Part shown: positions 1 to 57,279 of the stretch, piece after piece | Layout: every line of letters starts with the position of its first letter | Numbering within the stretch: the first letter of the stretch is position 1 | Virus record (IMG/VR): IMGVR_UViG_3300032265_001645 | Location: 1 to 57,279 of that record | DNA from: a virus | DNA: 57,279 nt | Strand: one strand, 5' to 3' | Position numbers and translations under genes: made by a program | Notes under the pieces: generated by a model | Seen by the model: only the letters and a program-made list of their open reading frames with translations | Database searches by the model: none | Told to the model about the DNA's origin: nothing

Positions 1-34
1 CTACAAAATCATCGCTGAGGGTAAAAGAAAACAT
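1..34 (-). CDS. 5' end of a gene cut by the left edge; possibly class II ribonucleotide reductase
   Basis: An ATG at 34 on the minus strand is preceded by GGAG five bases upstream, and the frame stays open to the window edge, giving MFSFTLSDDFV. The gene follows the 487-residue gene in the same direction. The few residues resemble the N-terminus of phage class II ribonucleotide reductases (FTLSxEFV), but eleven residues cannot prove it. The start is well supported; the function is a guess. Confidence 0.4.
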   Translation of the reverse strand, partial: MFSFTLSDDFV

Positions 35-65
35 GGACACTCCATTTCAAGGGTATAAACGACTA

Positions 66-78
66 TTATCAGATAACA
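66..78. repeat. Near-palindrome TTATCAGATAACA, first of two copies
   Basis: The 13-base string is TTATC-A-GATAA plus CA, an odd-length palindrome. It lies between the stop at 88 and the ATG at 34, where an operator could sit. The same 13 bases occur at 725-737 inside the next gene. Function unknown; it may be chance. Confidence 0.3.
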
Positions 79-87
79 GGAAAAATG

Positions 88-1551
88 TTACTCAAGCCCA
101 TCTGAGAGGATTTGCGATACAGCAGTCTCAGATAGACCTTCATTTGGGAGCTCACGAAGAGATGTGGCTTTATCCCCGAACAAGGCTGACATTACACCGC
201 CAGAGGTCTGGCGCTCTACTGTCATCCTTACAAATTCTTTATTCTCCTCCAATTCCTTCATTTGCTTGACCAATCTAAAGAGTCGATCCATCTCTTGGGA
301 AGTATTTGGGTCAGGATACCCACCATTTAATTCTTCTGCAAATCGTGCAAAAGCAACGCGGGAGCCTTGTATTTCAATCATTGTATTCAATAAACTCTTT
401 AATTGGTCTTTAGTCTTTACCTCAATTGGGAGATTAAAAGCACATGAGTTGTTAGGTTTAAAGGCAGGGCAATTGTTTGCCACAAAGCAGGTGTTACACT
501 GGCGTAGCGATACAGTTGAGCTATTTAATACCGGAACATCTCTAATTGTGGTCTGACCGAACTCATCCTTCTCCATTACGGTCTTGCTAGAAATGCCAAA
601 AACCGGCAGAGGTTGAAGCGATTCTGGGTTTCTTGTCTCTAAATTATTCCGCATGTCTAGGGCCCTGTTATCAGGTTCGACCCCACCTGTTTCCGCTTCT
701 CCTGGATCATCCTTGAACTCACTGTTATCAGATAACAAGGGGTTAAAACCATTATTCAAAGAGTTCTCCAACTGTAGGTATGACCAGATTGCCAGCTTGG
801 TTACTTCATTAGAATCATCGGCTAGGATCAAATTATAGTCTAGCCCAGCATTTTCTATGACTGCCTTATATCGCGCACGAGCTTGATCTTTCATACGCTT
901 AGGATAACGGTGTAGCTTTTTACCGTCCCAAACTATGGTCTCTCCTCTCATCATTGGGGATAACCATGCCAGGGTACTTACCGAGGTAAAGGGGATCTGT
1001 CGTAGGTTCTCTGGGTTCATAAACCCTATGGCGTGGAACTTTGTGCCAAACTGTGTGACAAGAGCTCGTGTAATGCCAGCCAGAGCCTTATCCTCATTAA
1101 TGGACGGACCGTTAATGCCAACATTGGGGTATTTCTTTGCCAGACGATGAAGTTCATTGTGGCCCTGTGTATGATCCCAAATAGGTATAAAACGGTCATG
1201 ACCAAAATCTACCCAAAAGGTCTCTCTAGACTCTTCAAGGTAAGCTTTACCCAGAGATGAGTTGAACTCTATGGCCATATCGATACGGTCGCTGTTTATA
1301 ATAACCCAGTCTTCAAAGTTGGTATCAAACTCAACAAGCTCTTCTTTGGTTAGTTCTTTCTCATTATTGATCTTTGCGGTCACGTATACATGAGTGGCAT
1401 CATCAAAACGATCTGAGATCAAATAGTCTTTAGTTGTGGGTAGGCCACGCTTTACTAGGCGCCAGTAATTGACCCCAATATGCTTTACACCAGCTTCTTC
1501 TAAGAGTTTACGGTGAGATGGGACTTCCCCACCCAAAAATACAATATCCAT
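88..1551 (-). CDS. TGT/DpdA-like TIM-barrel protein with C-terminal Cys cluster (putative)
   Basis: 487 residues. The N-terminal half has the layout of the tRNA-guanine transglycosylase / DpdA barrel: a start FLGGEVPSHRKLLEEAG, a central strand-loop with GINGPS (about 146-150), then HAIGFM (173-178) and PFTSVSTLAWLS (187-198). DpdA proteins swap guanine for 7-deazaguanine in phage DNA. The usual aspartate in the SVDS-type motif appears to be serine here, so catalysis is doubtful. The C-terminal half carries C352, C355, C361 and C370, a possible metal or Fe-S site, then a charged helical tail. No deazaguanine synthesis genes are visible in the window. Family assignment is from pattern only. 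Confidence 0.4.
   Translation of the reverse strand: MDIVFLGGEVPSHRKLLEEAGVKHIGVNYWRLVKRGLPTTKDYLISDRFDDATHVYVTAKINNEKELTKEELVEFDTNFEDWVIINSDRIDMAIEFNSSLGKAYLEESRETFWVDFGHDRFIPIWDHTQGHNELHRLAKKYPNVGINGPSINEDKALAGITRALVTQFGTKFHAIGFMNPENLRQIPFTSVSTLAWLSPMMRGETIVWDGKKLHRYPKRMKDQARARYKAVIENAGLDYNLILADDSNEVTKLAIWSYLQLENSLNNGFNPLLSDNSEFKDDPGEAETGGVEPDNRALDMRNNLETRNPESLQPLPVFGISSKTVMEKDEFGQTTIRDVPVLNSSTVSLRQCNTCFVANNCPAFKPNNSCAFNLPIEVKTKDQLKSLLNTMIEIQGSRVAFARFAEELNGGYPDPNTSQEMDRLFRLVKQMKELEENKEFVRMTVERQTSGGVMSALFGDKATSLRELPNEGLSETAVSQILSDGLE
725..737. repeat. Second copy of TTATCAGATAACA
   Basis: Identical to 66-78 but inside the coding sequence of the 487-residue gene, where it encodes LLSDN. The coding position weakens an operator reading, although some phage repressors bind stoperator sites within genes. 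Confidence 0.25.
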
Positions 1552-1554
1552 CCG

Positions 1555-2019
1555 TTATTCCCATCTATGGGCGGATAGGTCATCAAATGCAAGCTTTGCC
1601 CTAAGCTCTTTTTGGTTTTCCAGCTCTGTTTTAAGCTCATCCCAAGGCTTTACTTGGCGCTTGGTTCTAACAAATTTAGGTGCGGCAAACATTAAAGAGG
1701 TTACGCCAGCCCCGTATGCCTTAGATATACGATCTACATCAGCATCAACAAAAAGCTCAACAACTCCCAAAGATCTCATGACCTGTAGCTGTCGCAGTCT
1801 TAGGTCCTGTCCTTCATAGGCTATAGTGTTATCTAACAAATCTGCATGACCAATAACCATATTAGCGCGAAGCCAATGCTCAGCCTCATCTTTTGTGCCA
1901 TCGGTAGCTATAACTACTCGGTAGCTTGTTAGGAGAACTCGATAAAGCTTTAGACCCTCATGTATTGGATCGCCCACTTCGGTTCGTAGAACTCCATCTA
2001 ACGAAACCAATGCTGTCAT
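1555..2019 (-). CDS. HAD-like phosphatase-fold protein lacking the nucleophile Asp
   Basis: 154 residues. The N-terminus ALVSLDGVLR matches HAD motif I (DxDGxL) except that the first aspartate, the phosphoryl nucleophile, is serine 6. IATDGT (37-42) fits motif II and the ELFVDADVDRI region (89-98) fits motif IV. A HAD hydrolase normally removes phosphate from nucleotides, sugars or polynucleotide ends; with Ser at the nucleophile position this one may be inactive or binding-only. The stop overlaps the start of nothing downstream, while its own start overlaps the nucleotidyltransferase gene by 4 nt, which suggests joint translation. Confidence 0.5.
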   Translation of the reverse strand: MTALVSLDGVLRTEVGDPIHEGLKLYRVLLTSYRVVIATDGTKDEAEHWLRANMVIGHADLLDNTIAYEGQDLRLRQLQVMRSLGVVELFVDADVDRISKAYGAGVTSLMFAAPKFVRTKRQVKPWDELKTELENQKELRAKLAFDDLSAHRWE

Positions 2020-2948
2020 TTTTTCTTTTGCGCCACTCTTCTAATAAGGGTTCGGGCTGTTGGGAGTTCCACGCCGTATAGATCTAATTGAGTTTCTTTT
2101 TGAAGGTCATCTTTATAACTTTTAATTGCTTTTAAAGCTTGAACTACTCCAGATTTTTTACCTGCTTGCCACCTATAGTTGTGAAAATCATAGTAACCGG
2201 CACCTGTAGAACTAAAAGCCTCTTTACGTCCAGCGTGTATATCATCATACACTGCAACTGCTTGGTCTACGGCTAGCATAAGCCGTCTCTCGGCATTAAT
2301 TCTATACGCATCATTTGGTGCTGCTTTAATATCCGCCAAGGCAAGCTGGTATCTAGATACCAACTCCATAGCAACATTGTAATCACGATTAGACTGTTGT
2401 TCCCAAGCACGTGAAAAAGGTGCGTGATCTGAAGGGCTGGGCTCTACCGTCCAATTATCTTCAGTAAGATCGTAAGCAGCGTACGGGTTAATATCCTTGA
2501 TATCTGACTGAGGGTTGACGTAGTAGGTAAGCTCGTAACCATTCCAACTTTTTGTTTCTGGGAGGAGGTCTTCGTTAAAACCCTCATTGAACATAGAAGC
2601 GATTTCTGCATTAGATAGTCCCGCGTACTCTAGGTTGTGCTGTCTGAATAATGGGTAGTTAATTCCAACTAAACAATCAAGATCACCGGGATCTCGGTGG
2701 GCCGACCATTGATAAGAAACTCCGGAACCAGCAAGCCATACATGTGCCCACTTGCTGGGTCCAGAATATTCAAGAGATAAGTGATCAAATAAAAGTCTGG
2801 TTATATTATTTCTAACCCAAGGCTTTATGCGATTACCCGAAAAAAGGTTTGGATCTAATCCCGCATCAGGCGCGCTGAAGTAAGAGGTTGATCCCGGAGA
2901 GATATCAACCACTTCACCAAATTTAGCCAAAAGCCTGTCTTTGTCCAT
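2016..2948 (-). CDS. Nucleotidyltransferase-like protein
   Basis: 310 residues. The segment WLAGSGVSYQW...DPGDLD (72-91) matches the polymerase-beta-like nucleotidyltransferase signature: a G-S-G helix turn, then D-x-D (89, 91) that would hold catalytic metal ions. The remainder is largely helical with a basic C-terminus. Such enzymes add NMP to RNA, protein or small molecules; the substrate here is unknown. It overlaps the HAD-like gene by 4 nt, so the two probably act together, for example on nucleic-acid ends (inference). The start has only a weak ribosome site. Confidence 0.55.
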   Translation of the reverse strand: MDKDRLLAKFGEVVDISPGSTSYFSAPDAGLDPNLFSGNRIKPWVRNNITRLLFDHLSLEYSGPSKWAHVWLAGSGVSYQWSAHRDPGDLDCLVGINYPLFRQHNLEYAGLSNAEIASMFNEGFNEDLLPETKSWNGYELTYYVNPQSDIKDINPYAAYDLTEDNWTVEPSPSDHAPFSRAWEQQSNRDYNVAMELVSRYQLALADIKAAPNDAYRINAERRLMLAVDQAVAVYDDIHAGRKEAFSSTGAGYYDFHNYRWQAGKKSGVVQALKAIKSYKDDLQKETQLDLYGVELPTARTLIRRVAQKKK

Positions 2949-2981
2949 GGTCTAATTATCTACCTTTTTTGTCGTTACGTC

Positions 2982-3281
2982 TTACTTATTAGGCTCCTGT
3001 GATGCTGGTGGAGATAGGCGAAGAGTGGTGTACTCAGCAGCTGCTTGTGCTGCAAGGTCAAAAAGCACCTCTTGGCAGTAACGACGAACTTCAATTAGTG
3101 TAGCGTCACGTTCAACATCTACCCCTGCAATCGCAGCTTTGTTACGTTCAATGTACATTGTTCCATCAGTATCAACAAGAACTACAAATCCAAACTTAAT
3201 ATTTGGCAATGCGCTCTTTTGATCGTTGGTTGATCCGTCTTCGTTTACAATTGTTGCGTCATCTACTGTTGCTTCTGTCAT
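2982..3281 (-). CDS. Hypothetical 99-residue protein
   Basis: A good ribosome site (AGGAG) precedes the ATG. The N-terminal 25 residues are polar and acidic. The middle (28-60) looks like a beta hairpin with FGFVVLVDTDGTMYIER, and a helix rich in Ala follows (70-87). No family recognised. It lies 9 nt downstream of the zinc-finger-like gene and in the same direction. Confidence 0.7.
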   Translation of the reverse strand: MTEATVDDATIVNEDGSTNDQKSALPNIKFGFVVLVDTDGTMYIERNKAAIAGVDVERDATLIEVRRYCQEVLFDLAAQAAAEYTTLRLSPPASQEPNK

Positions 3282-3290
3282 TTGGTGCTC

Positions 3291-3869
3291 CTAATCGTTA
3301 TACATGCCGGCTTGTTTGCGTTTCTTTGTTACTACGAACGACTTCACTACACAGAAGTCACACAGGTAAATACTAGTGGTTGAAACTGGAAGTCCCAACT
3401 CTTTACGATCTGCCTGAGTCTTTGGTACGATCTTCTTGCGGTCTGAGCCATAATCTGCGCACATTCCTGCAGGGCGCAAGTGTAGGTCGTAACACTTCAT
3501 AGCATCTTCACCAAAGGTTGACTTAGTATGATAGTACTCTGGATCAATATCTGCAAGTCCGCCTCCTAGGCCACCTGCTTGCTCACGCAAACTCTTAATA
3601 ATCTGTTTACGTGCAGCTTCTTTGCTCCAGGTTTCACTACCAACTTTAAGAAGAGAGCCCGCATGTTTAACGCCTGCAGATTCATGTTTTTCAATTGCAA
3701 ACTCTAAAGTAATATCGTCATCGGGGTTTCCCTCAAAATCAGGCAGTTCCTCAATGGTTTTACAATCCCAGCAATAAAGCAGACGAATTTTATCGCTATC
3801 GTCCTTTACTTCAATGTATTCCCCGCCGAGATCAGCAGGGCTTTTAGCATTTCCAAATAGATCGCTCAT
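3291..3869 (-). CDS. Hypothetical protein with scattered Cys pairs
   Basis: 192 residues, preceded by GAGGGAG. There is a CWDC pair near residues 33-36 and a CDFC pair near 169-172, the usual look of a split zinc ribbon that would bring the two ends together. The middle has a basic helix (SWSKEAARKQIIKSL-like) and a Gly-rich loop (GGLGGG). No enzyme motif is seen. It heads the run of small basic genes to its left. Confidence 0.65.
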   Translation of the reverse strand: MSDLFGNAKSPADLGGEYIEVKDDSDKIRLLYCWDCKTIEELPDFEGNPDDDITLEFAIEKHESAGVKHAGSLLKVGSETWSKEAARKQIIKSLREQAGGLGGGLADIDPEYYHTKSTFGEDAMKCYDLHLRPAGMCADYGSDRKKIVPKTQADRKELGLPVSTTSIYLCDFCVVKSFVVTKKRKQAGMYND

Positions 3870-3898
3870 AGCACTCCCTCAATAGGAGAACTACTCTA

Positions 3899-4489
3899 TC
3901 ACATAGAGCCTTTAATATTAACTTCCTTGGGTTTTGGAGTAGATTTACGTTTTTTTGCCTCTTTTTTTGCCTTTACAGCATAATAGTTCTTTTCGGCAGC
4001 CTCAAGTACTCCACCCAATCTGGCGCTAGTAAAATCTTCTTCGTTTCTTCCAAAAGCAGCCTCTGTTGATAACCCCTGTTCACGCATAAAAGCGGTTCCT
4101 GCAGAGGTTCCTCTTTTTCTTTTTTCTTTTATATAGTTAGGCTGTTCTTTAGCAGCCTCAATTTTTGAACGATTTCTTCCAGGATTTCTAAAAAAGTATC
4201 TTTTAGACTTAGCAGCTATTTCTGCTCCAAGTTGAGTTTGGCCTCCATAAGTATGGCCTTCAGCTTGAAGGGAGCCTTCGTGCCCTATTTCGTTAGATTC
4301 ACCTAAACCGCCTCGCGGCATAGCGTTAAGTCTAGGATTAGAGCCTTCTCCAGAAAGGTTATTAAAATCAGATTTTCCGGTATCGCGTAAATATTTTTCA
4401 TTTGCTTGTTTTGTAGCCGCTAAATGTACTGCTAGGGGTACCGCCCCAGTTACAAGACGCTCGGATTGTTTACCTTTTTTCTCACTCAT
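3899..4489 (-). CDS. Basic, probably disordered hypothetical protein
   Basis: 196 residues from the ATG at 4489, which has GAGGG at good distance; a second in-frame ATG at 4501 with AAAGG would add four residues. The protein is rich in Lys, Arg, Gly, Asn and Ser, lacks a hydrophobic core, and ends in a Lys-rich tail. It overlaps the gene to its right by 8 nt. No family recognised. It belongs to the run of small basic proteins between 3.9 and 7.8 kb, whose role may be DNA or RNA binding or packaging with the genome (inference). Confidence 0.65.
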   Translation of the reverse strand: MSEKKGKQSERLVTGAVPLAVHLAATKQANEKYLRDTGKSDFNNLSGEGSNPRLNAMPRGGLGESNEIGHEGSLQAEGHTYGGQTQLGAEIAAKSKRYFFRNPGRNRSKIEAAKEQPNYIKEKRKRGTSAGTAFMREQGLSTEAAFGRNEEDFTSARLGGVLEAAEKNYYAVKAKKEAKKRKSTPKPKEVNIKGSM

Positions 4490-5048
4490 ACTTGCCCTCA
4501 TAAATACCTTTAATAGCTTGATTAACTATCTCAGTTCTTTCCTTAGGAGTTCTACGTCGTTTTGCAACTTCCATATTGCGATCGCGATAGGCGCGACCAA
4601 TAGGGGTATCGCTATCTACGGCACTAATAGGCATGGCTCTTTCAGGATCAAGTTGATTAATTTTAATAGTATGGGCTTTTGTCATAGACTCAGGAGCTTG
4701 TCCCACAAGATGCGGGCGACTGCTATTTACTGGCCGCTTACCTTGAAGGCGCTCTCTATTAGCTTTATGTGGGTTAATTGCACGCGTGTCACCATCCATA
4801 GCTCGAAGGTTTTGTGCCATTTTTTTTGTTAAACGTTTAGACACTGGTGTTGCTAAACCACGAGTTTCAGCATTTTTATGTGCTTTTGTTTCACAATTTT
4901 TACATAAAGGAACAATATTGGCTTGAGAACCGTTTTCATCAAGAGAAGTAAGTACAACAGCTTTACGGGCAGGTGCTTCGCAATTAGGACCATGACAAGC
5001 GGAATATGTTTGAGAGGCGCCGCCATCTAAAATACTTTTACGGGCCAT
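4482..5048 (-). CDS. Small basic protein with N-terminal HNH-like Cys pairs
   Basis: 188 residues starting MARKSILDGG. A Cys cluster near residues 18-23 (CHGPNC) and a later CKNC (about 49-52) could bind zinc in an HNH/treble-clef-like fold, but no clear catalytic His-Asn-His is seen. The C-terminal half is basic and polar. It contains AHTIKINQLDP, which recurs as AHTIKATYMKQTDP in the 99-residue protein at 12519-12818, so the two may share a module. The start overlaps the stop of the 56-residue gene by one base. Confidence 0.6.
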   Translation of the reverse strand: MARKSILDGGASQTYSACHGPNCEAPARKAVVLTSLDENGSQANIVPLCKNCETKAHKNAETRGLATPVSKRLTKKMAQNLRAMDGDTRAINPHKANRERLQGKRPVNSSRPHLVGQAPESMTKAHTIKINQLDPERAMPISAVDSDTPIGRAYRDRNMEVAKRRRTPKERTEIVNQAIKGIYEGKYE

Positions 5049-5218
5049 TACTCGCCCTTCATTTCTTTAAATTTGCGATCTAATAAATTTTTATTATGAA
5101 CAGGGTGAGATGACGGAGCGTCATGTGTTGATCCAATAATAAGATTATCTAAACGTCCGGCCACTGTCTTAACAACTTTAAGAGCTGAGGATTTTTTTAT
5201 TCTCGGCTTTTTAGCCAT
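5048..5218 (-). CDS. 56-residue basic protein
   Basis: Minus-strand frame from ATG 5218 to TAA 5048, preceded by AAGGAG six bases upstream. It starts MAKKPRIKKSSALKVV and ends RKFKEMKGE. It fills the gap between two annotated-size genes exactly, sharing one base with the next gene. Strongly basic at the N-terminus, with no recognised family. Confidence 0.75.
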   Translation of the reverse strand: MAKKPRIKKSSALKVVKTVAGRLDNLIIGSTHDAPSSHPVHNKNLLDRKFKEMKGE

Positions 5219-5227
5219 TTTGGCTCC

Positions 5228-5500
5228 TTAAAGAGTTGGGCCCATCTTATTAGTGTATGAGTCTGAGATACGGCGTGTTGAGCTTGTAGCCGTAATTTTT
5301 CCTGGAGACACCTTAGTAGCTGACTCTTGGTCGATGTAGTCATAGTTCCAGTAAGGATTGAGAGCACTGCGATTTGCGCGCACGATCTCATCGCCCATGC
5401 CTGGATCTACCTCTGTATTAGGGCGCACCTTGCGGTACTTGCCATCTGTAGAGCCTTCATTGAGTCCCTCATTTAGTGAGCGTGATTCGTTAGTTGCCAT
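5228..5500 (-). CDS. Hypothetical 90-residue protein
   Basis: Polar protein with the central segment GDEIVRANRSALNPYWNYDY, followed by a Ser/Thr-rich basic tail. No hydrophobic segment or catalytic motif. It sits 9 nt upstream of the 56-residue gene and is preceded by a ribosome site (AAAGGA). Confidence 0.65.
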   Translation of the reverse strand: MATNESRSLNEGLNEGSTDGKYRKVRPNTEVDPGMGDEIVRANRSALNPYWNYDYIDQESATKVSPGKITATSSTRRISDSYTNKMGPTL

Positions 5501-5514
5501 TATTTATCCTTTTC

Positions 5515-5985
5515 CTATTTCCAGCCGACTTGGCCGTTATTTAAATCACGGTAATGCGATACAGAACTTGCGCCACAGCCAGAACATTTTGATTTAACCA
5601 TTTTACTGTCTTTTGCTGGGGCCCAATGATGTCCTGGATGATCTTTAGTGTGTGCTTTTCTAATTCTGTTTCCATCAGAGTCTACGGTTGAAACGTGTCC
5701 TTTTCCAATGGTGTGCCCCACTGCGCTTCTTTCACTGGGGGTGTTTAGCCCTACTTGACGTTCTATTCCTGATCTAGGGTTGCTTTCGCGTGGAGCCATA
5801 ACATTTCCAGAAGCACGATTATTATCTTTAGCTCTAGGAAACCAGGTACCCACACCACTATCCATAGCTTTTGTATCTATTCTCCCCCATTTAGCTGCGT
5901 CACCGTAAGCTTCCATAGTCTTTTCATGATTACGAACAGACTTAGCTGTGCGACGTGGGTTCATTTCTCTACGTGGCTTAGACAT
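5515..5985 (-). CDS. Basic protein with C-terminal CSGCG zinc motif
   Basis: 156 residues starting MSKPRREMNPRR. The N-terminal two thirds are basic, polar and Gly/Asn-rich. KCSGCGASSVSHYR (about 133-146) holds a Cys pair and a nearby His, a possible half zinc ribbon. The segment RKAHTKDHPGHHW is His-rich and could add metal ligands. It overlaps the next Lys-rich gene by one base. Confidence 0.6.
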   Translation of the reverse strand: MSKPRREMNPRRTAKSVRNHEKTMEAYGDAAKWGRIDTKAMDSGVGTWFPRAKDNNRASGNVMAPRESNPRSGIERQVGLNTPSERSAVGHTIGKGHVSTVDSDGNRIRKAHTKDHPGHHWAPAKDSKMVKSKCSGCGASSVSHYRDLNNGQVGWK

Positions 5986-6419
5986 TACTTCTTCTTTTTC
6001 TTTTTTGTCTTAGGAAGAAGTGCGCGTGCACGAGAGGCAGGAGATTTTTTCTTAAGCTTTTCTTTAGCTTCCATCTTTTCTTTAAGTACAGACTCTGTGG
6101 TCTTCTTCTTAATGTTTTCAATCTTTACAGAAGCTTTTTGCTCCCCCATTTTTTTGAAAAGTTCATCAGTAGGGTAACCTTTAGGCTTAGGTTTTTCTGT
6201 TCCTTTAGGGTTTTCTGGGTTTCTATTGTGATTTCTTTTCCCCTCCATAGAAGCATCATACTGCTCGTTATAGTTATTACGAGGTTTAGGATTAGGCGTG
6301 CCTTTATAAGGATGCTTTTTATCGTCCGGATTCATAGGATATTTCTTATCCCTAGCGGACTCATCTTTTTTCTTTTTCTTTGGGTCTTCCCACTCATGAT
6401 TAAACTGTTCGCGTGCCAT
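5985..6419 (-). CDS. Lys-rich disordered protein
   Basis: 144 residues dominated by Lys, Pro, Asn and Glu, with Lys runs near both ends. The C-terminus finishes in six consecutive lysines. There is no sign of a globular fold except a possible helix at 85-120. A highly basic protein encoded with structural neighbours could bind the packaged genome or polyanions, but nothing in the sequence proves that. The ribosome site is GGAAGGA. Confidence 0.65.
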   Translation of the reverse strand: MAREQFNHEWEDPKKKKKDESARDKKYPMNPDDKKHPYKGTPNPKPRNNYNEQYDASMEGKRNHNRNPENPKGTEKPKPKGYPTDELFKKMGEQKASVKIENIKKKTTESVLKEKMEAKEKLKKKSPASRARALLPKTKKKKKK

Positions 6420-6477
6420 AGTAATCCTTCCTTAGATCCTTGTATTTTCCCTTAATTATGACAGATTGTCTGTGTAA

Positions 6478-6657
6478 CTACCGCGGTTTTGCCATTGCGG
6501 CTTTAAGATTCTTTGCGTGCCCACGATTGCGACAGTCTGAGCACTTACCGGTAGACCCGGCAAAGGTTGCTGCTACTGGATCCATAGGTGCTCCGCACCC
6601 AGGGCATTCTTTTGACCCACCGTATGTAGTCTCTGTATAGATCTGCTCGCGTGCCAT
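6478..6657 (-). CDS. 59-residue zinc-ribbon protein
   Basis: ATG at 6657, stop TAG at 6478. The product has CPGC (18-21) and CSDC (39-42), a four-Cys zinc ribbon spaced by 17 residues, then a basic tail. It begins MAREQIYTET, close to MAREQ of the gene on its left. AGGGA lies eight bases before the ATG, and its ATG shares one base with the stop of the gene on its right. Probably binds nucleic acid or protein. Confidence 0.75.
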   Translation of the reverse strand: MAREQIYTETTYGGSKECPGCGAPMDPVAATFAGSTGKCSDCRNRGHAKNLKAAMAKPR

Positions 6658-7019
6658 TACCAGAATCCCTGGCCTTGAGCGTTGCGAGCTGTTCCCTGAG
6701 CTCCTGCGGAACCGTAGGTATCCACACGAACTGGGTTTGGTGAAAAGTCTTCATTGACATTTATAACATCTCTGATGCCAAGAGCCCGCGTGCGATAACC
6801 CATTTGAGCTGGAAGAAACTGGATCTGCGGAAGATTTGGTCTAACAATTTCTTGAAGACGATCTCCCGGCATTGTTATAGCATTTAATGCTCTAGAAATT
6901 AAAGACTCTTGAACGCTAGCAAAAGGCCCTAAGTAGTCGTATCTAATCTCTTGTTCATTTGTATCTCCAACAATGGGGCGACCTTTAGAATGGTCATAAA
7001 CGCCGTCAGCTGAGTTCAC
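6657..7019 (-). CDS. Hypothetical 120-residue protein
   Basis: Starts with GTG at 7019 behind GAGGAC, overlapping the helix-turn-helix gene by 4 nt (GTGA). The body has a helix QESLISRALNAIT and the segment RTRALGIRDVINVNEDFSPNPVRVD; the C-terminus is Gly/Ala/Gln-rich. No family recognised. Confidence 0.6.
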   Translation of the reverse strand: MNSADGVYDHSKGRPIVGDTNEQEIRYDYLGPFASVQESLISRALNAITMPGDRLQEIVRPNLPQIQFLPAQMGYRTRALGIRDVINVNEDFSPNPVRVDTYGSAGAQGTARNAQGQGFW

Positions 7020-7225
7020 TTAATGTCCTCATCAAAGCTAGCTATACGAGAAGCATGGCCCTCGATATGTGCACGTGAAAAACGTGTGTGCCCACCAAAA
7101 GTCTGAACGCCTTGGATGTAGCCTTTTTTGTGCCAGTTACGAATAGTTTTTGGGTCAACCATAAGCCTAACAGCGGCTTCGTGAGAAGTCATGAATGGTT
7201 TTTGAGGTCTTTTGTTTTTTGCCAT
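7016..7225 (-). CDS. MerR/excisionase-like helix-turn-helix protein
   Basis: 69 residues from ATG 7225; longer in-frame starts would overlap the gene to the right, whose stop is at 7227. The sequence MTSHEAAVRLMVDPKTIRNW, then HKKGYI and TFGGHTRF, is the classic winged helix-turn-helix of MerR, BldC and phage excisionase-like proteins: helix-turn-helix, then a wing ending in HTRF before the next helix. It is likely a DNA-binding regulator or nucleoid-type protein. There is no effector domain. Confidence 0.8.
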   Translation of the reverse strand: MAKNKRPQKPFMTSHEAAVRLMVDPKTIRNWHKKGYIQGVQTFGGHTRFSRAHIEGHASRIASFDEDIK

Positions 7226-7226
7226 G

Positions 7227-7772
7227 TTAGTTCCAATGTGGTCGTAGATGAGTAAACTGACGAGAAACTGTTGGGTTAAACTCTGCAGGTACATTAGCGG
7301 AGATGTTTGCTTTACCGTCATTCACAAGGTGTGGGGCTGGAGCTAGCTTCATCTTAGGAGTATTGCGGTTTACTTTCATCGCAATGCCACCATCTATATA
7401 CTCTACTGAGTAAAGGTTTTGCTTTAATCTGCGATCTGGTGCTAATCCTTCGGGCCAAAAATATTGAGCTTGATCAATTCTTTCACCTTTGTGAACACCG
7501 CGTTGATACCCACGTTGGTTCTGTCTATTCTTAAGTGAATCTAAAACTGTGTCTGATGTTGATGATGCGCGACCGCGATCGTCACGACGAGAACGAATAG
7601 TTCCTAGGTAACCATCTGGATACTCTGCCTCTGGGGTACGACCAATACCAAGACGTAGGAAGTCCATATCATTACGAGGAATGACTGGAGTACCGCCACC
7701 GCCTGTGGTCGTGTAAGCACCTACGTAGCCATTGGCTCCGAGGTACTGCCAGTTTTGATGTGCTGAGGGCAT
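7227..7772 (-). CDS. Hypothetical 181-residue protein
   Basis: The first gene downstream of the terminator at 7787-7822, so it may begin a transcription unit. Gly/Thr-rich N-terminus (YTTTGGGGTP), many Arg and Asp in the middle, and aromatic residues near the C-terminus (FTHLRPHW). No membrane segment or catalytic motif. Could be structural; function unknown. Confidence 0.6.
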   Translation of the reverse strand: MPSAHQNWQYLGANGYVGAYTTTGGGGTPVIPRNDMDFLRLGIGRTPEAEYPDGYLGTIRSRRDDRGRASSTSDTVLDSLKNRQNQRGYQRGVHKGERIDQAQYFWPEGLAPDRRLKQNLYSVEYIDGGIAMKVNRNTPKMKLAPAPHLVNDGKANISANVPAEFNPTVSRQFTHLRPHWN

Positions 7773-7786
7773 GCTGTAATTCTACG

Positions 7787-7822
7787 CCTAAAAGCAAAAA
7801 GCGGGAGGGTTTACCTCCCGCT
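7787..7822 (-). terminator. Rho-independent terminator on the minus strand
   Basis: A perfect 9-bp stem, 7800-7808 with 7814-7822 (AGCGGGAGG/CCTCCCGCT), has a 5-base loop. On the minus strand the stem is followed by TTTTTGCTTTT. It lies directly after the holin-like gene and would end the lysis transcript. Confidence 0.85.
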
Positions 7823-7837
7823 ATTTACTTTAATATG

Positions 7838-8032
7838 TTACTTGGATGCGCCAATTCCAAAAGCTGAGTCCTTTGGATTCAATGCACGAAGAAGCGGTCC
7901 AGCAATAGATGCAATAGCCGCACTTGCGAGCGCCTTACCATCGTGATTGCCTGCCATGTAAAGTGCTAGAACCGCTGAGACGGCAGTGCGAGCATATGAA
8001 GCTGCTACTGCTTGGATTGCCTTTGTATTCAT
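7838..8032 (-). CDS. Holin-like small membrane protein
   Basis: 64 residues. Two hydrophobic stretches (about 9-27 and 32-51) are separated by a short polar turn with NHDGK. The size, topology and position next to the CHAP endolysin fit a phage holin, which oligomerises in the membrane at a set time so that the lysin reaches the wall. It resembles the N-terminal part of the plus-strand 94-residue protein at 10770-11054. The terminator follows at once. Confidence 0.6.
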   Translation of the reverse strand: MNTKAIQAVAASYARTAVSAVLALYMAGNHDGKALASAAIASIAGPLLRALNPKDSAFGIGASK

Positions 8033-8067
8033 TTTTCCTCTTTCGATAGGGTAGTTATATCTTACAC

Positions 8068-8562
8068 CTAAACTACAGGATATTTTGGCCGGGCAATGCC
8101 CATTACCAAGGAGTAAGCGCGGTGACGAACAAATACACCGTCTCCATTGGCCTGGGAACCACCGGTATGAGATTCGCCTGAGGTGTTTCCTTCTACGGTG
8201 GTTAGGGTTCCCTTACCATCGTTTGATACGACGATACCAACATGTTCTGCTGTATGGACGTCAGCATCAAAATTAAAAAATACGATATCCCCGGCCTGCG
8301 CTTTACCTACTGGGACAATTTGATTATTCTTTTGAAACCATGCAAAGCCTGCATTGCAAGCTGCAAAACCTTTTTTTGTAGAAGCAGCTACTAGTGGCGC
8401 AAGCCCTGCTTCGTCAAAGCATTTAGATACAAACATTGCGCACCAAGGTTGGTGGTTCATTCCGTACCAAATACCAAATACTGTGTCGTTATTTGTTCCT
8501 TCTTTGTAAGCCTGATCAGCGTACTTCTTTGCTGTGGCTACAACCGTTGCTGCGTTGGCCAT
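8068..8562 (-). CDS. CHAP-domain endolysin
   Basis: 164 residues, a single CHAP (NlpC/P60-like cysteine peptidase/amidase) domain without a separate wall-binding domain. The catalytic Cys is in WCAMF (C41), the His in EHVGIV (H107) and the third polar residue in VEGNT (E124/N126). The enzyme cuts peptide or amide bonds of peptidoglycan to release virions. GAGGAG sits upstream of the ATG, and the 5' end overlaps the membrane-protein gene by 25 nt. Together with the holin-like gene it forms a lysis cassette ending at the terminator. Confidence 0.85.
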   Translation of the reverse strand: MANAATVVATAKKYADQAYKEGTNNDTVFGIWYGMNHQPWCAMFVSKCFDEAGLAPLVAASTKKGFAACNAGFAWFQKNNQIVPVGKAQAGDIVFFNFDADVHTAEHVGIVVSNDGKGTLTTVEGNTSGESHTGGSQANGDGVFVRHRAYSLVMGIARPKYPVV

Positions 8563-8870
8563 GAGTGCTCCTCAATATGTTGTTCAAATTTTCCTTCAAG
8601 CTTTGAAACAGTTTGACCAATTTCTACTTGGCCTGCTCTTAGCTCTTGGACTAGTGGTAATATCTGTAACTTTACCACATCTACTAGGGAGCTGCCACCA
8701 TTGTGTCGAAGCTCTATAGAGGCTTCTGCCATAGCTTCTTTAGTTTTTAGCCTGTTTTCTTCTACTACGTGCTGGATTGCTTTCTTTAACACGAACCACA
8801 AACCTCCCCCGATACCGGCAGTTACAAAAAAATAAGAGTAAACAATTGTTGCCCAGTCAGAAGCGGTCAT
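8538..8870 (-). CDS. Membrane protein with coiled coil (DUF2746-like), lysis cassette
   Basis: 110 residues from ATG 8870, chosen because GGAGAACTTA precedes it; a GTG at 8903 would add 11 residues. One transmembrane helix (YSYFFVTAGIGGGLWFVL, about 11-29) is followed by a long charged helix. This shape matches the DUF2746-type proteins common beside actinophage lysins. It may anchor or time lysis. It is the first gene left of the divergent intergenic region 8871-8966. Confidence 0.6.
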   Translation of the reverse strand: MTASDWATIVYSYFFVTAGIGGGLWFVLKKAIQHVVEENRLKTKEAMAEASIELRHNGGSSLVDVVKLQILPLVQELRAGQVEIGQTVSKLEGKFEQHIEEHSWPTQQRL

Positions 8871-8966
8871 TAAGTTCTCCGGGGTTTGTAGGTACAGTGA
8901 CACTAATATGCCCTTAATAATACACCTTGTAATGCTAAACTCATGTACTGACAGAAGGAGACTTAG
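8871..8966. promoter_or_regulatory. Divergent intergenic region
   Basis: 96 bases separate the minus-strand lysis genes from the only plus-strand block. Both directions must start transcription here or read through. AT-rich stretches such as CTAATATG and TTAATAATAC could serve as -10 elements, but I cannot assign -35/-10 pairs with confidence. AAGGAG at 8955-8960 is the ribosome site of the plus-strand gene. Confidence 0.45.
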
Positions 8967-10598
8967 ATAAAAGCACTGCGCCTACTCGCAGCATTATCCG
9001 TCGCACTATTCGCAGCATTCTATCCAGTACTAATTGTATCAACAGCATTTGGTGATGAGCCAACACTTTCTGCACCCACAAATCTTCAAGCTGAAGTAAG
9101 TGATGGCGCAGTTAAACTTGAATGGGAACCGCCAAAAACGGGAGATGTAGGTAGATACGCTATCTTCTTTATGTGCCCAACCAGTACTGATGGGTGTGGA
9201 AATGGGTACGCAATTTCTACCGGAAATGGTGGAGATCAACAATCTTTAAAGACAAAGATGACAATACCTGTAGAGCTATTGAACTCTATAGTTCCAAATG
9301 CAACTACTTGGTCTTTTGAAATTCGTGCAGACAATGATGTAACACAGGTTTATTCTGCATTTTCAAATTTAGCTACGATTAGTCTTGGCCGTCCAGTTCT
9401 TCCCAAACCAACTCAAATCCCCACTCCCACGCCAAGTCCTCAGCCAACTCAATCACCAACTCTAACAAGTGATCCGAGTCCTTCTGCAAGCGCTTCACCC
9501 GAGGCATCGCCGACAAGTAGCCCAACACCAAGCCCGAGCCCAAGCCCAGAACCAACACAGCAACCAACACCATCTCCTAGTCCTTCCGCTTCAGTAGAAC
9601 CCACACCGCAAACAACACCGTCCCCCACACCGGGGCCAGTACAACCACCGGTATTAGATACCACAACAGTGACCACTTCTCCATCAGATAATCCTACTCC
9701 TGCTCCTCAACCTACAACTCCACCAGTGGACCCTGCCCCAACAAGTCCTGCTCCTGAGCCTGCTCCACGGCCGGAGCCTGTAGTTCAGCCACCTGCTGTA
9801 GAACCTGCGCCGCAACCTGCGCCAGAGCCTGAGCCTGCCCCTGCGCTAGAACCTCAGCCCGAGCCCGCTCCCGCTCCCGATCCAGCCCCTGCACCAGACC
9901 CAGCTCCTGCACCTGCCCCAGACCCACAACCTGAGCCAGCTCCTGGGCCCGAGCCAGCGCCAGACCCAGCACCCGCATCTGATCCTCAGCCTGCTCCCGC
10001 ACCAGATCCTGCGCCTGCGCCAGAGCCTGCACCAGAACCTGCACCTGCTCCCGAACCTTTACCTGCTCCTGATCCTGCACCTGAACCTCCTGTTGTAGAT
10101 GGGCTAATACCTAATAGCCCTAACCAATTACCAGAGGATACACCTAAAGAAGCGCCAAACGAACTGCTGATACCGCACATACAGGAAGATAAACCCGGTG
10201 TAGAAAACGGTGGTATTGAATTCTTCGGTACTAAAAGTCAACCGCAGGTAATTCAAGAGGATGGAACTTTGACCCCACCACCGCCACCACCTGGTTCAGG
10301 CTTACCTATTCCACCGGATGCAATTACAATTACGGACACATTTATAGGACAACCAGGCGGAACAACATTTAACGCACCAGACGTTGCCGTACCAATCGTA
10401 GAAACACCTGTAGAACTACCAGCAGCGCTTGACGCTATCCCTGGTGCAGGTGCTGCGATTCAATCACTAAACCATGCGTATGTTGCTTTGGCAAACATAG
10501 GCAATGACATGTCCCCAGTTACACGTAAAAAAGCTAAAAAGATTCTAGTAGCCACAATTGTTGCCTCTGGAATTTCACAACTAAGAAGGAGATTCTAA
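8967..10598 (+). CDS. Secreted FN3 + proline-rich repeat protein, apparent ATA start
   Basis: About 543 residues. A conventional ATG occurs only at 9171, in the middle of a fibronectin type III-like domain. The frame is open upstream to a TAG at 8964-8966, and the first codon after it is ATA (8967), six bases behind AAGGAG. Read from there, the product opens with KALRLLAALSVALFAAF, a signal-peptide-like segment ending near STAFG, then an FN3-like domain (about 35-130) with NLQAEV, VKLEWEPP and YAIFF. Residues about 130-400 are Pro/Ala/Glu/Ser repeats, and the C-terminus is basic with a short hydrophobic run. It is probably exported and wall-spanning. ATA may be a rare start codon or a changed ATG. 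Confidence 0.65.
   Translation: MKALRLLAALSVALFAAFYPVLIVSTAFGDEPTLSAPTNLQAEVSDGAVKLEWEPPKTGDVGRYAIFFMCPTSTDGCGNGYAISTGNGGDQQSLKTKMTIPVELLNSIVPNATTWSFEIRADNDVTQVYSAFSNLATISLGRPVLPKPTQIPTPTPSPQPTQSPTLTSDPSPSASASPEASPTSSPTPSPSPSPEPTQQPTPSPSPSASVEPTPQTTPSPTPGPVQPPVLDTTTVTTSPSDNPTPAPQPTTPPVDPAPTSPAPEPAPRPEPVVQPPAVEPAPQPAPEPEPAPALEPQPEPAPAPDPAPAPDPAPAPAPDPQPEPAPGPEPAPDPAPASDPQPAPAPDPAPAPEPAPEPAPAPEPLPAPDPAPEPPVVDGLIPNSPNQLPEDTPKEAPNELLIPHIQEDKPGVENGGIEFFGTKSQPQVIQEDGTLTPPPPPPGSGLPIPPDAITITDTFIGQPGGTTFNAPDVAVPIVETPVELPAALDAIPGAGAAIQSLNHAYVALANIGNDMSPVTRKKAKKILVATIVASGISQLRRRF
9412..10092 (+). repeat. Low-complexity Pro-rich coding repeats (PSP, PEP, PAP, PDP)
   Basis: First a PTPSP/PSPSP section, then a long PAPDP/PEPAP section, both encoded by degenerate CCN-GCN-CCN-GAN codons. 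Such rods keep domains apart on the cell surface. The varied codons argue against recent simple slippage. The opposite-strand frames here are artefacts. Confidence 0.85.
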
Positions 10599-10777
10599 TG
10601 AAAGGCATCTTGCAAGATTTAGCTAACCAAATTTGGACCTTTGTAGGTTTATTTGCTGCATGGTTGGTATTAACTGGTAGCGCTAAAACTGTGGTTGGAG
10701 ACGCAATCCTCATTTCTATCTTTTTATGGATAGCCACCTACCGTCTACGTAACCCTAAGGATAAAAAAGATGAATAG
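10598..10777 (+). CDS. 59-residue two-helix membrane protein
   Basis: TAATG at 10596-10600 couples it to the FN3 gene, and an AAGGAG-type site lies before the ATG. Two hydrophobic segments (about 12-27 and 32-48) are followed by a basic-acidic tail RNPKDKKDE. The stop overlaps the start of the next gene. Size and topology resemble small phage membrane proteins such as holins; function unproven. Confidence 0.75.
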   Translation: MKGILQDLANQIWTFVGLFAAWLVLTGSAKTVVGDAILISIFLWIATYRLRNPKDKKDE

Positions 10778-11054
10778 AGTAACTAATACAATTGCTCGCA
10801 TATTTGCAGTATTTGCTGCTTCAGGATTATCAGTAATTGGTGCTGGAGCTTTAGCTGGTGTTTCAACTATGAAGGCTGTAACTATCGCTGGAATTACAGG
10901 GGTAGCTACTGTTGTAGAACGACTAGCCCGTTCATTCCTAGATGATGGCAAACTTGATAAGTTTGAAATTGATGCAGCTTTTTCTCAAATAGACAGTAAG
11001 TCTTTAACAGAAGAAGACATAATTCTAGAGAAGAAAAAGTATTCTAAAGCTTAA
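10770..11054 (+). CDS. Holin-like membrane protein with charged C-terminal tail
   Basis: 94 residues. Two hydrophobic segments (about 8-30 and 34-50) come before RLARSFLDDGKLDKFEIDAAF, a part that resembles the second half of an EF-hand loop. The C-terminus is charged. It resembles the minus-strand holin-like protein at 7838-8032 in its helix pair and DGK turn. It is the last gene of the plus-strand block and shares TTAA with the stop of the facing phosphoesterase gene. Confidence 0.6.
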   Translation: MNRVTNTIARIFAVFAASGLSVIGAGALAGVSTMKAVTIAGITGVATVVERLARSFLDDGKLDKFEIDAAFSQIDSKSLTEEDIILEKKKYSKA

Positions 11055-12229
11055 CGATCGTTATGGCCACCAAGAACTACTAGTTCACGACGTGGGTCAA
11101 AGCCATCACCAAGAACCATAGATACAATGCCGGGAGCACTCTCAAGCCCAGACTTATCTCTAAACCAAGCTGAACCGTTGTCCATTGCAGGGTTTTGAAT
11201 AAATAAACGTGGTCCTACGCTCTTGGCGTAGTAGTGGTGGTAATGACCAACGTTTAGTATGTCGGCATTTGCAACAGCGCAACGTCCCATGGATTGTCCT
11301 CCCCACCACTTGACCATGTCTCGTGATTGGTGGCCATGTGCCATACCAAATAACACACCGCTTAGATTTACTGCAATAGTGCTGTCATCTGAAGCTGGGT
11401 ATCTAAACTCTACTCGTTCTTTTAAGAAATCATTTTCTTGACAGATATCTTCTACTTGAGACACGACCTCTATCTGCCATGAATCTTCGGGACGACCCAC
11501 TAAGAATCTCTGAACTTCGTCGTGGTTTCCTGGAACTACAGGGACAATAATTTTATTAGCTAAAGGTGCCATGGCTTTAATTTGAGCAAGAAGCATTCTG
11601 CGCCCTACACGGACTTGCTCTGATACGCCAATATCATGGCGACCCATTACTTTACCTTTTTGACTTGTCATACCCTCAATACAGTCGCCAAGCTGAGGTA
11701 ATGCTATCTGACCAATATCATACTTCTTTGAAAGATATTTATGATGCTCTACAGCCTCATCTAATGAACGAAGAACACGATCAATAATTAACGGAGTATC
11801 GTCTTTTCCATATTGAGTATCACCAATGCTGTATACGGCCGTAAGGTCGCCATTAAACTCTGAAACTTTTCCCGGTTTCCATTTAGAAACTGTATCTAGT
11901 AACTGCTCTAAATCATAATCTTTTTCAGTACTACCGTGTACTGGAACCACATTAACTCTAAAAGACTCTAACCAATCCCCATTAAATGTTTGCCAACGAG
12001 AACGGCGATGAGATACTACTGCCCACTCTGCCGGATTTAAATTTGCTTCACGAAGTATGTCTTCTGCACCGGGTGTATTGCCGTCTGGACGAGGCGTTGA
12101 AACTACAAAACCGCCATCTGTTCCAATCTCAGAACGCGGGCGCCAGGCATCCGGAATACTTTTATTTACTTTATCTGATCCTTGATTGCCAGATTGAATT
12201 ATAGAATCATACTCATCTGCTAGGGACAT
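11051..12229 (-). CDS. Calcineurin-like metallophosphoesterase
   Basis: 392 residues from ATG 12229, which has GGAG seven bases upstream; ATG 12235 lies too close to that site. The metal-binding motifs are in order: GDTQ near 135, GDCIEG near 181, PGNHD near 233, HGH near 300 and GHYHH near 330, as in Mre11/SbcD-type nucleases and phosphodiesterases. It has an extra N-terminal region of about 120 residues. In phages such proteins are often annotated as DNA double-strand-break nucleases; here it lies at the end of the replication-recombination gene run, which agrees with a DNA role. Confidence 0.8.
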   Translation of the reverse strand: MSLADEYDSIIQSGNQGSDKVNKSIPDAWRPRSEIGTDGGFVVSTPRPDGNTPGAEDILREANLNPAEWAVVSHRRSRWQTFNGDWLESFRVNVVPVHGSTEKDYDLEQLLDTVSKWKPGKVSEFNGDLTAVYSIGDTQYGKDDTPLIIDRVLRSLDEAVEHHKYLSKKYDIGQIALPQLGDCIEGMTSQKGKVMGRHDIGVSEQVRVGRRMLLAQIKAMAPLANKIIVPVVPGNHDEVQRFLVGRPEDSWQIEVVSQVEDICQENDFLKERVEFRYPASDDSTIAVNLSGVLFGMAHGHQSRDMVKWWGGQSMGRCAVANADILNVGHYHHYYAKSVGPRLFIQNPAMDNGSAWFRDKSGLESAPGIVSMVLGDGFDPRRELVVLGGHNDR

Positions 12230-12453
12230 CCGCATTCTCCGTTTCGGTGTGTAAGCAGAGATGTTAGGCCAAAGGTTGCCCCTGCTTTTTGATACAACTT
12301 AAATAAACTTCTAGTTGAAAAGTCTACATCATTAATTGATGTGGTAAACGCTGCCCTATCGTTGTCGGTCAAAGAAACAGACCACTGACCTACTACGCAA
12401 TGATTATTAATTTTGCTTCTATCTTTAGCTTCTGCATAAAGATCGTCTAACAT
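12220..12453 (-). CDS. Conserved-looking 77-residue phage protein
   Basis: A strong AAGGAGGGG precedes the ATG. The pattern CVVGQWSVSL, then D-D-F, then LFKLYQKAGATFGL and HRNGECGC looks like a small phage family with a helical core and C-terminal Cys, perhaps a helix-turn-helix protein. It overlaps the phosphoesterase gene by 10 nt. No certain family. Confidence 0.65.
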   Translation of the reverse strand: MLDDLYAEAKDRSKINNHCVVGQWSVSLTDNDRAAFTTSINDVDFSTRSLFKLYQKAGATFGLTSLLTHRNGECGCP

Positions 12454-12472
12454 GTTGCCCCTCCTTGGACTT

Positions 12473-12503
12473 TATGTAGGGCCCCGTTAAGGGACCCTAC
12501 ATA
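12473..12503 (-). promoter_or_regulatory. Strong hairpin between two small genes
   Basis: TATGTAGGG (12473-12481) pairs perfectly with CCCTACATA (12495-12503), and the loop contains a further CCC/GGG pair. On the minus strand it follows the 99-residue gene and precedes the 77-residue gene. No T-run follows, so it is either a weak terminator or an RNA-stability/leader hairpin. Confidence 0.5.
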
Positions 12504-12518
12504 CAAGCCTACACTACT

Positions 12519-12818
12519 TTAGTAAGAAGTGCTCATTCCTTCGCCGAAGCTATCAACACTTCGTTTAATTGCTGGGTTCATTACACGACCATTTGCCTGT
12601 GTTGAACCGGCAGCTGGATCGGTTTGCTTCATGTATGTAGCTTTAATTGTATGGGCAGCGCCGTCTTTATCGGGAGCTGACATACCCTTTTTACCCATTG
12701 GTTGAGCATATGGGTCTACTGACTTTGAACTTTTCTTAGGAACAAGTGTTCCCGCCTTGGGTGAGGCTGAAGGTGAAGAGAACTTCGCTCCTTCTTTACC
12801 CATTGTTTGACGTGCCAT
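12519..12818 (-). CDS. Basic Ser/Gly-rich 99-residue protein with AHTIK motif
   Basis: Starts MARQTMGKEG behind AAGGAAG. Rich in Lys, Ser, Gly and Pro, likely disordered. AHTIKATYMKQTDP is shared in pattern with the protein at 4482-5048 (AHTIKINQLDP), linking this gene to the basic-protein run in the left arm. Function unknown. Confidence 0.65.
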   Translation of the reverse strand: MARQTMGKEGAKFSSPSASPKAGTLVPKKSSKSVDPYAQPMGKKGMSAPDKDGAAHTIKATYMKQTDPAAGSTQANGRVMNPAIKRSVDSFGEGMSTSY

Positions 12819-12866
12819 AGTTTTTACTTCCTTAAGGTTGAGTTGAGATCTCGGTGTAAGGATACG

Positions 12867-13139
12867 TTAGATACCGAAGATTGTAAAGACAATCGCCGAG
12901 ATTTGGCCGTCTCTTGAGTCAACTGTGGTAAATCCAGGAATGCAGGCCAACCTCATTCCTCGAGGGGCAACGTAGCCGCTAGCAATAGCAATAGCTTTAA
13001 CAGCTTGGTTTACAGCAGAGGCGCCTACAGCGCGTACTTTAACTTGTGGGGATTCATAGAGGGCATGAGCAATGGCTGAGCCTACTGATTGGGCATTTGA
13101 TCCAGCGCCAACGCGCAGGAATTTTTCTTCTTCTGTCAA
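12867..13139 (-). CDS. SpoVS-like (stage V sporulation protein S) protein
   Basis: 90 residues from TTG 13139, with AAGGA seven bases upstream. The sequence follows SpoVS over its length: V-GAGSNAQSVGSAIAHAL, RAVGASAVNQAVKAIAIAS (37-54), GYVAPRGMRL and CIPGFTTVD (66-74). SpoVS is an Alba-like fold protein linked to sporulation timing in Bacillus and also present in many non-sporulating bacteria; it is thought to bind nucleic acid. In a phage it may redirect host development or gene expression (inference). It lies alone between two gaps of 48 and 87 bases. Confidence 0.85.
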   Translation of the reverse strand: MTEEEKFLRVGAGSNAQSVGSAIAHALYESPQVKVRAVGASAVNQAVKAIAIASGYVAPRGMRLACIPGFTTVDSRDGQISAIVFTIFGI

Positions 13140-13226
13140 TTTGTAGTCCTTTGGGTTCGATTTATAGTGATGCCCTCGGAACTAAGTATTACTGGTTTTC
13201 CCCGTATTTAGGGTCTAAAGGTGTAT

Positions 13227-13811
13227 CTACTTGCCAGTATAAGTTCCTTCTCGAAACTTTGGATCGTTTAATTTAGTTACTATCTCTTTTTCGTATGCGG
13301 TATCTGCCCTACCTGAGGCTATTCTAGCTAAACCATAAGAGTCTGCGGCATTGTCATCCGTGAATTCTATTCCCCATTTTTTAAACACATTTAAAAGTAT
13401 TTGATTCTTGTTAATTCCCGTACCTTTGCCGGTTATATACTTCTTTACCATTGAGGGGGAAACGATTAAGGGGTACTTTGCTTTACCATAATAACAAAAA
13501 CAAGCAATCTCCATTTTAGTCATAGCCCCAACTTCTCCGGCCATATGAGCCATCGTAGAAGAGTAGGCGTAGCCTTCCATAGCTGAATCAAGGATTACAT
13601 ATACCTCAAGAACGTGCTCTCCAAAAAATAAAGCAATATCTCGTAACCGATCAACTCCGCGTAGGGGTGATGAATAAACCCAAGTTTTATATCGCAAACC
13701 ATCTTCACTAATAACGGTTACGCCAAAATGAGTTAAGGACTGGTCGACACCTAAGTAAACCTTTTCGTTATCTTCTATTCCACCATCAAATACTAAAGTT
13801 TTTGATTTCAT
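13227..13811 (-). CDS. RuvC-like Holliday junction resolvase
   Basis: 194 residues. The RNase H-fold acidic residues are visible: LGVDQS (D23), MEGYA (E79), and DDNAADSYGLA (D153 and D157). It would cut branched DNA made during phage recombination and replication and before packaging. It overlaps the gene upstream by 4 nt, in a block with RecA, a Cas4-like nuclease and a PD-(D/E)xK nuclease, which makes a coherent recombination set. Confidence 0.8.
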   Translation of the reverse strand: MKSKTLVFDGGIEDNEKVYLGVDQSLTHFGVTVISEDGLRYKTWVYSSPLRGVDRLRDIALFFGEHVLEVYVILDSAMEGYAYSSTMAHMAGEVGAMTKMEIACFCYYGKAKYPLIVSPSMVKKYITGKGTGINKNQILLNVFKKWGIEFTDDNAADSYGLARIASGRADTAYEKEIVTKLNDPKFREGTYTGK

Positions 13812-14302
13812 GTTGTAAATTTACGTTGACGAGAGCGCATTCCCCCATCAGAAGTGCGACGAGTAAGTTCACGAGATACAAGCGCGGCATCTCGCTCTAC
13901 ATTCTCCATACGTGCCTCTATAAGCTTACGAAAAGCATACTTAGTATCTAACTCTTTTGAAAGCTTTTGTATTTCGGGAGAGGCTGCAATAGTGGCTTTA
14001 ACTAGGGTGACGGTTGTTCCTTTTGCTCCGGTCCAGTTACTAAGGATTGCGGTAGCCTCTGCATTATCTAATGCGCGTTGCGCTTCTCTCTCATCTATGA
14101 CAGAAACAGCAAATAATCCTGATGCGTGGTCATTCCACTGAGTAAGCTGAACAAATAGATCCATAAGTGCCGGGTCGTCTAGCTCAGTTATATCTCTTGG
14201 TAAACTTGGAATCTCATAGTTAGGTTTTTTAGGTAAACTAAATCCGCCTTCTGAAAGCGTTGCGATTGCTTCTTGGCTTAACCCAACCTTACTTGATGTC
14301 AT
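13808..14302 (-). CDS. Hypothetical protein in the recombination block
   Basis: 164 residues from ATG 14302, which has GGGGGG nine bases upstream; ATGs at 14308 and 14338 are alternatives. Mostly helical, with a long charged helix (SPEIQKLSKELDTKYAFRKL) and a basic C-terminus RSRQRKF. It overlaps both neighbours. A helper of the adjoining nuclease or recombinase is possible, but no family was recognised. Confidence 0.6.
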   Translation of the reverse strand: MTSSKVGLSQEAIATLSEGGFSLPKKPNYEIPSLPRDITELDDPALMDLFVQLTQWNDHASGLFAVSVIDEREAQRALDNAEATAILSNWTGAKGTTVTLVKATIAASPEIQKLSKELDTKYAFRKLIEARMENVERDAALVSRELTRRTSDGGMRSRQRKFTT

Positions 14303-15179
14303 TAGCATCTTCCCCCCTAAATGGTTTGCAACGAGCACATCCTAGCACAGCATCAATGGTGCAAACTGGTGGGCGCTCGTTCTCTACGGCCCACACTACA
14401 TCTAAGGCCGCTTCAAAGTAAGGCTTTGAGAACTCTGGATCATACGTTACAGAAAACTCTTTATAGTCCTGATTAGATTTAAGTTCGTACATGAAGACTA
14501 TCTCATTAGGTGCTGAGGGTAAAGTACCTTCTTCAGCCATGATGTGGCACAAATGCAGGTAAACCTGTCCTTGAAGTTGATGAGTTCTAAAAGGCTGGCG
14601 TATATTTCTCCAAGCTGTATCTAGATCATTACTCCCACCAAATAATCCTGGAGCCTCTATGCGTATAGTTCCGGCACCAATTGTTTTAATTTCAATTAAA
14701 AAATCTTCCCCTAAACCTTTAACCCAACCATCAGAGTGCCCTGACATGCGGTGTTTAGCGCTGTACAAGGGCACTTCTTCATACTCAAGATCGCGTAAAG
14801 CTATGCCACGGACATCTTTAGAAGTAGCCCAGGTGTAGTCCCCCGTGCGATGGTTGTGCCACTTACCAAATAAAACACCCATCTCACGGAGATAGCCCTG
14901 CCACTTTGCATGAGCCCCGTGCCCTGTGTCAAAAATAGACTGAAGGCGAAGGGTGGGCCGCTCTCGAGTCTCTATGTAATTACCATTAAGAGCATGATAG
15001 GCTGCGAGAGCGCACCACTCGGGTTTAATAATATCAGAAGGATGTAGAACAGTCTGACTGCGCTCTTCAAAAGGTTTTGATAGAATGTGGCGCTCAATTT
15101 CGCCCATCAAGCGAGTATCTCTCTTTTTAGTTTCTAAGTAATTCTTTAACTTGATACTAGATACTGCTTTTTCTCTCAA
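14289..15179 (-). CDS. Cas4/RecB-like PD-(D/E)xK nuclease with Fe-S-type Cys set
   Basis: 296 residues from TTG 15179 behind GGAG. The RecB nuclease motifs are present: GHGAH (H90), SGHSDGW (D150), LIEIKT (E163-x-K165) and QLQGQVYLHL. C56 and the C-terminal C273, C281 and C284 match the four-Cys iron-sulfur arrangement of Cas4 and AddB-type nucleases. It likely resects DNA ends 5' to 3' or processes them for recombination alongside RecA. There is no CRISPR array or cas1 in the window, so a CRISPR role is unlikely. Confidence 0.8.
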   Translation of the reverse strand: MREKAVSSIKLKNYLETKKRDTRLMGEIERHILSKPFEERSQTVLHPSDIIKPEWCALAAYHALNGNYIETRERPTLRLQSIFDTGHGAHAKWQGYLREMGVLFGKWHNHRTGDYTWATSKDVRGIALRDLEYEEVPLYSAKHRMSGHSDGWVKGLGEDFLIEIKTIGAGTIRIEAPGLFGGSNDLDTAWRNIRQPFRTHQLQGQVYLHLCHIMAEEGTLPSAPNEIVFMYELKSNQDYKEFSVTYDPEFSKPYFEAALDVVWAVENERPPVCTIDAVLGCARCKPFRGEDANDIK

Positions 15180-15180
15180 T

Positions 15181-15501
15181 TTAAAACTCCTTGTTTTTGG
15201 CCAGCCATTGGTCTAGTGTTAATCCTTGTTTAGTATACTTCCTTTTAAGCGCATTGCGCTCTCTGTGACTCATACCGCCAAAGATTCCGTGAAGCTCATC
15301 GTTTTTTATTGCTTCTTTTAAACATTTATCTTTTACTGGGCATGCGGGTCTTCCATCCCGCCCATAGCAAATAGCCTTTGCAGCATCTGCTATAGGCTTG
15401 TATAAAGCTTTGTCTCGGGGAGGAAAGAACATTTCTGTGTCTTCACCTTTGCACTTAGCCTCATATCGCCAAGACCAAGATACTGTGTCTTTTTCGTACA
15501 A
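15181..15501 (-). CDS. WhiB-family Fe-S regulator with expanded Cys spacing
   Basis: 106 residues from TTG 15501 behind GAGGTG. WhiB features: WRYEAKC (C17), FFPPRD, then C45, C54, C60, then GIFGG (72-76) and a basic C-terminal helix. Canonical WhiB proteins have C-x2-C-x5-C in the middle; here it is C45-x8-C54-x5-C60, an insertion of six residues (YGRDGRPA region). WhiB proteins bind [4Fe-4S], partner sigma factors and are restricted to Actinobacteria and their phages. The loop change may alter cluster stability. Confidence 0.85.
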   Translation of the reverse strand: MYEKDTVSWSWRYEAKCKGEDTEMFFPPRDKALYKPIADAAKAICYGRDGRPACPVKDKCLKEAIKNDELHGIFGGMSHRERNALKRKYTKQGLTLDQWLAKNKEF

Positions 15502-15819
15502 CTATTCACCTCGAATTGAATTACGTAGTTCAAGAAAGTCCTCCTCTCCCAAAATAACATAGTTCTCACCGTCGAGATGAATCCCTAATACTGGCGTACG
15601 GCTATCTAAAATAGCTTCTTTTGTAATCTTCTTTAAAACATCTGACTTGATTGTTACAGTTTTCTTTCCAGTCCACTTGTGTTCAATCAATAAATCGTCA
15701 GTTCTAACATCACCTTTGCGTGACCAAAAAGCTCCGGATGCGGCGCTTCTCTGCCCACCAAGTGCTTTTTCTAAACGCTTCTCGTGCTTAAGAGACTGCT
15801 TCTGTCCCTCACTCTTCAT
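15502..15819 (-). CDS. PD-(D/E)xK-type endonuclease / resolvase-like
   Basis: 105 residues from ATG 15819, with GAGG six bases upstream; a start at 15849 would lie deep inside recA. Pattern: HEKRLEKALGGQR, SGAFWSRKGDV (GD), DDLLIEHKWT (E-x-K) and a later SIK-like TVTIKSDVL segment. This is the compact PD-(D/E)xK layout of archaeal Hjc-type and phage resolvase-like nucleases. It overlaps recA by 11 nt, supporting a role in recombination. Confidence 0.7.
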   Translation of the reverse strand: MKSEGQKQSLKHEKRLEKALGGQRSAASGAFWSRKGDVRTDDLLIEHKWTGKKTVTIKSDVLKKITKEAILDSRTPVLGIHLDGENYVILGEEDFLELRNSIRGE

Positions 15820-16870
15820 CGACAACCTCAATACGAGTTGCTGAACCATGCTTGAGTGAATCCATCACCGCATCGGTCAGTGCCTCTTTAAGGTCAACTT
15901 CTTCACGAATTGAGTTGAGAAGGTTGATAGAACCTTGCCATTTACGCTCATTATAATACAGCCATCCGCCCCTACGTTCAACCACCCCGTTGAGAAGAGA
16001 CATGGCAATGATCTCCTTACCACTGTCATATGCTCCGGCATCTATTTCCCCGCCCTCAGAGAAGTAGAAATCCATATAAGCCGTCTGCTGGGGTGGAAAA
16101 GTCTTGTTCTTAATGGTTCGAACACGAATAGTTTGCCCTACACGTCGCTTATTTTCCCCTGTCCCCACGTCAATCCACTCATCACGCTTGACCTCACAAC
16201 GAATAGAGTAGGCATAGTCCTTGCCGAGTCCGCCTGGGGTTGTTCGAGGATCCCCATGCATAACGCCAATCTTCATGCGGTACTGGTTAATCATGATTCC
16301 AAGGATAGGACGCTCTGACCCATCCATCAATCGCTTTGTAACTCCCGATACTTTTCTAAAGAACTTATTGGTAATAAGTGCGCCACGACCCACAGTGAAT
16401 TCATCCATAGCCTTCTCATCCTCAGCATTAGGAACCAAGGCAGGAAGGGAATCAACCACAACCATGTCAACAGCTTTACTTTCCATAAATTGAATGACCG
16501 CTTCAAAAGCATCCTCCATACTATTAGTCTCTACAATAATAACGCGTGTAGTATCTACACCACACATCTCTGCGTAGCCGGAATCAAACTGCTCTGCAGC
16601 AATCCATACAGCTGTGAAGTCGTCATCACGAGATTGATTTGCTGCAATGGTTTTAAGGGCTAGCGCTGTCTTGCCATGCGAAGCTTCGCCTACTAGCTCT
16701 ACCCAATGATTCATTGGCCAACCGCCACCTAAAACTGTATCTAAAGTTAATGACCCCGTAGTAATTCTCGCAGGAATATTTACTGCATCAGCAAACACAA
16801 CTGTACCTGCGCCAAGTTTTTTATTGATAACTGCCATAACTTTGAGAGCATCTGAATTAATCTTTGACAT
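15809..16870 (-). CDS. RecA-like recombinase
   Basis: 353 residues. Walker A GEASHGKT (61-68), Walker B MVVVD (136-140), an adjacent SLPALVP strand, and the L1/L2-like region with QYRMKIGVMHGDPRTTPGG. RecA coats single-stranded DNA and drives strand exchange; in phages this supports replication-linked recombination and repair. It sits between polymerase and nuclease genes, with the 3' end overlapping the nuclease gene. The match to bacterial RecA is clear in order but diverged, as in other actinophage RecA-like proteins. Confidence 0.9.
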   Translation of the reverse strand: MSKINSDALKVMAVINKKLGAGTVVFADAVNIPARITTGSLTLDTVLGGGWPMNHWVELVGEASHGKTALALKTIAANQSRDDDFTAVWIAAEQFDSGYAEMCGVDTTRVIIVETNSMEDAFEAVIQFMESKAVDMVVVDSLPALVPNAEDEKAMDEFTVGRGALITNKFFRKVSGVTKRLMDGSERPILGIMINQYRMKIGVMHGDPRTTPGGLGKDYAYSIRCEVKRDEWIDVGTGENKRRVGQTIRVRTIKNKTFPPQQTAYMDFYFSEGGEIDAGAYDSGKEIIAMSLLNGVVERRGGWLYYNERKWQGSINLLNSIREEVDLKEALTDAVMDSLKHGSATRIEVVDEE

Positions 16871-17262
16871 TAGCCGATCCGATCTACGATTGTTGTTGGG
16901 TTAAATCCGCCTTCTTGGCCTACTTGTCTTGCAGCTTTTACAGTTCCATTTCCAGTACCTGAACTAGATAGTCCGGAACCTTGTTGAATTATTGGATAGC
17001 CACAATCATAGCAACGTTTGCGCTGCGTACCTAATGGAGCAAAATAGTTTCCAGACATACACCCAGGACACATCTCAGACTCTCTTGCGCTTTGCGCACG
17101 AGTAACAAGTTGATCTTCAGAAGGATCGTAGGTTACTGGAACATTTGGAGATTGACGTTGTTGCGGCGCATACTGAATACGTGCCGGTGGGGATGATGGG
17201 GGCGCTGAAGGCTGTGGTTTTGGTGACCCCATCTTTCTTGCATACCAATCTGCATTACTCAT
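16870..17262 (-). CDS. Zinc-ribbon protein with disordered Pro/Gln-rich N-terminus
   Basis: About 130 residues; a TTG at 17265 would add one residue, both behind GGAGG. The N-terminal half is Pro/Ser/Gln-rich. CPGC and CYDCG (about residues 66-88) form a four-Cys zinc ribbon, followed by a Gly/Ser tail. Its stop shares one base with the recA start. It may be a replication accessory factor. Confidence 0.65.
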   Translation of the reverse strand: MSNADWYARKMGSPKPQPSAPPSSPPARIQYAPQQRQSPNVPVTYDPSEDQLVTRAQSARESEMCPGCMSGNYFAPLGTQRKRCYDCGYPIIQQGSGLSSSGTGNGTVKAARQVGQEGGFNPTTIVDRIG

Positions 17263-17689
17263 CAACCCGTACCTCCGTATCTAGTAGTCCTAAATCCATA
17301 AGAGTTGAAATAGCTGAAACTGATGAAGAAAGAGAAACAAGTCTAAACAAAGCTGTTATTGTTTCTAAGTGCTCTTCTTCGACTACTCCGTCTAACAAAC
17401 CATCATCAACAGACTCCAGGTTATAAGCAGTAGCAGCAATTCTTGCAGCGATATCTGCATGTGACTCTAAAAAAGGAACTAAAGCGGCAAAGGCGCGTAA
17501 GCGCTCAACACTAGCTTGGTCTTCCATATCAGAAACTTCTTTAGAGATAGGTGGCAATCCCATATGGTCTGCTATGTGCTCTGGGTCATCAAAGATAGAG
17601 TCATAGATCATCTGTCGAATTAAGATCGGCATACGAAGCTCTATAATCTTCGTAATCTTTCTCTTTTTCTTTCTACTAAACAAACCCAT
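17255..17689 (-). CDS. Hypothetical helical protein after the polymerase gene
   Basis: 144 residues from ATG 17689, which shares one base with the polymerase stop and has AGAGG upstream. The N-terminus is basic (MGLFSRKKKRKITK), the rest acidic and helical with many Ala/Leu/Glu. No family recognised. The charge split suggests binding to DNA or the polymerase, but this is not shown. Confidence 0.6.
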   Translation of the reverse strand: MGLFSRKKKRKITKIIELRMPILIRQMIYDSIFDDPEHIADHMGLPPISKEVSDMEDQASVERLRAFAALVPFLESHADIAARIAATAYNLESVDDGLLDGVVEEEHLETITALFRLVSLSSSVSAISTLMDLGLLDTEVRVDE

Positions 17690-19671
17690 TATTTTGCCTC
17701 TCCCCAACGGGACACTAGTTTAACATCTGCAATCAAAGGTATTGACAGCACATTAATGCCTTCCATAGCCGATCTAATTGCTTCCATAGTTTCCTCAGCA
17801 AGATGGTCTGGGGTAATGGTTACAAGTTCATCATGTACGGTAAGAATAAGGCTTGACTCTACAGGAATCATTGCCTGTGCCCTTACCATAGCAACCTTAA
17901 TCAGATCTGCTGCGGATCCCTGAATCATAGTATTAAAAGCTTGACGTTCTGCCTTAGCACGAGTCCACTGGTCTTTTGCACGAAGATCGGGAAGATAACG
18001 GCGACGCTTTAGTAGAGTAGTTACATAAGGTATTGGTGTTTGACGCCTACAATCGCTAATAACTTGACGCTTATAACGAGCAATAGCGGGAAACTTCTTA
18101 CCGAAGTTATCTAATAAGTCCCTAGCCTCTGTAAGAGAACAGCCAATCTCACGCGCAATTTTGTCTGGACCCACCCCATAAGCAAGGGCGAGTACCAGGA
18201 CTTTGCCTGCCTTTCGGTCTACACCCATCGTATTACCGATAGTTGTGTAAATGTCCTCGCCATTCTTATAGGCATCAACCATAACCCGGTCATTGCTAAA
18301 AGATGCAATAACTCTAGGTTCGATCTGTGAGTAGTCCGCTACTACTAGTTTATGTCCTTCGGGAGCTACGAAAAGGTTTCTAATAGCTTTACCGTTTGCA
18401 GTATGAGGGGCAGGTACATTCTGCAAATTTGGGTTCCGGCTAGAAAATCTACCGGTATCTGCGCCATACTGTACAAAGTCTGTGTGAATCCGTCCTTTGT
18501 ACATAAGGCTCTCTTTTGTTGTAATCTTTGTTTTACCAGCAAGAGTACGCGTGATATCTCCACCAAGATAAGGTATTACATAGGTAGTCATAAGCTTATT
18601 TAAATCCGAATAAGTGAGAAGCTGATCTACCAAGGAATCTTTACCTCTAAACACAGAAAGAGCAGGCTCTGATACAGAGTAGTCTCTGTAGGTAGATTTG
18701 TAATTTGAATCAGTGTCCATACGCTTTTGACCTGCGGGAGTCATTGTTTTTGGCTTAAGACCTCGTCCACCATCTTTACGAGGAGTAAACAGGATTTCTT
18801 GTTTCTCCGGAACTGAATTCATATTAAAAGCCCTCTTTGCTAATGCAAAGATCTTTCCTTTTGTGTCCTCAATCTGTTTTTCTAAATCAATCTTTAACTG
18901 TGATAGTTGATCCACATCTATATCGGCTCCACGCAACTCCATGTGGCAGATTACATTAAGTACATCCATCTCTAAATTAAAGATGGGGCTTAGTCCCTGC
19001 TCAACAATCATATCTTTATATTTTAAGTATAAGTTCCAAGTCCATTCAGCATCAAGCGCGGCATATGTACCGACATCTTGATATGAGTATGCCTCAATCT
19101 CTTTACCGACACCTTTAACCATCTCATACCCAAACTCACGCTTTAAACAGTCATCTAGACCTAAAGAGATGCGATTACGGTTATCAAGAATAAATGCCGC
19201 ATTTAAGGTACAAAAGTATGGTGCGGCAGGTAATCCTTTGTTGTATTTAGTTACACTCTGTAAATCAAATTTAAGATTATGTCCAACCTTTACCTTAGAA
19301 CTGTTAAGTAAAGGCTTGAGGGCAGAAAACACTTCAGCGGGAGTTAGCTGAGCGGGAGGCTTGTCAAAGATCTTAGTAGCCTTCTTTTCGTCTTTGCTGT
19401 AATCCTGTGGGCGTAACTCTTGTCCACGCTCAGCCTTTGCAACTGCTGAAGGAAGTAGAGGAAACTCTGTTCTTAGATACTCACCATTTGGGTGGCCCAT
19501 AGGAATCACATCGACTCGACCATGGGTTGCCATAGCAATCCACACAACCATATTTCTACGGGGGTCACCTCGGTGGTCGCCCATAGTTTCTACGTCATAG
19601 CAAAACGCGTCTTGTCCAGAGTAATACTCGACAAGATCATTTAAATCTTCAATGCTAGTTATAAACTTCAT
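17689..19671 (-). CDS. Family A DNA polymerase with 3'-5' exonuclease
   Basis: 660 residues from ATG 19671, with GAGGG upstream; an in-frame TTG at 19734 lies inside a hairpin region. Exonuclease motifs are intact: DVET (26-29), GHNLKFD (130-136) and Y-x3-D in TYAALD (about 203-207). Polymerase motif A is VVADYSQIEPRV (443-), motif B RKAGKVLVLALAYG (486-499) and motif C VHDE (612-615). No 5'-nuclease domain, as in phage replicases such as T7. It is the phage replicative polymerase. Confidence 0.95.
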   Translation of the reverse strand: MKFITSIEDLNDLVEYYSGQDAFCYDVETMGDHRGDPRRNMVVWIAMATHGRVDVIPMGHPNGEYLRTEFPLLPSAVAKAERGQELRPQDYSKDEKKATKIFDKPPAQLTPAEVFSALKPLLNSSKVKVGHNLKFDLQSVTKYNKGLPAAPYFCTLNAAFILDNRNRISLGLDDCLKREFGYEMVKGVGKEIEAYSYQDVGTYAALDAEWTWNLYLKYKDMIVEQGLSPIFNLEMDVLNVICHMELRGADIDVDQLSQLKIDLEKQIEDTKGKIFALAKRAFNMNSVPEKQEILFTPRKDGGRGLKPKTMTPAGQKRMDTDSNYKSTYRDYSVSEPALSVFRGKDSLVDQLLTYSDLNKLMTTYVIPYLGGDITRTLAGKTKITTKESLMYKGRIHTDFVQYGADTGRFSSRNPNLQNVPAPHTANGKAIRNLFVAPEGHKLVVADYSQIEPRVIASFSNDRVMVDAYKNGEDIYTTIGNTMGVDRKAGKVLVLALAYGVGPDKIAREIGCSLTEARDLLDNFGKKFPAIARYKRQVISDCRRQTPIPYVTTLLKRRRYLPDLRAKDQWTRAKAERQAFNTMIQGSAADLIKVAMVRAQAMIPVESSLILTVHDELVTITPDHLAEETMEAIRSAMEGINVLSIPLIADVKLVSRWGEAK

Positions 19672-19693
19672 GTTTCCCTCACTTGTTAAGTTA

Positions 19694-19731
19694 GGGGACT
19701 CTGGAACAAAGGAGGTAAGAACAGAGTCCCC
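19694..19731 (-). promoter_or_regulatory. 10-bp hairpin with anti-Shine-Dalgarno-like loop upstream of polymerase
   Basis: GGGGACTCTG (19694-19703) and CAGAGTCCCC (19722-19731) pair perfectly. On the transcribed strand the 18-base loop includes ACCTCCTTT, the same as the 3' end of 16S rRNA. No T-run follows, so it is not a standard terminator. It stands 22 bases before the polymerase ATG, whose ribosome site is GAGGG. Confidence 0.6.
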
Positions 19732-19742
19732 CAACGCCCCGA

Positions 19743-20450
19743 TTACTGGCCAGCCAGAATTTCTCGTGCGATTTCTTCAAGTTCAGCGGTAGTAGACATG
19801 CGCAATGCGTCTGCTCCTAGCGGCTTCATTTGAGAAATAACGCCTGACATTTGAACTGGGTCAATTTCCCAGTCCTCTGAGAGATCTCGCTCTTTAACAG
19901 GAAGGATTGAATATGAAGTTTTTGTGCCGGTGCCTGAACGGCTTACGGCCCAGTAAAGATCTGGACGATCTAATGGTCCAGTCTTCTTGTCTGAGTTTAG
20001 CTTCTCTAGTTGACCACAAAAACGAATGCCAACAGTCATTAACTGAATTGTTGGTGTTTCATCTGAAAGGTTTACAACGCTAAAAGCAAACTTGCGCTCT
20101 GGCTTATTGCCAACGCGTGCTAGTGGGTCTCCTTCCCAACCAATAAAGGATTTCTTACCCTTGCGGTCTACCCAGTGCTGGAAGAAGACCATTGGTTCGG
20201 ATGATAGGAACTTAATAAGTTGCACGTCTTCTTCGAACTTAAAATCATTCGTATAAGAACGGCTTGATTCAGCCACAGCTTTCTTTGCTGCTGCCCAACC
20301 AGTTTGAATTACAGAAGAGCGCTCAGGAAATTCTTCTTCGCTATCTTCTACGTATAGATCTTCTTCAACATCAAGTGTTGGATCTACTGGTGAATTTCCA
20401 ATGTAGCTATCTACATTTGGAACTTGACGAACTGTTGTATCTGGAGTCAT
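19743..20450 (-). CDS. Probable single-stranded DNA-binding protein (phage type)
   Basis: 235 residues with GAAAGG upstream. An acidic N-terminus (30-42) precedes an OB-like region with KFEEDVQLIKFLSSEPMVFF, HWVDRKGKKSFIGW, KFAFSVVNL and TIQLMTVG. This alternation of short strands with aromatic residues is typical of the SSB-like proteins encoded next to actinophage polymerases. The C-terminal part is helical (ELEEIAREILAGQ). Position between the polymerase and a regulator fits a replication role. Not matched to classical SSB by motif. Confidence 0.55.
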   Translation of the reverse strand: MTPDTTVRQVPNVDSYIGNSPVDPTLDVEEDLYVEDSEEEFPERSSVIQTGWAAAKKAVAESSRSYTNDFKFEEDVQLIKFLSSEPMVFFQHWVDRKGKKSFIGWEGDPLARVGNKPERKFAFSVVNLSDETPTIQLMTVGIRFCGQLEKLNSDKKTGPLDRPDLYWAVSRSGTGTKTSYSILPVKERDLSEDWEIDPVQMSGVISQMKPLGADALRMSTTAELEEIAREILAGQ

Positions 20451-20484
20451 TTAAGACGCCTTTCTTAGCCATTAGCCATAGGTA

Positions 20485-20952
20485 TTAGTTAGTTTCTTGA
20501 GTATGAATCTTAGTCCAGTTCTCCAGTATTTCTACCGATAGATCAGGGTGTCGATTCCAGTCAATCCGGGGGGCTTCAAGAAGTCCTCGAGATTGAAAAC
20601 TGTTTATTACTGAGAGAATCATATCACGGCTGTACATACGCCACCCGGGTTTCTTCTTCCCATCAACAATAATTGACTTTAGGCGATAAGGTGCACGTGG
20701 TATATAACCCTTTCGTTCCCAAAGACGTACAGTTACGAGAGGTCGCCCGAGGGCAAGAGCTAATGCTCCGGCACTGAATAACTCCACCTCTTTGCCGCTA
20801 GGCAGTTTTTTAACCTGAGGATTTTCTTCCCAGGAATCTATGTCTTCCTTTTTCTTCTTTATGGGATGTGCTAAAGACTTTCGCACTTGCTTAGACCCGG
20901 GATATGTTTTACCTAAGTTTCCAAACATAGCGTCTATAACATCATCAGACAT
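20485..20952 (-). CDS. MerR-like winged helix DNA-binding protein
   Basis: 155 residues. A basic N-terminus (residues 16-40) is followed by ELFSAGALALALGRPLVTVR, then LWERKGYIPRAPYR and GWRMYSRDMI, a MerR-type helix-turn-helix and wing ending in a typical R-x-YS step into the next helix. No effector domain. It would regulate phage transcription or act in replication initiation. It overlaps the 59-residue gene upstream by 8 nt. Confidence 0.75.
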   Translation of the reverse strand: MSDDVIDAMFGNLGKTYPGSKQVRKSLAHPIKKKKEDIDSWEENPQVKKLPSGKEVELFSAGALALALGRPLVTVRLWERKGYIPRAPYRLKSIIVDGKKKPGWRMYSRDMILSVINSFQSRGLLEAPRIDWNRHPDLSVEILENWTKIHTQETN

Positions 20953-21124
20953 CTTTTTGCGCTCGCTTTCTTAGCCATCGCTTTGATGCAGGAAATTCTA
21001 CCTGTATCCAGAAAAAAATCAAATCCAGAGAGCACTGTATGGTAGAAAGATGAATGCCTAAAGAAAATGCTTTAGTAAAAAACCCCCACTGAACCCAGAC
21101 TCGCCCCACCTTGCGTTCGTACAT
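20945..21124 (-). CDS. 59-residue protein with aromatic/hydrophobic core
   Basis: ATG 21124 to TGA 20945 fills the only otherwise empty 170-base stretch here. The product starts MYERKVGRVWVQWGFFTKAF, has a hydrophobic helix LDLIFFWIQVEF (33-44) and ends KRWLRKRAQKDV. The ATG is two bases after the preceding stop (TAACAATG), so translation may be coupled; its own ribosome site is weak. It could be a small membrane-associated protein. Confidence 0.5.
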   Translation of the reverse strand: MYERKVGRVWVQWGFFTKAFSLGIHLSTIQCSLDLIFFWIQVEFPASKRWLRKRAQKDV

Positions 21125-21126
21125 TG

Positions 21127-21564
21127 TTACTTCTTGCTTGGGACAAATGCCCAGGTAACTGTTTTAGGAAACATAGTGTCAATGTCTTTTTCAGAAAGCT
21201 TTCCTTCATAAAGACAGGCCATAACTTCATCTTCATCTACTGTGGGGATTGTCTTAATGCAACGATCTGCCAGCCCTTTTGTTGCTAATAAAGCAACCGC
21301 TGAATCCATATCAAGCTTTTGTGATACACGGCGTTGACGTTGTAAAGACACATATCCATCTACTTCTTCAGGAAGTTCTAGCCATAGATGACCTTTATCA
21401 TCCTCTACGCCATTGTTTTCTACTTCTTCCATTAATTCGTTTTTAACTTCAGATTGTGCTTTAGAAAGCTCATCAATCTTTTTCTTATAAGTAATGTACT
21501 CACGGACTTTTACAAGAAGAGGATTACTTGAAATCTTTCGTGGTGATGACTCAATATTTGGCAT
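21127..21564 (-). CDS. Hypothetical protein with coiled coil
   Basis: 145 residues from ATG 21564, with AAAGGAG upstream; the longer frame to 21603 lacks such a site. A heptad-like helix (YKKKIDELSKAQSEVKNEL) is followed by a beta region and an acidic segment. The layout recalls Gam-like or other nuclease-inhibitor accessory proteins, without firm support. It is the first gene left of a strong terminator and so probably has its own promoter in 21565-21611. Confidence 0.6.
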   Translation of the reverse strand: MPNIESSPRKISSNPLLVKVREYITYKKKIDELSKAQSEVKNELMEEVENNGVEDDKGHLWLELPEEVDGYVSLQRQRRVSQKLDMDSAVALLATKGLADRCIKTIPTVDEDEVMACLYEGKLSEKDIDTMFPKTVTWAFVPSKK

Positions 21565-21611
21565 TTTATGCTCCTTTAGTTCTAGTGCCGATTGGTATGC
21601 CATACACTAAC

Positions 21612-21641
21612 AGAAAACCCCCCGGTGTCAAATCCGGGGGG
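21612..21641 (-). terminator. Rho-independent terminator
   Basis: CCCCCCGG (21618-21625) and CCGGGGGG (21634-21641) form an 8-bp GC stem with an 8-base loop. On the minus strand TTTTCTG follows. It lies 30 bases after the stop of the ribbon-helix-helix gene. Confidence 0.8.
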
Positions 21642-21670
21642 CTGTCTGGCAGGTGACTCTTAGGGCTAGT

Positions 21671-21814
21671 CTACTGCTCCAAATATTGTTTTAGAGCCTG
21701 GATAATCACGTCTGTAACTGTGCGCTTATCAGCGGCAGCCTTCTCTTTTACAGCGTTCCAGAGCTCATTTGAGACACGAATAGTGCGCGTGGGTGTCTTC
21801 GGTGAATTTGGCAT
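21671..21814 (-). CDS. 47-residue ribbon-helix-helix DNA-binding protein
   Basis: ATG 21814 behind AGGAG, stop 21671. RTIRVSNELWNAVKEKAAAD then KRTVTDVIIQALKQYLEQ is the Arc/CopG ribbon-helix-helix form: one strand, helix, turn, helix. Such proteins are dimeric repressors that contact DNA with the strand pair. It sits between the helicase gene (7 nt gap) and a terminator. No toxin partner was found, so it is more likely a phage regulator than an antitoxin. Confidence 0.85.
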   Translation of the reverse strand: MPNSPKTPTRTIRVSNELWNAVKEKAAADKRTVTDVIIQALKQYLEQ

Positions 21815-21821
21815 TACTCTC

Positions 21822-23435
21822 CTATGCGTTTAGTAGAAACGCCCTCAATGTTCCCACGGTAAGGTTTACCCCACCCTGGTCGTTAATGCCCTCGCCGTCT
21901 ATTACAGCATTTGCTATGGCAGACTTTTGCAACAACATCTCTCGTTGACGTTGCTCGAGTGAGTTCTCCATTAGTATATCTTGTACAACAATTCGCTCCC
22001 AAGTGCTGGAAGCACGTTTAATTCTTCCATTACGTTGAACCGCTAACCCGGCATTCCACGGTAGATCATAGTTCACTAGTAAGTTTGCCTGTGGTAAGTC
22101 TACACCATACCCCCCGGCATCGGAAGATATAAAGAGCCTACATTCAGGGTCTGTTTGAAACTTTATCTTTGCTTCTTCTTTTTGTTTTGCATTTAGCTGA
22201 CCCGTGTACACAACAGATCCATATGGAAGAGATTGTTGTAACAGCATAGTCATGCCAACAAAACTGGAAAATATAACGGCTTTGTTTCCGTCATATTGAG
22301 ATAAGAAATCATTTATGTATTGCTTTAATACTTCTAATTTAGGTCCAGAGTTCATTCCATCTAATAAACCCAGAGCTTTAAGCTCAGATGCATACCCAGA
22401 TCCTCCGTAAAAACCCGGAATGTTCAAGGTATTACCGTCAACAATTACTGTTCCATTATCAAACTTATCAGCACTTTTTAGTAAAAGCTGGGGATCATCG
22501 CAAAGTAGGCGTAAACAAGTCATCTTAGACATAATCAAGCCTCGAAGCTCATCCATCATTCCGCCTTGATCGCTTTGTCCATAATGTGAAAAAATATCAA
22601 ATCCAGAACCAAATGACTCTAATGCATCATCAAGATTTATAACAAGATCTCTAACAATGTGTGTGTACAATTTTTTACCTGCACGATCAAATGGGACAAA
22701 GATTGGTTCTGCGTGAATAGACTCTGGTAAGTACGGTGCTACATCGGGATCTGATTGTCTCTTACGTACTGATGCACTTCCTAAAGTTTTAGTAAGGAGG
22801 GGTAAGTTTCTGTATCTCTCTACGCCACCAAAACGATTACGCACAATAAACGTATTATCAAAAAGATCAAATCGTCCTAATACCTTTTGATCTACAAACT
22901 GCATAATACTGTAGAGCTCTTCTGGCTTACCATTTTCTACGGGGGTGCCAGTTAAAGCATACTTAACCGGACTATTAAGTTTCTTTACGTATTTAGCTCG
23001 TTTTGATCTAAAGGATTTGATGGCGGTTGCTTCGTCGCAAACAACAAAGGATCTGTTGAGCTGCTCAACGAGCTCCCAGTCGTTAACAACTTGCTCGTAG
23101 TTAATAATGACGTAATCAACGAGTGTATGCCCCCAGTCGAGAGCCTCTGTGTATTGTTGTGCTCGTTTTGACGGCGTTCCGTCAATGACCACAACGTTTG
23201 CAGATCCATCTGTAAATTTCTCAATCTGTTGTTTCCACTGATATTTCAGGGAAGATAGGCAGATTATTATACCTGGCCCCACTATCTCTCCGGAGTCCTT
23301 AAGTTCTTCCAAGGCAGCAATCGTAAGGACGGTTTTACCTAACCCAAGGTCATAGGCAACAAGCATACGCTTGCGAGAAACCATAGCCTCTACTGCCTCT
23401 ACCTGATAAGGCAATAAGGTGCCTGTAAAGCTCAT
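21822..23435 (-). CDS. SNF2-type DNA helicase/translocase
   Basis: 537 residues. Motif I DLGLGKT (29-35), motif II CDEA (133-136, a DEAH-box variant), motif III LTGTP (161-165) and a C-terminal motif VI near QRNGRIKRAS give a complete Snf2-family superfamily 2 motor. Such phage proteins remodel or unwind DNA during replication or recombination. The 5' end overlaps the dNMP kinase gene by 4 nt. No extra nuclease domain is seen. Confidence 0.9.
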   Translation of the reverse strand: MSFTGTLLPYQVEAVEAMVSRKRMLVAYDLGLGKTVLTIAALEELKDSGEIVGPGIIICLSSLKYQWKQQIEKFTDGSANVVVIDGTPSKRAQQYTEALDWGHTLVDYVIINYEQVVNDWELVEQLNRSFVVCDEATAIKSFRSKRAKYVKKLNSPVKYALTGTPVENGKPEELYSIMQFVDQKVLGRFDLFDNTFIVRNRFGGVERYRNLPLLTKTLGSASVRKRQSDPDVAPYLPESIHAEPIFVPFDRAGKKLYTHIVRDLVINLDDALESFGSGFDIFSHYGQSDQGGMMDELRGLIMSKMTCLRLLCDDPQLLLKSADKFDNGTVIVDGNTLNIPGFYGGSGYASELKALGLLDGMNSGPKLEVLKQYINDFLSQYDGNKAVIFSSFVGMTMLLQQSLPYGSVVYTGQLNAKQKEEAKIKFQTDPECRLFISSDAGGYGVDLPQANLLVNYDLPWNAGLAVQRNGRIKRASSTWERIVVQDILMENSLEQRQREMLLQKSAIANAVIDGEGINDQGGVNLTVGTLRAFLLNA

Positions 23436-23983
23436 ACCAAAAGGTTTTGCATTCTAGAGTTTACAAGTCCCTCTAAATCGGAAATAGTCCCATTATTAGT
23501 AAAGATTTGATCTACTGGGTAGCCATCCATTTGAGACTCTGATACGTGCGCATTTACGGCCGATACTCCATTACGTTTGATTCTCCACAATTGAGAGTTG
23601 TCATACTTTTTAATGGCTTCAGCTTCGTTTTCAAAACGAACGTCAGTAATAACATAATTAGATGCTCCAAATAAACCAAGCCCATCTAAAGACTGCTTTA
23701 CCCAAAAGTCATCCCCAAATAGTTTACGAGCCGCAACTCCAGAGTTTTGTAATAAACGACGAATATGGGGAGATTTTTTAGCCTCTTCCCACCCATCACG
23801 ATCTACGCGTGCCTTAACAAACATAGGTTCTCCGGCAATAGAATCAAACATAGGATTAGTTTCATAAAGAAATTCACGAATTTTATCTGCAAAGGCTACG
23901 CGAGTAAAACCATGTTGTTCTACTAAAATTTTAGCTACGGTATCTTTTCCAGATTGTGCATATCCTGTAAGTCCAATAATCAT
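23432..23983 (-). CDS. Deoxynucleoside monophosphate kinase
   Basis: 183 residues. P-loop GYAQSGKDT (7-15), then RVAFADKIREFLYE, a lid-type segment IRRLLQNSGVAARKLFGDDFW, and VITDVRFENEAEAI. This is the layout of the T4 gp1-like dNMP kinases, which phosphorylate dNMPs to dNDPs for phage DNA synthesis. It overlaps both the primase and helicase genes by 4 nt. No other nucleotide genes are seen nearby, but a ribonucleotide reductase may start at the left edge. Confidence 0.85.
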   Translation of the reverse strand: MIIGLTGYAQSGKDTVAKILVEQHGFTRVAFADKIREFLYETNPMFDSIAGEPMFVKARVDRDGWEEAKKSPHIRRLLQNSGVAARKLFGDDFWVKQSLDGLGLFGASNYVITDVRFENEAEAIKKYDNSQLWRIKRNGVSAVNAHVSESQMDGYPVDQIFTNNGTISDLEGLVNSRMQNLLV

Positions 23984-24942
23984 TTTAAGATACCCCCTAG
24001 TTTTACACAGTGAACGGCGTGGTCAAGGCCCCATCTTATCGCATTTGTGCTCATATCTCCAATGTCTTTGGCCCCACTATCTGCGTAATTAAATGCCCAA
24101 AATTCTATTCCACGTTTTTTAGCCTCTACTTTAAAATCTTCTAACGCTTTATAGCCGGCGGGATCTATATTGGGGTTATCGAAAGCAATAATTAACTTAT
24201 CTGCTTTACGCATAAGGTCAAACTGAGCATCGCTGACGGTAGCTCCACAAAGAGCTACTCCTCCGCACTTAACTGCATCAAGTGGGGACTCTACAACAAT
24301 CATAGTTCCACCCTCCCAAGCGTCTATACCAAACAAAGACTTGGATTTTTTTAATCCTGTAGGTCGGTTCATAAAATGACGCTCTAATTGTCCTTTTTCT
24401 TGCCACCCCATTAAGTTTCCTGTTTCAGGCTCTCTTATTGGAAGAATCCAAGAATTTAAAGAAGTGGACCATTTTACCGAATATTTTTTACAAGCCTCAA
24501 CACTAACTTGACGTGCTTCTAAAGCCCACTCGGGAGGTTCTGTGAATACAGCTAAACGGGCTTCGCTCATTGGCACAACCGTAGGCAGTCTTATATATGA
24601 AGACCTAGATTCTTCCATTTGTTTAATAAGGTTTGGAAGATCTACATTTATACTGGAAGATAGCCACTCTTTTGCTGCGTCGTAATCAGACAGCCCGTAG
24701 TCTGTTTTAAAATCACGAAGATCACATATAAGACTAAGTAATGAGCCCTTATACCCACAAGAAAAACAGTTATGAACACCGGTATCCGCGTTTACCGACC
24801 AAGAAGGATTTATATCCTCTCTTCCGGTCCTCTCAACATGCATAGGACAATGTCCAGAGATTTCATGCCCATGTTCATAGGCATCAATACCAAGCTTTAC
24901 AAGTACTGTGTAAACCTCGTTATCCCTGAATGCAGCAGCCAT
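23980..24942 (-). CDS. DNA primase (CHC2 zinc finger + TOPRIM)
   Basis: 320 residues from ATG 24942 with AAGGA eight bases upstream; in-frame ATG 24957 and TTG 24963 are alternatives. A CHC2-type zinc finger at the N-terminus (HCPMH... NCFSCGYKG) is followed by a TOPRIM region with VVESPLDAVK and DKLIIAFDNPN. It makes RNA primers for the polymerase and DnaB helicase encoded nearby. Shorter than bacterial DnaG, as expected of phage primases, and lacking a clear helicase-binding domain. Confidence 0.85.
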   Translation of the reverse strand: MAAAFRDNEVYTVLVKLGIDAYEHGHEISGHCPMHVERTGREDINPSWSVNADTGVHNCFSCGYKGSLLSLICDLRDFKTDYGLSDYDAAKEWLSSSINVDLPNLIKQMEESRSSYIRLPTVVPMSEARLAVFTEPPEWALEARQVSVEACKKYSVKWSTSLNSWILPIREPETGNLMGWQEKGQLERHFMNRPTGLKKSKSLFGIDAWEGGTMIVVESPLDAVKCGGVALCGATVSDAQFDLMRKADKLIIAFDNPNIDPAGYKALEDFKVEAKKRGIEFWAFNYADSGAKDIGDMSTNAIRWGLDHAVHCVKLGGILK

Positions 24943-25189
24943 CACACTTTCCTTCATGCTCAAATTTAACTACGATATCTTTATTAGTTTCATCTGGATC
25001 TACGTGCCCAATACCATGAGAACATAAACGCTCCATCGCATATACAGTTGAGTTCCAAATCTGCGGCCAAGATCGCAAAGGATGATCACTACGATTGTGT
25101 AGAGTACAGGTAGTTCCTTTACATTTTCCAGGAACATGTGCGCGTGTAAAAACAACTTCTGAATGTTCTAACTGAGCTTTACCAATCAT
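24920..25189 (-). CDS. Small conserved-type phage protein, Cys/His-rich
   Basis: 89 residues with three Cys groups (KCKGTTC, RLCSHGIGHVDPDE and KCDGCC), which suggests zinc binding. The HGIGHVDPD segment resembles a motif common in small actinophage proteins of unknown role. It overlaps the primase start by 23 nt and its neighbour by 11 nt, so it is part of the replication operon. Confidence 0.65.
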   Translation of the reverse strand: MIGKAQLEHSEVVFTRAHVPGKCKGTTCTLHNRSDHPLRSWPQIWNSTVYAMERLCSHGIGHVDPDETNKDIVVKFEHEGKCDGCCIQG

Positions 25190-25394
25190 AATCGTCTTCT
25201 TCCTCTAAGGGTTCTAATGGTACATATCCTTCCGGCATATCTGCAAGTGTAGGGGCAGTTGCTATAGTTCCGCAAAGTGCGCACTCCATATCAAGAAAAT
25301 ACATAGCAACTTGATAGTCTTTAAAGATTGTTTGAACTCTCCACAACTCTGATCCACAAGGACAAACGTGAGTAGGTACTCCTCTAATGTCCAC
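25179..25394 (-). CDS. 71-residue zinc-ribbon protein
   Basis: CPCG near the N-terminus (11-14) and CALCG (38-42) form a zinc ribbon. The C-terminus is acidic (EPLEEEDDYDW). It overlaps both neighbours, lying between the WhiB gene and the small Cys/His protein. No recognised family; probably a protein- or nucleic-acid-binding adaptor. Confidence 0.7.
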   Translation of the reverse strand: MDIRGVPTHVCPCGSELWRVQTIFKDYQVAMYFLDMECALCGTIATAPTLADMPEGYVPLEPLEEEDDYDW

Positions 25395-25656
25395 TTTTTA
25401 CCTTTTTATTTCTTTGACTTCTGATACGACTGCGTTGACGTGGTGTTGTTCCCGCCCAAATACCGTCAAGCCAAGGTGTAGACACTGCATACTCAAGACA
25501 ACTCATAACTAGGGGACAGGCGTTACACATGTCTCTTGCGGCAATAAGCTTATTTTGATCCATGTATTCTTCTGGAAAAAAAAGATCTGAATTAGACTCG
25601 TTACAAAGCTGTGTGCCATTAAAAGGATAATCCTCGTACTCAAAATTAAGCTCCAT
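25384..25656 (-). CDS. WhiB-family Fe-S transcription regulator
   Basis: 90 residues from ATG 25656; the longer TTG start at 25698 would lie well inside the helicase gene. C18, then C44-x2-C47-x5-C53 (CNACPLVMSC), then GIWAG (65-69), and a basic tail with RSRIRSQRNKK: every canonical WhiB feature is present. Acts with host sigma factor on promoters. The second WhiB gene of the window, standing at the opposite end of the replication block from the first. Confidence 0.9.
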   Translation of the reverse strand: MELNFEYEDYPFNGTQLCNESNSDLFFPEEYMDQNKLIAARDMCNACPLVMSCLEYAVSTPWLDGIWAGTTPRQRSRIRSQRNKKVKSGH

Positions 25657-26866
25657 ATTCTTGGAATTTCCCCTCTTCCCAGTCCCAAAGAAGCTCAACT
25701 TCTGCTGGCCCCGTATTACGGCTTGCTACAATCTTTAATAATCTAGAACTATCGTCTTCTTCATCTTGACGTTGAAGAGCAAATATGACATCTGAATCCT
25801 GATGAAATGATGATGAAAACGCAATAGAGTCCGCAGTTATCTGTCCCCCACGTACCTTGCTGTTCAATACTTGTGTTGTCTGTACAACTGGAATATCAAA
25901 CTTTTGCGCTACACGCTTTAAAGATTGCGTAATGTTTCTTAAAGCAATAGGTGTTCCACGTTCTCCGGAGATCTCATCTGTCATCAGATAGACGCCATCT
26001 ACAAAAAGGATATTAGGACGAAGTTTCTCCATCTTAAGGGAAAGCTGTGAAACGCTGTATGCTGAAATAGACTCAGTCAAATAAAAGTGATGCATAGTCT
26101 CCATGTCAGTAAGCATCTTTTGATAGCGTGTTTCTTCAGCAGGTTTTAAACAACCTCGAACTAAACGATTATTTGAGATATGTGCTCGCATTGCGTCGTG
26201 TCGATGCTCTTGTTCTGTATTACTCATTTCAAAAGATTGAAAGGCTGGTACCCAGCCATCATTATGTACGTTAACAGCCATCTGCATAGCGAGAACTGAT
26301 TTACCGGTTTTAGGTGGAGCAATAATGGTAATCAATTGTCCCCCTTGTAACCCTGCGGTAGCTAGGTCCATAACTTGAAACCCTGTAGCCATACCTAATA
26401 AACCATTTGGTCGGGTTTTAACATTTAGGTAGGAGTTGTATCGCCCCATTGGTTGGTCTGTAAGGTCAATGTCTTCACTGAGAACAGCGCCTTCATCTAT
26501 AAGGGCCGCGTAACCTTTGCCCATAATAGAAATGGCAGAGTTATGATCACCAGACTCAATTGCAGAAGCGGCTTGCTGAATAACGTCAATTGATTTATTG
26601 CGTCGTCTAAATTCTACTAATTGATCTAAAAGGTAATCTATTGCATCTTCTACCGCAAGAAGTCGGTAGGTTGGGAAGTTATCCATAACAGTTGTTGCTG
26701 TAGGAACTTCTTGATATTTAGTCCAATGATCTTTTAGGAAACGCCAAACAGCTTGATTTGAATCATTTAAGAACCAGCTGTCTTCAACACCACGAGCTAA
26801 AAGGGGGGCAATATCTCGTGACCTAATAGCTCGGGAAAGTAGTCTTAGCTCATTGTCTGCCGCCAC
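25646..26866 (-). CDS. DnaB-like replicative DNA helicase
   Basis: About 406 residues from GTG 26866 behind GGGGGA; an in-frame TTG at 26878 lacks a site. An N-terminal helical domain (including DSWFLNDSNQAVWRFLKDHW) precedes the RecA-like motor: TGFQVMDLATAGLQGGQL, Walker A APPKTGKS, Walker B LFVDG, and a later QTTQV and SSSFHQDSD segment. The enzyme unwinds DNA at the phage fork, loaded by the DnaC-like protein encoded two genes upstream. Confidence 0.9.
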   Translation of the reverse strand: MAADNELRLLSRAIRSRDIAPLLARGVEDSWFLNDSNQAVWRFLKDHWTKYQEVPTATTVMDNFPTYRLLAVEDAIDYLLDQLVEFRRRNKSIDVIQQAASAIESGDHNSAISIMGKGYAALIDEGAVLSEDIDLTDQPMGRYNSYLNVKTRPNGLLGMATGFQVMDLATAGLQGGQLITIIAPPKTGKSVLAMQMAVNVHNDGWVPAFQSFEMSNTEQEHRHDAMRAHISNNRLVRGCLKPAEETRYQKMLTDMETMHHFYLTESISAYSVSQLSLKMEKLRPNILFVDGVYLMTDEISGERGTPIALRNITQSLKRVAQKFDIPVVQTTQVLNSKVRGGQITADSIAFSSSFHQDSDVIFALQRQDEEDDSSRLLKIVASRNTGPAEVELLWDWEEGKFQEYGA

Positions 26867-27275
26867 TGTATCCCCCAATATCTATATACTTAGAGCCCCA
26901 TCGAAGCGATCTACTTGGAATGTCTATAACATACACCACATCTGGTCTGTATGGCAATTCGCCAACAAGATCCGCAACTGTTGCATATCCGGTGTAATAG
27001 TTAAATGGATTTGTGCCCATATTATCTAAGTCCTCTTGTACTTCACGCATTTCTTTTCGCGTGTATCCAAAACCAGTTAGCTCCATTGAAAAAGGATTGT
27101 TATTAGACCAGCGCCAAAAAGATGCAAGAGATTGCCGGTTATAAGTAACTTCTTCTGTAGGAAGTTTTATTAGCCCGCCAAAAGAAGTTTTAATAATAGG
27201 TTTGCGATCAAGAATACAGTCCAAGGTAACAATAACTCTACTTGGAACTTCGTTTGAAATATCGCCCCCGCGCAT
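26850..27275 (-). CDS. Hypothetical 141-residue protein in the replication operon
   Basis: Begins MRGGDISNEVPSRVIVTLDCIL. The early strand VIVTLDCI and a late strand VVYVIDIPSR vaguely resemble the motif I and IV strands of a HAD fold, but no catalytic pair is clear. The middle is aromatic and Asn-rich. It overlaps the helicase gene by about 17 nt. Function unknown. Confidence 0.55.
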   Translation of the reverse strand: MRGGDISNEVPSRVIVTLDCILDRKPIIKTSFGGLIKLPTEEVTYNRQSLASFWRWSNNNPFSMELTGFGYTRKEMREVQEDLDNMGTNPFNYYTGYATVADLVGELPYRPDVVYVIDIPSRSLRWGSKYIDIGGYSGGRQ

Positions 27276-27278
27276 TTT

Positions 27279-27581
27279 CTAAAGCGCTAACGGTTTTCCA
27301 TATTTTAGGACTAGTTTCCTAAAAGCAGCATTTGACTTTTTTGCTTCGTCAAGTTCTGTCTCAGAGATATCTCCTGAAATAGGTATTGGGTATTCACCAT
27401 TCTTAATTTTAGAACGACACAAGTTTATGTGCCTACAGTTTTTTCGGCCAACGTAACCTTTACAAGTGCACATAAGCTCCGAGGCATGCGAGATCTGAAC
27501 CTCGCATACTTCATCCAGCGTTATAAAAAACTGGATTGTTTTCCAACCTAACATTTTTGTATCACTTGACTTTCTTGCCAC
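27279..27581 (-). CDS. SWIM-like zinc-finger protein
   Basis: 100 residues from GTG 27581, which follows GGGGGAT and overlaps the loader gene by 20 nt. CTCKGYVGRKNCRH shows C38-x-C40-x8-C49-x-H51, the SWIM zinc-finger pattern (CxCxnCxH), found in DNA-binding and recombination-associated proteins such as SWS1 and bacterial SNF2 partners. The C-terminus is helical and basic. A SNF2-type helicase is encoded about 4 kb downstream, so a link is conceivable. Confidence 0.6.
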   Translation of the reverse strand: MARKSSDTKMLGWKTIQFFITLDEVCEVQISHASELMCTCKGYVGRKNCRHINLCRSKIKNGEYPIPISGDISETELDEAKKSNAAFRKLVLKYGKPLAL

Positions 27582-28251
27582 GACGACGATCCCCCTTGTC
27601 AGATTCTATAACCAATGGTAGGAAAGCTTCATGGGCAAAGCTACCCATTGATTCTCCATACACGCTTCCCCAATCTTTTAACGGCACGTTTGTCGTTACA
27701 ATTGTTGGAAGACCTGAATTAAAACGTGAACGCAACAGCGCGTCAAATTGGTTTTCTGCCCAGTGATTTGCTGTGCGATATTCTTTACCTAAGTCGTCCA
27801 ACACAAACACCTGAACATTATCGACCTGCTTCTGTGAATCTCCAAAGAGAGCCTTCATATCGTCCGCTAATTCCTCGTTTGCCCAGGAATCCTTCTGTGT
27901 CCTAAGAAGCTTGGGGTAGTCCATAAAACGCCCTAAACGGACTGGGAGTGAAACGGCAGGGGTAAAGATCTCTACTGGAATAGTCCTAATTAGCTCCTGA
28001 AGGGCTACAGAGGCCAGAGTAGTCTTTCCGTGACCTGGTTCTCCTGCCAGCAGTACACCCCACCCGCTACGGGGCTCTCCAGGCCGATTTATGACCATCC
28101 CTTTTTTGACAAGTTCACACCAGTCCATGAGGGCTTCTTTTTCAGCTGAATCGTCGAGATCAGAGAACTCCATTCCAAGGGACTTGGACGGGACTCCGGA
28201 TCGAAGTAATTGATTACGTACACTTGGTCGCTCCCCCTCTAATCCGAACAC
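27562..28251 (-). CDS. DnaC-like AAA+ helicase loader
   Basis: 229 residues from GTG 28251. Walker A GEPGHGKTT (about 73-81), Walker B VFVLDDLG (about 150-157) and a sensor I TTN motif (about 189-191) give the DnaC/IstB-type AAA+ ATPase. The N-terminal segment RNQLLRSGVPSKSLGMEFSD is the usual lead-in of this family. It would load the DnaB-like helicase encoded two genes downstream. The C-terminus is basic (GDRRRGKKVK). Confidence 0.85.
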   Translation of the reverse strand: MFGLEGERPSVRNQLLRSGVPSKSLGMEFSDLDDSAEKEALMDWCELVKKGMVINRPGEPRSGWGVLLAGEPGHGKTTLASVALQELIRTIPVEIFTPAVSLPVRLGRFMDYPKLLRTQKDSWANEELADDMKALFGDSQKQVDNVQVFVLDDLGKEYRTANHWAENQFDALLRSRFNSGLPTIVTTNVPLKDWGSVYGESMGSFAHEAFLPLVIESDKGDRRRGKKVK

Positions 28252-28433
28252 TTATCGCACCGCTTTCTTGTGTCAACCTTATCAATGTCTACTTTAAACG
28301 TTGCGCCGCAAAAAAAACAAAGTACTTGAACTTTTTCAATTACTGTCTGTTCTTTATCATCATCCATTGCTCCGCAAATAGAACAAGTGACTTGACCATC
28401 CAAATCTTTTAGGAAATCGTGTTCGTGGGTCAT
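28239..28433 (-). CDS. Double zinc-ribbon small protein
   Basis: 64 residues from ATG 28433, with AGGG six bases upstream and an ATGA overlap with the preceding stop. Cys pairs CSIC, CFFC and CDKC form one or two zinc ribbons. It overlaps the start of the helicase-loader gene by 13 nt. Probably a nucleic-acid- or protein-binding partner of the replication proteins. Confidence 0.7.
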   Translation of the reverse strand: MTHEHDFLKDLDGQVTCSICGAMDDDKEQTVIEKVQVLCFFCGATFKVDIDKVDTRKRCDKCSD

Positions 28434-28600
28434 CTTAATCCCTTTTCCCATTCCACCACATAAAATGCAAATAAACCAATATCTATTGTCCCACCTAAGT
28501 AACTTGTCTCATCCTCAAGATAATCAAAGAAGTCATCGTCCATAACTACAATTGGCAAGTCAAAACCTTTAAGCAATACTCCTTTAAGCATTACGTCCAT
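28430..28600 (-). CDS. Small acidic hypothetical protein
   Basis: 56 residues from ATG 28600, chosen because a zinc-ribbon gene ends at 28608; a longer start at 28663 would overlap that gene by 56 bases. The product has MDVMLKGVLLKGFDLPIVV, an acidic turn DDDFFDYLED, and TIDIGLFAFYVVEW, likely a small beta-rich protein. Function unknown. Confidence 0.5.
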   Translation of the reverse strand: MDVMLKGVLLKGFDLPIVVMDDDFFDYLEDETSYLGGTIDIGLFAFYVVEWEKGLR

Positions 28601-28607
28601 TTTAAAT

Positions 28608-28742
28608 TCAACCACGTTTTTCCCTACACTCTCTACAAACTTTTTCAGGAATACTGTATACAATTAAGGTCTTGCAATCGGTTGCCCAATTGCCGCAATC
28701 ACTGCAATAGCCTTTTACATCTTTTACTTTTGTTGTGCTCAC
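28608..28742 (-). CDS. 44-residue zinc-ribbon protein
   Basis: GTG 28742 behind AAAGGA, sharing GTGA with the stop of the initiator gene. CSDC (13-16) and CREC (36-39), with an extra Cys at 23, form a zinc ribbon, followed by a basic C-terminus. The position and ribosome site are good, so it is very likely real. Confidence 0.75.
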   Translation of the reverse strand: MSTTKVKDVKGYCSDCGNWATDCKTLIVYSIPEKVCRECREKRG

Positions 28743-29695
28743 TTCTTTCCTTTCAACATCTCAAGCATTGCTGCTTGGTGCTCATCAAACTCATCATTAC
28801 GATACTCGACCGGTACAGATACCGCAAGTCCGTGAACTGTTGGGTAGTAGGCAATAAAACGTTGCCATAAAGGTGTTCCAATTCCAACGTCGTGGAAGTT
28901 ACGGGGATCTGCAAAAAACATCCGCATACCTTTTAGAACTGAAATTCTAGGAACACCCTGTCCATAAAGCTTATTGATCCATTTAATAAGACTAGTTCCG
29001 TTAACTTGACCTGGAGCAGTTATCTTCTTCTCATCAATGAGAGCATAGAACTCTGCCACGATATCTCCGGACTTCCACTCTTCTTCTGGCTTCTCGCCTC
29101 GTGAACGATTATCAGACTCAACCTTAGAAGCTTTGCGCTTGTACTTAACATTTAGCACAGCCTGTTTATCCACAACCTTACCGATACCGCCGACTACGTC
29201 GTCGTTAATCTGACCGCGCTTGGCTTTCTTCTTTGGCTGTGGTTTATCATCCAGCATTGACCAGGACATATCCAGCTCCTTCTTAGTTACGACGCCTTGC
29301 GCGTCGTAAAGACTTAAAGTACGTAGTACTTTAAGGCTTCCTTTACTATTATCTATAGTATTAGTATTGACCGAAACACCGACGTCGGAATTTCGGTCTT
29401 CGGTCCTAGGCAAGTATCCCCAGTTAAAGAGATCTACAAATTTCTTAGCCGGCTCAGTAAACTCCCAGTAAGGATTCCAGGTACCGTTGTCTAAGCGTTC
29501 GCGTTTGAAGGCTAGATATCCTGCTTCTTGCAGTTCATTCATGCCTTTACGAATTGCCCCACGACCTTCGGTGAGAAAGTTGCTCTCGTAGATTTCTTTG
29601 GCAGATAGGGGCCTACCAACAGTTGCTAGAACACCCCATACAGCTTTTGCTACAGCAGATAAAGAGGGGTTGGTTGTTGGAATTGGAAGTTCCAT
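28739..29695 (-). CDS. Winged-helix replication initiator (DnaD-like)
   Basis: 318 residues behind GAGGG. The N-terminal 90 residues form a winged helix (LSAVAKAVWGVLATVGRPLS, RGAIRKGMNELQEAGYLAFKRE). A charged linker with Lys-rich parts is followed by a C-terminal helical domain (VNGTSLIKWINKLYGQGV, KGMRMFFADPRNF) that recalls DnaD-type phage initiators. It begins the run of zinc-ribbon, DnaC and DnaB genes, an order typical of an origin-recognition operon. The origin may lie in or near this gene (inference). Confidence 0.65.
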   Translation of the reverse strand: MELPIPTTNPSLSAVAKAVWGVLATVGRPLSAKEIYESNFLTEGRGAIRKGMNELQEAGYLAFKRERLDNGTWNPYWEFTEPAKKFVDLFNWGYLPRTEDRNSDVGVSVNTNTIDNSKGSLKVLRTLSLYDAQGVVTKKELDMSWSMLDDKPQPKKKAKRGQINDDVVGGIGKVVDKQAVLNVKYKRKASKVESDNRSRGEKPEEEWKSGDIVAEFYALIDEKKITAPGQVNGTSLIKWINKLYGQGVPRISVLKGMRMFFADPRNFHDVGIGTPLWQRFIAYYPTVHGLAVSVPVEYRNDEFDEHQAAMLEMLKGKK

Positions 29696-29707
29696 ATGCC
29701 CTCTTTC

Positions 29708-29983
29708 TTAAAGTTTATCTACCCGCTTTGGGAGTCCGCGAAACTCACGAACTGAGATTCCGGTGAAAGTCTGCTCTACTAATAGGGACATTGTCAAACT
29801 GAGGAATGTCACCGCTAAAGAATATACTGGTAGGAATCGTAGACCACATCCTAGAAGTATGCAACTAGGCACGGCCAGGACTAGCGCCACCAATCCTCGC
29901 CACTTATTTAATGAAACAACTAAGCTCTCAATTGCAGTAAGAATAGCTGCAACAGCTAACGAGGATATAAAAAGCGTAGTCAT
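29708..29983 (-). CDS. Small multi-pass membrane protein
   Basis: 91 residues from ATG 29983 with GGAG upstream; a TTG/other start at 30007 lacks support. Three hydrophobic stretches (about 3-22, 32-48 and 52-72) come before a basic C-terminus. No family recognised. It lies between the tail module and the replication operon, so it may act early in infection, for example in superinfection exclusion (inference). Confidence 0.6.
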   Translation of the reverse strand: MTTLFISSLAVAAILTAIESLVVSLNKWRGLVALVLAVPSCILLGCGLRFLPVYSLAVTFLSLTMSLLVEQTFTGISVREFRGLPKRVDKL

Positions 29984-29990
29984 AGGACTC

Positions 29991-32900
29991 CTACTGTCTA
30001 AATACAACCCTATCCAGATGGAAGGCTTGTGAAGAGTTAAAGGTAGCAGGAGTAAAGCTTACTGTCAAAATTGCATAGGAGGCACCTTGGGTGGAGTAAG
30101 CAGGCATAACCAGGTTCATAAATGCCCAACGATCTGTGTTGGATATTGTTACAACCTTTTGTCGATAGGTGTCTGTTACGTTTGAATAGGCCCCTGTAAA
30201 TACAGTAGTGATATTGCTGTAGATATAGTTAGTGCCTACAAGACCATAATAAACTGGGATAACCGCCCCTCCAGCGCTGTAATAGTCAATACGAAGCTTA
30301 TAGGTGCCTAATGAGTTAGAGTTTGCTGGTCTTACTGCAATTGAGCTGTAATAACCATTTCCACCAAATACTGGGATCTGTGCGGTGGTGATCCCAAAAG
30401 TTTTATTTTGAGAGCTTCCAGCTGTTGTAATTAAGCAATACGCGGCGCCATGAGTTGCAAAATCCCCAGCAAGAGTTCCTTTAGAAACTACTCTATTTAA
30501 CGTAGAGCTTACACCTGTCCATGTCCCAAGATTTTTTTCAAAAGAAGCTGAGGGAATAAGCGATTTATCTAAATCAGGATAATCTAAAGTAGGGGTACCC
30601 GCCCTAACACACCAAGTAGATTCATGGGGCATAATAAGTGAAAGGGAATTTTTTAATCTAGACATCTTAACGCCATAATTAAAGATATAAGAGCTTTTAC
30701 CGCCATGATTACTCTTAATTTGAGCAGCATAAATATTTGTAGACGGGTTACTTGGATTTGATAAAGTTCCCACACCAGTAGCCGAAGGATTTACAAATTT
30801 TCCAGCAATACGCCCATATTCAGCTTGGGCGCCATCAATAAATACAACGCTAGTAGGAGCTAAAGTATAAGCAAATCCTGTTGGTGGAACTAAAGTTAGA
30901 GACAATGTAAATGAGGTTTCACCCTGTAAAAGTTGACGAACATCGTGAAGCCTAATCCACTGATATTGGTCGTGCTGAACTACTGCAGTTCTTGTTGATG
31001 TTGTTTTTCCAGAACCGTCAGTACCAATCGTATATGTACCCTCAGCACCACGAATATACGCAGATACAACCATATCTTCTCCACCAATAGCGGGGTAAGG
31101 AAGATAAATCGTAGTAGTTAACGTTATACCGGCAGAGCTAAAAGAGTTGTAAGAAACTTGCCCCATACTTGTTCCGTATCTAGGACCAAACACATCCGTA
31201 AATGTGACCAAACCATAGTTACCATCTTTAGTAACAACTCGACCACCACTAGCATTGGTTGTTGAGGAATTAATAGAGAACGTACCCCCAGTAACATTCC
31301 AGTTAGTGGTTGTTTCAAAGCTTGGATTTTGTACTAAGTTGTATACGTTCTTGGTTTCCCAAAAAGTATCATTAGAACTATAAAAATAATCCACTACAGG
31401 ATTGGTTGGGGCCGGGGCGCCATCTCCATCAAAAAATGGCTGGACAGTTGTGCTTGGTAAAAACTGTAAAGCATCAATCCACACAGTTGGTGGGAAGTTT
31501 GCCGCGTTTACGCCGGCGCCAGCCCAAGCGTCTGGGAAGTACAAGGACACCTTTGCCATAGGAGTTCCAGAATCACGAGTGTACTGTGGAGCAATTCCGG
31601 TTACGCTTACTCTGCGTAGTTGGGCAACATATTGTGGGGGCGTTCCAACAAGATATTGATCTACAACTATTGCTTGACCATTTGTTGCGGAAGTAAAGTT
31701 GACAGTAATAGGGGTTATAGTCTTTCCGTAATAAAGGTTTGCAAAGTCTGTTGGCGCAGCTTGACGCTGAACTGTAAATGTATCTGCAGTTGGGGTACTT
31801 GCAACAAAAGCTCCTACAAGGTTATAAGCTGCCGGAGTAAGGCCCGTAATAGTCACAGCTTCCCCCACAGACAAATTATGGCCTACAGATGTGTAGGTAA
31901 TTGTTGTTCCATTGGAGTTTTTAGAAGCGGATGTAATTGGATAAATTGTTGCTGGAGGATTTAAAAACGTACTGTCACCATCTACGTAGTAAGCCGTATT
32001 ATCGTAGTATTGACCGTTAACGTCAGTCAAAATACGGGTTTGTAAGTTTACAGATTCCCTGTTTGAGAATTCAATTCTAGGAATTGCTCGACCAAAATTT
32101 TGATATTCGCTAGAGACGTATCCGCTAAAGGTGTAGTTTTGCCCTGGATTTACGGGAAACCAATCAGAGGTTACATACGCGTTTCCTGCCCCAAGTACTG
32201 TAAGTTCACCAAGGCAAGAACCGTTAAAAATAGCCGTACTGTACACAGTTGGGTCTTGAGCAAATGAGCCATTAGGTGAAGCAGTCCAACCAGTAATGCC
32301 TTCTTCAAATGACGGGTTAGGAAGAAGGTTTTCACGTTCTCCTTGAAGGTACACTCTAACGCGGCGTGCGTCTTCAAATTCAAGGCTTAAAGATGCTTCT
32401 GCAAGTTGAAATAGATCAAATAAAATTGTTACAGCTGGTGATGTTTTTGTAACATTTAAACTTACTGTTGCAAAAACAGCGGTATCTGGGGCAATTTGCC
32501 CATTTCTTCCAGAATCAGATTTAGAGGTAAATTCAGCCCAGGTAGTGCTTATTGTTTGTGTTGAAGATACGGTATTAGAACTAATATAAATACCATTGCT
32601 GTCATACCATTTAAGCTGAACGCTTATTGATGCTCCAGTTGCTAAAGCTTTAATCCACCCAGTAAATAAGTATCTTGTTTTTCCTGTTACTGGAATGCCG
32701 TATAGATTTGCGGCAGAGGTGTTATCAGGTAAAGATGCGGTAGCTGTAAGCGTTGCCGATGGAATTAACCATGTTGCGTAGCCCAAAGCTCTATACGGGT
32801 ACACAGTGTCATAGAGATAGGGTACTGGTGGGGATTGCGGAGCTCCAATATCGGCCGCAGACGTTGCATAGCTTCTTGCGGTTAATGTTCCTGCGCTAAC

Positions 32901-33713
32901 TACCCATCGTCCTACAGATTCTTCAAATGAAGAGTCATTATAGTCAAGCATAAGGTTATGGCCTGTGGTTACTTGCGTACCCAAGTGAGTCAAACCAGTT
33001 ACGTAAGCATTTACAGATTTTGCTGTACCTTTAATATTGTTAATTACATTTCCGGACTTATACAGCGCTCTGTGATAGGTATCTCCTAAAGCAGGTTCAT
33101 AATTAAACCCAAGTTGATCCATCTGAGCTGGAAGCAAACTATTATGAACTGTATAAAGAGATGAGCTTTTTTGAAGAATATCCACTTCCGCTTTTAATTT
33201 GTCGTATGCAAATGTGTAAGCAGAAAGCGTTTTAGTAAGATCTGTTGCATCGTACTCTCCTAACGCTTCACCAATACCGTTAACTGAGTTTAACCAAGCT
33301 TTAGGTAACCATTTTGCAACAAGATCAAATGTATTTGTTTGCTTAACAACAATTGCGTTAGTATCTCCGCAATATATCCATCTAAGCCCGTTAAATAACC
33401 AAATAGAGTAATTTACTTGTTTGTTTTCTGTACCGGCAGCAAAGTCAATATATGAGTTTCTAAACCTGGAGTAAGTGTCCCCATCCATAAGTTCACCATC
33501 AAGAGGGTTGTCAGGCGTACCGCTATAGCTTTTAATTAACCGCCAATGAGTTGGTGCGGGGTCTGCAGGGTCCGCAGTAATAGAGTTCCAGTAAAGAGAT
33601 ACGGTTCCAAAGGTATAAGAAAGCGACCTAATACTAGATGCGTAATAGGTATAGCTAACTTGTCTTTCGCCATATATGGATGCTCCATATACTCCGGCAC
33701 CGTACTTTGCCAT
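29991..33713 (-). CDS. Large baseplate/tail-fibre protein (tail protein I-like N-terminus, CBM-like repeats)
   Basis: 1,240 residues. After an N-terminal beta segment, residues about 130-250 resemble phage tail protein I (gpI): KWLPKAWLNSVNGIGEALGE, KLKAEVDILQKSSSLY, LLPAQMDQLGFNYEP. The remainder holds four modules that begin with similar strings: NDSSFEESVGRW, NPSFEEGITGW, NPSFETTTNW and SASFEKNLGTW, the N-termini of CBM4/9-like jelly-roll domains that bind carbohydrate. A beta module with SVGHNLSVGEAVTITGL lies between them. It likely joins the baseplate rim and binds a host surface sugar. It is encoded last in the tail operon. Confidence 0.75.
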   Translation of the reverse strand: MAKYGAGVYGASIYGERQVSYTYYASSIRSLSYTFGTVSLYWNSITADPADPAPTHWRLIKSYSGTPDNPLDGELMDGDTYSRFRNSYIDFAAGTENKQVNYSIWLFNGLRWIYCGDTNAIVVKQTNTFDLVAKWLPKAWLNSVNGIGEALGEYDATDLTKTLSAYTFAYDKLKAEVDILQKSSSLYTVHNSLLPAQMDQLGFNYEPALGDTYHRALYKSGNVINNIKGTAKSVNAYVTGLTHLGTQVTTGHNLMLDYNDSSFEESVGRWVVSAGTLTARSYATSAADIGAPQSPPVPYLYDTVYPYRALGYATWLIPSATLTATASLPDNTSAANLYGIPVTGKTRYLFTGWIKALATGASISVQLKWYDSNGIYISSNTVSSTQTISTTWAEFTSKSDSGRNGQIAPDTAVFATVSLNVTKTSPAVTILFDLFQLAEASLSLEFEDARRVRVYLQGERENLLPNPSFEEGITGWTASPNGSFAQDPTVYSTAIFNGSCLGELTVLGAGNAYVTSDWFPVNPGQNYTFSGYVSSEYQNFGRAIPRIEFSNRESVNLQTRILTDVNGQYYDNTAYYVDGDSTFLNPPATIYPITSASKNSNGTTITYTSVGHNLSVGEAVTITGLTPAAYNLVGAFVASTPTADTFTVQRQAAPTDFANLYYGKTITPITVNFTSATNGQAIVVDQYLVGTPPQYVAQLRRVSVTGIAPQYTRDSGTPMAKVSLYFPDAWAGAGVNAANFPPTVWIDALQFLPSTTVQPFFDGDGAPAPTNPVVDYFYSSNDTFWETKNVYNLVQNPSFETTTNWNVTGGTFSINSSTTNASGGRVVTKDGNYGLVTFTDVFGPRYGTSMGQVSYNSFSSAGITLTTTIYLPYPAIGGEDMVVSAYIRGAEGTYTIGTDGSGKTTSTRTAVVQHDQYQWIRLHDVRQLLQGETSFTLSLTLVPPTGFAYTLAPTSVVFIDGAQAEYGRIAGKFVNPSATGVGTLSNPSNPSTNIYAAQIKSNHGGKSSYIFNYGVKMSRLKNSLSLIMPHESTWCVRAGTPTLDYPDLDKSLIPSASFEKNLGTWTGVSSTLNRVVSKGTLAGDFATHGAAYCLITTAGSSQNKTFGITTAQIPVFGGNGYYSSIAVRPANSNSLGTYKLRIDYYSAGGAVIPVYYGLVGTNYIYSNITTVFTGAYSNVTDTYRQKVVTISNTDRWAFMNLVMPAYSTQGASYAILTVSFTPATFNSSQAFHLDRVVFRQ

Positions 33714-33723
33714 TTTTTAAGCC

Positions 33724-34278
33724 CTACATTCCTGACAATAAAAACGGATTAAATGAGGCCGCAGATGTGGCTGCTGTAAGGGCCGCATTTGCAGTACTTG
33801 TAACTGTAGCTACGTTTGCAGTTAAGGTTACGTAGTCTGAGCTGTTAACGTATAGAACGTTGTAAGTTCCTACTTTAGGAATACCATTATAGTCTACGTT
33901 AAACCCGATAGTTCCCGAGCTGTTTTTTGTACTTAGAATAGTACTTAAGTTACCCGCAGCACTTTGTAGAGTAAGGCCAATTAGCTGAGCTCCTGCTGTA
34001 ATTGTGGATCCCCCGCTAAGACCAACATAAGCTGATCCAGAACCTGTTCCGCTTACAAGACCATATTCAATGTTTGCAAGCCTTGCGCTTAAACTGGACC
34101 AAGTGGATGTTTGAACAAACGTTCCTGTATACGCAGAAGTAAGGGGGCTAGTGCCAATCGTGGTCTCTACAGCACGTACCTCATCTTGTAGTGAGTTTAC
34201 ATGATCCGCAAGAATGGTATCTTGAATGTCTACCTTTGCGGTAAAATTACGAACGGATGAGGGAAAGGTAGCTGTCAT
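33724..34278 (-). CDS. Tail fibre or baseplate-associated protein
   Basis: 184 residues. N-terminal FPSSVRNFTAKVDIQDTILA then HVNSLQDEVRAVETTIG is a recurring helix-rich start of phage tail proteins attached to a baseplate. Residues 70-184 are Ser/Thr/Gly/Ala-rich with beta features. It lies between baseplate J and the 1,240-residue protein, as expected for a connector or short fibre. Confidence 0.65.
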   Translation of the reverse strand: MTATFPSSVRNFTAKVDIQDTILADHVNSLQDEVRAVETTIGTSPLTSAYTGTFVQTSTWSSLSARLANIEYGLVSGTGSGSAYVGLSGGSTITAGAQLIGLTLQSAAGNLSTILSTKNSSGTIGFNVDYNGIPKVGTYNVLYVNSSDYVTLTANVATVTSTANAALTAATSAASFNPFLLSGM

Positions 34279-34286
34279 TTTTTCTC

Positions 34287-35834
34287 CTATAGATTAATTC
34301 CGCCGCTAATATTAATAACTAAATTAGCTGCTAGTAGGTATGGGATTTGATTTGAATTCAATGCAATAGAAACAGCAGTTGCTGTTGCATCTGTATTACA
34401 TTGAACTATATCTACTGAAGCAACCCCATCAATATTTGACAGAGTAGCAATTACAGAAGATAAGGGTATTGATCGCCCAAATTTATTATTTGTGTAAGAA
34501 AATAATCCTGTAGATGAATCAAGCATGGATTTAAATACTGCTAACTTAACGACGTTTTGACGATAACTTGCATTAATTGCTACATTCACAGTTAAATAAA
34601 TAGGCACATAAGCAGGAGGCAAAACGTTTACAGTTACCCCTACTTGAACTTTATCTGCAAGATATGCTCTAACTTTTGCTGCAAGATTATTCCAAGAATT
34701 AGTAGCAACTCCTGAAACTAAACCTGGGGTAGTAGTTCCATCGTCTTGAGGCTGTGTATACACATTAATTAAACTATAAACCCCAGCCGCAGCGTTTGCA
34801 CGCCCAACTCCATTAACTTGTTCAGAAAGGTATTTATAGTCTAAAAGAGTAACTGCTCTACGACGAGAGATGATCGCAGCTTTAATTTTTTTTCTTAATT
34901 GAGAGACGTTATCCGCATTTGCCCCACCAACTGCCGCAGAAGGGTTAGTTACTGTAAACCAAGTTACAGCTTCAGGGTCAATGTTTCCTGGAATAAATGA
35001 TAGTTCAGAAATAGCTCCTGAGATAATATTTCCATATGTTCCAACGCTAGTTTTATAAAGTGCGCTAATAAGCTGCCCACTTGGTGGGATAGATCCATTA
35101 ACACCGTCACCAAATATAACTGTAAGTGTAGCGTCAGCATTTTGTTGAGTTGTAAAAACAAGGTCAGTTGGGCCATATTCTAAAAGAGTATCTACGTATT
35201 GCCATGGGGCAAATGCAATGCCTTGTCCAACATAAACAGTAAGAGAATCATCAATAATGTCAGTATCAAGAATTTTAATCTGTTGAGAAGACGACCCATC
35301 AGATGTGCCAATGTTTGATGGCAATGCTTGATGATAAACAGCATCAATATAATCTTCACGATCTGTATTTACAGTTTTACCTTCTGTACAAGTAATCGTA
35401 ATAGTTTGGTTTGGTTGAATAGCTGTATATCCGGCATTTGTTTCAAAGTAAGCTTGAGAATAAGGCCCGTAAGTTAATGGGGCCATAACTTGAGTTCCAG
35501 AAGGAAGGTCAATAGTCTGAGAGCTAATATTAGTAAATTGAACGTCTACAGATGAAGGAATGGGTCCTGAAGCTTTAAATCCATATAAAGCCGCAAATCC
35601 TAAAAGGGTGTCTGTTTGAACGGCGGTACTAACTGTAGTTTCATTTGCCACACGGTCGGTGTAATATGACATGATGTCTCCCATCATGGCAAATGCTTCA
35701 AGAAGAACGTTTCCTAAATCTGAGGGGTCACTGGGTACCCAGTTTTTGCCGGTCGTGTAGCTAACTAAAGAGATCATGTCAGCTTTAAGCGACTCGTAGT
35801 CTCTTGATGTGTAATCGATTTGAATTTCGCTCAT
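34287..35834 (-). CDS. Baseplate J-like protein
   Basis: 515 residues. The N-terminus DYTSRDYESLKADMISLV, then PSDLGNVLLEAFAMMGDIMS and TDTLLGFAALYG, matches the gpJ/T4 gp6 family. The middle shows the KIKAAIISRRRAVTLLDYKYL segment and the C-terminus the typical DKVQVGVTVNVLPPAYVPIYLTV strand series. Forms the inner wedge ring of the contractile-tail baseplate. It is adjacent to gp25 with one-base overlap. Confidence 0.9.
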   Translation of the reverse strand: MSEIQIDYTSRDYESLKADMISLVSYTTGKNWVPSDPSDLGNVLLEAFAMMGDIMSYYTDRVANETTVSTAVQTDTLLGFAALYGFKASGPIPSSVDVQFTNISSQTIDLPSGTQVMAPLTYGPYSQAYFETNAGYTAIQPNQTITITCTEGKTVNTDREDYIDAVYHQALPSNIGTSDGSSSQQIKILDTDIIDDSLTVYVGQGIAFAPWQYVDTLLEYGPTDLVFTTQQNADATLTVIFGDGVNGSIPPSGQLISALYKTSVGTYGNIISGAISELSFIPGNIDPEAVTWFTVTNPSAAVGGANADNVSQLRKKIKAAIISRRRAVTLLDYKYLSEQVNGVGRANAAAGVYSLINVYTQPQDDGTTTPGLVSGVATNSWNNLAAKVRAYLADKVQVGVTVNVLPPAYVPIYLTVNVAINASYRQNVVKLAVFKSMLDSSTGLFSYTNNKFGRSIPLSSVIATLSNIDGVASVDIVQCNTDATATAVSIALNSNQIPYLLAANLVINISGGINL

Positions 35835-36247
35835 TATTGCCTCGTTATAGTTCCGTCATTGCCAAAGATGGCTGTGGTTGTATTTAGACTTGTAGAAATG
35901 CTGCCCGGGACGGTAATAAGTATCTCAATAGAAGCTATACCGTCAAAACCAGGGTTACCTATAATTACTTCATCAATAGTTATATCTGGTAACCAAGTTT
36001 TTGTAGCATTACGAATTGCTTCGGTTACGGCTTTGTTAAAAGTGGTTACATTTCCCGCATTAACAATGTATTCATTTTCAAAAAATGCTCTAGACAAATC
36101 TACCCCATAAGTGGGTCGCATAGGTCTTTGACCAACTTGAGTAGACAAAAGTGTTAGAAGCCGATCTTCATAAATTTTTGAAACTAAATCTGTGGCCCCC
36201 AACACACCAATAGTGTCTAGAGTAAAAGGATAGGATATGTAACTCAT
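35834..36247 (-). CDS. gp25-like baseplate wedge protein
   Basis: 137 residues. LVSKIYEDRLLTLLSTQVGQ, RPTYGVDLSRAFFE and FNKAVTEAIRNATKTWLPDI follow the GPW/gp25 family, including the glutamate-arginine (Y-E-D-R) and the P-T-Y-G loop. It connects the inner baseplate with the sheath. The stop overlaps baseplate J and the start overlaps the OB protein gene. Confidence 0.85.
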   Translation of the reverse strand: MSYISYPFTLDTIGVLGATDLVSKIYEDRLLTLLSTQVGQRPMRPTYGVDLSRAFFENEYIVNAGNVTTFNKAVTEAIRNATKTWLPDITIDEVIIGNPGFDGIASIEILITVPGSISTSLNTTTAIFGNDGTITRQ

Positions 36248-36753
36248 GGCCTCACTCCAATCCAGATAGGGTATTCAGGGTCTCCAGCAACAAACATGAT
36301 CCAAACTTCTTGACCAACTCTAGGGATAAGTCTATGGGGTGTATGCTCATCTGTCGTGTTAGTCTCTTGCGAATCGTTCCAAAATTCAGTTGAATTAAAG
36401 TCCGTTTTATGAGAATGCTTTAAAGTGTTAGAGTTTTTAGCCACCACGGTTAATGCTGGTACCGTTGCAGAGTCCCCCCTAGAATCCGTAATACCTACTG
36501 AAGTAGTGGTTAGTAGGGCCGCTATTTGGGAAGCCGTATGCTCTGTATGATCCGGATGATTTGAGTTACTAGTTATTGGAAGGCAAGCCTCTGCCCAGTT
36601 AGTTTTTGAGGTCCCAAAAGGCTGGTCAACAGTAACTTTAATTCTATATTTTTTAAGGGGATCTTTTATATCAATAACTTTTCCAGAATAAATGCCCCAA
36701 AATCTGTGCCTTCCAAGGGGGTCAATACCATAATCAATTTCATTATTACTCAT
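36244..36753 (-). CDS. gp5-like OB-fold baseplate spike protein
   Basis: 169 residues. The N-terminus RFWGIYSGKVIDIKDPLKKY then RIKVTVDQPFG, and the C-terminus LIPRVGQEVWIMFVAGDPEY and PIWIGV, are the OB-fold of gp5/VgrG and P2 gpV. A central insertion with TSVGITDSRGDSAT and His residues replaces the usual loop. There is no lysozyme domain and no long beta-helix. Sits at the spike hub below the tail tube. Confidence 0.8.
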   Translation of the reverse strand: MSNNEIDYGIDPLGRHRFWGIYSGKVIDIKDPLKKYRIKVTVDQPFGTSKTNWAEACLPITSNSNHPDHTEHTASQIAALLTTTSVGITDSRGDSATVPALTVVAKNSNTLKHSHKTDFNSTEFWNDSQETNTTDEHTPHRLIPRVGQEVWIMFVAGDPEYPIWIGVRP

Positions 36754-37346
36754 TGAATTACCCTAGTTCCTTTCTTTGCTTTCCAAGTAACAGTCCTCTT
36801 TACTTGAGAAAAATTTGGTGCACCAAGAGCGTATGGATCTGACGTGGGATTTGAAAAAGTAGTTGATCTGGGGGTAACTTTGGGTTCCGTAAGGTTACTT
36901 GTTGGTTCTGGAAGATAAGACTCATTTGGGGATAAAGTAAACTGCTCTAAAATAGAGTCAACTACACCAAGGCTTTGATCGTTGAGCTCGCCCTCAACAT
37001 CCCTGTAAGCAACCGCTTTGGGGGCAAGGTTGCTTGTTTCCCCTACTTTATCTGTTCCTACCATAAGGTCTAGCATGTAATAGCCCGGTTTTCCACCAAA
37101 CCTATGAACTACCGATATAACAGTCCAGTATCCCGATAAACCGTTGGGCAAATTATCTAAATATATGGGGTCATAAGGGCGTATGTTTACATCTCCTACC
37201 ACCGTAACTTCCGCCATATATTGATATTTATGATTTTTATTTTGGGCGTCGGCAATAAGCTTTGCGTCATTGGTGCTCGCAGCTACCTCAAAAGGATAGT
37301 GTTTTTTAAAGGTAGGTTTAGAAGATGCTTTAGAAAAAGAACTCAT
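36750..37346 (-). CDS. Baseplate hub protein, C-terminal part of a gpD/gp27-like hub
   Basis: 198 residues. HYPFEVAASTNDAKLIADAQ and KYQYMAEVTVVGDVNIRPYD, then LSGYWTVISVVHRFGGKPGY, are the usual second half of late-control gpD/gp27-like hubs, where the last tube-like domain lies. The C-terminus is extended and polar with basic ends. It follows the other half by a 4-nt overlap, so the hub may be split over two genes. Confidence 0.65.
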   Translation of the reverse strand: MSSFSKASSKPTFKKHYPFEVAASTNDAKLIADAQNKNHKYQYMAEVTVVGDVNIRPYDPIYLDNLPNGLSGYWTVISVVHRFGGKPGYYMLDLMVGTDKVGETSNLAPKAVAYRDVEGELNDQSLGVVDSILEQFTLSPNESYLPEPTSNLTEPKVTPRSTTFSNPTSDPYALGAPNFSQVKRTVTWKAKKGTRVIQ

Positions 37347-38218
37347 TTTTTCTTAAAAAAATCCTTACTAGGCTTAACAGCGCCTTTAAAAGGTTTTTGA
37401 GCAGTTTTGCTTTTAGCGTGGGTTGTTTTAATAGCTTTACCTTTAGCATTGCTATTAGAAGCTGTTCTACCAGTAATAACTCTGTCTACATTTGAGTGTG
37501 TTTCCGGAGAACCATCAGAAATTATTGGATTAAAGTGAGTTATGCTTCCCAGCCCACGAAGACCTTCAGTAACAACCCCACCGTTAGGGTTATCAATATA
37601 CACAAAATAAGGAGCAGATTTTTTCTTAGTCAACGTTATTTTGTCTTTAGAAACAAACGTTACGGTTGTATTTTCGCAACGAAGGGCATGGCCTGTTTGC
37701 AAAGCTAATGATCTTAATAGCTGCCAATAACTTTGACCACTATGCACAATAGCATTTCGTACTCTTGCATCTCTTTGAACCACAGCCGATAAATTAAACT
37801 TTGAGCAAATTTGAGAAACTACTTGATCCGCAGTAGCTTTTGTATATACCTTTTGAGCAGTTTCTTTTAAAACAGACGAAGCACCGACAACTTCAAGTAT
37901 AGTTTCTGTAGTGCCTTTGATGGTATTTACTTGTTTTACTGCATGAATATACCCATTAAAAACAGATTTATTTTTGCCTGATTGGTAGGCAATAGACACA
38001 GGGTCATTATGGTGAATTTGAGTCTCTAATTTATAGGGTTTTCCTTTAAGGTGAATAATTGCAAAATCATGTTCCATTTGTTTTTGATATATCTCCATAC
38101 CCAAAGCAAGCAGCTCTAACTTAGGTGTTTTTGGCAAAGTTACGTAAAAATTAGCTCCAATAACATTGGAAGCCCATACAAACGGGCGCGGAACTGTAGG
38201 AATTGAGTTACTGGCCAT
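37343..38218 (-). CDS. Baseplate hub protein, N-terminal part of a gpD/gp27-like hub
   Basis: 291 residues. PKLELLALGMEIYQKQMEHD, AIIHLKGKPYKLETQIHHND and VFNGYIHAVKQV form the first tube-like domain of gpD-like hubs; YTKATADQVVSQICSKFNLS and YWQLLRSLALQTGHALRCEN follow the usual gpD order. The C-terminus is a Lys-rich tail. The C-terminal domain of the family is missing and encoded by the next gene. Overlaps both neighbours. Confidence 0.7.
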   Translation of the reverse strand: MASNSIPTVPRPFVWASNVIGANFYVTLPKTPKLELLALGMEIYQKQMEHDFAIIHLKGKPYKLETQIHHNDPVSIAYQSGKNKSVFNGYIHAVKQVNTIKGTTETILEVVGASSVLKETAQKVYTKATADQVVSQICSKFNLSAVVQRDARVRNAIVHSGQSYWQLLRSLALQTGHALRCENTTVTFVSKDKITLTKKKSAPYFVYIDNPNGGVVTEGLRGLGSITHFNPIISDGSPETHSNVDRVITGRTASNSNAKGKAIKTTHAKSKTAQKPFKGAVKPSKDFFKKK

Positions 38219-38492
38219 AAGGAATCCTTATAATTGTTCCCGGGGCAATATTAAGCGGGTCTGTAATTTCTGGATTTATGTCCATAATTTCCCACCAGTA
38301 CTTAGACCCACCGCAATATCGGTCTGCTAATAGTGGAAGAGCATCGCCGTATACCCAAGTATAGGTAAAAAAAGTTTTTTCAAAATATTCAGGCCATTTA
38401 CGGTACACCGTGATTTGATAGGTCCCGGTATGGGCGTATTCGATCTGAGCTAAAGTGCCGTCGTTATAACGTGAAACTCTCTCAATAGGCAT
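38208..38492 (-). CDS. LysM / gp53-like baseplate protein
   Basis: 94 residues. YTWVYGDALPLLADRYCGGS then KYWWEIMDINPEITDPLNIAPGTIIRIP reads as a LysM-like or T4 gp53-type domain, which in tail proteins binds baseplate partners. It overlaps the hub gene by 11 nt and the 586-residue gene by one base. This is the normal position for the LysM tail gene between tape measure and hub. Confidence 0.8.
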   Translation of the reverse strand: MPIERVSRYNDGTLAQIEYAHTGTYQITVYRKWPEYFEKTFFTYTWVYGDALPLLADRYCGGSKYWWEIMDINPEITDPLNIAPGTIIRIPYGQ

Positions 38493-40252
38493 TAGGGATT
38501 ACCTCCTGTAGTTCCCCCACCAGCAGTTGTAGACGTTCCGCCAACAAATTTTCCAGAGTTTGCAACAAGGGCGCCTCCAGAAGCCGCAGCAAAACCAGCA
38601 ATGCCGGACGCGTCGTCTTTTCCTGAGCTTGCTACGTTGAAGATTGCTGGGTAACGAGTAAATGTAATATCAATTGTGGTTAAAATAGGAATCATATCTA
38701 AAGTAAACATGGCATGATTTACGTTTATATTTGTTATGGAACCAAATAATTTCATGTTATCGTTTATATATAGCCACACAGGTACAGTTTTTAAAATACC
38801 TATATCAGAACTACTACCGTTATAGCTAAGCATTGGGTTTTTACCCAAACTTTCATCTGGATCACCATTACAAACTCTATATAGGTACTCAAGGTCATAT
38901 TCTGTACCGCGATTTAGTATGCCTTCAATTTCAGGGGAACTTAAAGGTGGAGTATAACCTTTAGTTTTGTTTGTTCTTAATTGAGTCATGTCGGCAATTC
39001 TATTTAAATATAGTTGAAAAGTTACTTGTATATTGCCGGCAAGTAAAGCCGCCGGATCATTACTTCCTAATGTCCAGTCAACAGAAGTATTACCTTGAAT
39101 TGAGTATTGAATAGTTGTAGGGTTATATGTGTATCTAAAGCCCCATAAAGATTTTGGATCTTTTGTGTTTACAAGCGAAGCAGTATTTGGATCTTGAATA
39201 ATTCTTCCAAGTTTTCCAACAAATTGGCTGGGATTGACTGAAACTCTTTTATATTGACCTGAAATTCCCGTAGGAATTTGAGAATTGTTGCCAAGAGGCG
39301 TGTCAATTGCTGTTAACACATCAATACCTAAACCTCTAGAGTACCCCCTAGTTACCATGTGGCTCTGAGGATTATATCTGGCACTATCTAGGCTTGGAGA
39401 AGCAACACTTTGAACTTTTGGGGCTGTTCCCTGCCCTAATACCGGACTTTTTGTAGAAGTATTTTTTTGACCATTTACAGCGTCAATTAAAATATTATTT
39501 GCGGCAGCAAGACCAGTTTTATCTTTGCCTACAATTGTTGTTTTACTTGTTATTTGGGTACCTTTACTACCGGGATTCCAATATAACGCTGTATAAGTAG
39601 TACCTTTTCCAGGTACGATTGTTTTTTTAATTCCAACATACCATTTGTTTACTGGGTCATATTTAATTCCGGAATAGTCGTAGTTTTGTCCTGGCGCAAC
39701 GTCTGTATTTAAAGCATTAATAAGACCTTGAGGAACGGCAGGAATAGTGGAAGCTTTTGTAATTTTAACTGATTGGATTCCATTAGGTGGGGATGATAGC
39801 TTGACGCCGTTGGATTGCATACCTACACCAAGAGCATCCCATGAGGCTTGAGTTATTGCTTGAAAAGGTATGTCTGAATCATCTGATTTTAACTTAATAT
39901 TAAAAGTGGGGTGGACAAGGCCAGTACCTTTAGCTGTAAGCAAATTTATATTGTCAATATTTCCACTAAATTCAGCTACAAAATATTGATTGTTAACGGT
40001 TTGAACTTGATTAAAGTATCTACTCCATGTAGAAGATAAATTAACCGACATTTGATCCCCGGTAAGTTGAGTACTTGTTGCAGTCACACTGTCATAAGAG
40101 TATCCTTTTACAACCCAACCAAATTTAGTTGGATTTGTAGAACCAGATATAAGTTGAGTTGCGTTTACGTTAACTGATTGAGTTGTAACCGTAGAGTAAG
40201 TTCCGTTTAAAGACTGTTGTAAAAAGATGTTAAAATAGTATGTGGTAGCCAT
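38492..40252 (-). CDS. Tail/baseplate protein downstream of the tape measure
   Basis: 586 residues. Mostly beta; the C-terminal third has WGFRYTYNPTTIQYS, FQLYLNRIADM and VPVWLYINDNMKLFGSITNI, VNHAMFTLDMIPILTTIDIT, like the proteins that sit between tape measure and LysM genes in actinobacterial myoviruses. The last 40 residues are Gly/Ala/Ser-rich. It probably forms the tube-baseplate junction (gp48/gp54-like role). The function is inferred from order. Confidence 0.6.
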   Translation of the reverse strand: MATTYYFNIFLQQSLNGTYSTVTTQSVNVNATQLISGSTNPTKFGWVVKGYSYDSVTATSTQLTGDQMSVNLSSTWSRYFNQVQTVNNQYFVAEFSGNIDNINLLTAKGTGLVHPTFNIKLKSDDSDIPFQAITQASWDALGVGMQSNGVKLSSPPNGIQSVKITKASTIPAVPQGLINALNTDVAPGQNYDYSGIKYDPVNKWYVGIKKTIVPGKGTTYTALYWNPGSKGTQITSKTTIVGKDKTGLAAANNILIDAVNGQKNTSTKSPVLGQGTAPKVQSVASPSLDSARYNPQSHMVTRGYSRGLGIDVLTAIDTPLGNNSQIPTGISGQYKRVSVNPSQFVGKLGRIIQDPNTASLVNTKDPKSLWGFRYTYNPTTIQYSIQGNTSVDWTLGSNDPAALLAGNIQVTFQLYLNRIADMTQLRTNKTKGYTPPLSSPEIEGILNRGTEYDLEYLYRVCNGDPDESLGKNPMLSYNGSSSDIGILKTVPVWLYINDNMKLFGSITNINVNHAMFTLDMIPILTTIDITFTRYPAIFNVASSGKDDASGIAGFAAASGGALVANSGKFVGGTSTTAGGGTTGGNP

Positions 40253-43164
40253 TAGTAAGTCATCACCACGCTTTTAGCTAAACCATGCTCAAGGCGCTTA
40301 GCAAAGTGCTGGAACATTTGCTCAGCTTCAGCTATACTTGATCGTTCAATGTGAACTTTCATTTCTACCTTTACCTGTGTTATGTGGTGCTTAGAGTTAG
40401 GATTGTTTGTGTTGATGTCCATAGGCATTCCACTGCCACCACCTTGGCCGGCTTCAGCACGATGAGCATCATCGATGTACTTAAGGAAAGATCCGTTTTG
40501 GTATGTAGCCCACGGCTTCCAGTTAGTTCCGCCTTTAGAAATAGTGAAAGCAGATTTAGCATTAAAGTCGGCATCAGTTAAGCGCTTGCCATCACGGTAA
40601 GGTTCGTTGTAGTCTTGCCAATGCTTTAAGGAACGAATTTGAAACATACCAAAACTTGGGCCCCATTTTTTAGTTTGAATACCAACGTCACCTGGACGAT
40701 CCATACGGCCACCAGATTCAGCCATAGCCACAGCAAAAGCTGTGTCTAACGCTTTGCCTGAGAACCCAGCTCTGCGAAGAACTTCAATCATTCCCTTACG
40801 ACTTCCTCCAGCCATGCGACTAGATAATTCGTCTTTGCCAGCGTTATAAGAGTTATTAATTAAAGAGTCTTGGTTGTGGTTTAAGTACATAGATCTTTTT
40901 TTAGATCCAAACCAATTCTCAATATCTGAATATCCTACAGACTTACCCCTATTTAAATCACCATTTAAGATTGAGGTAAGGCTGGCGCTACTAAGAGTTC
41001 CTATGGTTTTTCCAGCCATACTTTGAGTATTATGAAAAGGATTAGTTATTTCATTATGCGTATTTCCACCCGTGAGGAATCCGGCAACATTCTTAGCCAT
41101 ATTGATTCCGTCTTTAAATAAGTTGCCTAAGAAACCGCCAACTTTTCCAAAAAAACTTTGAGGGTTTACAGATTTATTTCCCCTTAAAACTTCTGCGTGA
41201 AGGTGGGGCCCAGTAGAGTTACCCGCACCAGCTGCGCCCTTAAGACCGCCAGATTTACCAATTACTTGACCGCGCTTAACAGTTTGACCCTGCTTTACAG
41301 AGATCTGGCTAAGGTGGGCATAACGGGTTGATACAGAACCGTGGTTTATGAGAACATAGTTACCCCAACCAGCTTTTTCATTTCCAACTTTAGTTACAAC
41401 ACCGTCAGCCATAGCTTGTACTGGAGTGCCTACTCGTGTTGCGTAATCAATGCCGGGGTGAAACCCCGGTTTAACTCCGTGTCCTCCAGGACGATTACCA
41501 TAAGGTGATGAAATAGGTGTTCCTCTGGGAACAGGCATACCCAACCCACCAGAAGATCCAGACGAGGTGCCGGTATTATTGTTTCCACCGCTACCATCGG
41601 AGCTGCCGCCCTTACCGCCAAATAACTGTGAAACAATTCCGTACCCAGTTCCCAATGTAGCGCCAATAGCTTCTGAGATACCAGTTTCACCCAATACCGG
41701 AATTAATGCTCCTATTGCAGTGCCAGTTAACGCATCTTTACCCACATTTGCTGCAAAGTTTCCAGCTTTAACAATTCCGCTATTTTGATGATTTTTAACT
41801 CCGGGTATAGAGTTAATAAGGGCTTGAGCAATGCTTGCAACTAATGCTCCACCACCAAGTTTTCCTGCACGACCTAGTTTAAAGTTTTTGGCACCTTTAG
41901 CTGCGTTTGCGGCAACACCCGTAGCCGCCGCTCCTTCTAACGCTGTTGCGCCTGAAGTAGCAAAACGACCAACACCAAGTACCTTACCCATCATTGCGGT
42001 TTGTAAAATTTCGCCACCCATACCACTAATCATTGAGCCGATGCCAGAAAGAGTTCCGCCCATATTTCCAGCTTGTGGGAACGTCTGAAGAGCGCCTTTA
42101 AGACTCATAAGTCCATATGTAACTGGACTTAATGTACTAGCAAGGTCAGCAAAGGCTCTGTTAAGTCCACCAACGGTATTTAAAGAAACGTTATATCCAT
42201 TTACTAAACCGGCTTGAGTTGCGGCAAGGGCCATGTTTTCACCTTTTGCAGCATTAAAATTAGATCTGATTGGGCTGTTACCCTCAACACCCATTATATT
42301 TAAAGCTTGGTTTGAGCTTTGTAGATCTTTCTTTGAAAGATTACTTCCCTTGCGGGCGCGAGTAATAACCGCCATAGCAATTGTATTCATAAGGGCGGTG
42401 TCGCCGCCAGTAAGCATTAATAGTGTTTGATAGCCCTTTGAGTTTGGGTTGAGTAACATTGCGGCTTGTTGTTCAGTAACTTTACGCCCACCGTATAGAA
42501 CTGTATATACTGAGTTGACAATCTGGTTAATAGGTAATAAGTTACCGTTATTATCGCGGATACGAACGCCTCCACGAAGGAACCCCATACCATTAATTCC
42601 GGCAAGGCTTGAGGCCACCTGCTCGTTGGTTCCACCAGTCATGGCGCTAAGACCGCCAAGGCTTGACATAATGTTCTTTGAGCTCAAGGAGTTGGCTGAG
42701 TAACCACCTTGATAAAAGAGATTAGCGGCTGCTGCAGTAGGTCCACCCGCGCTTGTAGCGCCCTGTACAAGGCGATTAGACTGACCAATTACTTGATTAG
42801 CCTTCATTCCACTAAGACCCGCTATAGAGTCCGCATACATCCTTTGAGCGACCGCTGACATGGTATTTGGAGCCATGCTCATGCCCATGGAACCGGCTAT
42901 TGCCATTCCACCCGCAACTTTTTGACCGGTGCTTAAAGATCCAAGCATCGACCTTAGAGGCATAGTTCCTAAACCAAGTTTGCCACCACCTACTTGATTT
43001 CCAGTATAAGCTCCAGCGGCACCCTCGGCATCTTTTTTAATGCCTGTACTTTCAACACGCATTTGCTTAATGACTTTAAGAGCTTTTTCAAACTCACGCT
43101 CAAAAGTCGGGCCAATGCCGTCTGCGTTACTCTCTTCTGGAGAGATAAGATTTTGAAGTGCCAA
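40252..43164 (-). CDS. Tape measure protein with M23 peptidase and lytic-transglycosylase-like domains
   Basis: 970 residues from TTG 43164; a TAA lies two codons before it and no ATG follows for 35 codons. A long helical Ala/Gly/Met/Ser-rich body with hydrophobic stretches sets tail length and ejects first. Near residue 565 is HPGIDYA, with HLHAEV near 655, the zinc site of M23 endopeptidases. Near 820-840 AMAESGG and GMFQI fit a lysozyme/SLT-like fold. Two wall-cutting domains in one tape measure suit passage through a thick actinobacterial wall. Confidence 0.85.
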   Translation of the reverse strand: MALQNLISPEESNADGIGPTFEREFEKALKVIKQMRVESTGIKKDAEGAAGAYTGNQVGGGKLGLGTMPLRSMLGSLSTGQKVAGGMAIAGSMGMSMAPNTMSAVAQRMYADSIAGLSGMKANQVIGQSNRLVQGATSAGGPTAAAANLFYQGGYSANSLSSKNIMSSLGGLSAMTGGTNEQVASSLAGINGMGFLRGGVRIRDNNGNLLPINQIVNSVYTVLYGGRKVTEQQAAMLLNPNSKGYQTLLMLTGGDTALMNTIAMAVITRARKGSNLSKKDLQSSNQALNIMGVEGNSPIRSNFNAAKGENMALAATQAGLVNGYNVSLNTVGGLNRAFADLASTLSPVTYGLMSLKGALQTFPQAGNMGGTLSGIGSMISGMGGEILQTAMMGKVLGVGRFATSGATALEGAAATGVAANAAKGAKNFKLGRAGKLGGGALVASIAQALINSIPGVKNHQNSGIVKAGNFAANVGKDALTGTAIGALIPVLGETGISEAIGATLGTGYGIVSQLFGGKGGSSDGSGGNNNTGTSSGSSGGLGMPVPRGTPISSPYGNRPGGHGVKPGFHPGIDYATRVGTPVQAMADGVVTKVGNEKAGWGNYVLINHGSVSTRYAHLSQISVKQGQTVKRGQVIGKSGGLKGAAGAGNSTGPHLHAEVLRGNKSVNPQSFFGKVGGFLGNLFKDGINMAKNVAGFLTGGNTHNEITNPFHNTQSMAGKTIGTLSSASLTSILNGDLNRGKSVGYSDIENWFGSKKRSMYLNHNQDSLINNSYNAGKDELSSRMAGGSRKGMIEVLRRAGFSGKALDTAFAVAMAESGGRMDRPGDVGIQTKKWGPSFGMFQIRSLKHWQDYNEPYRDGKRLTDADFNAKSAFTISKGGTNWKPWATYQNGSFLKYIDDAHRAEAGQGGGSGMPMDINTNNPNSKHHITQVKVEMKVHIERSSIAEAEQMFQHFAKRLEHGLAKSVVMTY

Positions 43165-43179
43165 GGGTTATCACCGCCT

Positions 43180-43314
43180 TTACCTAATACGTAGTATCCA
43201 CATTGTTCTCTCACGAAAAGAGAACGATCTTATGTCCTGCAATGTCCAGCCTGGGTAGGCCTTCGAGAGTAATTCGTATGATTCAATTAAGAATTCATAA
43301 CTTAACTCACTCTT
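43180..43314 (-). CDS. Probable +1 frameshift extension of the tail assembly chaperone
   Basis: Just before the stop of the 272-residue gene, the +1 frame (or -2) stays open for 44 codons, to TAA at 43180. No ATG, GTG or TTG starts it for about half its length, so it needs the frame of the upstream gene. The codon TTT followed by C (TTT-CAA, 43316-43315) would let Phe-tRNA slip from UUU to UUC. The product, SYEFLIESYELLSKAYPGWT then RSFSFRERTMWIL, resembles the second-frame end of tail chaperones. It lies directly before the tape measure gene, the usual place of such a frameshift. Confidence 0.6.
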   Translation of the reverse strand, partial: KSELSYEFLIESYELLSKAYPGWTLQDIRSFSFRERTMWILRIR

Positions 43315-44125
43315 GAAATAGTTCCGCCAAGGTGAGCGGAAGCGGGACCTCCGACCCGCAGGACCTGCAGTTCTTCTTTATTGCGCCGAGTTGTGGACCT
43401 GGGTTGCGGTCTGATATTGCCTTAAGTATAGCTCTACGATCCTTGATTCCAAGGTCTTTAATGACCTTAGTATTTAAGACTGGCATGCTATTTATGGATG
43501 TTATACATCCGTTTAAAATGATTGTGTCGAGCTCAGCTGAGTTTTTATTTGAAGCATTTACCAGTGCCTTTTGTACGATACCGTTTGGAAGAGATACCTC
43601 AATATCCCCTACTTTGCTTTTTACAGTAAAGTGGCGGTCTGATTCGTCAAGCTGCTTAACCTCGACGTCTTCAGTTAAGTTGATAGTAAATGTCTGCTCT
43701 TCTGAACAGCTTGGGCATAGCCCAGGACCAACCTGGGTCTCTTCTCCAAAGGTTACCTTGCGAATAGCCAAAAGAAGCATTTCTCTGTCGCCAGCTAGTA
43801 AGCTGTCTAGAGTTTCTTTGTCCATAGGCTTATCGCCAATAGATTCTACTCCGCGCTCTAGGATAGTGAGCAAAGACTTACCAGGATCAGTAATTCTTGC
43901 AATAATTTCTTCATCTGCTCCAGTAAGTTCTCTTACTCTGGCAGTCTTGATTAAACCTTCAAAGGGATCATCAAGACCGCCAGGCAGAGTAACTTCACCA
44001 TCAGAGGGAGAGGCAACCGGGGGTTTCTCGGCTGACTCTACCGTCTGATCGGAAAGAGCATCTTCAACTAGTTTGTTAGCCATAGCTGGCGAATCCGCCG
44101 CGCTAATCGTTGTTTCAGTTGCCAT
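43307..44125 (-). CDS. Tail assembly chaperone / T4 gp26-like baseplate protein
   Basis: 272 residues. The N-terminal 60 are acidic and polar. REL TGADEEIIARI and KTLDSLLAGDREMLLLAIRK-like segments follow the PF12322 pattern (T4 baseplate protein). Two Cys pairs, CPSC near 138 and CRSC near 257, make a probable zinc site. It lies between the tube and the tape measure, where the tail chaperone of long-tailed phages is encoded, and its end overlaps a +1 frame that likely extends it to about 314 residues. Confidence 0.7.
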   Translation of the reverse strand: MATETTISAADSPAMANKLVEDALSDQTVESAEKPPVASPSDGEVTLPGGLDDPFEGLIKTARVRELTGADEEIIARITDPGKSLLTILERGVESIGDKPMDKETLDSLLAGDREMLLLAIRKVTFGEETQVGPGLCPSCSEEQTFTINLTEDVEVKQLDESDRHFTVKSKVGDIEVSLPNGIVQKALVNASNKNSAELDTIILNGCITSINSMPVLNTKVIKDLGIKDRRAILKAISDRNPGPQLGAIKKNCRSCGSEVPLPLTLAELFQE

Positions 44126-44146
44126 TTTGTATACCTATTTCTATTA

Positions 44147-44764
44147 TTAGTTTGTGAAGAGTGCTGCGCTTGTTGTATAGTCGCTTGCCATGATGACATC
44201 AAAACCTTCGTGAACGAGGGTCATTTCTTCAACCATGAGTGTGCTTTGTCCTGCATCTAAGTTGCTGTAACCAAGGTTAGCAATCCAAGCATTATACACT
44301 CGGAAGCGCATAGCTACGTGCTGCCCTTGATCTGTAGCTGAAGTTGCAGCTCCAGCTCCGGTAGCTCCAGCTGGGTTTGGATGGCTTAGAACAGCAATGT
44401 CAACGGTGCAACGGAAGTCCGCACCAACGCCTGCTGTAGCGCCTGGAGTTAAGATTGAGAATAAACGCTTCATCCACGCTTGATTCTGCTTTTGTCCTAG
44501 CATTTGTCCATGAGACAAAGTAATAGGGGTGAAAGACGATTGACCAGGGATCTGGTGCACGTTAGTGTTATATCCACCTTCGCGGTACGCAATAGGCTCT
44601 GTTGAGACGCTTAGTCCCGATAGAGATACAAAACCCATTTGGTTCCACTTAGCGACATCCCACTTACCATCGTCGGTATTAGGTGTGATTGTTACCAAGA
44701 ATTTAAACGTACGGATTGGATCCGTAGTTAAACCTCTCTTGATGTTATCAATTGATAGTGCCAT
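44147..44764 (-). CDS. T4 gp19-like tail tube protein
   Basis: 205 residues. DPIRTFKFLVTITPN, GFVSLSGLSVSTEPIAYREGG and HQIPGQSSFTPITLSHGQML are the signature of the gp19-like tube family; the C-terminal beta half includes FRVYNAWIANLGYSNLDAGQ and TLVHEGFDVI. It forms hexameric rings that build the inner tube, surrounded by the sheath encoded just upstream. Confidence 0.9.
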   Translation of the reverse strand: MALSIDNIKRGLTTDPIRTFKFLVTITPNTDDGKWDVAKWNQMGFVSLSGLSVSTEPIAYREGGYNTNVHQIPGQSSFTPITLSHGQMLGQKQNQAWMKRLFSILTPGATAGVGADFRCTVDIAVLSHPNPAGATGAGAATSATDQGQHVAMRFRVYNAWIANLGYSNLDAGQSTLMVEEMTLVHEGFDVIMASDYTTSAALFTN

Positions 44765-44777
44765 GATTCATATCTCC

Positions 44778-46361
44778 TTATGCCGTAGCGTTTCCAGTGA
44801 GTTGACCGATCTTGATGATCACAAATTCGGCCGGATATTCAAGAGCAACGCCAATTTCAATATTAACTTTACCGCTCATAATGTCAGCCATAGAGTTATT
44901 GCTTGCGTCGCATCGTACGTAATAAGCTTCAGTTGGCTTGTTTCCACGCAAACCACCTTGCTGCCAGTAGCTACCCAAGAAGGTACCAATAGCAACGCCA
45001 ATACGATTCCATAAATTAGCATCATTGTTTTCAAAGATAGCAAAAGAGGTTAAATCTTTTACTTCTTTTTCAATGTATGTAAGAGAACGACGTACGTTGA
45101 TGTAACGTCCGCCAGCTGTAGCTTTTAGTGTACGTCCACCCATGATGCAGATACCAGCACCAGGAACCTGGCGGATAACGTTAACTGGATTTGAAGAGGT
45201 ATTAAGAGCATCAAGCTCAGCATTTGTAAACTGGTGATCTGTAGCTACTGCTAAGTTCACTCGGTTTGTTAATCCTGCTGGAGTCTTGAATACGCCACGA
45301 GATGCGTCTGTAGCAAGGTACTGACCAACTACAGAAGATCCTGGGGCTTGTAGACGAGTTACTCCCGGCGTAGCCTTTAGAGTATCTGGAATCAAAAGCC
45401 ATGGGTAGTAAACAGCACAAACACCACCATCAGATGAGGCGGCAAAAGCGGTGTCTACATCGTTTGCGTATGTCTGAACTTCTGAAGCTGAAAGTCCCTG
45501 AGGAGTATCCAGCACAGCAAAACCATCTCCACGTGCTTGGCAATATGTGACAAGGTCGCTAAGAATTCCAATGGAATTGGTACGATCTGTTCCACTACCT
45601 GTAGCGGTGTTGTAAAGGTATGGCGCATCAGCGTTGTACATTACAAGAGGGTTTTGAACTGGATCAAAGCTTAGCAAAGCTGTGTTGTAGTTAGTACGTG
45701 TTGGTGTTGATCCGTCCACACCTGCACCTGTTGCACCTAGTGCGTAGAGTGTTGCTCCACTTGTAGGCATATTTGTTGGCGCTGCAGAAGCTGAGTTCTG
45801 ATCAAATACGCCAATAAATGAAGACTGGGTGTTAATTACAGATACAAAGTATCGTGGATCTATTTTGTCCATGCTCAAATCTGTATATGTCTCAAGTAAG
45901 TTTGAGGTTGCATTTCCAGCAATAGTTGGTGAACCATAGACTGAAATACCAAACTTAGTTGTGCTACCAGCAGCATTTACAGAGACCGCTAGGGAGTTGC
46001 CCCAAGCGCCCTTGCTTGCAGCTTGTACAAGGATAGTGTTGAGGTGTGAAGATGAAGAGTCAGTAAGCATTACTGAAGCAGCTGCAGCTCCTGAACCCGT
46101 TACGCGTTGAACGTAAAGGTCGTGGCCGCCATTAGCATAAAAGTTATAGGCTGCCCAAGTTGTTGGGTAGGCATCTTGAAGTCCTCCAAAAATCTTGACA
46201 AATTGCTGCCAAGAAGAGACAAGAACTGGAACGTTCGTAGGACCCTTAGCCAAAGCACCGACAAATGCACCAATAGCATTGGTATTGTCAGAGAGGTCAA
46301 TCGTCTGCGGAAGCTCTACTTCTTGGATAAAGACGCCTGGTCTACTATAAGTTGTAGCCAT
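44778..46361 (-). CDS. Contractile tail sheath protein
   Basis: 527 residues. The N-terminal YSRPGVFIQEVELPQTIDLS then IGAFVGALAKGPTNVPVLVSS and AYNFYANGGHDLYVQRV are typical of sheath subunits. The C-terminal part RYINVRRSLTYIEKEVKD, LWNRIGVAIGTFLGSYW and INIEIGVALEYPAEFVI-like strands completes the contractile domain. It establishes that the phage has a contractile tail. Confidence 0.95.
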   Translation of the reverse strand: MATTYSRPGVFIQEVELPQTIDLSDNTNAIGAFVGALAKGPTNVPVLVSSWQQFVKIFGGLQDAYPTTWAAYNFYANGGHDLYVQRVTGSGAAAASVMLTDSSSSHLNTILVQAASKGAWGNSLAVSVNAAGSTTKFGISVYGSPTIAGNATSNLLETYTDLSMDKIDPRYFVSVINTQSSFIGVFDQNSASAAPTNMPTSGATLYALGATGAGVDGSTPTRTNYNTALLSFDPVQNPLVMYNADAPYLYNTATGSGTDRTNSIGILSDLVTYCQARGDGFAVLDTPQGLSASEVQTYANDVDTAFAASSDGGVCAVYYPWLLIPDTLKATPGVTRLQAPGSSVVGQYLATDASRGVFKTPAGLTNRVNLAVATDHQFTNAELDALNTSSNPVNVIRQVPGAGICIMGGRTLKATAGGRYINVRRSLTYIEKEVKDLTSFAIFENNDANLWNRIGVAIGTFLGSYWQQGGLRGNKPTEAYYVRCDASNNSMADIMSGKVNIEIGVALEYPAEFVIIKIGQLTGNATA

Positions 46362-46409
46362 TAGGTTTTCTCCTTAATTAGTTAGGTTGTTTTCTTGTGG
46401 GGCCGAGTT

Positions 46410-47054
46410 TTATATGAGTTGTGCTTGTTGCGTTTGTAACAGATGATATAGGTCGGTGTTTGGATTTACGGGTGTAGATCCTGTATCGGTTTTGACACCA
46501 ATATTTCTTGTTTGGACAATATAGTCCTTTGTATTGAATTCGGTTCTGAAGATTTCAGAAGCGATTCTTATTGAAAAGACGTTCATGAAAAGACGTTTGT
46601 CCGCTTCAGTTGTGTCTCTTTTGGAAAACCCAAGATTCTCCACTCTTCGATTTGTGTTATCTTGAGGGATTGTTAGGGCACCAAATCTAACTGGCAGTCT
46701 TCCTATACTAAGAAGCTGAGCCAGAATCTGTCTATCATGTCGTGGTTGACGAGAAAAAGTTGTGATTTGATAATCTAAATTTATTGGCATCGGGTAAGGG
46801 GTACGCAAGCTGGATACGCCATCCCAACCTTCTGGCTCATAAGGAACTACCACTGTTCCTGATTGAACACGTTCTGTAGCTTCAGATATATTAATTAAAT
46901 CAATAGTAATGTAAGGATAGTTTTGCTGACGGATTTCTTTATCCGGCTGGCCGTAAAAAACTCCTACAGGTCGTGACTGTGTTCCAGCATCGGCTACTGT
47001 CATTCCTGAAAGCAAAGACTTAAGCGCAGCTTCTTCGTTTAAAATAAATGGCAT
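46410..47054 (-). CDS. Tail terminator / neck-like protein
   Basis: 214 residues. YPYITIDLINISEATERVQS, PMPINLDYQITTFSRQPRHD and RLFMNVFSIRIASEIFR alternate strands and helices in a way often seen in tail-terminator (gp15/gpU-like) proteins. It is encoded just upstream of the sheath and downstream of a HK97 gp10-like gene, which is the common order of connector, terminator and sheath. The assignment rests on position. Confidence 0.6.
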   Translation of the reverse strand: MPFILNEEAALKSLLSGMTVADAGTQSRPVGVFYGQPDKEIRQQNYPYITIDLINISEATERVQSGTVVVPYEPEGWDGVSSLRTPYPMPINLDYQITTFSRQPRHDRQILAQLLSIGRLPVRFGALTIPQDNTNRRVENLGFSKRDTTEADKRLFMNVFSIRIASEIFRTEFNTKDYIVQTRNIGVKTDTGSTPVNPNTDLYHLLQTQQAQLI

Positions 47055-47329
47055 TAGCGACCTATCTTAGTAAAGTAGTTTCGCATTACCGGTGAGGGAG
47101 GCGTATCTTCTGTTCCGTACTCAAGGGTAAGAATATCGTGTTCTAAGTCTTTTGGATATCGAATCATGTAGTGGCCCTCGGGAGTAACTCGAACATGAAG
47201 TGAGCTGGTTAGGTGGGCAGGCCATCCTGAGGTATGTGCTTCATAGCGAAGATTAGTTGTATGTTCCCGAGCTTTTTTAACAATCTCGGAATGAAGTTTA
47301 AGGGCTGCTTTGCGATACAGTCTAGACAT
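47054..47329 (-). CDS. HK97 gp10-like head-tail connector protein
   Basis: 91 residues from ATG 47329, chosen because it overlaps the stop of the 53-residue gene by 8 nt; a start at 47395 would overlap that gene much more. LHSEIVKKAREHTTNLRYEA, WPAHLTSSLHVRVTPEGHYM and YGTEDTPPSPVMRNYFTKIG are the usual parts of the HK97-gp10 family: helix, then beta hairpins, then a P-P helix end. Binds between portal complex and tail. Confidence 0.7.
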   Translation of the reverse strand: MSRLYRKAALKLHSEIVKKAREHTTNLRYEAHTSGWPAHLTSSLHVRVTPEGHYMIRYPKDLEHDILTLEYGTEDTPPSPVMRNYFTKIGR

Positions 47330-47483
47330 TTTTGCGAAGAGCTTTCGAGAGTAAATATCCAGCGACAAATCCCACTGCGACTTTACGTCCGCCATCTTTA
47401 TTTAGATTGGCGATTCCTCGAACAAACTCTTCACGGTCGGCTTCGGACTCAGCCCGATTCAACCGGTTGACTAAAAAGATCAT
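47322..47483 (-). CDS. 53-residue small protein
   Basis: ATG 47483 behind GGAGG at ideal spacing. The product starts MIFLVNRLNRAESEADREEF and has a short hydrophobic stretch KVAVGFVAGYLLSKALRKN. It is the first gene left of a terminator and may begin the connector/tail transcript. It overlaps the long version of the gp10-like gene, which suggests that gene starts later. Confidence 0.65.
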   Translation of the reverse strand: MIFLVNRLNRAESEADREEFVRGIANLNKDGGRKVAVGFVAGYLLSKALRKNV

Positions 47484-47555
47484 AATTCCTCCATAGGAAG
47501 GCGCAAGGTAAAGCAGCAGGGTTCCGGATTTCTCCGGCGTCAGGTATAAGGGTAA

Positions 47556-47580
47556 ACGAAAAAGCCCCCTTTCGGGGGCT
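47556..47580 (-). terminator. Rho-independent terminator
   Basis: AGCCCCC (47563-47569) pairs with GGGGGCT (47574-47580) around a 4-base loop. On the minus strand TTTTTCG follows. It ends the transcript of the Cys-rich gene at 47587, so the tail genes to the left need another promoter in 47484-47555, where none is obvious. Confidence 0.85.
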
Positions 47581-47586
47581 AAGTCG

Positions 47587-47841
47587 TTACTTCTTCTTGG
47601 CCTTCTTTTTGATCTTTTTAGCTAATGCTTTGTCCATCTTGGCGTCTTCTTTAGGAGACGGCTTCTTTTTGTCCATCTTCTTGTCCGCTTTTTCAAAAGA
47701 AGCCTTCTCTTTAGGAGACATGCCCTTCATTACCTTGGCATCTTGCTTCTTATCTTTAGCCCCTGCGCATGTAGGGCAAGTACATTTGCAACCTTTTACT
47801 GGCTTACCGGCTTTACAGCCGCAGCCACACTTAGCGCACAT
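47587..47841 (-). CDS. Metallothionein-like Cys-rich N-terminus with Lys-rich tail
   Basis: 84 residues. Eight Cys lie within the first 25 residues: C2, C5, C7, C9, C18, C20, C22 and C25, as in small metal-chelating proteins. The rest is charged and lysine-rich with repeated helix turns (ASFEKADKKMDKKKPSPKED). It shares the opening MCAxCGCG with the gene to its right and may be a paralogue. It could bind zinc or copper, or act as a scaffold for DNA; function unknown. Confidence 0.65.
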   Translation of the reverse strand: MCAKCGCGCKAGKPVKGCKCTCPTCAGAKDKKQDAKVMKGMSPKEKASFEKADKKMDKKKPSPKEDAKMDKALAKKIKKKAKKK

Positions 47842-48002
47842 TACTTCTTCTTTTTCTTTCGTAGCATTGCAAAATCAGCACCGTCTAGCTTGCCGTTTTT
47901 GTTCATATCAAGCTTTCCCTGCTTACCTGTCATTTTCTTTGCAGGAGCTTTTTTAGCTGCTTTCTTAGCGGGCTTCTTGCCGCAACCACATGTAGCGCAC
48001 AT
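47841..48002 (-). CDS. 53-residue Cys-start EF-hand mini-protein
   Basis: ATG 48002 to TAA 47841, sharing a base with both neighbours. It opens MCATCGCG and has a Lys/Ala-rich linker. Residues 32-43, DMNKNGKLDGAD, fulfil the EF-hand calcium loop (D-x-N-x-N-G-x-L-x-x-x-D), followed by F and a short basic helix. A single EF-hand with a Cys cluster is unusual; it may bind calcium in a virion complex or dimerise. No family recognised. Confidence 0.7.
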   Translation of the reverse strand: MCATCGCGKKPAKKAAKKAPAKKMTGKQGKLDMNKNGKLDGADFAMLRKKKKK

Positions 48003-48166
48003 TATTCTTCATCCTTTTCTAAGGCTTCTTCAGATTCTTCAGAAGCTACGATATCTTCGAGTTTTGGGTTTTCTAGCGGGTAATCTACCCCAGGAGTAAT
48101 ATCAAAGTGAACAACTGCGTCATCAGATACAGTTTCACCTTCTGTTGAAATAATCTCTTCTGTCAT
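48002..48166 (-). CDS. 54-residue acidic protein
   Basis: ATG 48166 behind AGGA, stop 48002. The product begins MTEEIISTEGETVSDDAVVH and ends with a run of Glu/Asp/Lys. It overlaps both neighbours by 1-4 bases. Highly acidic beside highly basic partners; it may pair with them. Function unknown. Confidence 0.65.
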   Translation of the reverse strand: MTEEIISTEGETVSDDAVVHFDITPGVDYPLENPKLEDIVASEESEEALEKDEE

Positions 48167-48372
48167 TTTGATCCTGTCTTATTATGCGGGTGGGTCTTGT
48201 GGTAGGCCTTAGTTGCCTTTACCCCAGACTTAATAGTCTTGGCCCCAGCTACCTTAGTGAGGTTAATCTTATCCCATTTAGGGTCGTTTTTACCGGCATG
48301 GTCGACTATAACCTCGCCTTTTTTATTCTTCTTTACGACGTGGACCTTGCCAGTAACCTTGAGTTTAGCCAT
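48163..48372 (-). CDS. 69-residue basic protein
   Basis: MAKLKVTGKVHVVKKNKKGE opens with a beta hairpin, and the rest is Lys/His/Gly-rich (KAYHKTHPHNKTGSK). Overlaps the acidic gene by 4 nt. Possibly DNA- or RNA-binding; no family recognised. Confidence 0.65.
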   Translation of the reverse strand: MAKLKVTGKVHVVKKNKKGEVIVDHAGKNDPKWDKINLTKVAGAKTIKSGVKATKAYHKTHPHNKTGSK

Positions 48373-48948
48373 CTAATTGACCGGCTCATCTGTGGCATTC
48401 CAGTTTGCAAAGTACTGGAACTGGCTGTCATTGACCATTTCTTCAGAGTTGACCTGGACGCAATCGACAGCCAAAATGGTGTATCGGTTGTTTACAAGTC
48501 CCATGCCCTGAATACGGTCCGGGCTAAATACTTCGTTTCTAAATACAATACGATCTCTCAAGAAGTGGTCTGGGTTAGTCAAGATATCACTGAAATGGCG
48601 AGAGGTGTCCGCTTCCATACCATAAAGGTTTGTAGCATGCTCAATGACGTCCATGTTCATAGTTATACGCAAGATGTCGGTGTTGTAGAAACCGCGGTCA
48701 TTCTGCATAGAAGCACCCTGATAAACAACCGCTTTAATTACTGGGATAGTCAAAGGGTCGTACCACACACGTCCACCAGCTGAACTGCCCACATCGTAAA
48801 TAAGGTCTACAACAGTAGCCACTGAGTTATAGACATACCATTGAACAGAGTTTCCAACTGTACGGACAAGCTCAGAAGAGGTGCCCGCAATAATTGAGGA
48901 CCGCTCATTGGGCATATTAAACCGCCCAATTCGACGTTCTCCACGCAT
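48373..48948 (-). CDS. Structural (head-tail completion-like) protein
   Basis: 191 residues behind AAGGAG. SSIIAGTSSELVRTVGNSVQ, VYNSVATVVDLIYDVGSSAG, GRVWYDPLTIPVIKAVV then DIEHATNLYG-like helices and FLRDRIVFRNEVFSPDRIQG suggest a compact virion protein, as often found with head-tail connector genes. It is encoded with the neck and tail genes. The exact role is not certain. Confidence 0.5.
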   Translation of the reverse strand: MRGERRIGRFNMPNERSSIIAGTSSELVRTVGNSVQWYVYNSVATVVDLIYDVGSSAGGRVWYDPLTIPVIKAVVYQGASMQNDRGFYNTDILRITMNMDVIEHATNLYGMEADTSRHFSDILTNPDHFLRDRIVFRNEVFSPDRIQGMGLVNNRYTILAVDCVQVNSEEMVNDSQFQYFANWNATDEPVN

Positions 48949-48982
48949 ATTGGCTCCTTACCTTAGGGAAGTATTATAGGGG

Positions 48983-49192
48983 TTAGCCTTCTTCTCTGCC
49001 CCACTTAACCCTGTTCCAAACTCGCTCATGGTAGTAGTACAGCGCAGTTTTTGTTAAGACCTCAAACCCCGCAATTGAAGCGGCGGTTATTGGTTTATGG
49101 GTAATCAATAAAGATAAAACAAAAGTATCGAACGTACCAATTACTCTCCAAGTAATGGCTTTTATCCCAGACCTTTGTTTTGTTACCTTCAC
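48983..49192 (-). CDS. DUF2061-like small membrane protein
   Basis: 69 residues. GIKAITWRVIGTFDTFVLSL, LITHKPITAASIAGFEVLTK and YYYHERVWNRVKWGRE match the DUF2061 pattern: R-x-K-x-x-x-W-R, two short hydrophobic helices, then H-E-R-x-W-x-x-x-x-W-G. Function of the family is unknown. It overlaps the APS-kinase fusion gene by 4 nt. Confidence 0.75.
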   Translation of the reverse strand: MKVTKQRSGIKAITWRVIGTFDTFVLSLLITHKPITAASIAGFEVLTKTALYYYHERVWNRVKWGREEG

Positions 49193-49935
49193 AGCCCCAT
49201 TTCCCTGCGCCTCTGAGTAGCTGATATAGCGTGTATATCTGCTCCCAGGTCTACTTGCTCAATCCTGTACCCCACATCACGGCCATATACAATATTGGTA
49301 ATGTTGGGGACTTTCATAATAAATGATCCGGGTACTCCGGAAACAATATGCTCAGCAACTTGCTGATACGGTAACGGATCTTTTTCCGACGTTCCATGCG
49401 TATCTCTGACCGCAATAAGAACTTGATCTGTTCTCTCATGCGCTTTCTCCAATAACGCTTGATGGCCTTCATGCCAAGGTTGATACCTACCAAGAAGAAG
49501 AGTAGTAGGGGCCTTCCAGTCATGAAGATTAGAAGTAAATATAATATTGTTTACGTGAGCTTTTGAGTCAAAGGTTTCAAACTTATAGTCAAAGACTGCG
49601 GGGGTTTCCCACATCTTATTGGTATCTTCAAAACGACCTTCTTTAATGGTGTCCATCCAAACCAGGATATCGGATTTACCAAATGCCTCACGAGTTGTTT
49701 GTGTTGGGCATATAAAGTCAACTACTACATCTAAGCCCTGTCCAGACAATAGGCGGGCCATCTCTCCCATACGGCGGGCATGTTCTTTGCGATCTTCAGG
49801 AGTAAACCCAAGATCAGAGTTAATAGTAGAGCGTACGTAATCGGCGTTTAAATGTACTGCGTTAATACGGCCGGCTAGTTCTGTAGCCAGGGTTGTTTTA
49901 CCTGACCCAGGCAACCCAATAATCTGAATGATCAT
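49189..49935 (-). CDS. APS kinase-like domain fused to a nucleotidylyltransferase domain
   Basis: 248 residues. The N-terminal half has the P-loop GLPGSGKT (7-14), then LNADYVRSTINSDLGF and EDRKEHARRMGEMA, and VVDFICPTQTTREAF, the APS-kinase order; APS kinase makes PAPS from APS and ATP. From about 145 a second domain shows LLLGRYQPWHEGHQALLEKA with HxGH (155-158), and ISATQRRR (237-244), the NadM/NadR-type nucleotidylyltransferase marks. Such fusions occur in other phages. The kinase could supply PAPS to the sulfotransferase encoded about 2 kb downstream. The transferase substrate is unknown. Stop and start overlap both neighbours. Confidence 0.75.
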   Translation of the reverse strand: MIIQIIGLPGSGKTTLATELAGRINAVHLNADYVRSTINSDLGFTPEDRKEHARRMGEMARLLSGQGLDVVVDFICPTQTTREAFGKSDILVWMDTIKEGRFEDTNKMWETPAVFDYKFETFDSKAHVNNIIFTSNLHDWKAPTTLLLGRYQPWHEGHQALLEKAHERTDQVLIAVRDTHGTSEKDPLPYQQVAEHIVSGVPGSFIMKVPNITNIVYGRDVGYRIEQVDLGADIHAISATQRRREMGL

Positions 49936-50492
49936 TGAAACTTACTCCAAACTTCTTCAGTAATTTCTTTTCTAATCACTGATAGGTATGAAGGGCCTTT
50001 AGTAATGTACCAGTGTTCTGGCTCAACATAGTGAAAGAATATCATGGTAACTTTATTATTAAGCGGATTCGTAAACTCTTCCCGCCAGTGCTCTTGGTCG
50101 TTACCGTAATAGGCTAGTGCCTCATTCTCCTGCAACGTATAGGGTTTTCCCTCTACCCAAAGCTCCCAGGGTGTAACCTGAGACACGCACATGTCTAGTG
50201 TATAAGTACAGGCGTTATCATCTTTGTGGCTCGTCAACCTTGCTTTAGGGGTTTTATACATAGCGCACAAAGAATATGACGGAACTAGTGTTGGGCTATT
50301 AAAAGCCTCTCTAGCTACAGGCAATAACTGTTTGGCAATGTCGTCTAAAAATCCATCTTTACCTAGTAAATATCTTCCAAAACCATCAGACCATTCTAGG
50401 GTAGCTTTATCTCTTGAGTCTAAATAGCTACGTAAAGCGGTATAGGTATCTTCATCAAGTATGTCTTTAATTAGTTTAGGGTCTGGTCTCAT
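49932..50492 (-). CDS. 2-oxoglutarate/Fe(II) oxygenase-like protein (first)
   Basis: 186 residues from ATG 50492, which has GGTGGG upstream. The segment RLTSHKDDNACTYTLDMCVS (H89, D91), then LQENEALAYYGNDQEHWREE (H135) and VTMIFFHYVE fits the double-stranded beta-helix of 2OG-Fe(II) dioxygenases (HxD...H). Such enzymes hydroxylate Pro, Lys, other residues or nucleobases. Compared with the second oxygenase it is shorter in the C-terminal strands. It probably acts with its neighbour, since the genes overlap by 4 nt. Confidence 0.65.
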   Translation of the reverse strand: MRPDPKLIKDILDEDTYTALRSYLDSRDKATLEWSDGFGRYLLGKDGFLDDIAKQLLPVAREAFNSPTLVPSYSLCAMYKTPKARLTSHKDDNACTYTLDMCVSQVTPWELWVEGKPYTLQENEALAYYGNDQEHWREEFTNPLNNKVTMIFFHYVEPEHWYITKGPSYLSVIRKEITEEVWSKFQ

Positions 50493-51100
50493 ATGTCCCA
50501 CCAACCAACTACAGCATATCTTGTTCCAGATACTACGGGGTGCACAGTATGTGTATACACATAGTTAGACGGAAACATAATCATTTCATTTGCCTGAGGT
50601 TTGATCTTTAGACCAAACTTGGTAAACTCAATTTCTCCACCCTCATAATCATCATTAAGATAAAAGCTCATAGATACTGTTCTTGGGTAAACAGTTGAGT
50701 CGTCAAAATGGTTTACGAAGTGCCCATCTTTTCCGTATTTAAGGATTTGCCACCCTTCCGAAACCTTCCACTGCTGTGCAGCATATAAGTCTAGGTAATG
50801 GTTGATAGGGCCATAAAGATTGTCGTTTAAAAAGTTATGGACTGATGATGTCCCCAAAGAAAACACATTAACAAGGTTTGGATCCAAGTCAAATTTTGGC
50901 AAAGAAATGACGTTGCAGTCTCTCACAGCTCTATTCTTTTTTGGTGTTGGATCGTTAGCGCTATCAGACTGCGTCCCAGAATTCCAAGATAATTGACCAA
51001 TTTCAACCAAAGATTCTAAGTCAGTTATAAAACCTTTTGGGTCTTCCAAGACGTCTGTGTAGCGTACGATTCCTGGAGCAAGATCTTCAAACCTGTACAT
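50489..51100 (-). CDS. 2-oxoglutarate/Fe(II) oxygenase, prolyl-4-hydroxylase-like (second)
   Basis: 203 residues. HFDDST gives H131 and D133; VHPVVSGTRYAVVGWW gives the distal His (H187) and the 2OG-binding Arg (R194). The EGGEIEFTKFG and KPQANEMIMFPS strands are typical of prolyl 4-hydroxylase-like enzymes. All metal and cosubstrate ligands seem present. It overlaps the first oxygenase. The natural target may be a Pro-rich fibre protein such as that at 52183-52842. Confidence 0.8.
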   Translation of the reverse strand: MYRFEDLAPGIVRYTDVLEDPKGFITDLESLVEIGQLSWNSGTQSDSANDPTPKKNRAVRDCNVISLPKFDLDPNLVNVFSLGTSSVHNFLNDNLYGPINHYLDLYAAQQWKVSEGWQILKYGKDGHFVNHFDDSTVYPRTVSMSFYLNDDYEGGEIEFTKFGLKIKPQANEMIMFPSNYVYTHTVHPVVSGTRYAVVGWWDI

Positions 51101-51350
51101 CTATTGCTCCCCACTTTCCAACTGGACACTCTGCATTAGCCATTTTTGTTTTTAGCTTCATTACGCACCCACATTTTTTGCATTGGGTGGTTAGCTTAAT
51201 GTACTCTGGACATTGTTTACAGATAGAAAATCTAGCCTCAGAATCCTCTTCTGGTACCCACTGAGTATTAGGATTTACTACGTCCCACGGCCTAGTATCG
51301 CCAAGAGTTTTTTTATACCTTTGTAGAACTGTTAGTTTTTCATCTGACAT
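51087..51350 (-). CDS. Zinc-ribbon protein in the modification block
   Basis: 87 residues from ATG 51350, with AGGGG seven bases upstream. ICKQCPEYIKLTTQCKKCGC and a later AECPVGKW place four to six Cys in a zinc ribbon. Similar proteins often accompany 2OG oxygenase and sulfotransferase-type genes in phages. It overlaps both neighbours by 11-14 nt. Probably an adaptor. Confidence 0.65.
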   Translation of the reverse strand: MSDEKLTVLQRYKKTLGDTRPWDVVNPNTQWVPEEDSEARFSICKQCPEYIKLTTQCKKCGCVMKLKTKMANAECPVGKWGAIDVQV

Positions 51351-52146
51351 TTGAGTGCCCCTCACCATTATATACGTACTCGTACAACTCAAAATCAAGA
51401 AGGTTTAGCTCTAAGAACCTTTCTACCTCGCTATCAGAAAGCTTTTCTTTAAGCATTCCGGTAGTAAAAGTTCCATCTTTTAACTTAACTTCTGACTGAT
51501 TAACCTTAAATATTGGAGTGCTTAAGGTTTTAAATCTTAGATCTGGATAGTGTGTATTGTACCACCCAACAAGCCTAGATATAAAAACGTTTATATTATT
51601 TGTAGTGTTAACGATCTCAAAGCTGTCTACACAGGATTTGACCAGGTTAAAGTCTATTTCTATATCTTTTAAGTACCATTGTTTTGACCGTGTCAAGTAG
51701 TCAGACTCTTCGTCTGTTGGTATGTCCTTAAACATATTAGTCTCTGGCTCAGAGCAGATAAACTTTGATTGTATATTTCTGTGTGGTATATACACTGGGT
51801 CGTCAAATAGGTAGTGCTTTAAACGATCTTCCATAGAGTCAAGGTTTGTGTACTCAGGCCTAGAAAACAAAACCCTATCATAGATATACAAAAAGTTACT
51901 GATTGCTCTATCTAAAGGGTCCCTAACAACTGTAGCAACTGAAAGGTTTTCTAGCTTTGAGATTGGGTACCTACCCAAATGGCCTTGAATAAAGGCATAC
52001 TCAGAAGAAACATCGCTGTGAGGAGGTGGTGACGGTGGATATTTTGGCAGGTTGTTAGTGATCAAAAACTGTGCAAAGTTCACGCCTACAGTCATACCAG
52101 CAGTTTTGGGTATGTGTAAAAAGTACAGCTGCTTATTTATCTCCAT
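51340..52146 (-). CDS. Sulfotransferase
   Basis: 268 residues from ATG 52146 behind AGGA. FLHIPKTAGMTV (9-20) is the 5'-phosphosulfate loop and TVVRDPLDRAISNF (72-85) the 3'-phosphate motif with Arg and Ser, so the enzyme uses PAPS as donor. The rest is helical with a GHLGRY segment near 55-60. It moves a sulfate group onto a hydroxyl of sugar or protein. The APS-kinase-like domain is encoded in the same block. The C-terminal region is diverged, so the acceptor cannot be predicted. Confidence 0.8.
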   Translation of the reverse strand: MEINKQLYFLHIPKTAGMTVGVNFAQFLITNNLPKYPPSPPPHSDVSSEYAFIQGHLGRYPISKLENLSVATVVRDPLDRAISNFLYIYDRVLFSRPEYTNLDSMEDRLKHYLFDDPVYIPHRNIQSKFICSEPETNMFKDIPTDEESDYLTRSKQWYLKDIEIDFNLVKSCVDSFEIVNTTNNINVFISRLVGWYNTHYPDLRFKTLSTPIFKVNQSEVKLKDGTFTTGMLKEKLSDSEVERFLELNLLDFELYEYVYNGEGHSNVR

Positions 52147-52182
52147 AGGATTTCCTTCTTGTGCGCTCACTTAATAAGTATA

Positions 52183-52842
52183 TCATGTAGAAGTATATCC
52201 CTGAAAATTGCCGCAGTTATCGTAGACGCAGACATTGTATCCGCAAGGCACGAAGTGAACGTTTCCATTGTATACGCATGGTGCTGGACCAGGACTAGGA
52301 CTAGGAGTAGGAGTAGGGGTTGGCTGCGGGGTAGGGGTAGGTACGGGAGAAGGTACGTTAATAGAAGGTACGCAATAACCAAACACAGGTAGTAGAGGTA
52401 CTGCACCGTCATAAATTTGAAAGTTTACGCACTGCCCTGCAAACTGACCCGCAAAAATTGTTACGGAGTTGATGTCAAAGCTATAGCTTAAATATGAACC
52501 ATTTCCTGTAACATTTGTAATTGCTTGCGGAAAGTGTCCAGACCAAGTAAATGAAGTACTGCCATTGTTTCCTTGAAGCCCTCCCAGATAGCCCAGTTGA
52601 ACTGGATCTGGTGTAGGAGTAGGAGTAGGGGTTGGAGTCGGCGTTGGTGTAGGAGTCGGCGTTGGTGTAGGAGTAGGCGTTGGTGTAGGAGTCGGTGTAG
52701 GAGTAGATACAGAAAAAAATGATCTCCAAGTTCCATTTACCTTAATAAACGAGGCGGAAGAAGTTCTCCAAGCACCATTAACTTTAACGTAAGGATTAGA
52801 GGCAGTTCTCCAAGCACCACTTACTTTTATACTCTCGGGCAT
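52183..52842 (-). CDS. Tail-fibre-like protein with VKVNGAWR repeats and Pro-Thr rod
   Basis: 219 residues. The N-terminus repeats IKVSGAWRTAS, VKVNGAWRTSS and IKVNGTWRS, a unit common in phage fibre and baseplate-attached proteins. Then comes a PT run (about 47-79), a beta domain (80-160), another Pro/Thr/Ser part and a Cys-rich end with six Cys. It probably protrudes from the virion. A Pro-rich rod next to two prolyl-hydroxylase-like genes makes it the natural candidate substrate. Confidence 0.7.
   Translation of the reverse strand: MPESIKVSGAWRTASNPYVKVNGAWRTSSASFIKVNGTWRSFFSVSTPTPTPTPTPTPTPTPTPTPTPTPTPTPTPTPDPVQLGYLGGLQGNNGSTSFTWSGHFPQAITNVTGNGSYLSYSFDINSVTIFAGQFAGQCVNFQIYDGAVPLLPVFGYCVPSINVPSPVPTPTPQPTPTPTPSPSPGPAPCVYNGNVHFVPCGYNVCVYDNCGNFQGYTST
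52612..52707 (-). repeat. Pro-Thr tandem repeats in coding sequence
   Basis: About 16 copies of a 6-base unit encoding Pro-Thr (ACNCCN on the minus strand, with variable third bases). Likely hypervariable in copy number between relatives through slippage. Other reading frames of the repeat give false Leu/Tyr-rich frames. Confidence 0.85.
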
Positions 52843-53039
52843 CAGCTATACTGAACCCAAATATCTCCATCTGCCCCATCGCCGGATGTTGGTGCGGAAG
52901 TGGAGGCGTAGATATTTCTAAGCGCGCCAACAGTTACAGTTGTAGGTGAAGTAACCTTTGTAGCTGTTGTATTAAGAATTATATTTGAATTCTCACGACC
53001 AGCGCCCTCGCTGGATTCTGGGAAGGTTCTTTTAGACAT
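52842..53039 (-). CDS. 65-residue fibre-associated protein
   Basis: Ser/Thr/Ala-rich. The C-terminus YASTSAPTSGDGADGDIWVQYS resembles the end of phage tail-fibre or capsid-decorating proteins (GDGADGDIWVQ motif). Overlaps neighbours by one base each, so translation is coupled along the fibre genes. Confidence 0.6.
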   Translation of the reverse strand: MSKRTFPESSEGAGRENSNIILNTTATKVTSPTTVTVGALRNIYASTSAPTSGDGADGDIWVQYS

Positions 53040-53383
53040 TATACTAACTGACTTCCAAATGCGTGGAATGTTAAGGAGCTAGATGTACCAGACGCTACAT
53101 AAACTGTGTCATAAGCGCCAAGGGTTAAGCCAATAGTAAGTGTCTGCGTAGTATTAGCTGTAATAGGCATTTGATAAATAAGTGCATTTGCTGTAGATGC
53201 TGCGGCAGGTGAAGAGCCGGTAGCCTTGCATACGTATACTGTAGCTGTTGCTGAAGAGCTTGTGGTGTTGCAAATAGCGATAGTAGACATTACGGTCTGA
53301 GTAGCCGCAGGTGTGGCGTATAGTGTTGCGTTAGATCCTGCAGGTGTAGCTTGACCTAAAATTAGATAGCTTGCGGTGGCCAT
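53039..53383 (-). CDS. Virion-surface beta protein
   Basis: 114 residues, Thr/Ala/Ser-rich, with strands such as TATVYVCKATG and TLTIGLTLGAYDTVYVASGT. A compact beta sandwich fits a decoration or fibre-tip protein. One base overlap on either side. No catalytic motif. Confidence 0.55.
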   Translation of the reverse strand: MATASYLILGQATPAGSNATLYATPAATQTVMSTIAICNTTSSSATATVYVCKATGSSPAAASTANALIYQMPITANTTQTLTIGLTLGAYDTVYVASGTSSSLTFHAFGSQLV

Positions 53384-54444
53384 TATTGCTCCTGTAACTT
53401 TGCGGTGTAATGACTAATATTAACGGCTAAGCGTTCATTAGTCGGGTCTAAACTATAAGCAATTTTACCCTGTTCTAGAGCAATTTCATACTTCCCCAGG
53501 TTATAAGAGGATATGGCTAAATAATCGTTTGGTAAAGATCCCCAAGCCCATGGCTCACAGAAGTAGTCTAAACTTTTGGTCTCTATATCTAGAGCTTTCT
53601 TAGCCCACTCTCTACACATAACCCAGTCTTCTTTGTTGTAATAATACTCGGTAAGCTTTACCGCACACTCTCTACGAATAGGGTCTTCTTGATATCCCTT
53701 TGTCCACCAAATAACTGCGTTATCTGGATCGCACTCTCCAAGGTATCTGTAGGAAGCTGCGCGTTGAGCTTTCCACCAGGCCTTAGGTAATGAGAGGTGG
53801 CGCTTAAATTCTTCCGCAGCATCTTCATATGATCTGTAAAAGTAAAGTTCACGTGCGTAGTAAAAAGCGCACCTATCATCATCTGGGTTTTCTTTAGCGG
53901 CCTCTTGTAGTAGGGGCAAGTACTGCCCACGAGATTTATCATCATCGGGATGGTGCTCGATCTGTAGATCTACCCATCCGGTAGTCTCTTCGATTCTGTA
54001 GGGTTCCGGCATTTCATGTATTGGATATACCCAACGGTAACCGTTGCGAGCGTGGATTCTAAAACCGCTGAACTGCATGCCCGGTGATCCGTCAGGATTC
54101 CAGCTTGTAGTAAATAGGTATCGTGGACGAGTCCATTTGTTTGTGTTGGCAACCTCTAAATGTTGGCGCCAACCAGGAACTAGAGTTTCATCTAGATCAA
54201 GAGCAATGCAATAATCAATATCACTGGGTATAAGAGACAGGCTAGCATTGCGAGCATCATCAAACCTCCAAGGTTTTACACTAATTGTGTGGCACACAAT
54301 GCCTAGTGACTTAGCTAACTCTACCGTATTATCTGTGGATCCGGTATCAGCTATAAGGAGATAGTCAGCTTCTATAGCTGATTCATACCAACGTTCAATA
54401 AACTGCTCTTCATTCAGAGCAATTGCGTATACTGCTACTTTCAT
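53383..54444 (-). CDS. GT2-family glycosyltransferase with TPR-like C-terminal repeats
   Basis: 353 residues behind GGGGG. VAVYAIALNEEQFIERWYES, LLIADTGSTDNT and CIALDLDETL give the GT-A fold with the metal-binding acidic motif (D-L-D). The C-terminal half has helical repeats (CAFYYARELYFYRSYEDAAE, WWTKGYQEDPIRRECA) that resemble TPR units for protein binding. It transfers a sugar to an acceptor, possibly a virion protein. Lies between two fibre-like genes. Confidence 0.8.
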   Translation of the reverse strand: MKVAVYAIALNEEQFIERWYESAIEADYLLIADTGSTDNTVELAKSLGIVCHTISVKPWRFDDARNASLSLIPSDIDYCIALDLDETLVPGWRQHLEVANTNKWTRPRYLFTTSWNPDGSPGMQFSGFRIHARNGYRWVYPIHEMPEPYRIEETTGWVDLQIEHHPDDDKSRGQYLPLLQEAAKENPDDDRCAFYYARELYFYRSYEDAAEEFKRHLSLPKAWWKAQRAASYRYLGECDPDNAVIWWTKGYQEDPIRRECAVKLTEYYYNKEDWVMCREWAKKALDIETKSLDYFCEPWAWGSLPNDYLAISSYNLGKYEIALEQGKIAYSLDPTNERLAVNISHYTAKLQEQ

Positions 54445-54462
54445 GCGCCCCCGCTTAGTATA

Positions 54463-55320
54463 TTAGAGACCGGCTCCAGCTAGGTTAGCCATAATCTGGC
54501 GACCGTAGATAAGTGAACCATCTCCAGGAGCGGTAAATAGATAGATACTGCGCCCACCAATAGCCTGTGTAGGAGTAACGTTATTATGCCATGAAACGCC
54601 AGACCAAGTAATAGCAGGTGTAGATGTAAAAGCTGTTCCAGAAGCAATAGATCCAGTTGTTGCAGCAGATAGAGTGACTACGTTGTTTGATACGGAAGTT
54701 ACATATGTGCTTGCAGCAAGACCTGTGCATGTGGCATTTGTACCACTGCCGCTTAAAGTTACAATATTAGCTACGCTTGTAAGTGGAAGAGCTGTAACTC
54801 CAATTGGCCAAGTAGAGTTAGTTGGCGTAAATGTAAAGGAAGTGCCTTTAAATAGATCACGATTAATAGCGTTTGATAGGGTTATTTGATTAAATCCTAC
54901 AGAAAATACAGTGGTAGCGTTAGGAATTCCTACGCCAGATACGGTTAAACCAGAAACAATTCCCGCAGTGCTTGAAACGTTAATAACTGTACTACCAGAA
55001 GCTGCCACCGAATCTGTTGTTAAAACAGATATAGATGCGGCTACAGTGGTGCTTACAGTAAGCGTTGGCACATAAATCTCAGCATACCAGGTAGAACCAT
55101 AAGTTGTGCTAGAGGGGGCGGACCAAGAAAGGGTAGTTGTCTGGCCTGTTGGGATAGATGCGTAAACATACCCACCCGTTTGGTATGCGCCAAGAGACTG
55201 TGTAGAGCCTACAAAACCTGTTGCAAGTAGCTGCCCGCCAACTCCGTTGTAAGTAATGCCAGCGTTAATATATGCCTGTGCACTCTTTTGAAATGGCTGA
55301 GGATATGTTGTAAGACCCAT
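54463..55320 (-). CDS. Fibre/adhesin-like protein with internal duplication
   Basis: 285 residues, Thr/Ser/Gly-rich, mostly beta. Two similar internal stretches occur: GIPNATTVFSVGFNQITLSN then FTFTP, and LAASTYVTSVSNNVVTLSAA then FTSTP. The end (WSGVSWHNNVTPTQAIGGRS, YLFTAPGDGS) parallels the ends of the two next genes on its right, so they seem related. It is a likely receptor-binding or decorating protein. Confidence 0.6.
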   Translation of the reverse strand: MGLTTYPQPFQKSAQAYINAGITYNGVGGQLLATGFVGSTQSLGAYQTGGYVYASIPTGQTTTLSWSAPSSTTYGSTWYAEIYVPTLTVSTTVAASISVLTTDSVAASGSTVINVSSTAGIVSGLTVSGVGIPNATTVFSVGFNQITLSNAINRDLFKGTSFTFTPTNSTWPIGVTALPLTSVANIVTLSGSGTNATCTGLAASTYVTSVSNNVVTLSAATTGSIASGTAFTSTPAITWSGVSWHNNVTPTQAIGGRSIYLFTAPGDGSLIYGRQIMANLAGAGL

Positions 55321-55775
55321 TAGTAGTTCACCAATACCTTTGCTTTAACGTTAAGTCCATCAAGAGTGTAGAACTGGTAAACCGCATATGTTGTTGGTCC
55401 AGATGGAGCAGATCCACCGTCCCAAACAAGAGAGGTTCCTGAGGCTGGGGATGTGATTGCAAAGTTAAGGATTTGCCCTGAAGTATTAGGCACATACTCT
55501 ACAGTCCAAACAGCAGCAATAGCTGAAGATGTGGTTGTATAAGTAACGTTTCTTAGGGGAATGTAAGCCTGTGCACCAGTAAAGTTAGTTGCAATATCAA
55601 AGTTAAGTGTAATAACTGTAGAAGGTCGATTTACCTTTACGTATGGTGTTGCTAAAGGATTAACCGTTTGGCTTGAGCTAGGTGTTGCAAAAATGCTTTT
55701 TGTAGATAAAGCAATAGCAGTGTTGTACGCAGAAGTACCCGCACGGTAAAGATCAGGGTAAGATGAAAAAGGCAC
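55320..55775 (-). CDS. Fibre/adhesin-like protein
   Basis: 151 residues. Begins MPFSSYPDLYRAGTSAYNTA, similar to the opening of the 285-residue protein (MGLTTYPQPFQKSAQAYINA). A WDGGSAPSGP segment recurs in the 125-residue neighbour. Beta-rich. The stop overlaps the next start. Probably one of a set of exchangeable fibre tips. Confidence 0.6.
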   Translation of the reverse strand: MPFSSYPDLYRAGTSAYNTAIALSTKSIFATPSSSQTVNPLATPYVKVNRPSTVITLNFDIATNFTGAQAYIPLRNVTYTTTSSAIAAVWTVEYVPNTSGQILNFAITSPASGTSLVWDGGSAPSGPTTYAVYQFYTLDGLNVKAKVLVNY

Positions 55776-55783
55776 GGTACTCC

Positions 55784-56161
55784 TTAGGAAGCTAGATTAG
55801 CGTGAAACAAAGCTCCGTTAATTGAGTTACCAAAAAACGAAGTAAAGATAAGGGTAGTACGTCCAGCGGTAACAATAGATGGGGCAGAGCCGCCGTCCCA
55901 AGTTACTCCGTTAAAGGTTACGTTTTTAGTTCCGCGGTTAGCGATTTCTACGTACCAAACAGTTGGCTGGCTTGGAATACCTATAAAGTTAACTGTTGTG
56001 TCTGCTGCTATAGAGTTTAACTGAACAAACCCGCCATCGGTTGGGTTTACGTTAAAGGTTCCTGAGCAGTTTGGAAACACCTGTACCCGAGATAACTGGG
56101 CACTACTAATAGTGGCATCTTGTCCTTGAACAAGTACCCCGGGTACAGATGTAACTGACAT
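55784..56161 (-). CDS. Fibre/adhesin-like protein
   Basis: 125 residues. SVTSVPGVLVQGQDATISSA, then a beta series and WDGGSAPSIVTAGRTTLIFT near the end. The same WDGGSAPS unit as its neighbour suggests a shared fold of the C-terminal module. No catalytic residues. Confidence 0.6.
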   Translation of the reverse strand: MSVTSVPGVLVQGQDATISSAQLSRVQVFPNCSGTFNVNPTDGGFVQLNSIAADTTVNFIGIPSQPTVWYVEIANRGTKNVTFNGVTWDGGSAPSIVTAGRTTLIFTSFFGNSINGALFHANLAS

Positions 56162-56165
56162 TTAG

Positions 56166-56459
56166 TTAGTCTTCCTTCTTAGCGGATTTCTTAGGTGCTT
56201 CAAGAGCAGCCTGGATAAGCTCTACTGTAATGGCTGGATCGTTAAATCCAGCGCCATTCCAGTCAGTCTTGGTCTTGTCAAGAGTGCGTGGAGGAAACCA
56301 TACATCCCCTTCAAGAGTCCAGTTTACAGAAGGCTGTGGGTAGACGTTAGTGACGTCAACAACATCATAGATTGATGCCTGCTCACCTAGGTCCGCCACT
56401 GATGCCGCGAGAAGGTGATTAATAACCTTACCGTTTGATAGTAATGCGTAATTAGCCAT
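56166..56459 (-). CDS. Small tail-fibre accessory protein
   Basis: 97 residues. The start ANYALLSNGKVINHLLAAS is common in small proteins next to phage fibre genes. The middle has an aromatic segment (PSVNWTLEGDVWFPP), and the C-terminus is a charged helix (ALEAPKKSAKKED). May be a fibre assembly or tip protein. Confidence 0.6.
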   Translation of the reverse strand: MANYALLSNGKVINHLLAASVADLGEQASIYDVVDVTNVYPQPSVNWTLEGDVWFPPRTLDKTKTDWNGAGFNDPAITVELIQAALEAPKKSAKKED

Positions 56460-56472
56460 TTATATGCTCTCC

Positions 56473-57279
56473 TTAGAGTGAAGTCTTGTCGAAGTAACGA
56501 ACGATAGCATAACCGTCAGCACCGTTACCGCCTTGACCGATGTATCCAAGATACTGTACTGCTGCTGTTGCGTTATCGATATAGACAACGTCACCACCAT
56601 CAAAGTAATCGAATTCATATGTTAGATCGAAGAAGTAAGCGTTTGCAGGAGCCTGCAGTGTTGCCCAACCACCAGGCTGTGTGTAGCCTGCTGTAGGTCC
56701 AATGTAGGTGGTTGTTGTTAAGTTTGTAAAGATTGCGTCATATGCTGGGCGATCTTCACGAATGATTGTGTTGGATGCATCCTTCCAACGAACTGTTGGA
56801 CGAACACGCTTTGACAATCCTGGGAAGAATGTAGCGTTTGTAACACCCTGAGGTGCTACCGCTAAGTAGTAACCAGTATTTGCAAAGTATAGAACTGTAC
56901 GAGGAAGGATTGGGAATTCTTGCCAGTTAGTTACAACCTTAGCAGAACCGTTATCTCCAATTGTAACTCTCATACCGTATGTACCAGCAATAATAGCTGC
57001 TGATGCATCCTGGATAACAGTTGCGTTATACAGGCCTGTCATCTTGTAGTTATCTTGTGACCAGTTTTCAAAGTTAAGCGTGTTAGTTGCAGCTGTGTGC
57101 GTGATAAGGGTATATGGAAGGTTGTTCTGTAGAGAACCGCCACCACCTCCGCCACCACCGGTGTTAGGTGTAGCATCAAGGCCACGAGCAAAGTAGTACT
57201 GGTTGTTGTATTCGTCAGCGATATATGTTCCGCCGCCCTTACCACCGCCACCGTTTCCACGGCCTGGGTATGTAAGTGA
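56473..57279 (-). CDS. Partial tail-fibre protein, 5' end beyond the right edge
   Basis: The frame is open from the stop at 56473 to the window end, so an internal ATG at 57042 is not the real start. The 79 residues before it include two Gly-rich runs (GGGGKGGG and GGGGGGGGS) around YIADEYNNQYYFARGLD. The C-terminal part has WQEFPILPRTVLYFANTG and a beta end with YIGQGGNGADGYAIVRYF. This glycine-rich, aromatic layout suits a fibre with Gly-rich strands. Confidence 0.7.
   Translation of the reverse strand, partial: SLTYPGRGNGGGGKGGGTYIADEYNNQYYFARGLDATPNTGGGGGGGGSLQNNLPYTLITHTAATNTLNFENWSQDNYKMTGLYNATVIQDASAAIIAGTYGMRVTIGDNGSAKVVTNWQEFPILPRTVLYFANTGYYLAVAPQGVTNATFFPGLSKRVRPTVRWKDASNTIIREDRPAYDAIFTNLTTTTYIGPTAGYTQPGGWATLQAPANAYFFDLTYEFDYFDGGDVVYIDNATAAVQYLGYIGQGGNGADGYAIVRYFDKTSL

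What the first reader, a model, noticed from the sequence alone, without database searches (positions are those of the whole stretch)
49189..54444. Possible phage pathway for hydroxylation, glycosylation and sulfation of fibre proteins or host surface
Within 5.3 kb lie an APS-kinase-like domain (makes PAPS), a sulfotransferase with both PAPS motifs, two 2OG-Fe(II) oxygenases of the prolyl-hydroxylase type, a GT2 glycosyltransferase and fibre-like proteins, all on one strand with short gaps or overlaps. Donor and user of sulfate are both present. Enzymes that hydroxylate, glycosylate and sulfate can act in sequence on one substrate. I know of no described virion modification that combines all three; the substrate is inference.
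Basis: partly seen in the sequence, partly recalled or inferred. Interest (0 to 1): 0.82.

Follow-up and report, generated by a model that had tools for sequence, protein, structure and literature searches.

The report
Phage tail protein with matched modifying enzymes
A freshwater virus of bacteria appears to carry, right behind the gene for a proline-rich tail protein, the enzymes that would hydroxylate and sulfate that same protein, and its relatives exchange protein and enzymes as a matched set.

Summary
On the minus strand lie a PAPS-type sulfotransferase (ST), a prolyl-hydroxylase-like 2OG oxygenase (OX1), a divergent second one (OX2, by predicted fold), a kinase-nucleotidyltransferase (KINNT) and a GT2 glycosyltransferase. 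An independent scan of 2.9 million viral contigs for the tag gave 11 contigs; in all 11 ST is the next gene. At the homologous position beside a neutral anchor (tail sheath), Pro tracts occur in 13 of 21 contigs with an OX gene and 0 of 30 without; the tag in 4 of 4 with ST and 0 of 47 without. Relatives add a PF11397 (Skp1 hydroxyproline GlcNAc-transferase type) enzyme or a halogenase. Best explanation: enzymes encoded beside a phage tail protein modify that protein. The 'sulfate donor' claim is weak: KINNT fails the APS-kinase cut-off, its constant partner is DUF2061, and most homologues have no sulfotransferase nearby. GT2 is not tied to the cassette. No chemistry has been shown.

The parts
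52183..52842 (-). Variable tail protein (219 aa), proposed substrate; N-terminal repeats [YF]IKV.G.W[KR]
   Evidence: Always directly upstream of ST in tag-bearing relatives; homologous protein at the same position in sheath-anchored relatives
52603..52704 (-). First (PT)n tract of the tail protein, proposed hydroxylation sites
   Evidence: Sequence; Pro tracts go with OX genes, 13 of 21 against 0 of 30
52279..52356 (-). Second Pro-rich tract (VPSPVPTPTPQPTPTPTPSPSPGPAP)
   Evidence: Sequence
52186..52278 (-). C-terminal tag CVYNGNVHFVPCGYNVCVYDNCGNFQGYTST, proposed recognition or acceptor site of ST
   Evidence: Alignment A1; independent scan 11 of 11 with ST next
51340..52170 (-). Sulfotransferase (ST), PF03567; likely ATG start at about 52146
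51087..51398 (-). ZN: Cys4 zinc-ribbon-like protein, phrog_13558, weak DUF6171
   Evidence: conserved Cys; present in slots with and without OX
50489..51100 (-). OX1: 2OG-Fe(II) oxygenase, prolyl-hydroxylase type
   Evidence: PF13640; HxD, H and R/K at H+10; P4H best in PDB, 5.8e-12
49932..50504 (-). OX2: divergent 2OG-Fe(II) oxygenase
49189..49935 (-). KINNT: APS-kinase-like P-loop kinase domain plus NMNAT/cytidylyltransferase-like domain; substrate unknown, associated but perhaps not part of the cassette
48983..49192 (-). DUF2061 small membrane protein, partner of KINNT
   Evidence: PF09834 8.2e-20; next to 64 of 69 viral KINNT genes
53383..54444 (-). GT2 glycosyltransferase with TPR-like repeats; upstream neighbour, not tied to the cassette
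   Evidence: present in 12 of 22 relatives without OX

Best explanation
The block 52842-49932 (PT/tag protein, ST, ZN, OX1, OX2) is a substrate-plus-enzymes cassette. A tail protein at one fixed position in the structural operon has an exchangeable C-terminal part. When that part is proline-rich, one or two 2OG oxygenases of prolyl-hydroxylase type follow and would hydroxylate the prolines; in some relatives a PF11397 GlcNAc-transferase would then glycosylate hydroxyproline or threonine. When the protein ends in the CG.F.GYTST tag, ST follows and would sulfate it, on the invariant tag tyrosines or on a nearby sugar. Shown: gene content, enzyme families, conserved active-site residues, and the tag-ST and Pro-tract-OX associations. 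Inferred: that the adjacent protein is the substrate, the acceptor residues, that the modified protein is in the virion, and that the effect is on adsorption or fibre stability.
For: Tag scan made without ST: 11 of 11 contigs have ST as the next gene. Neutral sheath anchor: tag in 4 of 4 slots with ST, 0 of 47 without; Pro tracts in 13 of 21 with OX, 0 of 30 without, Fisher 4e-7. Closest relative L250 (sheath 95% identical) lost tag and ST together at the same position; L253, L255 and L256 lack tag, Pro tract, ST and OX. The block is shared with contigs that match the window nowhere else in the stretches held. PF11397 enzymes beside OX1 and poly-Pro or PT proteins. Linker repeats change (PT, APTPV, PPVYYN, TQAT) while the tag stays. 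OX1 profile matches prolyl and lysyl hydroxylases of proteins best.
Against: No biochemistry. Contigs are related; only 4-5 phylogenetically independent contrasts exist (same way in about 3.5, opposite in 0), too few for significance. The Pro-tract pattern was set after a first look and was changed. Eight OX-bearing slots lack a Pro tract by that pattern: mostly one clade (L329-like), plus L250; two of the eight (L320, L354) have shorter or differently spaced Pro repeats. L019 and L103 have the tag with few or no PT repeats. ST belongs by Pfam to the carbohydrate-type family.
Confidence: 0.62

Rival explanations
1. The enzymes modify the host surface, a capsule or a secondary metabolite (for example against superinfection) and merely lie in the variable fibre region.
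For: ST is of the carbohydrate type. Clusters of 2OG oxygenases and a halogenase in cyanophages were read this way by others (PMC7824862). Halogenases and other transferases also occur in this region.
Against: Does not predict that ST tracks a 31-residue tag and OX tracks Pro tracts in the neighbouring structural protein.
Confidence: 0.2
2. One reading: a full pathway in which KINNT makes PAPS, ST uses it, and the GT2 and the oxygenases act in sequence on one substrate.
For: The KINNT N-terminal domain is an APS-kinase homologue; in the sheath-anchored set all 5 slots with any ST also have KINNT, against 1 of 50 slots without ST.
Against: Far below the APS-kinase cut-off; shortened substrate-side half (my reading); ST near only 9 of 69 viral KINNT genes; in SAR11 and SAR86 chromosomes as separate genes, without sulfate-activation genes in the contexts I read; next to a NADAR gene in Stenotrophomonas phage Bhz60, which fits NAD salvage of the NadR type (PMC9503650). 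GT2 occurs without OX.
Confidence: 0.13
3. Hitch-hiking: the variable position simply takes up cargo genes, and the associations reflect shared descent of a few mosaic blocks without functional linkage.
For: Near relatives dominate the counts; few independent contrasts.
Against: The block is kept together in otherwise different phages at about 43-72% ST identity while the linker repeats diverge; the exchange in L250 replaces tag and ST together.
Confidence: 0.12

Closest known systems
Virion glycosylation of mycobacteriophages (Freeman et al. 2023, as cited in PMC12619734)
   Same: Phage-encoded enzymes modify the phage's own structural proteins, at C-termini of capsid and tail tube
   Different: Glycosylation only; no hydroxylase, sulfotransferase, tag or exchangeable substrate-enzyme set
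Skp1 prolyl hydroxylation and hydroxyproline GlcNAc pathway of protists (PMC8724618)
   Same: P4H-type oxygenase followed by a PF11397 GlcNAc-transferase; both are present together in relatives L103, L104, L306 and L308
   Different: Substrate here would be a Pro-rich phage protein; sulfotransferase added; no PF11397 gene seen among the window genes scanned
Plant extensins and similar Hyp-glycosylated Pro-rich wall proteins (PMC8724618)
   Same: Repetitive Pro-rich segments; PPVYYN and PPYF repeats in some relatives look extensin-like (resemblance only)
   Different: No homology claimed; viral; tag and ST
Cyanophage clusters with 2OG oxygenases and an amino-acid halogenase (PMC7824862)
   Same: 2OG oxygenases and a halogenase clustered in phage genomes
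   Different: Those authors propose capsule decoration or a secondary metabolite; a neighbouring tail protein as substrate is not proposed in the passage read
Viral collagen prolyl hydroxylase vCPH of Paramecium bursaria chlorella virus 1 (solved structures 5c5t/5c5u)
   Same: Virus-encoded P4H fold
   Different: Eukaryotic virus; no matched substrate gene or sulfotransferase implied by this comparison

Membership tests
Sulfotransferase (Pfam PF03567) | Family score above the curated cut-off | tested here: met
   22.8 and 22.9 against 22.0 bits, a narrow pass
Sulfotransferase (Pfam PF03567) | Conserved 5'-phosphosulfate and 3'-phosphate binding motifs | tested here: met
   HIP near-invariant with K, then R.PL.R..S in alignment A2
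Sulfotransferase (Pfam PF03567) | Transfers sulfate from PAPS to an acceptor | not testable with these tools
   Needs enzyme assay
Prolyl 4-hydroxylase-type 2OG oxygenase (OX1) | HxD...H iron site and basic residue for 2OG | tested here: met
   H131, D133, H184 invariant; R/K ten residues after H184
Prolyl 4-hydroxylase-type 2OG oxygenase (OX1) | Hydroxylates peptidyl proline | not testable with these tools
   Nearest solved relatives are prolyl hydroxylases; activity not shown
2OG oxygenase superfamily (OX2) | Double-stranded beta-helix fold with HxD...H | tested here: met
   Model pLDDT 90; Foldseek 5.6e-7, Z about 15-17; H88xD90 and H134 invariant
APS kinase (KINNT N-terminal domain) | Score above the equivalog cut-off (TIGR00455) | tested here: not met
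   61.3 against 138.7 bits
APS kinase (KINNT N-terminal domain) | APS kinase fold and P-loop | tested here: met
   PDB 2yvu 9e-13; Z about 14-15, tied with a sugar kinase
NadR-type nicotinamide riboside kinase plus NMN adenylyltransferase | Score above the cut-off (TIGR01526) | tested here: not met
   28.7 against 341 bits; only the start of the domain is matched
Skp1-type Hyp glycosylation pathway | P4H-type enzyme plus PF11397 GlcNAc-transferase | tested here: inconclusive
   Both in relatives L103, L104, L306, L308; no PF11397 gene among the window genes scanned near the cassette

The most novel reading that the evidence does not exclude
A new kind of phage adaptation: exchangeable adhesin segments that travel with their own dedicated modification enzymes, giving hydroxyproline-glycosylated and sulfated (extensin- or mucin-like) tail proteins, with a genetically encoded C-terminal tag that recruits a sulfotransferase.
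Probability: 0.4. Interest if true: 0.9.

Novelty: new variant of a known kind. Interest (0 to 1): 0.77.

Why it matters
Phage host range is usually explained by the sequence of receptor-binding proteins alone. If tail proteins of common freshwater phages are hydroxylated, glycosylated and sulfated by enzymes encoded next to them, sequence alone will not predict binding, and recombinant tail proteins made without the enzymes could misbehave. It would also mean sulfation of a bacterial-virus protein, hydroxyproline glycosylation carried out by phages, and a short tag that marks a protein for a sulfotransferase, which could become a laboratory tool. The matched-set pattern gives a simple sequence rule for finding other substrate-enzyme pairs.

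Tried and rejected
hhalign of OX2 against OX1 showed no relation, hence the structure route. PDB profile searches with ST or OX2 gave nothing informative. ST has no match in 50,697 cultured-phage records, nor has the poly-Pro L306 block, so no isolate is at hand. NCBIfam names for the tail protein (internalin, clumping factor) are low-complexity matches to the PT tract and are ignored; the PHROG names 'ferrochelatase' and 'DNA endonuclease' for the oxygenases are not followed. KINNT as PAPS source was considered and downgraded. GT2 as a member of the cassette was considered and dropped. Poly-Pro/Glu proteins (PEPTPEP) near other KINNT genes are a different type and not near ST. The first tag pattern had a spacing error (1 of 4 recognised), corrected. 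Some proteins were mis-called as the variable tail protein; corrected. In VIA-align the C-terminal half of KINNT was barely tested. Literature searches found no description of this combination; that library is open-access only.

Full report
Setting. The window is an IMG/VR virus record of 57,279 bases. It has a contractile-tail structural region (sheath 44778-46361 and tube 44147-44764 by homology to annotated sheath genes and by position; a 970-residue protein at 40252-43164 with M23 peptidase and lysozyme-like domains; baseplate 34287-35834) and a replication region (UvsX-like recombinase, DNA polymerase, helicases). The nearest cultured relatives of the sheath are Streptomyces phages (about 35% identity), and the GT2 gene resembles one in Actinomycetia phage DSL-LC01, so an actinobacterial freshwater host is likely (inference).

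Observation. The sulfotransferase passes Pfam's cut-off narrowly but has both PAPS motifs. OX1 is a P4H-type 2OG oxygenase. OX2 has no Pfam match, yet its model (pLDDT 90) has the 2OG-oxygenase fold and an invariant HxD...H. The 'APS kinase' is the N-terminal half of a two-domain protein.

The missing piece. The gene directly upstream of the sulfotransferase encodes a 219-residue protein with two proline-rich tracts and a conserved C-terminal tag. In relatives the linkers differ (PTPT, APTPV, PPVYYN, TQAT) and lengths range from 89 to 925 residues (several cut by contig ends), but the tag, ending C..N.C.Y..CG.F.GYTST, remains. A scan of viral contigs with the tag alone, made without the sulfotransferase, found 11 contigs. 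In these, and in every other tag-bearing locus held, the next gene is ST; the one row without a hit (L001) is the window's own fragment on the opposite strand, where ST follows too. A second subtype ending F.GCTGT precedes a Cys4 gene and two ST genes (L107, L109), and (PPYF)n proteins precede two ST genes in L110 and L115.

Control with a neutral anchor. To avoid choosing loci by the genes under test, I anchored on the tail sheath and examined the homologous position between the variable tail protein and a conserved gene (window 48373-48948). In 51 deduplicated contigs, Pro tracts occur in 13 of 21 with an OX gene at the position and in 0 of 30 without (Fisher 4e-7); with complete proteins only, 10 of 15 against 0 of 22 (9e-6). 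The tag occurs in 4 of 4 with ST and 0 of 47 without. Limits: the Pro pattern was set after a first look and changed once; near relatives inflate the p-values; on the sheath tree only 4-5 independent contrasts exist, all concordant or neutral and none opposite, too few for significance.

Natural exchange. The closest relative, L250 (sheath 95% identical), has at the same position a tail protein with a PASTA domain, an unrelated C-terminal part and no tag; it lacks this ST and has two other OX1-type genes and a different sulfotransferase-like gene. L253 and L255 (Cys-rich ends) keep only the Cys4 gene and a small unknown gene; L256 has no enzymes. Other variants: poly-Pro proteins followed by ZN, OX1 and a PF11397 GlcNAc-transferase-type gene (L302, L306, L308); (PT)n with ZN and OX2 (L333, L362); a tryptophan halogenase with OX2 (L337, L365). 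PF11397 enzymes in L104, L103 and L005 match at 2e-50, 1.5e-40 and 1e-23. The founding enzyme adds GlcNAc to hydroxyproline of Skp1 and is related to one that starts mucin-type glycosylation (PMC8724618); that PF11397 is its family is from my knowledge of Pfam.

Sulfate donor. Its constant neighbour is DUF2061 (64 of 69), with ST within 5 kb in 9 of 69. Homologues lie in SAR11 and SAR86 chromosomes, often as separate kinase and nucleotidyltransferase genes, with no sulfate-activation genes that I recognised in the nine contexts read, and next to a NADAR gene in a cultured Stenotrophomonas phage. It misses the APS-kinase cut-off by far. In the window's clade it does go with sulfotransferases. 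I treat PAPS supply as possible but unproven; the host may supply PAPS. NAD salvage of the NadR type (PMC9503650) is a fair alternative, though that cut-off is missed as well.

Mechanism proposed. The tail protein is made with the other structural genes; OX1 and/or OX2 hydroxylate Pro in the tracts; ST, recruited by the tag, transfers sulfate from PAPS to the tag tyrosines or to a nearby sugar; the modified protein is assembled into the tail. The likely benefit is changed adhesion or stability (inference). Only gene content and associations are shown.

Novelty. Phage virion glycosylation is known; proline hydroxylation plus sulfation of a phage tail protein with a dedicated tag I did not find described. 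I rate it a new variant of a known kind, with a substantial chance of being a new kind if the chemistry is confirmed.

Noticed in passing
L337:45-1622 and L365:3945-5522; also DSL-LC01 (L002:20116-21687, annotated): Tryptophan halogenase (PF04820, 9e-94 in L337) at the same variable position, with ZN and OX2; in DSL-LC01 an annotated tryptophan halogenase lies beside a glycosyltransferase near collagen-like genes. Suggests that halogenation may be another option of the cassette.
   Followed up: partly
L250:4784-6166, L302:3-635, L326:2518-4479, L329:2752-5106: Tail proteins at the variable position end in what looks like a Hint/intein-like domain (by eye, motifs such as CI.G.T...... and a C-terminal HN); possible self-processing. 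Pfam gave only PASTA for L250.
   Followed up: no
window:49189-49935 and 48983-49192; L170-L249: KINNT plus DUF2061 is a very common phage gene pair of unknown function; kinase and nucleotidyltransferase homologues sit side by side as separate genes in SAR86, SAR11 and other chromosomes.
   Followed up: partly
L107:4688-5608, L109, L110:3827-4543, L115:8133-8861, L041:1-189: Phage fibre-like proteins with long (PPFF)n or (PPYF)n tracts next to sulfotransferase pairs and/or OX1-type genes.
   Followed up: partly
L003, L004, L006, L008, L068: Genes downstream of the cassette or near KINNT that look by eye like SGNH-type hydrolases or acyltransferases (FAGCS.T.G..LP); the L006 copy has no Pfam match.
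   Followed up: no
window:88-1551 and 9171-10598: A queuine tRNA-ribosyltransferase-like gene (phrog_887, 3e-49) and a 475-residue plus-strand ORF without any family match, on the strand opposite to almost all other long ORFs.
   Followed up: no
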